Translations under genes and position numbers: made by a program | The notes under the pieces: model-generated | What the model saw: only the letters and a program-made list of their open reading frames with translations | The model's database searches: none | Told to the model about the DNA's origin: nothing | In this document: one piece after another, positions 1 to 27,075 of the stretch | How positions within the stretch are numbered: position 1 is the stretch's first letter | Layout: the number at the start of each line of letters is the position of its first letter | Origin: Candidatus Raymondbacteria bacterium RIFOXYA2_FULL_49_16 | GTDB taxonomy: Bacteria > Fibrobacterota > OXYB2-FULL-49-7 > XYB2-FULL-49-35 | Direction: 5' to 3' | Length of the DNA: 27,075 nt | NCBI GenBank assembly: GCA_001789205.1 | Contig: MFYT01000029.1 | Coordinates: 1-27,075 of the forward strand

Positions 1-48
1 GGGAGATCTGCAAGTCCGGTTCTGTGAGGGGCGTAAGGTGTCTCTCAT
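1..48 (+). ncRNA. Possible 3' end of a group II intron (domain V right strand and domain VI)
   Basis: The first 22 nt read like the 3' strand of a group II intron domain V, ending in the typical ..GTCCGGTTC. Immediately after it, 24-32 (GTGAGGGGC) pairs with 40-48 (GTCTCTCAT) over nine base pairs including G-U wobbles, with loop 33-39, as domain VI would. The expected left strand of domain V and the intron-encoded reverse transcriptase would lie outside the window. The bulged adenosine of domain VI is not obvious, and the exact 3' splice site cannot be placed (shortly after 48). If correct, an intron sits directly upstream of the methylaspartate operon on the same strand. This rests on recall of domain V/VI consensus plus visible pairing. 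Confidence 0.5.
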
Positions 49-78
49 GATAAATACATTTTATTGTAAGGAGATACT

Positions 79-1353
79 ATGACGCCTACTCGACAAATCA
101 GGAAGGCGGTTTTTTCAGCGGGAGTTTCCTCATTTTTCTTTGACGACCAACGGGCCATAAAAGAAGGGGCGATTCACGACGGATTTGTATACAAAGGCGC
201 GCCAATGACCGCGGGCTTTAAGAGTGTGCGCGTGGCCGGACAGAGCATATCCGTGAACCTGCTCCTGGAGGATGGAAGCCTGGCCGTTGGCGACTGCGCC
301 GCGGTCCAATATTCGGGCGCGGGCGGACGCGACCCCCTGTTCCTCGCCGAAGACTATCTTCCGTTCCTGGACAAGCATATCCGGCCCATGCTTGAAGGCA
401 TGGAAATAGCGCCATTCAGGGAAATGGCCGGCCGGTTCGAAACGCTCCATATCAAAGGGCAACGCCTGCACACAGCGGTCCGCTACGGCCTTTCGCAGGC
501 CCTCCTCGATGCGCGCGCACTGGCGCAACGGAAATTGAAATGCGAAGTCATCTGTGATGAATACGGTCTTCCCGTCCCGAGCAGGCGCGTGCCTATTTTC
601 GGGCAAAGCGGCGACAACCGGTACGAAAACGTGGACAAAATGATCCTGAAGAACATTGATGTATTGCCGCATGGCCTCATCAACAACATCGATGAAAAAC
701 TGGGGCGTACTGGTGAAAAACTGAAGGAGTATGTCCGCTGGCTGGTCAAACGAATAGCCGAACTGCGTACACGCGGTGATTACAGCCCTGTGCTGCATAT
801 CGACGTGTACGGCACCATAGGGACCATTTTCAACCTGGATACGGACCGGATTGCTGACTACCTTGCCTCGCTCGAGGACGATGCTGGCGGGCACAGTCTC
901 TATATTGAGGGCCCTGTTGACGCGGAAGAAAAATATCGCCAATTGGAAATACTGAAAAACATTCGCGATACCCTTAAAAAAAAGGGTTCGCGGGTTAAGA
1001 TTGTCGCGGACGAGTGGTGCAACACGTTCGAGGACGTGCGCGAGTTCACGGACGCGCGCGCGTGCGATATGGTCCAGATCAAGACGCCGGACCTGGGCGG
1101 CGTGCAGAACATCGTGGAAAGCGTCCTGTATTGCAAGGCGCACGGCATGGAGGCGTATCAGGGCGGCACGTGCAACGAGACCGATGTTTCCGCGCGCGCA
1201 TGCGCGCATATTGCCGTGGCCGCGCAGGCCGACCGCATGCTTGCCAAGCCCGGCATGGGTTTTGACGAGGGGTATATGATTGTGAACAATGAGATGGAGA
1301 GAATACTGGCAATAATACAATCACGGGGAACGCGCAATGAAAAAAATGACTGA
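79..1353 (+). CDS. mal: Methylaspartate ammonia-lyase (beta-methylaspartase, EC 4.3.1.2)
   Basis: Enolase-superfamily enzyme that eliminates ammonia from L-threo-3-methylaspartate to give mesaconate, the second step of glutamate fermentation after glutamate mutase; cytoplasmic. The protein (424 aa, family about 413) is collinear with the Clostridium tetanomorphum enzyme with an offset of four residues. His198 (VLPHG) and Lys335 (QIKTPD) match the catalytic His194/Lys331 pair. Asp242 (HIDVYG), Glu277 (YIEGP) and Asp311 (VADEW) match the three Mg ligands. Gln77, Gln176 and Thr364-Cys365 (GGTCNET) match substrate-binding positions. AAGGAG at 68-73 is ideally placed for the ATG at 79. The 3' end overlaps the next gene by 17 nt, so it heads an operon. 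A 396-residue antisense frame inside it is a GC shadow. Confidence 0.97.
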   Translation: MTPTRQIRKAVFSAGVSSFFFDDQRAIKEGAIHDGFVYKGAPMTAGFKSVRVAGQSISVNLLLEDGSLAVGDCAAVQYSGAGGRDPLFLAEDYLPFLDKHIRPMLEGMEIAPFREMAGRFETLHIKGQRLHTAVRYGLSQALLDARALAQRKLKCEVICDEYGLPVPSRRVPIFGQSGDNRYENVDKMILKNIDVLPHGLINNIDEKLGRTGEKLKEYVRWLVKRIAELRTRGDYSPVLHIDVYGTIGTIFNLDTDRIADYLASLEDDAGGHSLYIEGPVDAEEKYRQLEILKNIRDTLKKKGSRVKIVADEWCNTFEDVREFTDARACDMVQIKTPDLGGVQNIVESVLYCKAHGMEAYQGGTCNETDVSARACAHIAVAAQADRMLAKPGMGFDEGYMIVNNEMERILAIIQSRGTRNEKND

Positions 1354-2719
1354 ATTCCGCGTCTTGTCGCCCACGGCAATCCTGGGATACGGCTTCCCGG
1401 AGGCGTCGTTTATGCGGGGAATCAGACGCACACCGCACCTTATCGCCGTTGACGCGGGCTCCACAGACCCCGGGCCCTATTACCTGGGCGCGGGCAAATC
1501 ATTTACAAACAGGTCAAACGTGAAGCGCGATCTTTGTTTCATGCTGAAAGAAGGCGTGCGCCGGAACATTCCCGTGGTCATCGGCAGCGCGGGAGGAAGC
1601 GGGGCGCGGCCCCATGTGGATTGGTGCGTTGCAATCATCAGGGAAATAGCGCGGGAGGAAAAGCTTTCGTTTACCATGGGTGTCGTTTACGCCGACATTG
1701 CCAAGACAATGGTGCGGGCATACCTGCGAAAAAACAGGATTGTCCCGCTGGATTGCGTACCCAGGCTCACCAAAACGGTCCTGGACGAATCGGTGAATAT
1801 CGTGGCGCAAATGGGCATGGAGCCCATTCAGGCAGCATTGCGCAAAGGATGCGGCGTGGTCCTGTGCGGCCGCTGTTACGACCCCGCTGTTTTTGCCGCG
1901 CTGCCTGTACAACTTGGCTTTGACAAGGGCCTTGCGTTGCATATGGGAAAAATTCTCGAGTGCGCGGCCATTGCTGCAACACCCGGTTCGGGCGCGGATT
2001 GCGTGCTGGGGACGCTGAAACAGGGTTCCTTTGTGCTTGAGACGCTCAATCCCGCGCGTTCCTTTACCAAGGAATCCGCCGCGGCGCACACCTTGTACGA
2101 AAAATCAGACCCATACCACCTGCCCGGGCCAGGCGGCACCATAGACATTTCCGGATGTTCGTTCACCGAACTTCCAGGAGGCCGCGTGGAAGTCCGGGGG
2201 AGCCGGTATGTCCCTTCAGAGACATACTTTGTCAAACTCGAAGGCGTGCGTAGGACCGGATACAGGACCATATCCGTGGCAGGCACACGCGATCCGGTGA
2301 TGATTAAAAACATCGATTCCATTCTTGAAAGCGTCACTGTGCAGGTACGGCCCATGCTTAAACGTGAAAAAATACCCGGGAATGCGCGTTTTCATGTGTT
2401 CGGTAAAAACGCCATCATGGGCGACCGGGAGCCAATAAAAAAGACGGCAAGCCACGAACTGGGGATCGTGATTGACGCGGTTGCGGCAACGCAGGAATCC
2501 GCGGACACGCTGTGCAGCCTTATACGGTCCACGCTGCTGCACTATGGCTATCCAGGGCGTATTTCCACGGCCGGTAACCTTGCGTTTCCCTTTTCACCGT
2601 CCGATCTACGGGCCGGAGAAGTGTTCGAGTTTTCGGTCTATCACCTCATGCCCGTTGAAAAACAGGGGTTGTTCAAGTCAATTGTCCTCACCTGCGCGGG
2701 CCAAAGGAAAGCGCCATGA
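1337..2719 (+). CDS. AtuA-like (DUF1446) family protein of the methylaspartate operon
   Basis: 460 aa, cytoplasmic, no signal peptide. It matches the N-terminal AtuA/DUF1446 family, named for the acyclic terpene utilisation cluster, whose biochemical function is unknown. Visible family signatures are AVDAGSTDPGPYYLG (37-51), GSAGGSGARPHVDW (83-96), CGRCYDPAVFA (177-187) and YEKSDPYHLPGPGG (254-267). A homologue is commonly found beside methylaspartate ammonia-lyase (from memory). It overlaps the lyase gene by 17 nt and the next gene by ATGA, so translation is probably coupled. ATG 1346 (MTEFRV) is an alternative start; neither has a strong Shine-Dalgarno site. The context points to glutamate/methylaspartate metabolism rather than terpenes, but no reaction can be assigned. 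Confidence 0.85.
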   Translation: MKKMTEFRVLSPTAILGYGFPEASFMRGIRRTPHLIAVDAGSTDPGPYYLGAGKSFTNRSNVKRDLCFMLKEGVRRNIPVVIGSAGGSGARPHVDWCVAIIREIAREEKLSFTMGVVYADIAKTMVRAYLRKNRIVPLDCVPRLTKTVLDESVNIVAQMGMEPIQAALRKGCGVVLCGRCYDPAVFAALPVQLGFDKGLALHMGKILECAAIAATPGSGADCVLGTLKQGSFVLETLNPARSFTKESAAAHTLYEKSDPYHLPGPGGTIDISGCSFTELPGGRVEVRGSRYVPSETYFVKLEGVRRTGYRTISVAGTRDPVMIKNIDSILESVTVQVRPMLKREKIPGNARFHVFGKNAIMGDREPIKKTASHELGIVIDAVAATQESADTLCSLIRSTLLHYGYPGRISTAGNLAFPFSPSDLRAGEVFEFSVYHLMPVEKQGLFKSIVLTCAGQRKAP

Positions 2720-3030
2720 AAAAGACCTCCATTTTAAAGGCGGCCCGCGTCATCAGGTCCAAGAACTCCGGGCCGTATGAATTAACGTTTGATATCATTT
2801 TTAAGAATAAGCGATATTTTCATTTGTTCCGGAAAAGAAATATCATTACCAGGAAAAAGGTGGCAATGCTGTACAGGGCCAACGAGGACGATGTCCTGAA
2901 AATCATCTATTTCGAACCGGCGTACGCAATGAAAATCACCCTGAAACGGTGGATGCCTTCGGGTCATGCGGGTGAAAGCGACATCTATGGCGCCCAGCAG
3001 CATGCCCCGCTTCTGGGAATCACCTTTTAA
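2716..3030 (+). CDS. DUF4387 family protein, partner of the AtuA-like protein
   Basis: 104 aa. It matches the DUF4387 family, which is found next to, or fused to the C-terminus of, AtuA/DUF1446 proteins. Conserved features are the N-terminal AARVIRSKNSGPYELTFDI (9-27), a central EDDVLKIIYFEPAYAMKIT and the C-terminal DIYGAQQHAPLLGI. The ATG overlaps the TGA of the AtuA-like gene (ATGA, 2716-2719), the arrangement expected for two subunits made in equal amounts. It probably forms a complex with the AtuA-like protein, because fused versions exist. The molecular role is unknown. Confidence 0.85.
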   Translation: MKKTSILKAARVIRSKNSGPYELTFDIIFKNKRYFHLFRKRNIITRKKVAMLYRANEDDVLKIIYFEPAYAMKITLKRWMPSGHAGESDIYGAQQHAPLLGITF

Positions 3031-3040
3031 GAGGGCGCCT

Positions 3041-4012
3041 ATGCCTCATCTCAAGGACAGCTCCGGCCAATCAAACGCACGCTGGTTTACGCACCACGAA
3101 ACCCTGGTCTACGCCGTGTATTACGCACCGCGGGGGCGTTTGCGGTTGTACCGGGTGGCGGGTGAGATTTCACAGAAGTATCTGTCGCCGACCGATCTTC
3201 TGATAGGCATTATCGGCGCTGAAGGATCCGGAAAATCCACATTCATCAAAGGACTCTTTCCCGGCCTTGAGCTCACCAACGACGACGACGGCATCAACAT
3301 ACGGTCCGCGCCGCTTTTTTCCTTTTGTCCCGAGGACCATTTCTCGGGCCATACGTTCCATATCGACGTCCGGTTCGAACTGGCCTTCCGTCAGCATTTC
3401 GAGATCGCGGAGGCGATCAACAAGGCCCTTGCGCACAGAAGGCGCGTCATTGTCGAGCATTTCGACCTGCTCTATGATTGCCTTGGTTACAACGCGCAGG
3501 TGATTTTCGGCATCGGCGAGGAGATCATTGTAGCGCGGCCAACGGTTTTTGGGCCTTTCCCTAAGCGCATCAAATCCATTGTGGACAAAACCATCAAATA
3601 CCGTCTCATGGCCCATTCGGCGGAGGATATCACGGCATATATCCTTGAAAAGGACTATCATTATAGCTATCCGGTCATACATTCCGACGTAAAGCACGGT
3701 TTTGTCATCAATTTCACTGAAAAACCGGACATTGACCTGGCGGAGCTGGAGCGCAAGGTGCTGGATATCATTGCGCGCGACGTCCCCATCTGCCCGGCTG
3801 GAGAGGACCGCATCAATATCGGCGAAGCCGTATTGTCGTGCACTGGCACGCGAACGCATGTGAAATCTTCCGGTCAAATTGAGAATTTCCGCCTTCTTCA
3901 AAACTTCAAATACGATCCCATCTCAAAGGAGTATTTGGTGGTCGGCATTGTGGGGAAAAACGAACCAGCCGGATTTGAGGAAATGACAGACGTTTCTGAT
4001 TTTACGACATGA
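3041..4012 (+). CDS. P-loop ATP-binding protein conserved in methylaspartate operons, function unknown
   Basis: 323 aa from the ATG at 3041, preceded by GAGGGCGCCT; an in-frame start at 2966 lies inside the DUF4387 gene and is unlikely. A Walker A motif GAEGSGKST lies at 59-67, and VIVEHFDLLY (136-145) may act as Walker B. Further conserved-looking stretches are LELTNDDDGINIR (76-88), GIGEEIIVARPTVFGP (157-172), IKYRLMAHSAEDIT (185-198) and HSDVKHGF (214-221). Relatives in clostridial and spirochaete genomes near glutamate mutase and methylaspartase genes are, as I recall, annotated 'alanine-tRNA synthetase second additional domain-containing protein'; that name is uninformative. A P-loop phosphotransferase or NTP-dependent chaperone for a pathway enzyme is possible. 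The family link is fairly secure, the function is not. Confidence 0.75.
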   Translation: MPHLKDSSGQSNARWFTHHETLVYAVYYAPRGRLRLYRVAGEISQKYLSPTDLLIGIIGAEGSGKSTFIKGLFPGLELTNDDDGINIRSAPLFSFCPEDHFSGHTFHIDVRFELAFRQHFEIAEAINKALAHRRRVIVEHFDLLYDCLGYNAQVIFGIGEEIIVARPTVFGPFPKRIKSIVDKTIKYRLMAHSAEDITAYILEKDYHYSYPVIHSDVKHGFVINFTEKPDIDLAELERKVLDIIARDVPICPAGEDRINIGEAVLSCTGTRTHVKSSGQIENFRLLQNFKYDPISKEYLVVGIVGKNEPAGFEEMTDVSDFTT

Positions 4013-4028
4013 TAACATCGGCTGAACC

Positions 4029-5621
4029 ATGACGATTTTCAACGGCATATTCCCGGGACCCGGCGCAGACAAAACGCGCTACCGTCTTCTCACGAAACAG
4101 CACGTAAAAACAAGAAAGTGGAACGGCCGCACATACCTGTTTGTGGAACCCGCGGGCCTTTCCCTGCTTGCGGCGGAAGCTTTTTCCGATGGCTCCTTTT
4201 TTTTACGCGCATCGTACCTTGCGCAGCTTGCCGCCATAGGCAAGGACACAGGAGCCTCCGACAATGATCGTTTTGTAGCGCGCGCGCTGTTGAAAAACGC
4301 GGTCATTGCAGCGGAAGGCGTGCTGCCATTATGCCAAGACACAGGCACAGCGACCATTATCGCTTTTAAAGGAGAGGCTGTTCAGACAGGGGATGATGAC
4401 GTACAGGCGCTATCGCGCGGCGTTTTTAAAGCATACACGGAAAATAATCTCCGCTATTCGCACATGGCGCCGCTTTCACTTTTTGACGAAGTCAACACCG
4501 GATGCAATCTGCCCGCACAGATCGACATCGCGTCCGTGCTAGGCAATGAATACCGTTTTCTTTGCATGGCCAAAGGCGGCGGTTCATCGAATAAGACCGC
4601 TTTGTTCCAGGAAACCAAGGCGCTTTTAAACAAGACGTCTTTTGCCGCTTTTTTAAAAGAGAAGATCAAGGCGCTTGGCGTTGCCGCCTGCCCTCCCTAT
4701 CATATTGCGGTTGTTGTGGGAGGCACTTCGCCTGAGATGTGCCTGAAGACCGTTAAACTCGCATTGACAGGACATCTCGACAATCTTCCGTTAAAAGGAA
4801 ACAAGCGAGGCAGCGCCTTTCGCGACCGTTTTTGGGAGAAGCAGGTCCTTGCCATTGCCCGGGAAACAGGGTTGGGTGCGCAATTCGGCGGAACATACCT
4901 GGCGCTCGATGCGCGCGTTATCCGGTTGCCGCGCCACGCAGGGTCGTGTCCTATTGGGTTGGGCGTGAGTTGCAATGCGGACAGAAACATCAAGGCCAAA
5001 ATAACCAAGCAAGGGATTTTTTTGGAAGCGCTTGAGAAAAACCCCTCGCGTTATTTTGCATCTGTTCCCTTTTCTTCAGCCAAAGAACCGGTCCCCGTGG
5101 ATTTGAACAAGCCCATGGCCGCGATTTTAAAGCAGCTTGCAGCCTGTCCGGCTGGGACTCTTGTATCCTTGTCAGGACCGCTCATTGTTGCGCGCGACAG
5201 CGCGCATGCACGGATTAAAAATATTTTAGACAAAACAGGAGACATACCGGAATACTTTAAACAACACCCGGTATATTACGCGGGACCGGCAAAAACCCCC
5301 AAAGGGATGATTTCCGGCAGTTTTGGCCCAACAACCGCATTGCGCATGGACGCGTATGTACCTTCTTTCATGAAACAAGGGGCGTCGCTGGTCTCTCTTG
5401 CAAAAGGCAATCGGGCCGCTACGGTGACCGAAGCGTGCAAAACATACGGCGGCTTCTATTTAGGGACAATCGGCGGCGCGGCCGCGCTCATTGCCCGCGA
5501 AAACATAGTAAAAACGGAAATTATCGATTTTGCGGACCTTGGCATGGAAGCCATACGCAGGATAACCGTAAAAGACCTGCCCGCTTTCATTCTTATCAAC
5601 AGCCGCGGGTGTACTGCCTAA
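4029..5621 (+). CDS. Class I fumarase-family Fe-S hydro-lyase, probable mesaconase (2-methylmalate dehydratase)
   Basis: 530 aa, single chain with both the N-terminal Fe-S domain and the C-terminal domain, like E. coli FumA/FumB (548 aa). Candidate 4Fe-4S ligands are Cys102 (LCQDTGT), Cys221 (ACPPYHIA) and Cys307 (AGSCPIG). Family blocks FLCMAKGGGSSNKT, LGAQFGG, RLPRHAGSCPIG, YYAGPAKTPKGM, GSFGPTTALRMD and GGFYLGTIGGAAA are all present. Class I members hydrate fumarate, mesaconate or both. Here the gene ends an operon begun by methylaspartate ammonia-lyase, whose product is mesaconate, so hydration of mesaconate to (S)-citramalate is the likely main reaction. Fumarase activity remains possible. 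It starts 16 nt after the preceding gene with no strong Shine-Dalgarno site. The enzyme is expected to be oxygen-sensitive, consistent with anaerobic life. Confidence 0.9.
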   Translation: MTIFNGIFPGPGADKTRYRLLTKQHVKTRKWNGRTYLFVEPAGLSLLAAEAFSDGSFFLRASYLAQLAAIGKDTGASDNDRFVARALLKNAVIAAEGVLPLCQDTGTATIIAFKGEAVQTGDDDVQALSRGVFKAYTENNLRYSHMAPLSLFDEVNTGCNLPAQIDIASVLGNEYRFLCMAKGGGSSNKTALFQETKALLNKTSFAAFLKEKIKALGVAACPPYHIAVVVGGTSPEMCLKTVKLALTGHLDNLPLKGNKRGSAFRDRFWEKQVLAIARETGLGAQFGGTYLALDARVIRLPRHAGSCPIGLGVSCNADRNIKAKITKQGIFLEALEKNPSRYFASVPFSSAKEPVPVDLNKPMAAILKQLAACPAGTLVSLSGPLIVARDSAHARIKNILDKTGDIPEYFKQHPVYYAGPAKTPKGMISGSFGPTTALRMDAYVPSFMKQGASLVSLAKGNRAATVTEACKTYGGFYLGTIGGAAALIARENIVKTEIIDFADLGMEAIRRITVKDLPAFILINSRGCTA

Positions 5622-5724
5622 AAGCATGGGTTGTACGATAGCACCCTGTTCTACGAAGACACCGTATCAAAATGCATGATTGGCCCGCCTAGACTCGCAA
5701 AGCGAGATTGGCGCACGCCATTAG

Positions 5725-6289
5725 TTATCGTAGAAGACATGCAGTGAGAAAATCGTAATAAGCCGGCAGATCTATCCAATCGAGTGCGACCTGGGCTGGC
5801 CGGGCATGTTCATCCTGGACCGTAAAACCATCATCCGTTACCCGCACATTCATATTTTTCATGGACAAGTATCGCGTGGAAAAGGCCAGGTAGACCGCCA
5901 CGGTGTCATAAAGGATCGAGGTTCGTTTGTTCACTTCGTCCAGCGTGACGCCCACGTTTGACGCCCAGATGCGGTAGTTTTCCATTACCGTCCGGATCAG
6001 GGTGTCCTTCGAATTCCGTATTGCCGCATAACGGGTCCCGTCCAGCCGGATAACGCCGCAGGTGTCCAGCGGGGTAATCGTAAACGAGCGCCATGGAGCG
6101 GCAAACACTTTTTGCGCTGCTGAAATGTTTTTCACTACATTCCATTCGGCAATAGCGCCTTCTTTGCCATCATGATTGCGGCAAACACTTCCGAACATGC
6201 CGACAAAGCAATGCCATGGCCAAGGCCCACGTATCGTCAATATCCCCCACAATATCAGTGTACAGGATCACGGGAATTGGTGTTTTTTA
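5725..6289 (-). pseudogene. Nucleoside hydrolase remnant with a large internal deletion and frame change
   Basis: Reading the minus strand, one frame (about 6289-6205) gives PVILYTDIVGDIDDTWAL, the N-terminal Ca-binding signature of inosine-uridine nucleoside hydrolases. It runs straight into a second frame giving FVGMFGSV, AEWNVVKN, APWRSFTITPLDTCG, MENYRIWAS, LYDTVAVYLAF and RVTDDGFT, which is the C-terminal half. The middle of the family (roughly 130 residues, from memory of the usual ~300-350 aa length) is missing, and the two halves are out of frame. A TAA lies just upstream of the N-terminal block and no good start is seen. The longest open frame (5725-6252) therefore starts artificially. 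An intact enzyme would hydrolyse ribonucleosides to base and ribose; this copy should be inactive. Confidence 0.85.
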
Positions 6290-6301
6290 TTGTTTTCCCG
6301 T

Positions 6302-6326
6302 AAAAAACCCCGCCCTACGGGCAGGG
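6302..6326 (-). terminator. Rho-independent terminator, minus strand
   Basis: On the minus strand an eight-base-pair stem CCCTGCCC / GGGCGGGG (one T-G wobble) with a three-base loop is followed directly by six T. The same DNA read on the plus strand has no T-run after the stem. It would stop transcripts coming from the ferredoxin/aminotransferase pair, whose last stop codon lies about 430 nt upstream in transcription order, with the AbiEii remnant in between. Confidence 0.7.
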
Positions 6327-6420
6327 TGATTCACTTAATGCGCCCAACAGGACGTATTTGCTTGGAAATGGGGCATCTGAATTGGGTAAGGCGGACCCAA
6401 TAGCTCCGAATCCCAGCCGG

Positions 6421-6732
6421 TTTTTGTGGAAGAAATTATTCCATGCGCTCCTGACGCGGAAATATGTCAAAGGCCGCGATTGGTACGATTTTCAGTGGTA
6501 TCTCACCAAATTCAGGGATCTTGAGCCGAATTTCGCCATGTTGAACAATGCGCTCCAACAGACAGGATGGACCAGCGGCGAGATCAACAACGCCAACTGG
6601 AAAGAACGTGTTCGACACGTAATCGCGGCCCTTGATATGAAAAAGATCCGTGATGATGTTTTCAGATTCCTGGAAGACGAGCGTGAGGCAGACCTCCTGA
6701 CAAAAGAGAATCTGCTTCGCCTGGTGTCCTGA
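6421..6732 (+). pseudogene. 5'-truncated AbiEii-type nucleotidyltransferase toxin remnant
   Basis: The last ~100 codons resemble the C-terminal end of AbiEii/AbiGii-type nucleotidyltransferase toxins: KLFHALLTRKYVKGRDWYDF followed by QWYLTKF, PNFAMLNNALQQTGW and a helical tail ending in LLTKENLLRLVS. The N-terminal catalytic half with its GS...D motifs is absent, and so is any AbiEi-type antitoxin. The open frame can be extended back to a TTG at 6358, but that part shows no family similarity. It is a remnant of an abortive-infection/toxin-antitoxin gene, lying 27 nt from and convergent with the ferredoxin gene. It is probably non-functional. Confidence 0.75.
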
Positions 6733-6759
6733 CCTGACGTCCGGCCCCAGCCGCTGCTG

Positions 6760-7620
6760 TTACACCCACGCTTCGCTTTTAATGTCTCCTTTTATGCCCA
6801 CGACTACTGCTTTAATGGGTATCTTGCGTTTTGCCTTGGAGGCCGCCTCTTGGGCCAGACCAAGCAGGCCTCTGCAGCAGGGCACTTCCATGATCATGAC
6901 CGTGAGCGTATTGATCTGCGCCTCGTCTATGAGTGCAGTGATTTTTTCAGAATAGACCTCCTGGCCTTCGTCAAGCTTTGGACAGGCAATGGCGAGCGCT
7001 TTGCCTTTTAAAAAGTCCTTGTGGAAATCGCCCATGGCATAAGCAACACAATCTGCCGAAAGCACTACATCGCGGCCCTTGAAATGGGGAGACATGGGCG
7101 CGATAAGATGAAGCTGGACAGGCCAGTGTGAAAGCTGGGAAGGACGTTTTCCCTCTTCATCTCCGGCAGCAGGGGCATGCTCGTCCCTCGACAGGTCCAT
7201 TGCGCGTGAGCCCGGGCATCCGCCTGTGGCGTGTTCATGAGCGTGTGCCATTGGTTTCTCCTTTTTTTCACCAGGTATGGGTATATTTTTTCCTTTTAAA
7301 ACCGCGATTGCGATATTGTAAAATTCAGTCTGTCCATGGCTTTTCAGATGCTCAAGATGGGCCTTGATAGTATTGTCACCCTGTTTCACGATGTTCTCCA
7401 TGACCTTGCGTTCGTCATAAGGTTCGGCCTCGCGTACCTCGGTGGTAATGGCGCCTTCGGGGCAGTGGCCAAGGCAGGCACCCAGGCCATCGCAGAAGAG
7501 ATCGCTGATGAGCCGTGCCTTACCGTCGATCATCTGGATGGCGCCTTCAGGACAGTTTGGGATGCAGAGGCCGCAGCCAGTGCATTTGTCCTGATCAATC
7601 GTAATTATGCTTCGTTTCAT
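6760..7620 (-). CDS. 4Fe-4S ferredoxin-type protein with conserved C-terminal domain
   Basis: 286 aa. The N-terminus carries a classic 4Fe-4S motif, Cys13-Cys16-Cys19 followed by Cys23-Pro (CTGCGLCIPNCP), and a second, variant motif with Cys43, Cys49 and Cys53 (CDGLGACLGHCP). A charged, His-rich linker (about 120-165) precedes a conserved C-terminal domain with LSADCVAYAMGDFHKDFLKGK, split as LSADCVAYA and GDFHKDFLKGK, then IACPKLDEG and MEVPCCRGL. This architecture is a recognised anaerobe family of unknown partner, probably an electron-transfer or redox-sensing protein in the cytoplasm. It lies 106 nt downstream of the aminotransferase gene on the same strand, so the two may be cotranscribed; a direct functional link is not evident. 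Confidence 0.85.
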   Translation of the reverse strand: MKRSIITIDQDKCTGCGLCIPNCPEGAIQMIDGKARLISDLFCDGLGACLGHCPEGAITTEVREAEPYDERKVMENIVKQGDNTIKAHLEHLKSHGQTEFYNIAIAVLKGKNIPIPGEKKEKPMAHAHEHATGGCPGSRAMDLSRDEHAPAAGDEEGKRPSQLSHWPVQLHLIAPMSPHFKGRDVVLSADCVAYAMGDFHKDFLKGKALAIACPKLDEGQEVYSEKITALIDEAQINTLTVMIMEVPCCRGLLGLAQEAASKAKRKIPIKAVVVGIKGDIKSEAWV

Positions 7621-7726
7621 GGTTCCTCGCTTTCTCTTTTAATAATATACGGATAAAACAGGAAGAAAACCTTGATGCAGATCAAGAAATTGGCGATTCT
7701 TTTGCAGAATTATAAAATTCAGACCT

Positions 7727-8872
7727 TTATTTCAGGCCAGACAACCGTTTTGCAGCCTCGTGAAGCGTTGATTCCTGTTTGGCAAAACAGAACCGTATAA
7801 CTCTGTTGTCTGTTGCTTTGTGATAAAACGCGGACACTGGAATGGCGGCAACGCCAAAGTCGCGCGCCAGCCGCAGGGCAAAGTCTCGGTCTGATTCCTG
7901 GCTGAAATGGCCGAATTTGTAGCACTCAAAATAGCTGCCGTGTGACGGCACCAATTTGAGCGGCGTGTGTTTGAGTAGTTGGCGGAAAAGATCCCGCTTC
8001 TTTTGCATGGCTGGTCCAAGGGTCTGATAGGGCTCAACCCTGTCCAGATATGCTGCCAAGCCCACTTGTTTGGGCGCATCACAAGAGAAGCAGTTGAACT
8101 GGTGTACTTTGCGGAATTCGTGCATGAGCTTTTTTGGCGCCACGCAATATCCCAGCTTCCAACCAGTGCAGCTATAGGTTTTTCCAAAGGAGTAGCAGAC
8201 AAGGCTTCTGTTAAAAAGATCAGGATACCGCAGCATGCTTGTATGCGGCAGACCGTCATAGATCAGGTGTTCATATACCTCATCGCTGACAATGAAGATG
8301 CCGGTGTGTGCGACCAGATCGCGCAGTGCTGCGATGTCTGCATCCCGGAGAACGCTGCCCGTGGGATTGTGTGGGGAGTTTATAATAATAACCCGTGTGT
8401 GTTTTGAAATCCGTTTGCCAACCTCGTCCCAGGGTATGGTATAGCCGGGGAAGCGCATGGCAATTGGGATTGCCTTTGCTCCGTTCAGTTCAATGTTAGG
8501 AATATAACTGTCATAGGCAGGCTCAAAGACAATGACCTCATCGCCGCGCCTCAGTATCGATGTCAGTGCCGTGTATATGGCATATGTGCCGCCTGGTGTA
8601 ATGGTGATTTCAGATTCAGGACTGACAGTTGCTCCATAGAGCAGATGGAACTTTGCGCAGAGTTTTTCCAGCAGGGGCGCGTAGCCGTTCATGTGCGCAT
8701 ACTGGTTGTGGCCCTGCTTCATGGCATTGTTCACCAGGGATATGAGTTCGGGCGCCATATCAAAATCCGGGAAACCCTGGCCAAGATTGATCGCCTTGTG
8801 CGCAGCAGCCACGCGGTTCATCTCCGTAAAGATGGTCGTCGGGATATCGGGGAGTTTGGGAGTAAAGTCCAT
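7727..8872 (-). CDS. PLP-dependent class I/II aminotransferase, YbdL-type (methionine aminotransferase)
   Basis: 381 aa, fold type I aminotransferase, cytoplasmic. It aligns along its whole length with E. coli YbdL, which transaminates methionine and aromatic or branched amino acids with 2-oxo acids. Visible blocks are KLPDIPTTIFTEM (6-18), INLGQGFPDFD (28-38), NQYAHMNG, FEPAYDSY (116-123), SPHNPTG (166-172, Asn169), SDEVYEH (196-202, Asp197 bonding the PLP ring nitrogen), SFGKTY with the Schiff-base Lys231, GWKLGYCVAP and a carboxylate-binding Arg360 (VIRFCFAK). The ATG at 8872 lacks an obvious Shine-Dalgarno site but is where family similarity starts. Kynurenine- or glutamine-transaminase activity is an alternative. 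Confidence 0.92.
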   Translation of the reverse strand: MDFTPKLPDIPTTIFTEMNRVAAAHKAINLGQGFPDFDMAPELISLVNNAMKQGHNQYAHMNGYAPLLEKLCAKFHLLYGATVSPESEITITPGGTYAIYTALTSILRRGDEVIVFEPAYDSYIPNIELNGAKAIPIAMRFPGYTIPWDEVGKRISKHTRVIIINSPHNPTGSVLRDADIAALRDLVAHTGIFIVSDEVYEHLIYDGLPHTSMLRYPDLFNRSLVCYSFGKTYSCTGWKLGYCVAPKKLMHEFRKVHQFNCFSCDAPKQVGLAAYLDRVEPYQTLGPAMQKKRDLFRQLLKHTPLKLVPSHGSYFECYKFGHFSQESDRDFALRLARDFGVAAIPVSAFYHKATDNRVIRFCFAKQESTLHEAAKRLSGLK

Positions 8873-9024
8873 GCGAAGAAAAATAACCCATCCGGTTCCC
8901 TAAAACAAGCCTGCCTTGCCAAGAGTCCGCTTCACAGACGACTCTGCAGTCTGACATTTTTGTCATACAAAAGTACTCTGGCACCTTGGTTTTGATAAAA
9001 TTGTCATGGTTTCATCATTGGGGT

Positions 9025-9061
9025 CCGGTTTTTCCCGGTATTTTTCCCGGCACTGTTTTTG
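9025..9061 (+). promoter_or_regulatory. Pyrimidine-rich upstream element (candidate promoter/regulatory motif)
   Basis: The 235-nt gap between the divergent aminotransferase and VIT-domain genes holds CGGTTTTTC, then ATTTTTC, then CACTGTTTTTG, ending about 47 nt before the ATG at 9108. Closely similar arrangements occur before the isoaspartyl peptidase gene (20763-20784) and the ceramidase-like gene (26181-26210). It could be a promoter or operator. No function is proven. The rest of the gap shows nothing else I can name apart from the AAGGAGGAGAT Shine-Dalgarno site. Confidence 0.3.
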
Positions 9062-9107
9062 CATTACTCAGTGGTGTCAACCGCAACAACCCATATAAGG
9101 AGGAGAT

Positions 9108-11375
9108 ATGTCACGACCTGTTCTTGCTTTGTTCATGTGTCTTGCAATCCTGGCCATTTCAGTTTTCGGGTATTTCCCGGTTTCCAAGATCCTTCCCATG
9201 GAAAACCGGTACCGGAACCTGGATTATTATCCTAATTATTCACCTGCCTGCACTCTGAATCTTGCATTGAACAGCCGCGGCGCCTCAGGTTATTTGGACG
9301 CGCATTTTACCGCACCCGTGTCCGGAATGGGCCTGTCCGACAGTTGTGAGGTGCTGTCCGTGCTCTGTCTTCCCCGGCATTTTTCCGTGGATTCCATGGT
9401 CCTGTGGGTGAACAATGAACCCCAGCCAGCCAGACTTCTTTCCATTGGCCAGGCCGAGGCTACATACGATAATATCGTCTATGTCACCCGCCAAGACCCG
9501 GCATATGTGCGCAGAATCAACGGCTATCCCGATAACTACGGATTCTATCCTTACCGGCCCTATGAGAACCAGTTCGAAGTCAAGATCTACCCCTGCGTGC
9601 TTGGTCAATCGCGCCATGTGCGGATTTTCCTGGACTGCCATGCCGATATTTCTGCGGGATTTTCCACCATTGACCTGGGGCATCCCATGGGTTCTGTGGT
9701 GCGGATCAATACACAGTCCAATGTCACGGCTATTCCAACCGTAAACAGGGGTGTGCTTTCGTTATTTTCAACACAAGATCGGATCGGCTATCAGATAACC
9801 GAAACAGACACTCACTCGCTTGTTTTTACCACAGGTTCAGTTCAGGCCCCGGTATCGGGATGCGCGGGCGTGGTACAGACTGTTGATTCAGGGGCTAACT
9901 ACTTCAAACTTCAGCTTGATCTTGCCAAGCTGTTCAACCTCGATCAGCTTGCGCAGAGACGTAAGGTCACCTTTGTATGGGTGCCGAGCAGTTCACTGAA
10001 GACAAGCGCCATTAATTATTATGAAGAGGAAAAAGACCTGATATCCAACTATATCGCTGGTTTCAAAGTGCAGGAATATTTGAATTTTGTTTATGCCGGA
10101 GATCAGGTCGAGATGTTTGAGCCGCATATGGTCGCTGCCGGCGCAAATGTTATTACGCGCGCACAGTCGTTTCTTTCTTCCCGCATAGACCCTGAACAGC
10201 GTTCGCTCTACACGCGCACCTTTCCCGCTCTGGTCAAGGCATTCTCATCGATTGCCTCTTCCGACACTCCCGCGGTTGTTTTCTGCATGGATCGCGAGCC
10301 TGCCATGATCGGAGGCCCTGCTTCGGACAATGCGCGGTTAGACAGTATGAAGAATGTGCTGGTGCAGATCAATGTAAACAAAACCAAATTCTACGCATGG
10401 GTGCACTGGTCAAAGGCGTTTTTCTATTCCCGTGTTGCCTCGGCTTTGAACGGTTCGATTTCCTGGTATGACCCATCGGCTGGATATCATAGCCCGTATA
10501 CAACCAGCGCAACGTATGATTTTACCTTCATCGACAGGGCGTTCGGACCCGGGCCCTCTATTTCCAGCCATCAGATACGGCTCGATGACAACTGCTTCAA
10601 TGTCATTACCAGCAGGCAGATCAGCGGATATGATCTCCCGGGGCCAAATCCCTGTACCCGGATCGACCTTCTGGGGCAGTGCAGCGCAGGATACCTTTCA
10701 GGCACGGTCACGGCAAGCATTGGCGGCCAACTCTATGAAAGGCCCTTTATCGTAACGAGCAGCGGCAACACTGCAACAGGGCTGAATCTTGACAAGCTGT
10801 GGGCCTTTGACATGGTGGAGGTTTTTGCCGAGGACCAGACTTTTTTCTCATGGGCGCCGCGCCGCAGCTACACATTGAGCAATTCCCTGCCCGAATTCAA
10901 CCTTTCCGGAACCATCCTGCGTACTGCCGATACGTATAGGAAAATGGTCGAAATCAGCCTGCAGAACCAGGTGGTGACGGGCGCGTCTGCGCTGCTGGCA
11001 TTGGAACCAGGCATGGAATATCTCGATACCGACCGGTTCGACGATCAGGAGTCTGGACCTTTGACAGCGATCGAAACTGCACCCGCAAAGGCGGATTCAC
11101 TCAAGGCCAGTCTTGTGGCTTCACCCAATCCTTTCAACCCGACAACGAACATAGCGCTTGTGTGCGGCAACTTTACCGGCATGGCCGCAGTGTATGTATA
11201 TGATGCTACCGGCAGGCTGGTCCATATTCATAAAGCCATGCCTATAAATGGAAGAGTGGCCTTTACCTTTAACGCACGCGATAGCCACGGCATGCGTCTG
11301 GCCAGCGGCGTATACATGATCAAGGCTGTGTTTGGGAACAGGTGCCTGCAAACCAAGGCGATGCTTTTAAAATAG
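9108..11375 (+). CDS. Secreted VIT-domain protein with C-terminal sorting (FlgD-Ig/type IX) domain
   Basis: 755 aa. It has a signal peptide (residues 1-21, hydrophobic core LALFMCLAILAISVFG). Residues about 80-180 resemble the vault/inter-alpha-trypsin (VIT) domain: the block QAEATYDNIVYVTRQDPAYV, then NQFEVKIYPC and a basic-hydrophobic strand. The middle (about 190-640) is of unclear fold; I see no MIDAS-type DxSxS motif, so a von Willebrand A domain is not supported. The last ~90 residues form a sorting/FlgD-like Ig domain: LVASPNPFNPTTNIAL, VYVYDATGRLV, LASGVYMIKA and a terminal KAMLLK. It is expected to be exported and displayed or released at the surface. AAGGAGGAGAT immediately precedes the ATG. 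It appears monocistronic. Confidence 0.85.
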   Translation: MSRPVLALFMCLAILAISVFGYFPVSKILPMENRYRNLDYYPNYSPACTLNLALNSRGASGYLDAHFTAPVSGMGLSDSCEVLSVLCLPRHFSVDSMVLWVNNEPQPARLLSIGQAEATYDNIVYVTRQDPAYVRRINGYPDNYGFYPYRPYENQFEVKIYPCVLGQSRHVRIFLDCHADISAGFSTIDLGHPMGSVVRINTQSNVTAIPTVNRGVLSLFSTQDRIGYQITETDTHSLVFTTGSVQAPVSGCAGVVQTVDSGANYFKLQLDLAKLFNLDQLAQRRKVTFVWVPSSSLKTSAINYYEEEKDLISNYIAGFKVQEYLNFVYAGDQVEMFEPHMVAAGANVITRAQSFLSSRIDPEQRSLYTRTFPALVKAFSSIASSDTPAVVFCMDREPAMIGGPASDNARLDSMKNVLVQINVNKTKFYAWVHWSKAFFYSRVASALNGSISWYDPSAGYHSPYTTSATYDFTFIDRAFGPGPSISSHQIRLDDNCFNVITSRQISGYDLPGPNPCTRIDLLGQCSAGYLSGTVTASIGGQLYERPFIVTSSGNTATGLNLDKLWAFDMVEVFAEDQTFFSWAPRRSYTLSNSLPEFNLSGTILRTADTYRKMVEISLQNQVVTGASALLALEPGMEYLDTDRFDDQESGPLTAIETAPAKADSLKASLVASPNPFNPTTNIALVCGNFTGMAAVYVYDATGRLVHIHKAMPINGRVAFTFNARDSHGMRLASGVYMIKAVFGNRCLQTKAMLLK

Positions 11376-11425
11376 TATCATGTATACGGGAAGGCAAGGC
11401 GCCATTGGTGCGCCTTGCCAGGCCC

Positions 11426-11540
11426 ACTGATACTGATAAGCATTCTAATTTTCTGGTTCGTGTAATTTCCCGATCCTTCATACAGGGCGAATTCCCGCCT
11501 GTTCTGCCCGCTTCGCTCTCTCGATGCGAGGCGGGCCGGA
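11426..11540 (+). repeat. Dispersed repeat, copy 1
   Basis: The copy starts with ACTGATACTGATAAG (11426-11440) and contains the conserved core CAGGGCGAATTCCCGCCT from 11483. A stem follows: GCCCGCTTCGC (11506-11516) pairs with GCGAGGCGGGC (11526-11536) across a nine-base loop, 11 pairs with one G-T wobble. It is shared, in the same orientation, with copies at 13103 and 16671. It lies 50 nt after the stop of the VIT-domain gene and upstream of the DUF4143 ATPase. Confidence 0.85.
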
Positions 11541-11805
11541 GCGTTAATTGTCGTATGATGGCAGGTTCTCAAAGACGGTATGCTTCAACAGACTCAGCAC
11601 ATGTAGTCGGGTAGAGGATCTTCGATGGATGGAGGCTTATCACATATTTCCGAGGGTGACACCCAAACATGGCGTTCTTGTTTTATGTCGCCAAAAGGTG
11701 TAAATTTTATCAATTATTAACACTGAAAGCGTGATTTTTTATATCGTAATATGGCTAATTCATATTTTATTTTGATATTTGCCATAATTTATATATTTTA
11801 TATGT
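11541..11805. other. Intergenic stretch, AT-rich toward the ATPase
   Basis: No gene can be supported here. The first part is of mixed composition with no recognised motif. From about 11690 to 11805 it becomes very AT-rich and runs into a GTG start with no clear Shine-Dalgarno site, so it probably holds the ATPase promoter. Confidence 0.6.
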
Positions 11806-13107
11806 GTGAAGCGTGACCTAATAACGAATCTGGAAAAGTGGAAAAACTCGCCTACCCGGAAACCCTTGATACTTCAGGGTGCAAGGCAAGTCGGGAAAAC
11901 ATTTCTCCTTAAAGAATTTGGAAAAACAAATTTTGATTCCTGTATTTATCTTAATTTTGATGCCGATGAAACTCTGGATACTATTTTTAATGGTACCCAT
12001 AAGATTTCAGACATCATTGATCTCATTGGTATACGGGAAGAAAAGAAGATTATTCCAGGCAAAACATTATTGATTTTCGATGAAGTCCAATTCCAGGAGT
12101 ATGCGCTTAATTCCTTGAAATACTTTCAAGAAAATGCCCCGGAATATCATATAGTCGCAGCAGGGTCGCTGCTGGGTATCTCCTTATCAGGGAAAAAATC
12201 TTTTCCTGTTGGCAAAGTAAACTTTATGACCCTGCATCCCATGAATTTTCTGGAATTTCTGACCGCGCTTTCCAAAACCTCCCTGCGCGAATTCCTGGAC
12301 AATAAAAAAGACTATTCTGATATTCCTGATGTTTTGCATCGTGAGCTGACTAGTCTGCTGAAAATCTATACCTTTATTGGGGGCATGCCTGAAGCTGTTT
12401 CCGTTTATCTGCAGACCCACGATTTGATTGAAGTCAGAAAGATCCAGAACGAAATCCTGAGTTCCCAGCGCAAGGATTTTGCACGGCATGCGTCAAAAGC
12501 TGACGCCATCAAAATAAACCAGATTCTCGATTCCATTCCACTGCAACTGGCCAAGGAAAACAAAAAATTTGTCTTTTCAGCGGTCAAAGGCAGTGCTCGT
12601 TCCCGTGACTACGAAACAGCCATGCAGTGGCTGCTTGATGCAGGTCTTATTCATAAAGTCACATGCGTTTCTAGGCCACTGCTTCCATTGGACGCCTATC
12701 TTACTGCTGCATTTAAAATCTACTTTTTCGATACGGGGCTGCTCGCTGCAATGGTCAACCTGAGTCAACAAACCCTTATTGGGGAAAGCGATATATTTAT
12801 TCATTTCAAAGGCTCCATGACTGAAAATCTAGCCGTTCAAGCACTCATCCCAACTCATGAACGGTTGTATTATTGGAGGAGCGAAGGCCAGGCAGAGATT
12901 GATTTTATTTTATCTGTCGAGGATAAGATTGTCCCCATTGAGATAAAATCCGGCACCAGTGTTAAGAGCAAAAGCCTGGGCATTTATGCAGATAAGTTCT
13001 CGCCTGCCACTCTGCTCCGGGCAAGCCTGAAAAATTTCAGCCATCATGGGATCACGATAGAAATTCCTTTATATGCGCTTATAAAAGTGCATAGCTTTTT
13101 AAACTGA
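11806..13107 (+). CDS. AAA+ ATPase with DUF4143 domain
   Basis: 433 aa. The N-terminal AAA_14-type ATPase has Walker A GARQVGKT (25-32) and Walker B LLIFDEVQ (88-95, Asp92-Glu93), followed by AAGSLLGISL, the usual sensor region. The C-terminal DUF4143 part includes IYTFIGGMPEAV, KIYFFDTGLLAAM and a final nuclease-like block YYWRSEGQAEIDFI...VPIEIKSG, which has the D-(x)n-ExK spacing of PD-(D/E)XK folds. This is a very widespread family of solitary, horizontally mobile ATPases with no established role. Translation must begin at GTG 11806, because ATG 11802 runs into a stop at once. The gene is more AT-rich than the operons to either side and lies between direct repeats at 11426 and 13103, suggesting acquisition as a unit. 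Confidence 0.9.
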   Translation: MKRDLITNLEKWKNSPTRKPLILQGARQVGKTFLLKEFGKTNFDSCIYLNFDADETLDTIFNGTHKISDIIDLIGIREEKKIIPGKTLLIFDEVQFQEYALNSLKYFQENAPEYHIVAAGSLLGISLSGKKSFPVGKVNFMTLHPMNFLEFLTALSKTSLREFLDNKKDYSDIPDVLHRELTSLLKIYTFIGGMPEAVSVYLQTHDLIEVRKIQNEILSSQRKDFARHASKADAIKINQILDSIPLQLAKENKKFVFSAVKGSARSRDYETAMQWLLDAGLIHKVTCVSRPLLPLDAYLTAAFKIYFFDTGLLAAMVNLSQQTLIGESDIFIHFKGSMTENLAVQALIPTHERLYYWRSEGQAEIDFILSVEDKIVPIEIKSGTSVKSKSLGIYADKFSPATLLRASLKNFSHHGITIEIPLYALIKVHSFLN

Positions 13108-13256
13108 TACTGATAAGTCTTTGCTTTTCGAGTTCGCGGGATCGCTGATGGGGTGATGCAGGGCGCATTCCCGCCTATTCGGCCCGCTTCGCTCTCGCGA
13201 TGCGGGTTCCCGGTTTTAGTCTTCCGGGTCGAAAAAATATCGATTTCACGCTGCCC
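13103..13256 (+). repeat. Dispersed repeat, copy 2
   Basis: It begins with ACTGATACTGATAAG (13103-13117), so it overlaps the last codons and stop of the ATPase gene. The core CAGGGCGCATTCCCGCCT starts at 13159, followed by GGCCCGCTTCGCTCTCGCG. The right arm of the hairpin seen in copy 1 is lost (GCGGGTTCCC instead of GCGAGGCGGGC). The distal part, CCCGGTTTT and GTCTTCC then AAAATACCC, is shared with copy 3. It abuts the stop codon of the minus-strand propeller gene. Confidence 0.8.
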
Positions 13257-14000
13257 TTAGATAAAATACCCAAGCCCCAGCCAGATGACACCATTCTCTG
13301 CCGGTTGTATGCACTTAAAATCGGTGATGGAATCACCCCAGGACGTCACAAACGGATATTGATAAATCGAATCATCATGTCCGATCCTGGTGAAAGCGTC
13401 CCAATTTGCAGTGCCGCCAACAACCCAGACATTCCCATTTGTGTCCCCTAGCATATCGACCGGCAATATTGGGAAATAGTGATTTACATAAACAACCGTA
13501 TCATTGACAATTTTCTGTATGCCAAGACCAAAGTTCGGATTAACCACCCACAAGGATTTGTCGGCTGCAATGGCCATGTTGGCGATAAACGAATTAAAAA
13601 TACCGGAATTTTGCGGGGTAAGGCGTTTGCACGAACCGTCCCTGCTGTCAAAACGGATGAGGCCTGAATCCGTGATACACCAAAGAAGGTTGCTGTCTAT
13701 TGCCTCGATCCGTTTGATTTTGTTTGTGGGCAGTTCGGAATTTTCTTTGTTGAACACCTGCCATACGGTGTCTGAAATATGCACGGCCATGCCAGCGCAA
13801 TTGACAGTATCTCCATATGATTGCTGGAATGTGGTCCAGATGCGGTCCGCGCTGTCCAGAGCAATATGCACATAAGTGTCAGGAGTGCAGTTATCGATTG
13901 TTGGTTTGTGCATGCGCCAGCCTGGCGCAACTGCGGCAAATGCCTGCACGCCAAACAGCAGCAATAGAAACAGAAGTGTCCGCATCATAATTGGCCTCAT
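13257..14000 (-). CDS. Exported beta-propeller protein (two-component-regulator propeller type), probably 3'-truncated
   Basis: 247 aa with a signal peptide (core LLFLLLLFGVQAFA). Repeated units of the Reg_prop/propeller kind are visible: IALDSADRIWTTF, IEAIDSNLLWCITDSGLIRFDS, MAIAADKSLWVVN, DTNGNVWVVG and PAENGVIWLGLG. Only about five blades are present, and the frame ends right at repeat copy 2, so the gene has probably lost its 3' end; full propellers have more blades. Its ATG overlaps the stop of the lipoprotein gene (ATGA, 14000-13997), so it is the last gene of the minus-strand RHS unit. A periplasmic or surface binding role is likely; the ligand is unknown. Confidence 0.75.
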   Translation of the reverse strand: MRPIMMRTLLFLLLLFGVQAFAAVAPGWRMHKPTIDNCTPDTYVHIALDSADRIWTTFQQSYGDTVNCAGMAVHISDTVWQVFNKENSELPTNKIKRIEAIDSNLLWCITDSGLIRFDSRDGSCKRLTPQNSGIFNSFIANMAIAADKSLWVVNPNFGLGIQKIVNDTVVYVNHYFPILPVDMLGDTNGNVWVVGGTANWDAFTRIGHDDSIYQYPFVTSWGDSITDFKCIQPAENGVIWLGLGYFI

Positions 14001-14746
14001 TGTTTCCTTAAAACCATGGGCATTTGATCCACCTTTAGCTGCGATTCGGTAAGGACCTGGTACATATACAGTTTGCCGTCTCTTATCTCGTACTCGTTGT
14101 TTGTTGTGTCGTTGCTCCAGATAAGCTGGTACGATGAAGCGGTGAACCTGAAATCATAGCGGTCAGTATCGTTCGAGACTTCCCCGAATGCGTTGTATCC
14201 GTTGAAGATTTCCGTATATGAGCTGTCTGATCCGAAAATGAGCGTTGTGTGCGAGGTATGTTCATTGCCGTCAGCGTCCAATTGTTTGCCTGTTGCCTGC
14301 CATGTGCCGATGAGCGTGGCAAATGCACCGGCATACACTGCCCCGTATGAAGTATTCAGAGTAAGGGTTGTTCCGGAAAGGGTGTATGGATACCATGTTT
14401 CCCCATACTGTTCCCAACCTGTATTGTAATACCGGACAAAGAGGTAGTTGTTTTCGGTTTTGTAGTAGTTTCTCAGGCTGTTGTAATCAATGGAATACAT
14501 GAGACTGCAATAGCCGGTACTATACTGGTTGAAATACACATCCTGTCTCAGCTGCATGTGTCCATCATCTTCAAAGGTGTAGGTGTAACGGTAATTATAC
14601 CTGTTGCTGGAATCCGGCACGGGTGATTTCCAGGTGCCAACCAAGTTGCTCTCTGAAAGTTCAGCGATTGGATTGCCATCTTTAATACAGCTTATAAAAA
14701 AAACTATTGAACTGAAAAAAACGACTCGTAGAAAATATTTCAACAT
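13997..14746 (-). CDS. Lipoprotein with two GTW (lipocalin-like) repeats
   Basis: 249 aa from the ATG at 14746, chosen over a start at 14830 because AAGGATC precedes it and it opens directly into a lipoprotein signal peptide (MLKYFLRVVFFSSIVFFISC, lipobox FISC with Cys20). Two similar domains follow, each opening with a GTW motif: LVGTWKSPVPDSSN, then LIGTWQATGKQLDADGN. This is the pattern of lipocalin-like bacterial lipoproteins. The protein is rich in Tyr, Asn and Thr, typical of exported beta-sheet proteins. It starts 22 nt after the putative immunity gene and overlaps the propeller gene, so the four genes are probably one transcript. The specific function is unknown; an accessory immunity or surface role is speculation from context. 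Confidence 0.8.
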   Translation of the reverse strand: MLKYFLRVVFFSSIVFFISCIKDGNPIAELSESNLVGTWKSPVPDSSNRYNYRYTYTFEDDGHMQLRQDVYFNQYSTGYCSLMYSIDYNSLRNYYKTENNYLFVRYYNTGWEQYGETWYPYTLSGTTLTLNTSYGAVYAGAFATLIGTWQATGKQLDADGNEHTSHTTLIFGSDSSYTEIFNGYNAFGEVSNDTDRYDFRFTASSYQLIWSNDTTNNEYEIRDGKLYMYQVLTESQLKVDQMPMVLRKQ

Positions 14747-14768
14747 AACGATCCTTACTGCCGTATTT

Positions 14769-15341
14769 TTAATTCTTTTTTCGCGAGTATATAGAATAAA
14801 GACACTGTTCAAGAATCGTATCGGAGACAAAGGTATCTTTTATTTTTAGAACCCGATAAACAGGCTTTTCCTTAATGCCATCCATTAAAGCCACAATACC
14901 ACCAATTTCGAAATATCCATCTAAATCGATATCGCCAAAAATATCTGCAGAATTGTTCAAAGAATATCCGAAAATTTCTACTAATTTGTCCTTTGAAGTA
15001 ATGACTAAAAAACTAGGCAGATCTGACCCTTCTCCACATTTAATTATATATTCGATTCGTTTTTTGTCTCTATTATAAAAATTGGTTACTAGTGCTTTTG
15101 GCGTGCCAATATACATTTTATCAAAATCAGAATGTGAGAATACTTGTTTCCCCTCTCGATATATTTTAATCGTATGGTAAAAATCCGACCCCGGTTCTTC
15201 AGGATCCAAGAAAACAAGGGAGTCCCTATTTTCGCCATTTTCAATTACTTGCCATATAACATTTTCACAATAAACCCCAGCCGCCAATCCCATTACAACA
15301 ATTGAATTAATGATTAAGATTGCATGTAATTGAGCAATCAT
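14769..15341 (-). CDS. Exported putative immunity protein for the RHS toxin
   Basis: 190 aa, no family recognised. The N-terminus (AILIINSIVVMGLAAGVYC) is a signal peptide or single membrane anchor. The body is acidic with an FG-GAP-like stretch DIFGDIDLDGYFEIGG. Its ATG lies three bases after the TAA of the RHS gene, with AGGAGC inside the last RHS codons as its ribosome-binding site, so the two are translationally coupled. An unknown gene tightly coupled behind an RHS C-terminal toxin is the standard position of the cognate immunity gene. Export fits a toxin that attacks the cell wall in the periplasm. The role is inferred from position and export signal only. Confidence 0.65.
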   Translation of the reverse strand: MIAQLHAILIINSIVVMGLAAGVYCENVIWQVIENGENRDSLVFLDPEEPGSDFYHTIKIYREGKQVFSHSDFDKMYIGTPKALVTNFYNRDKKRIEYIIKCGEGSDLPSFLVITSKDKLVEIFGYSLNNSADIFGDIDLDGYFEIGGIVALMDGIKEKPVYRVLKIKDTFVSDTILEQCLYSIYSRKKN

Positions 15342-15344
15342 GTT

Positions 15345-16922
15345 TTATTTGCTCCTTGCATTTAAACTTTTCAAATCGTCATTTAAAATGAAATATTGTA
15401 CTTTTCCTTCAACGACAGCTTTTTTAGGAAAAGCAAAATTTACTCCCATTTTATCATTATTTTTCCCAACATTAAATACTTTGGGGACATTCTGATATGA
15501 AATGGTGCCCGTTTTTGGGTCCCTTACAGGCATTTTCCCATATTCAGGCGCAACTGCAGCTACATGCCCATGATCCTTTCCTGTCAATGCAGCGACTGGA
15601 GAGATACCTTTTTTTGCATATTCTACCGCAGCCGCTGCAGTAATTGGGGTTGCAACCTCAGGATTGTTTAACATTGTTATTATCTCATTGGCCGAACCGT
15701 AAACAGGATTTAAAACATTATTAACATCAACTATCGCTTCTAGGGCATAGTTACAATAGGTTTGTCCTTTATATGCTTTAAAGTTTATATCCTTCATAAC
15801 AATATTAGCAGCAACTTCATATTCTGCCTGACTTCCATAGTCAGCACTACCGGTAGGATCCGTCCGATTGATTGGATTACTGCCAGTATAATTATAAACA
15901 TCAAAGTATTGTGGAGATGGATCCACATATATCCACCTCCCAATCTCAGGATCATAATACCTCTTCCCAAAATAATCCAACCCAAGTCCCCTCACACCCA
16001 GATCATCTACCCATCCTTCTGTGGAAAGCCCTTCTTTGTCCAACTCCTTGCCGGTAAAACCAGGCTTTGCCTCATGCACAAGAACTTCATTATAAATCTC
16101 TTTGCCATACGGATAATAATCACGTATCTGAACAATCGTAGGCTTGCCGGAAACAACATCTATGGCGTCAGTGAATGTCACAACCGGACTGCCAAGGTGA
16201 TTATGCAGAAAATATACATCCAGCATCTGGTCATTTGGCTGGGCAGCATCAGGAACTTCATACCCCACATTCATCGGTTTGGTAATATAATTAATCCGTG
16301 CGGTAGAGCCATTATTCCTGCCAAACTCGCTAAAGGGCTGCCCGTCCTTGCCCAAATTATAATACGTCAACGCCCCCTTCAGATAAAACGGAACCTCATA
16401 CGCGCCAATATCGGGAGCGCCATCGGACCGGGAATGACAGAAAGCATCGAGCGCAACCTTGTACAACTTGGTCGCCGCATCCTCAGCGCAACTGCTGGAA
16501 GGGATGACCATGTAATTCTGGTTTGAAGGATCAGTGGTATTGACCAAACCAGGATCAGACGTAATGCTCCCTGTCTGCGTGACTGAAGCGTAACCAGCCG
16601 CAACATCGCTGACGCTATAAAGAACATTGTACTTTGCCGCATAGGTCACGCTGGCATTATCATTGGCCTGGCTGATAAAAACTGATAAGTATTTTGATTT
16701 TCCAGTTCGTGATGTGGCGAGATGTCGACTGCAGGGCGAATTCCCGCCTGTTCGGCCCGCTTCGCTCTCGCGATGCGAGGCGAGCGAGGCAGGTTGTTCC
16801 GGCATTCGATATTGCCCCCGCCTCGCGTCGCCGTTTCGTCGAGGCGGGCCCCGGTTTTGGTCTTCCGTTCCGTAAAAAACACCATTTTCAGAAAAAATAC
16901 CCCTTCCCAGCCTTGCAATCAA
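15345..16922 (-). CDS. 5'-truncated beta-helix/RHS core protein with C-terminal papain-like toxin domain
   Basis: The open frame is 525 codons, but residues 1 to about 83 are translation of repeat copy 3; real coding similarity starts near 16673. Residues ~84-176 are the tail of a parallel beta-helix (DPGLVNTT ... DGAPDIGAYE). Residues ~181-358 are the end of an RHS core: LTYYNLGKDGQP, HNHLGSPVVTF, DYYPYGKE, FTGKELD, LDYFGKRYYDPEIGRWIYVDP, broken here as LDYFGKRYYDPEIGRW and IYVDP, and NPINRTDPTG. The last ~165 residues are the variable toxin, with Cys390 (GQTYCNYALEA) and His453 (DHGHVAAVAPE), the Cys/His pair expected of an NlpC/P60- or CHAP-like peptidoglycan hydrolase. Upstream RHS repeats and a secretion signal are missing, so delivery is doubtful; it may be a displaced toxin cassette kept by recombination. 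Confidence 0.75.
   Translation of the reverse strand: MIARLGRGIFSENGVFYGTEDQNRGPPRRNGDARRGQYRMPEQPASLASHRESEAGRTGGNSPCSRHLATSRTGKSKYLSVFISQANDNASVTYAAKYNVLYSVSDVAAGYASVTQTGSITSDPGLVNTTDPSNQNYMVIPSSSCAEDAATKLYKVALDAFCHSRSDGAPDIGAYEVPFYLKGALTYYNLGKDGQPFSEFGRNNGSTARINYITKPMNVGYEVPDAAQPNDQMLDVYFLHNHLGSPVVTFTDAIDVVSGKPTIVQIRDYYPYGKEIYNEVLVHEAKPGFTGKELDKEGLSTEGWVDDLGVRGLGLDYFGKRYYDPEIGRWIYVDPSPQYFDVYNYTGSNPINRTDPTGSADYGSQAEYEVAANIVMKDINFKAYKGQTYCNYALEAIVDVNNVLNPVYGSANEIITMLNNPEVATPITAAAAVEYAKKGISPVAALTGKDHGHVAAVAPEYGKMPVRDPKTGTISYQNVPKVFNVGKNNDKMGVNFAFPKKAVVEGKVQYFILNDDLKSLNARSK
16671..16915 (+). repeat. Dispersed repeat, copy 3 (longest copy)
   Basis: It starts CTGATAAAAACTGATAAG, has the core CAGGGCGAATTCCCGCCT from 16732 and the GCCCGCTTCGC half-stem. 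It then carries extra sequence with a second hairpin, CCCGCCTCG (16817-16825) with CGAGGCGGG (16840-16848), and the distal CCCGGTTTT / GTCTTCC / AAAATACCCC block also seen in copy 2. The minus strand is open in the frame of the RHS gene throughout. Confidence 0.8.
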
Positions 16923-16951
16923 GTAAAATTAAAAAAGCTCCGCCCTGCGAA

Positions 16952-17029
16952 TTGCCTCACAAATAATGTAACCGAAGCCAGATGGTGCTAAAAAGTCTTT
17001 CGATACGTTGCCTCATAATGTATGTAACC
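16952..17029. repeat. Pair of 22-nt near-direct repeats
   Basis: TTGCCTCA-N7-TGTAACC occurs at 16952-16973 and again at 17008-17029, 56 nt apart. The pair lies between the RHS fragment and higA in a 178-nt gap with no gene. It could be an operator pair, an insertion scar or chance. I see nothing else recognisable in this gap. Confidence 0.5.
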
Positions 17030-17100
17030 CAAGGAAAGGGGACATATATCTATGGGAAACGCCCCCATTGTTGTGCCGCGGGGTAGCTCAATTTCACGCG

Positions 17101-17409
17101 TTATTTCGCCGGAGATATGTCTTGCTTAAATGTTGAGATGCCCTTTAATATTCTGTTAAGGTGCCTTCGTTCTTCCTCAAGGTCATAATCATTTTGAAGA
17201 CCTAACCAGAAATTTGGCGTGGTGCCGAAAAATTTGCTAAAACGAAGAGCAGTATCAGCGGTAATTTTTCGCCTGTTTTTAATTATCTGAGAAATTCTGG
17301 TTTGGGGAATTCTCGTTTCTTTTGCAAGGCGGTATGCTGAAATATGAAGTGGCTTAAGAAATTCTTCTAGAAGAACTTCGCTTGGTGGAATATTTGGTAA
17401 TTTATGCAT
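17101..17409 (-). CDS. higA: HigA antitoxin (XRE-type HTH)
   Basis: 102 aa from the ATG at 17409; the longer frame starting at 17487 lies within higB and is not used. It matches the HigA family along its length: PPSEVLLEEFLKPLHISAYRLAK, given as PPSEVLLEEFLKP and HISAYRLAK, then a lambda-repressor-like helix-turn-helix (about 24-55, including RISQIIKNRRKITADTALRF) and FFGTTPNFWLGLQNDYDLE. It neutralises HigB and represses the operon by binding its promoter. It starts 4 nt after higB, in the toxin-first order typical of higBA. Confidence 0.93.
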   Translation of the reverse strand: MHKLPNIPPSEVLLEEFLKPLHISAYRLAKETRIPQTRISQIIKNRRKITADTALRFSKFFGTTPNFWLGLQNDYDLEEERRHLNRILKGISTFKQDISPAK

Positions 17410-17413
17410 GATT

Positions 17414-17656
17414 TCACTCCTTGTGATAGTTAACGATTTCCACATTGTGGCAATTTCCATTAATCCAATTGAAACAGATTCGCGCATTATTGATACGGAT
17501 GCTAAATTGCCCCTTCCGGTCTCCTTTTAAGAGTTCGAGATGGTTATGAGGCGGCATTCTTAAGTCATTAATGTTGAACGTGTTGTTCAACATTCTTAAC
17601 TTCCGCCTTGCAACATCCTGAATATCGGTTGGGAGTTTTCGTGAGTGTCTTTTCAT
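17414..17656 (-). CDS. higB: HigB/RelE-family toxin, apparently shortened at the N-terminus
   Basis: 80 aa. Family blocks are RKLPTDIQDVARRKLRMLNN, NDLRMPPHNHLELLKGDRKGQ, SIRINNARICFNW and VEIVNYHKE. HigB is a ribosome-dependent mRNA endonuclease. Typical members are about 90-93 aa and begin with a stretch like 'MIxSFxxKxTExxF' before the RKLP block; here that stretch is missing. Fifteen nucleotides upstream of the ATG lies a 35-nt perfect palindrome (17671-17705), and no frame upstream of it clearly restores the missing residues. The toxin may be impaired by insertion of that repeat, or may simply use a short N-terminus. Confidence 0.85.
   Translation of the reverse strand: MKRHSRKLPTDIQDVARRKLRMLNNTFNINDLRMPPHNHLELLKGDRKGQFSIRINNARICFNWINGNCHNVEIVNYHKE
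17570..17594. repeat. Perfect inverted repeat inside higB
   Basis: AATGTTGAAC (17570-17579) and GTTCAACATT (17585-17594) are perfect 10-nt arms around a five-base spacer. They lie within the higB coding sequence (codons for M-L-N-N-T-F-N-I). It could be an intragenic HigA operator or a coincidence of the coding sequence. Confidence 0.6.
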
Positions 17657-17670
17657 AGAACGTACAGCCT

Positions 17671-17705
17671 CTTGTAGGGGCGGGTTTGAAACCCGCCCCT
17701 ACAAG
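17671..17705. repeat. 35-nt perfect palindrome (GTAGGGGCGGGTTT-type repeat)
   Basis: Seventeen-base arms (CTTGTAGGGGCGGGTTT and its reverse complement) flank a single G. This GTAGGGGCGGGTTT-type palindrome is a common dispersed repeat in unrelated bacterial genomes (from memory). It sits 15 nt upstream of the higB ATG and would form a very strong hairpin in the higBA leader. Confidence 0.9.
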
Positions 17706-17859
17706 ATTACATCGCATATATAACGAATTTGCCGATTTCCGTGCATTTTTTAAGGCCACAATGCGAATGATTAATCCCCTACCCGCAATGGCCCGATGAT
17801 CTGTTATGGTGCCATGATTTGTTCGGCATCCCAGGCCTCTTAAAACCATTTAAAAAACC

Positions 17860-17898
17860 TTGATTTTTCCCTTGAAATGTATTACATTATGTAATACA
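17860..17898 (+). promoter_or_regulatory. Promoter and palindromic operator of the RHH/PIN module
   Basis: TGTATTACA (17878-17886) and TGTAATACA (17890-17898) form a perfect 9-bp inverted repeat with a three-base spacer. It overlaps a candidate -10 (TACATT, 17883-17888) placed 17 nt after TTGATT (17860-17865). It also touches the AAGGAG Shine-Dalgarno site (17898-17903) of the antitoxin. This is the layout expected for autorepression by a ribbon-helix-helix antitoxin. Confidence 0.7.
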
Positions 17899-17909
17899 AG
17901 GAGACCCGT

Positions 17910-18152
17910 ATGATAACTCTGAGACTCCCCAACGAGCTTGAAAAAGAAATTACAGCAACAGCTGAGAGCATCGGCATGTCCAAATCCGAGCTTGTGCGGA
18001 ATAGCGTATTGGAATATTTAGGAAAGATTAAACATGCCAATCCATGGGACCTGGGCCATGATTTATTCGCGAAACATAGCAGCGGCAGGCGCGATTTATC
18101 GGAAAAAGCCTCTTCTCTGTTTAGAGAAAAACTGCTCAGCAAGAGAAAATGA
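17910..18152 (+). CDS. Ribbon-helix-helix (CopG-type) antitoxin
   Basis: 80 aa. The N-terminus is a ribbon-helix-helix DNA-binding domain: strand MITLRLPNELEKEI, helix TATAESIGMSKSELVRNSV, split as TATAESIGM and SKSELVRNSV, then LEYLGKI. The C-terminal tail (about 45-80, basic) would wrap the toxin. It binds and blocks the PIN ribonuclease and should repress its own promoter through the operator at 17878-17898. AAGGAG lies seven bases before the ATG. The stop overlaps the toxin start (ATGA, 18149-18152). Confidence 0.9.
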   Translation: MITLRLPNELEKEITATAESIGMSKSELVRNSVLEYLGKIKHANPWDLGHDLFAKHSSGRRDLSEKASSLFREKLLSKRK

Positions 18153-18568
18153 ATAAGAAAATCGTTGTCGACAGCGGCCCTCTTATCGCCCTTTTTGACA
18201 AAAGCGATAAAAACAGCCCAACAGCCCTGGCGTTCCTGAAAAAAAACACCTCACCCCTGTTCACCACACTCCCGGTTGTCACTGAAGTCATATATATCCT
18301 GGATTTCAGCATTAAGGCCCAAAGCGATTTTCTTGAATGGATTTCCAGGGGTGGGCTGTCCATTATCAACCTTGACCATCATGATTTTTCACGGATAAAA
18401 GATTTAATGCTGAAATATCAGGACCTGCCAATGGATTTCGCCGATGGTTCTCTTGTTGCGGCGTGTGAAAAAATTGAATCACATTTCATTGCAACAATAG
18501 ACAAGGATTTTGAGATTTACCGATTCTACGATAAAAAGACTTTCCACAACGTGTTTGACATGAAATAG
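18149..18568 (+). CDS. vapC: PIN-domain ribonuclease toxin (VapC-type)
   Basis: 139 aa. PIN-fold Mg-dependent RNase toxin. The conserved acidic residues are present: Asp8 (VVDSGPLIALFD), Glu46 (VVTEVIYIL), Asp96/Asp99 (MDFADGSLVAACE) and Asp118/Asp120 (ATIDKDF). The catalytic set appears complete, so the toxin is probably active. It overlaps the antitoxin gene by four bases and should be translated after it. The symbol is used in the general VapC sense. Confidence 0.92.
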   Translation: MNKKIVVDSGPLIALFDKSDKNSPTALAFLKKNTSPLFTTLPVVTEVIYILDFSIKAQSDFLEWISRGGLSIINLDHHDFSRIKDLMLKYQDLPMDFADGSLVAACEKIESHFIATIDKDFEIYRFYDKKTFHNVFDMK

Positions 18569-18624
18569 CAGACTAAAATCGCCCACTATTGGCGCGGCAA
18601 TCCGCTTGTGCAATAGAAAAGAGG

Positions 18625-18738
18625 TATGGAAACAGTCACGTTTCACTTCTTATCGACCGAATTGCTGATTTATTTCAGCGTGATAAGTCAGTAATTTCTA
18701 AACACATACGTAATGGTTTCAAAGAAGGAGATACATAA
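18625..18738 (+). pseudogene. RhuM-family gene remnant
   Basis: An open stretch without its own start encodes IADLFQRDKSVISKHIRN followed by GFKEGDT and TAA. This is the highly recognisable DNA-binding-like segment of the virulence RhuM family (usual form: xAELFxxDRSVISxHIxNIFKEGEL). Nothing of the rest of the gene is present. Its TAA (18736-18738) is immediately followed by the ATG of the next gene, and the codons for KEGD (AAAGAAGGAGAT) supply that gene's Shine-Dalgarno site. It is too short for standard gene calling. Confidence 0.7.
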
Positions 18739-19155
18739 ATGGTCCCTTTAACGTCTATCTATATTGGCGGGATGCTTACATTGCTCATGGCATTATTCCA
18801 CACCAGATTTTATACAATGTTTGACTGGAAAACAGAGTTCGAGAAAATGACCATCAAGAATGTCAGAATCATGTTTACCGTGCATAGGGCGCTCTTGCTT
18901 TTATTTTTTGTTATCGGCGCCATTACAATCCTGTATGCCAAAGAATTGAGCCAAAGCGCTGGCCTGGCCTTTGGCATGAATTCTCTGCTTTCAGCTTTCT
19001 GGCTCTGGCGTTTTATCTGGCAATGCACGTATTTCAAAAGAAACGAAGGACAAAAACTGCCACCCATTGCGATTGTATTGACGATTGTTTTCGCTTTATT
19101 ATTCCTTTCATATTTGATTCCAGCGGGGTATCGGTTATTATCAACCGCTTTTTAA
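18739..19155 (+). CDS. Small integral membrane protein, function unknown
   Basis: 138 aa with four predicted membrane helices: about 4-22 (SIYIGGMLTLLMALFHTRF), 48-66 (HRALLLLFFVIGAITILYA), 74-93 (AFGMNSLLSAFWLWRFIW) and 108-130 (IAIVLTIVFALLFLSYLIPAGY). A short loop after helix 1 (YTMFDWKTEFEKM) is charged. I do not recognise the family. It has a very good Shine-Dalgarno site (AAGGAG, 18725-18730) that lies in the RhuM remnant. The AraC-type regulator gene begins 41 nt downstream and may be cotranscribed. Confidence 0.75.
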   Translation: MVPLTSIYIGGMLTLLMALFHTRFYTMFDWKTEFEKMTIKNVRIMFTVHRALLLLFFVIGAITILYAKELSQSAGLAFGMNSLLSAFWLWRFIWQCTYFKRNEGQKLPPIAIVLTIVFALLFLSYLIPAGYRLLSTAF

Positions 19156-19196
19156 ATGATTTTCTTCGATTCAACCCAATCAATTATTTTATCGCC

Positions 19197-20738
19197 ATGT
19201 CGCATGCACTGTGGTCTGTCCTTCTGGTTTTGTTCTTATTAGTTTCTATTGTTTGCCCTGCCGATACTTTGGAGAACAGAGTAACGCTGGTGCTTCCCCA
19301 GTCCTTTACAGTCATTACCGGCAACAGCGTGCGCCTGCTTGCAGAGGTTAGTCAGGACTTTTTTCCCAAAGAGGTCCGTTTTTATGCCACCTACAAGGCG
19401 AGTGTTGATTCGCTCAAGTTTCCGCAAAAGGCTAATATCGAGAAGTACCTCGGAACAGTCGCGCGACCTCCCTATGAGCTGATCGCGGACCTGACAGGAA
19501 TCCCTGACCAGGACGAATGTGCGCTATATTTCATCCTAGAGACCCTGGACTCTTCAGGAAAAGTATACCGCACTGTGCCCTCGTTGAAAAAAGACCTTGT
19601 CCTTGACCGTCATGAGGGAGTCTCGTCAAAGATATTCGAATGCGGCCATACCCGGCGGCCAATGCGCATCGACGGTGACCTTGATGACTGGAAAAACGCG
19701 GATTCCATTTCTTTTTTAAACGCGGGAAATACCATTACCGCGCGCGTCCAATGGGACGACGGATACCTCTATTTTGGGATTACCGTGTATGATAATACCA
19801 TTATTCACCCGTATGCGAAGAGTGGATATTTGACGGAGAACAAGGACCTCTGGCCTGGCATGCCCGATTCTGGTAACTTTGTTCCCTTGTGGCTGAGCGA
19901 TGAGATTGAGATATTCTTCGATACAGACCACAGCCACGGGTATTTTCGTACGTTAAAGCACATGCATTTCCTCGTTGGCGCTGGTAATGCGTATTATGGA
20001 AGAAAATACGACAGGAAAAAGGGCATAAGCGAAATGTGGGGAAAGACAGCGCTATGTTCCGTCCGGATTTGGGACAAGCCTTCACGGTATACAGTGGAGA
20101 TCGCTTTTCCCTGGGCTGAATTGGAGATCAAACCCGAAAAAGGCCTGATAATGGGCTTTGATCTATTCAACAAGGACTATATGTTCGCAAATGGCCCAAG
20201 CACCAGCAAAAGCTGGAGCGGCGTTGAATACACTAATTACAATAACCCGAGCGAATGGGCGAACATTGAACTCACCGGCAGTCCTGTTCCTCCCTGGTTT
20301 GCCATTGTCCTTGGGACAGGTATGGCTGTTGGCTTAGTCTTGCTGGGATTTGCCTGGAAAAGGACACGGCAGGAAAGCGGCCAGAACGCACCGCGAAACG
20401 AACTAATTGTGAAGAATGTTGAAGAATATATAAAGGCCAATTTTTCAGATCCAGAGCTTAGCGTGTCCAAGGCGGCTGGAGTCTCCGGAGTTAGCGCAAA
20501 ATACGCCGGGGGTTTGTATAAAACGTATAAGAAAATGTCTATTAACCAGTATTTGAATAATATGCGTCTTGAAAAAGCCAAAGACCTGCTTCGGACAACT
20601 GATAAAAACATCACAGAAATCACTTTCGAGGTCGGATACGCTTCCCCAGACTATTTTACCAAAGTTTTTAAAGCTGCTGAAGGCATGGTACCCTCGGAAT
20701 ACCGCCTGAAAACCGGGAAAACAGCGAAATCGTTATAA
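19197..20738 (+). CDS. Membrane-spanning AraC-family regulator with periplasmic CBM9-like sensor
   Basis: 513 aa from ATG 19197; a longer in-frame start at 19023 lies within the previous gene. Order: signal anchor (1-20, SVLLVLFLLVSIVC), an Ig-like extracytoplasmic domain (about 28-135), a CBM9-like domain (about 150-360: MRIDGDLDDWKNADSI, ARVQWDDGYLYFGITVYD, LWLSDEIEIFFDTD, VEIAFPWAEL), a transmembrane helix (367-386, WFAIVLGTGMAVGLVLLGFA) and a cytoplasmic AraC helix-turn-helix domain (about 402-505: YIKANFSDPELSVSKAAG, then LRTTDKNITEITFEVGY and SPDYFTKVFKAAEGMVPSEY). It should sense a carbohydrate-like or envelope ligand outside and act on DNA inside, without a kinase. The isoaspartyl peptidase operon 110 nt downstream is a candidate target. 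No clear Shine-Dalgarno site. Confidence 0.88.
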   Translation: MSHALWSVLLVLFLLVSIVCPADTLENRVTLVLPQSFTVITGNSVRLLAEVSQDFFPKEVRFYATYKASVDSLKFPQKANIEKYLGTVARPPYELIADLTGIPDQDECALYFILETLDSSGKVYRTVPSLKKDLVLDRHEGVSSKIFECGHTRRPMRIDGDLDDWKNADSISFLNAGNTITARVQWDDGYLYFGITVYDNTIIHPYAKSGYLTENKDLWPGMPDSGNFVPLWLSDEIEIFFDTDHSHGYFRTLKHMHFLVGAGNAYYGRKYDRKKGISEMWGKTALCSVRIWDKPSRYTVEIAFPWAELEIKPEKGLIMGFDLFNKDYMFANGPSTSKSWSGVEYTNYNNPSEWANIELTGSPVPPWFAIVLGTGMAVGLVLLGFAWKRTRQESGQNAPRNELIVKNVEEYIKANFSDPELSVSKAAGVSGVSAKYAGGLYKTYKKMSINQYLNNMRLEKAKDLLRTTDKNITEITFEVGYASPDYFTKVFKAAEGMVPSEYRLKTGKTAKSL

Positions 20739-20762
20739 ATCCGCGATTATTCAGCTGATTTG

Positions 20763-20784
20763 CCGGTTTTTCGCCCTTTTTCCG
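20763..20784 (+). promoter_or_regulatory. Pyrimidine-rich upstream element before the isoaspartyl peptidase gene
   Basis: CCGGTTTTTCGCCC then TTTTTCCG resembles the elements at 9025 and 26181. It lies 67 nt before the ATG at 20852. A candidate binding site or promoter part only. Confidence 0.25.
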
Positions 20785-20851
20785 ATCATAATACCAGAGA
20801 CACGAAATCTTTTTTTCTGTATACTTAAAATTGTTTAAGAAGGAGAAATAC

Positions 20852-21739
20852 ATGGATCCAGTCATCATTGTTCATGGCGGAGCATTCAAGCTCCTTGATG
20901 AGGAATTTGTTCCATCGGAACAGGGAGTACGCCAGTCTGCGCAGGCTGGGATGGCTGTACTTAGCCTGGGCGGTTCGGCAATCGATGCGGTCGAAGCAGC
21001 AGTGCGCGCAATGGAGGCTAACCCGATATTCAACGCAGGCCTGGGAGCGTCACTCACACGCGACGGGAAACTGGAAGTCGACGCTTCCATTATGGACGGA
21101 AGAACGAAAAAATTTGGGGCAGTCGCCTGCGTCCCTGATTTCATGCATCCTGTGTCGCTTGCCCGTGCGGTCATGGAGGACGGGGAACACGCGCTTCTGG
21201 GAGGCCCTGGCGCGCTTGCATTTGCATCTGAAAAAGGTCTTTCGCACTTTCACCGCACAGACCTTGTGACCGAAGGGGCTTTGAAGCGGTTGAAAAGGAT
21301 CAGGTCCGAGAGGGCGGACACTGTGGGTGCGTGCGCACTCGACAGCAGGGGAGAACTTGGCGTGGCCATTTCCACAGGCGGAAAGACCAACAAGCGGTCA
21401 GGCCGGATAGGCGACACGCCAATTATCGGCGCGGGTTTTTACGTTGACAACAGCGTGGGCGCTGCAGGAGCCACGGGTGATGGCGAGGCCATAATGCGGG
21501 CCCTTTTATGCTATCGGGCAACAATGTTTTTGAAAGAGGGGCTATCGTGCGGCAGCGCTGCGCGGGAATCCGTATCCATGCTTGATCGCGAAACAGGGAA
21601 GAAGTGCGGTATTATCATGCTTTCTCCGTCAGGCGAAACCGGCTTGTATCATAACACGCCGCATATGCCATGGGCCATTGCCTCAGCGGGAACAGGTGTA
21701 AAGAGCGGGATCTCCAGTGAAAAGAGCGTTCTGCCATGA
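20852..21739 (+). CDS. iaaA: Isoaspartyl peptidase / plant-type L-asparaginase (Ntn hydrolase)
   Basis: 295 aa from ATG 20852, chosen because GAAGGAGA precedes it; an upstream TTG at 20831 is unlikely. The precursor self-cleaves before the nucleophile Thr157 (ADTVGACALD), leaving alpha and beta subunits. Family residues Thr175 (STGGKTNKR), Arg185 (GRIGDTP) and Thr208-Gly209-Asp210 (GATGDGE) are present, as are N-terminal IIVHGGA, GGSAIDAVEAA and FNAGLGA. It hydrolyses beta-aspartyl dipeptides from damaged proteins, and L-asparagine, giving aspartate. No export signal. It is the first gene of a three-gene operon with the racemase (4-nt overlap) and MFS transporter. It is slightly shorter than E. 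coli IaaA (321 aa), mostly in the linker before Thr157. Confidence 0.93.
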   Translation: MDPVIIVHGGAFKLLDEEFVPSEQGVRQSAQAGMAVLSLGGSAIDAVEAAVRAMEANPIFNAGLGASLTRDGKLEVDASIMDGRTKKFGAVACVPDFMHPVSLARAVMEDGEHALLGGPGALAFASEKGLSHFHRTDLVTEGALKRLKRIRSERADTVGACALDSRGELGVAISTGGKTNKRSGRIGDTPIIGAGFYVDNSVGAAGATGDGEAIMRALLCYRATMFLKEGLSCGSAARESVSMLDRETGKKCGIIMLSPSGETGLYHNTPHMPWAIASAGTGVKSGISSEKSVLP

Positions 21740-22521
21740 AAAGCAAGGGAAGGAAAACGCATGTCATTGGCATTGTGGGCGGCATGGGACCCATGGCTGG
21801 ACTCGACCTTAATCGCAAGATATTCGACCAGACAAAGGCAAACTCAGACCAGGAACATGTGCCAGTAGTACTCAGCTCTTTTTCTGCCAGGATACCCGAC
21901 CGGACAGCCTATTTGACAGGCAAAGAGAGGATAAACCCGGCGAAAGCCATTTTCAGGGTCATTGAATTGCTTGCAGCTTCGGGCGCTGGTATTGCGGGCA
22001 TTCCCTGCAATACCGCGCACTCGCCGTGCATATTCTCCAGAATCAATGAAATGGTGGAAAAGCAGGACCTTAACATCAGGGTACTCCACATGATCCAGGA
22101 GACAGGAAAGTTTATTGCCGCTGCCTGCCCGAATGTCAGACGCGTTGGCCTGTTGGCAACACTTGGTACATATTGTTCCCGAGTCTATCAGGAAATACTG
22201 GCAGGCTATAATCTCGAGGTAATCATACCTGAAGCGATGATATGCCGTGAGGTCAACGCAGCCGTGTATCATAGCAGGTATGGAATAAAGGCCACGGGAC
22301 TTCCGGTTTCGAATGAAGCGCAGCGCCTGCTCATCAACGCGATCCATCATCTCAAGACAAAAGGCGTGCAGGCAATAATACTCGGCTGCACCGAATTACC
22401 ATTCGCGTTCGAGAGAAAACATGCAAATAAGATGCTTTTTATTGACCCCACCCTTGTTCTGGCCCGGGCGCTTGTGCGCGAAGCTGCTCCGGAACGGCTG
22501 AAGCCTCTTTTGAATACTTAG
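21736..22521 (+). CDS. Aspartate/glutamate racemase family protein
   Basis: 261 aa, cytoplasmic, cofactor-independent racemase fold. It has GIVGGMGPMAG (12-22) and the two catalytic cysteines in their conserved settings: Cys91 (GIPCNTAH) and Cys218 (ILGCTELP). The GGMGPMAG start points to the aspartate racemase branch rather than MurI glutamate racemase. It would interconvert L- and D-aspartate (or another acidic amino acid). The ATG overlaps the isoaspartyl peptidase stop (ATGA), so it probably processes aspartate released by that enzyme or imported by the transporter encoded next. Confidence 0.92.
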   Translation: MKSKGRKTHVIGIVGGMGPMAGLDLNRKIFDQTKANSDQEHVPVVLSSFSARIPDRTAYLTGKERINPAKAIFRVIELLAASGAGIAGIPCNTAHSPCIFSRINEMVEKQDLNIRVLHMIQETGKFIAAACPNVRRVGLLATLGTYCSRVYQEILAGYNLEVIIPEAMICREVNAAVYHSRYGIKATGLPVSNEAQRLLINAIHHLKTKGVQAIILGCTELPFAFERKHANKMLFIDPTLVLARALVREAAPERLKPLLNT

Positions 22522-22530
22522 GATGCGCCC

Positions 22531-23841
22531 GTGAGCGAAGCAGTACAGGACCGGCCAATCGACGAAGCGATCATGAGAAAGGACCGAATCAAGTTCGGTA
22601 TTGGCAATGTACTTTTCCAGAGCGAAGAAACCGGCGTGGGCGGCATAGGCATACCTGCAATGATTATCCGCATGCTGGGCGGCAGCGACCAGCACATTGG
22701 CCTGTATGGCGCAACGCAGGGGGTCACCTCTTTTTCCCAGATATTCGGGGCTGTCATTTTGAAGCGCACCCGTTCCGATAAAAAGGGAATGGTCGTGGCC
22801 ATGTTCATTGGATTTGTTGTGGCCGTGCTCGTTGCTGCGAGCATCGCAGCGTTTTATTTCAACGTTTTCAGCAAAGTTTCCCTGTACCTCTATCTGGTCT
22901 TTGCTGTCTGTTTTTTTGCCGTTGGCGGGTTTCAGAGCAATATTGAGAACAGCTGGATCGGTGACCTTGTGCCGGCAAAACGGCTGGGGTGGTTTACCAG
23001 CTATAAATGGATCGTGGGGACTGCCGGGGTCGTACTATTTAATCTCCTTATCGGCAGGCTGGTGGACGCAAATCCTTCGCCAGCCGGATACGCTGCAGTC
23101 TATCTGATGTTCGGCGTGTCGTTCTGCGTTGCCGCATGGGTCTATTCTTCAGTGACGGATCGCACGCCCCAAACCATCAATTTTATAAAAACTGGTCCCA
23201 TGCATCATGAAAGACTCCAATACCGAAGTTTTCCGCTGTGGTGTTACATTGTCTTTTACTGGTGCTGGTCAGGCGGCCGCGCAGTACTGTATACCTTCTG
23301 CTACATCTACCTGATTGATCAGTTTCATTTTTCCATGACAAAGATCGCATGGCTGGTCAATGCGCAGTGCGCCATGAGCTGCGTCATAATTTACATACTT
23401 GGAAGGATCTCGGATACCACCGGACACAGGGTGCCTCTTATGATCATTTCCGGCATTGTGGCCTGTTGCATGTCGCTTTGGGTTTTTTCCGCCTGGTTCG
23501 GTATTGTCCCGGTAATCGTGTACATGTTTATCAATGGCGCTGCGGGTAACACACACTGGATGCTGGCTTCCAACCTTGCGCTCGAAATCTTTCCGGAAAA
23601 GGGGAGAGCCGCGTATCTTGGTTTTTCCAGGTTCATTATAGGCTGCTGTACCATGACGACACCTATACTTGCAGGACAATTTATGCAGCATCTTTCCGGC
23701 TTCCACATGCAGCTCTGGGGAGCGGACATCAACCGCTATCACATATTGTTCTCGATTTGTATGCTCATATCCATGTGCTGTATTGTACCGTTGTTCGTAC
23801 TGGGGAACAGGAAAGTTGAGGGGAGTGGTCTTGTTCGATGA
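22531..23841 (+). CDS. Major facilitator superfamily transporter
   Basis: 436 aa from a GTG start, 10 nt after the racemase gene, with TTAGGATG as a weak ribosome-binding site. Multiple hydrophobic helices fit a 12-TM MFS layout, including VVAMFIGFVVAVLVAAS, LYLYLVFAVCFFAVGG, GTAGVVLFNLLIG, CYIVFYWCWSGG and IVPVIVYMFINGAAG. A central cytoplasmic loop lies around VTDRTPQTINFIKTG, and a loop signature GRISDTTGHRVPL follows helix 8. The substrate cannot be read from the sequence. The operon suggests acidic amino acids or beta-aspartyl/D-amino-acid peptides. Confidence 0.87.
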   Translation: MSEAVQDRPIDEAIMRKDRIKFGIGNVLFQSEETGVGGIGIPAMIIRMLGGSDQHIGLYGATQGVTSFSQIFGAVILKRTRSDKKGMVVAMFIGFVVAVLVAASIAAFYFNVFSKVSLYLYLVFAVCFFAVGGFQSNIENSWIGDLVPAKRLGWFTSYKWIVGTAGVVLFNLLIGRLVDANPSPAGYAAVYLMFGVSFCVAAWVYSSVTDRTPQTINFIKTGPMHHERLQYRSFPLWCYIVFYWCWSGGRAVLYTFCYIYLIDQFHFSMTKIAWLVNAQCAMSCVIIYILGRISDTTGHRVPLMIISGIVACCMSLWVFSAWFGIVPVIVYMFINGAAGNTHWMLASNLALEIFPEKGRAAYLGFSRFIIGCCTMTTPILAGQFMQHLSGFHMQLWGADINRYHILFSICMLISMCCIVPLFVLGNRKVEGSGLVR

Positions 23842-23928
23842 TGGATTGGGTGCCATTGCCTACCCTGTGTATTTTATATGCAGCGTTGTTTTTAAGTTAT
23901 ATTTAAATAGAAAGACCGAGGAGGGCAT

Positions 23929-26142
23929 ATGTTTAAAGGAGCGTTTTTTTGCAGTACATTTCATGCAGTATTATTTTTCATCATTTTTATAGTAGGAAAG
24001 CCTTGTTTTTGTGACAATTTCTATATAAAACCGTATCTTCAGTTTGTTACCGATACCAGCATATATGTATGCTGGGAGTCTGACGTGGCATATGCGGGAA
24101 CAGTAGAGTATGGCCCAGCGATGACATATGGCAGTGTTGTTTCGGAAACCACTGGTGTTACGGTGCACCAAATACCCTTGCGCTCTTTAAGCCAGAACAC
24201 GCGATATTATTATAAGGTAGAAAAGGAAGGAATAATCCATACTGGTTCTTTTACAACAGCCGTAAGCGCAAATTCTTCATTTAAATTTGGTTTAATTGGC
24301 GATACTCAAGGGGGTGAAAGCGCATGGTGGGACCTCGGTAAGCTCATGGCTGATTCAGGACTTAATTTCTTTATGCATTGCGGAGACCTGGTGGATAATG
24401 GCAATACCACGAGTCAATGGAGGGACCAGTTTTTTTCCCCATGCAGCGCTCTTTTTGAAAACACCCCGTTTTTCGCCACAAAGGGTAATCATGACGGGTA
24501 TCTGAATGATTTTGAAAACTATGTTGTGCAACCAGGCAATGAGCATTATTTTTCATTTAATTATGGTAATTCGCATTTTATTGTGTTGAACACGAATGAA
24601 GGGTATGACCCAGGCTCTGCGCAATACACATGGCTTGTAAACGATCTTGCGTCTTCTGTGTATAAAAATGCAAAACATCGTTTTCTGGTTTTGCACAGAT
24701 CTCCGTATTCATTAGATTGGTATTGCGGCGAAGAGGAGGTCCGGGATTTTGTGACACCATTAACTGAAGGCAATGACCTTGATGTCTTATTCGGCGGCCA
24801 TTTCCATGTTTATGACCACAGCGTCGTGGATTTTGGGCAACATAAAAGCCATTATGTGATCACCGGGGGCGGAAGCGGGTTTACCGAAGATGGCGATTGT
24901 CATTGGGATAATAATATAATGCATGCCCACACAAACCATTTCATGTTTGTTGAGGTTAATGGGGATATGGTGATTGTGAAAGCAATTTCACGTACTGGCG
25001 CAATTCTTGACCAGTTTGAAATACTCAGCCCAACCGGCGTTGATGTAACCCCGCCTAATATTATCAAGGCCGGGCCCCAGGATAAAGCCGTGGAACAACA
25101 GATACTCTTACAGGTGCAGACGCAGGAGCCCGCGAATATGCGCTGGAGTCTCATGGATGAAGAGTACGCTTCCATGTCCAATCAGTTTACCGGAGGGGAA
25201 GGGAGCAGGTTCCATTCAACGGTTGTGCCGGGCGAACATGGAACGTCGTATACCTATTATATCCGGGCAATAGACAGTCTGGGAAACGTGATGGACACAT
25301 CGGGAACCATATCGTTTACCGTCGATACCGCTCAATGCGTTGCACTCATAGATTTTGGGGCCAATGCGGGATCGAATACATACGGGCTGCCTGATTGGCA
25401 GACGGCCATAAAGGATGTATATACCGATTACCGCAACCTGGGACCTGGCGGAACAACTATTACCGGCGGTAGCACACCAGAGTATAATTTCCAGGGTGTG
25501 AGCGGATTGTCGCCTTATGCTTTTAATACTGATCAGAAGATCGCCGTATCGTGGTATAATAATTCAGGATCGACCATTATTGTGACACCAAAAATCAGTT
25601 TTAACGATCCGGACCGTCCGGTCAGTGGCATCTCGGGGGCATGGTATGCCATGACCTTGGTGCGAATTCCTTCACACGGCAGTGCGTACAGCGAATATTA
25701 TTTTAACGATAGCTCTGCCGGGGCATATAATCTGGTTAATGTGAATTGCAATTACCGGAACAATCAGGTTTTGGTGTGCGACAAGATAGTATTATTGAAC
25801 TGTGACACTGCGCTAACGGGACGGGAAAATATTCTGGATAATACGGCCGATGGAGATATTCTTTTGACTGTGAGTCCGAATCCGTTTAATCCGGCGACCA
25901 TGATACGCGTAGCCGTGTCTGCGGCACGGGAAAACAGTGCGGAACATGATATACAGGTGCGAATATATGACATACATGGTACGCGTGTGGCTGTATTGCA
26001 TCCCATGATGTCAGATAATAACCGGCCCTCTTCCAGTGTCCAGTACATGTTTGACGCAAGTCATTTTGCCTCAGGGATATACCTTGTTAAAGCACATTTC
26101 AGGAATAGAGCAGCGTCAAAACGGGTTATTTTACTTAAATAG
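23929..26142 (+). CDS. Secreted purple-acid-phosphatase-like metallophosphoesterase with sorting tail
   Basis: 737 aa with a signal peptide (core AVLFFIIFIVGKPCFC, up to ~residue 28). Residues 31-112 form the Fn3-like N-terminal domain of purple acid phosphatases (IKPYLQFVTDTSIYVCWES ... LSQNTRYYYKVE). The metallophosphoesterase core has Asp125 (GDTQ), Asp153 (GDLVDNG), Asn187-His188 (KGNHDG), His256 (LHRSP) and His291/His293 (GGHFHVYDH), a full two-metal set. An Ig-like domain (about 370-465) and a further beta domain (about 470-630, starting ALIDFGANAG) follow. The C-terminal sorting domain (about 640-737) has LTVSPNPFNPATMIRV, VRIYDIHGTRVA, SGIYLVKAHF and a final KRVILLK. It is likely exported to the surface for phosphate release from organic esters. 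GGAGG precedes the ATG. Confidence 0.92.
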   Translation: MFKGAFFCSTFHAVLFFIIFIVGKPCFCDNFYIKPYLQFVTDTSIYVCWESDVAYAGTVEYGPAMTYGSVVSETTGVTVHQIPLRSLSQNTRYYYKVEKEGIIHTGSFTTAVSANSSFKFGLIGDTQGGESAWWDLGKLMADSGLNFFMHCGDLVDNGNTTSQWRDQFFSPCSALFENTPFFATKGNHDGYLNDFENYVVQPGNEHYFSFNYGNSHFIVLNTNEGYDPGSAQYTWLVNDLASSVYKNAKHRFLVLHRSPYSLDWYCGEEEVRDFVTPLTEGNDLDVLFGGHFHVYDHSVVDFGQHKSHYVITGGGSGFTEDGDCHWDNNIMHAHTNHFMFVEVNGDMVIVKAISRTGAILDQFEILSPTGVDVTPPNIIKAGPQDKAVEQQILLQVQTQEPANMRWSLMDEEYASMSNQFTGGEGSRFHSTVVPGEHGTSYTYYIRAIDSLGNVMDTSGTISFTVDTAQCVALIDFGANAGSNTYGLPDWQTAIKDVYTDYRNLGPGGTTITGGSTPEYNFQGVSGLSPYAFNTDQKIAVSWYNNSGSTIIVTPKISFNDPDRPVSGISGAWYAMTLVRIPSHGSAYSEYYFNDSSAGAYNLVNVNCNYRNNQVLVCDKIVLLNCDTALTGRENILDNTADGDILLTVSPNPFNPATMIRVAVSAARENSAEHDIQVRIYDIHGTRVAVLHPMMSDNNRPSSSVQYMFDASHFASGIYLVKAHFRNRAASKRVILLK

Positions 26143-26180
26143 GTTTTATCCGTATTTTTCCTTTTTTTAAGCAGAAAGTA

Positions 26181-26210
26181 CGGTTTTTCGCCATTTTTCA
26201 GGTACTGTTT
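26181..26210 (+). promoter_or_regulatory. Pyrimidine-rich upstream element before the ceramidase-like gene
   Basis: CGGTTTTTCGCC, ATTTTTC and GGTACTGTTT lie directly before the ATG at 26211 and align with 9025-9061 (CGGTTTTTC, ATTTTTC, GGCACTGTTT). A weaker half-copy, GGTTTTATCCGTATTTTTCC, occurs at 26143-26162. Confidence 0.3.
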
Positions 26211-26998
26211 ATGGTTAAGAGCCTACTTGTCAGCGGATGTATTATGTTTTTGTTTCCGCTCATGCTTCAGGCTGAGATCGCCTATATCATACCAGCGTTG
26301 GAACGAGTAAGAAGATCCGGTGGCGTATAGACTATGATAAAGGGCCTGACTGCAAATTCCGGGTGCGCGCGAACGGCAATGTTCTCACCTATACGCAGTA
26401 TTTCAAGCCGGGAATTGACACGGTGATGGATTCCGCAAACGAATTTCCCAAACCAACCCCGGAAAACGATCCTTATCAGGTGATCGAACGGATGTTGAAC
26501 GACAACTGGTATTGGGCCTATTATAACCGCGTCCTGTTCAACATGGAATCGAATTACGACAATACCATGAATACCATGCCTGACCACCAGTTTGTGGTCC
26601 ATCAGGGACAAGGGGATTTCACTGCAGGTACTGGCTGGAGTATGCGGCCACCCACATCTTATGCCTCGTACAATGGCGATACTACTCTCCGGTATACTGC
26701 CCTGTATTTAAAGGTCGGCGACATGGAGTACGGCATACTTTCCAAAACATCCATCCGCAACTGCATCAATGTAATCACAGCGGAAAAGAAAGCGGTAAGC
26801 GATTCGCTTGGGATTCCTGTTGAGAACCTCATGTGGGTATGGGACCATACGCACTACACAGACAACGGGGAAAGCGGGCCTGATTCGGCGGTTAATGCCT
26901 TTAAGCGGGCAAAGGCGAACGCGCGGCCAACAGAAATGGCAACAGCCAGGATACATACCGGCTTTGGATACACATATAACAGGGGTGCAAATGGTTAA
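26211..26998 (+). pseudogene. Broken neutral/alkaline ceramidase-like gene
   Basis: A start at 26211 gives an export signal (MVKSLLVSGCIMFLFPLMLQ) that soon hits TAG near 26330. A second frame, offset by two, is open from about 26278 to the TAA at 26996-26998 and carries family features: GDFTAGTGWSMRPPTSYAS (compare 'xDITPPxG'), LRYTALYLKVGDMEYGILSK, LGIPVENLMWVWDHTHYTD (metal-site 'HTH') and a final AKANARPTEMA ... GYTYNRG. An intact enzyme is several hundred residues longer, so both the 5' frameshift and the early 3' stop mark a non-functional copy, unless the shift is a sequencing error. The N-terminal ~70 residues before GDFTAG are not recognised. Confidence 0.65.
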
Positions 26999-27075
26999 CC
27001 TGGCAATGAGTCATCATCAAGGAGACAAGGAGGTTTCCCCGAGCAAGATTTAGCCGAATCACTCGGTAGCGCTTG
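26983..27075 (+). other. Right-edge segment unrelated to the ceramidase-like frame; possible mobile-element boundary
   Basis: After GYTYNRG the ceramidase-like homology stops, and none of the three forward frames continues it. The segment begins GTGCAAATGG and contains AAGGAGACAAGGAGG. It could be the 5' end of an inserted element, for example a group II intron (5' consensus GTGYG, here GTGCA, an imperfect match), but too little is visible to name it. Confidence 0.25.

Follow-up and report, generated by a model that had tools for sequence, protein, structure and literature searches.

A predicted glutamate-fermentation operon with CmlAB-type citramalate lyase genes and a conserved accessory protein uniting TsaE-like and editing-type folds

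The closest described systems are an enterobacterial gene island, a clostridial gene cluster and a pair of proteins of solved structure. The enterobacterial island has the gene order glmS-glmL-glmE-mal-DUF1446-DUF4387-gltP-fumD-cobA (PMC4682846). Kronen et al. 2015 (PMC4682846) characterized FumD of this enterobacterial-type cluster as a mesaconase, noted that a protein without known function, DUF1446, is encoded after mal, and did not settle what becomes of citramalate. The clostridial methylaspartate cluster has GntR, glmS-glmL-glmE and mal genes and cleaves citramalate with an ACP-bearing lyase, CitDEF. The solved proteins (PDB 9ERQ and 9EVF) carry molecule names that identify them as subunits of a citramalate lyase; our use of the name CmlAB follows these PDB names together with genomic context, a literature search for CmlAB papers having found none.

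The window analyzed here, a stretch of 27,075 nucleotides, is an entire contig (C29) of a 5.4 Mb genome assembled in 112 contigs. We conclude that it very probably carries the downstream half of a methylaspartate-pathway glutamate fermentation operon with CmlAB, split over two contigs, a confidence that covers the operon and the CmlAB assignment and not the role of the P-loop protein also encoded there. The operon is of a known pathway kind, and its new element is this conserved, undescribed accessory protein. With the enterobacterial island it would have in common the core order glmSLE-mal-cmlAB and a mesaconase of the class I fumarase type, but here a P-loop gene separates cmlB from the fumarase gene, a GntR gene would lie upstream, and there is no adjoining transporter, glutaminase or cobA gene. 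The GntR, glmS-glmL-glmE and mal genes are common to the clostridial cluster, as is the P-loop gene in Peptoclostridium and Pelosinus, whereas citramalate cleavage would be by CmlAB rather than by the unrelated CitDEF lyase. The solved CmlAB proteins have the same two subunits (AtuA, 456 aa; DUF4387, 105 aa), encoded by adjacent genes with shared pathway neighbors, but their E. coli relatives are found in an operon that has no P-loop gene.

A probable methylaspartate-pathway operon on two contigs

Five co-directional genes on the plus strand are packed into positions 79-5621: mal (3-methylaspartate ammonia-lyase, 79..1353), an AtuA/DUF1446 gene (1337..2719), a DUF4387 gene (2716..3030), the P-loop gene (3041..4012) and a gene for a class I (iron-sulfur) fumarase-type hydro-lyase (4029..5621). 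The tight five-gene operon of the preliminary description was borne out, with overlaps of 17 nt (mal/AtuA) and 4 nt (AtuA/DUF4387) followed by gaps of 10 nt (DUF4387 to P-loop) and 16 nt (P-loop to fumarase). The mechanically called P-loop start, ATG 2966, lies inside the DUF4387 gene and was dropped in favor of ATG 3041, which fits the N-termini of the family. Neighborhood mapping found the identical gene order again in dozens of loci across many phyla, and thus the arrangement is not due to chance.

The first and last genes can be assigned with little difficulty. Mal matches MAAL_N/C and TIGR01502 (584.8 bits for TIGR01502, cut-off 286) and aligns with PDB 1kko (E=2.6e-179). The active site of the Clostridium tetanomorphum enzyme, which we take to consist of Q73, Q172, H194, D238, E273, D307, Q329, K331, T360 and C361, is kept in full in the window protein at an offset of +4. 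The hydro-lyase is a single chain that matches Fumerase and Fumerase_C (238 and 225 bits) and PDB 5l2r (E=1.3e-178), and in this alignment the three cysteines expected to bind the [4Fe-4S] cluster are present as C102, C221 and C315. Hence the view that the catalytic residues of the lyase and the cysteines of the hydro-lyase are intact was upheld. The hydro-lyase shares 55% identity with the class I fumarase encoded in the glm-mal-cml cluster of E. coli and is probably the mesaconase, its preference for mesaconate over fumarate being a prediction from homology and gene context.

Because the window is a whole contig, the 5' part of the operon is missing from it. The glutamate mutase half, which lay outside the view of the preliminary description, was found at the end of contig C1, where GntR, glmS, glmL and glmE occupy the terminal 4.4 kb, glmE stopping 83 bp short of the contig end. 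The order glmS-glmL-glmE is that which precedes mal in the loci of other genomes. The full operon would therefore read GntR-glmS-glmL-glmE on C1 followed by mal-cmlA-cmlB-(TsaE/SAD protein)-mesaconase on C29.

The window begins 78 bp before mal, apparently within group II intron sequence. A probable 3' remnant of such an intron (domain V, truncated where the contig starts; 1..60, plus strand) lies just upstream of mal; the RF00029 match spans window positions 1-94 and is 5'-truncated by the contig end (E=4e-4, 29.9 bits against a gathering score of 40), and over bases 1-33 the window has 91% identity to a stretch located 30 bp downstream of a group II intron ltrA gene in Rhizobium etli. The intron remnant likely caused the assembly break at the window start, and we infer that C1 and C29 are neighbors with a group II intron between them. 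Comparison of the ends of C1 and C29 for overlap found no shared sequence. Group II introns begin with GTGCG, and the C1 tail after glmE (10401-10486 of locus L092) opens with GTGCG in the manner of a group II intron. Searches with this tail as an intron 5' end found no match in Rfam or among plasmid and viral sequences, and its alignment to the Rhizobium intron was no better than those of shuffled sequences. Among 167 genomes of the phylum, DUF4387, a P-loop protein of full length and a glutamate mutase E match above the cut-off were each found in this one alone, a distribution consistent with acquisition by transfer.

Two gene remnants follow directly downstream of the operon, a truncated nucleoside hydrolase (5725-6252, minus strand) and a C-terminal fragment of AbiEii (6358-6732, plus strand).

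The AtuA and DUF4387 proteins and citramalate cleavage

In Pfam the two proteins encoded after mal match AtuA (PF07287, 77 bits) and DUF4387 (PF14330, 124.6 bits). In the PDB, the AtuA protein aligns over 432 aa at about 60% identity and E=2.8e-176 with 9erq_A/9evf, which bears the name "Citramalate lyase, subunit A (cmlA)". For the DUF4387 protein the match, at 47% identity and E=1.3e-26, is 9erq_B, named "Citramalate lyase, subunit B (cmlB)". Both products of these adjacent genes are full-length homologues of 9ERQ chains A and B. The 9ERQ proteins in turn have close counterparts in E. coli, with identities of 91% to the AtuA protein and 84% to the DUF4387 protein encoded in a glmS-glmL-glmE-mal-AtuA-DUF4387-transporter-fumarase-cobO cluster. 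Given these matches, AtuA and DUF4387 are best read as the two subunits of a recently recognized citramalate lyase, which would supply the known last step of the pathway, in which citramalate is split into acetate and pyruvate.

With this assignment a complete route is well supported by homology and context. Glutamate mutase would convert glutamate to 3-methylaspartate, Mal would deaminate 3-methylaspartate to mesaconate and ammonia, the iron-sulfur hydro-lyase would hydrate mesaconate to (S)-citramalate, and CmlA plus CmlB would cleave citramalate to acetate and pyruvate. CmlAB would thereby close a gap in the literature, namely how organisms having mal and a mesaconase but no citrate-lyase genes finish glutamate fermentation.

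An argument for CmlAB that is independent of the structural matches came from the neighborhoods of the P-loop gene. From 443 relatives found, we took 80 loci that encode the P-loop protein and mapped their neighbors. Among the 58 loci having at least 6.5 kb of upstream sequence, mal and glmE were both present in 50. Next to mal and the P-loop gene the operon has a slot that held cmlAB in 40 of these 58 loci and citDEF/C genes of the citrate-lyase type in seven, all with glm/mal genes. In two further loci, both planctomycete and with glm/mal genes, an ATP-grasp/CoA-ligase pair and then an HpcH/HpaI (CitE-like) lyase lie between mal and the P-loop gene. These succinyl-CoA-ligase-like pairs and CitE-like lyases, which replace cmlAB in the mal operon (L057, 5879-8888; L042, 5292-8959), are a probable ATP-dependent citramalyl-CoA route. 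Thus, three unrelated modules, each predicted to be able to cleave citramalate, replace one another while the remaining operon stays much alike, and occupation of the same slot elsewhere by CitDEF-type genes or by the CoA-ligase/CitE-like module gives the CmlAB assignment its independent support.

The preliminary description had reasoned that three proteins beyond Mal and the hydro-lyase imply an undescribed step. On such a reading AtuA and DUF4387 might form an activation or chaperone pair or another enzyme, for example one acting on acyl-CoA or terpenoid acids. The Pfam name AtuA does stand for acyclic terpene utilization, and cmlAB-like pairs are also present in catabolic clusters that lack mal, with a fumarase gene in Neorhizobium and with dehydrogenase and fumarase genes on Klebsiella plasmids. 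However, class I fumarase is retained even in these mal-less clusters, AtuA is about 60% identical over its full length to a PDB protein named as citramalate lyase, and other citramalate-cleaving modules take the same operon position in other organisms. A function of this pair in some other, undescribed step is therefore very improbable, and the reasoning from three extra proteins fails for AtuA and DUF4387; it may stand for the P-loop protein alone. The mal-less cmlAB and fumarase-type genes lie at 7001-10210 of the Neorhizobium locus (L094) and at 6986-13473 of a Klebsiella plasmid locus (L095), and such pairs beside other catabolic genes probably serve other C5 acids.

Distribution and folds of the P-loop protein

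The co-occurrence with mal that the preliminary description had proposed as a check was found both for DUF4387 and for the P-loop protein. Using 75 mal-containing genomes from evenly drawn samples of two other phyla, and 80 mal-lacking controls taken from the same samples in numerical order rather than at random, we found DUF4387 in 55 of the mal-containing genomes, and the P-loop protein in 57 of them and in five controls (Fisher p=2e-20, uncorrected for relatedness). The genes were mostly near mal: in 42 of the 57 genomes the P-loop gene lay within 10 kb of it. Nine mal-containing genomes had the P-loop protein without DUF4387, and of 12 genomes with no mal in the stretch retrieved around the P-loop locus, eight had mal elsewhere. 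As the P-loop protein accompanies three unrelated citramalate-cleavage modules, it is a pathway accessory rather than part of one lyase, and its occurrence with CitDEF and with the CoA-ligase/CitE-like module ruled out a CmlAB-specific factor. It was missing from the enterobacterial clusters and from 18 of the 75 mal-containing genomes and hence is not essential. The protein thus tracks the chemistry of glutamate mutase and Mal, to which it would be helpful without being indispensable.

A few P-loop loci stand apart. The protein was found with mal undetected in rumen Riflebacteria, an Elusimicrobium and an incomplete Desulfosporosinus MAG (L069, L070, L027 and L088). The neighbors of such orphan loci (methyltransferase, acyltransferase, RNase PH, MatE) showed no common theme.

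No Pfam or NCBIfam family matched the P-loop protein above cut-off. An AlphaFold2 model built with 48 homologues (pLDDT 86.5, pTM 0.83) gave TsaE/YjeE (E about 5e-5) and AlaX-M as the top Foldseek matches, and the two matches resolved into two domains. Residues about 21-173 have a TsaE-like fold (VIA-align Z 10.5 to YdiB/TsaE over 126 residues), whereas residues about 183-310 have the SAD fold of editing domains (Z 14.3 to AlaRS and Z 14.1 to AlaX-M, with about 123 residues aligned at an rmsd of 2.6-2.7). Profile comparison by hhalign matched the C-domain to the AlaRS/ThrRS SAD (prob 96.5%, E=8e-10); against PDB sequences the C-domain profile gave weak matches only, ThrRS among them. The N-half matched TsaE weakly by profile comparison (prob 33%, E=5e-4). 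With the TsaE family PF02367 the window protein scored 15.3 bits, under the cut-off of 26.6, and 41 of 48 members had weak matches (best E=2.6e-5). A kinase or uridine-kinase identity, raised by weak matches to proteins of about 550 aa in three genomes and by NCBIfam traces, was rejected, the fold search having given a TsaE-type result.

In the N-half the Walker A residues G59, G62, G64, K65 and S66, H107 and D109 (HxD) and E139 are invariant in the 48 aligned members, as are H192, E195, D196, H214, C267, R271 and H273 in the C-half. The editing metal motif is altered, being H192xxxD196 plus C267x5H273 in place of the HxxxH...CxxxH of AlaX, and in a Prevotella member the motif positions are further changed, to E for D and Q for H. 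According to the model the protein appears to share the folds of TsaE/YjeE, the t6A ATPase, and of the AlaX/AlaRS/ThrRS SAD, one in each half, but it differs from both families in having the two fused in one chain, in falling below Pfam cut-offs and in its metal motif. Owing to that motif we have not filed it as a member of either family. Separate TsaE, AlaRS and ThrRS genes are present in the same genome.

Candidate roles of the P-loop protein

The metabolites common to the operons that bear the P-loop gene are 3-methylaspartate, mesaconate and citramalate. The methylaspartate pathway would generate large amounts of an aspartate-like amino acid that does not belong in proteins, and an editing factor might then be carried as a standard accessory in many phyla. 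The editing-type fold, the conserved arginine beside the metal motif and an ATPase fold related to a tRNA-modification factor together suggest hydrolysis of methylaspartyl-tRNA. Within the operon and CmlAB account we therefore favor, weakly and at well under even likelihood, a metal-dependent hydrolase, driven by ATP, that would strip tRNA of mis-esterified 3-methylaspartate or some other pathway acid. Whether the domain is a hydrolase at all is uncertain given the altered editing motif and its further change in Prevotella, and a literature search for mischarging of tRNA with methylaspartate found nothing. Taken further, as a proposal that the TsaE-SAD protein is a new ATP-dependent translation quality-control factor clearing tRNAs that carry 3-methylaspartate or a pathway compound related to it, the idea is distinctly speculative. 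If the editing idea were true, this fused protein would connect the fermentation of amino acids with quality control of tRNA.

Next in rank, and itself somewhat unlikely, is an ATP-dependent maintenance factor that matures or reactivates a pathway enzyme, acting either as a partner of GlmL, as TsaE does for TsaD/TsaB, or on the iron-sulfur mesaconase. TsaE works with ASKHA-fold partners, and GlmL, an ASKHA-type ATPase, is encoded in the same operon as the TsaE-like protein. For the mesaconase, the fumarase/mesaconase gene directly follows the P-loop gene in 41 of the 49 loci that hold both, and in Holophagales loci the P-loop gene is found with mesA(B) and no adjacent mal. However, two planctomycete loci (L039 and L042) have glmS and glmE side by side with glmL not detected and yet keep the P-loop gene, while the enterobacterial clusters have glmL and fumarase genes but no P-loop gene. 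An obligate GlmL partner is disfavored on these grounds, and a maintenance role of either kind would leave the conserved editing-fold domain unexplained.

The altered motif, more so in Prevotella, could also indicate that the editing-type domain is catalytically dead and that the protein is a regulator sensing a pathway amino acid or acid, and degenerate SAD-fold domains do occur in non-enzymes, a mitoribosomal protein being among the fold matches. We rank this third and consider it unlikely, because none of H192, D196, C267, R271 and H273 varies among the 48 aligned members, which suggests a working site, and the operon already has a GntR regulator. Removal of pathway acids from tRNA is the preferred, if tentative, role.

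Elsewhere in the window, a further acidic amino-acid cluster at 20831-23841 (plus strand) has genes for an Asparaginase_2 protein of the isoaspartyl-peptidase type, an Asp/Glu racemase and an MFS transporter in one run. Two large proteins encoded on the plus strand at 9108-11375 and 23929-26142 have SPNPFNP-type tails, the second being a metallophosphoesterase with a Por_Secre_tail sorting domain.
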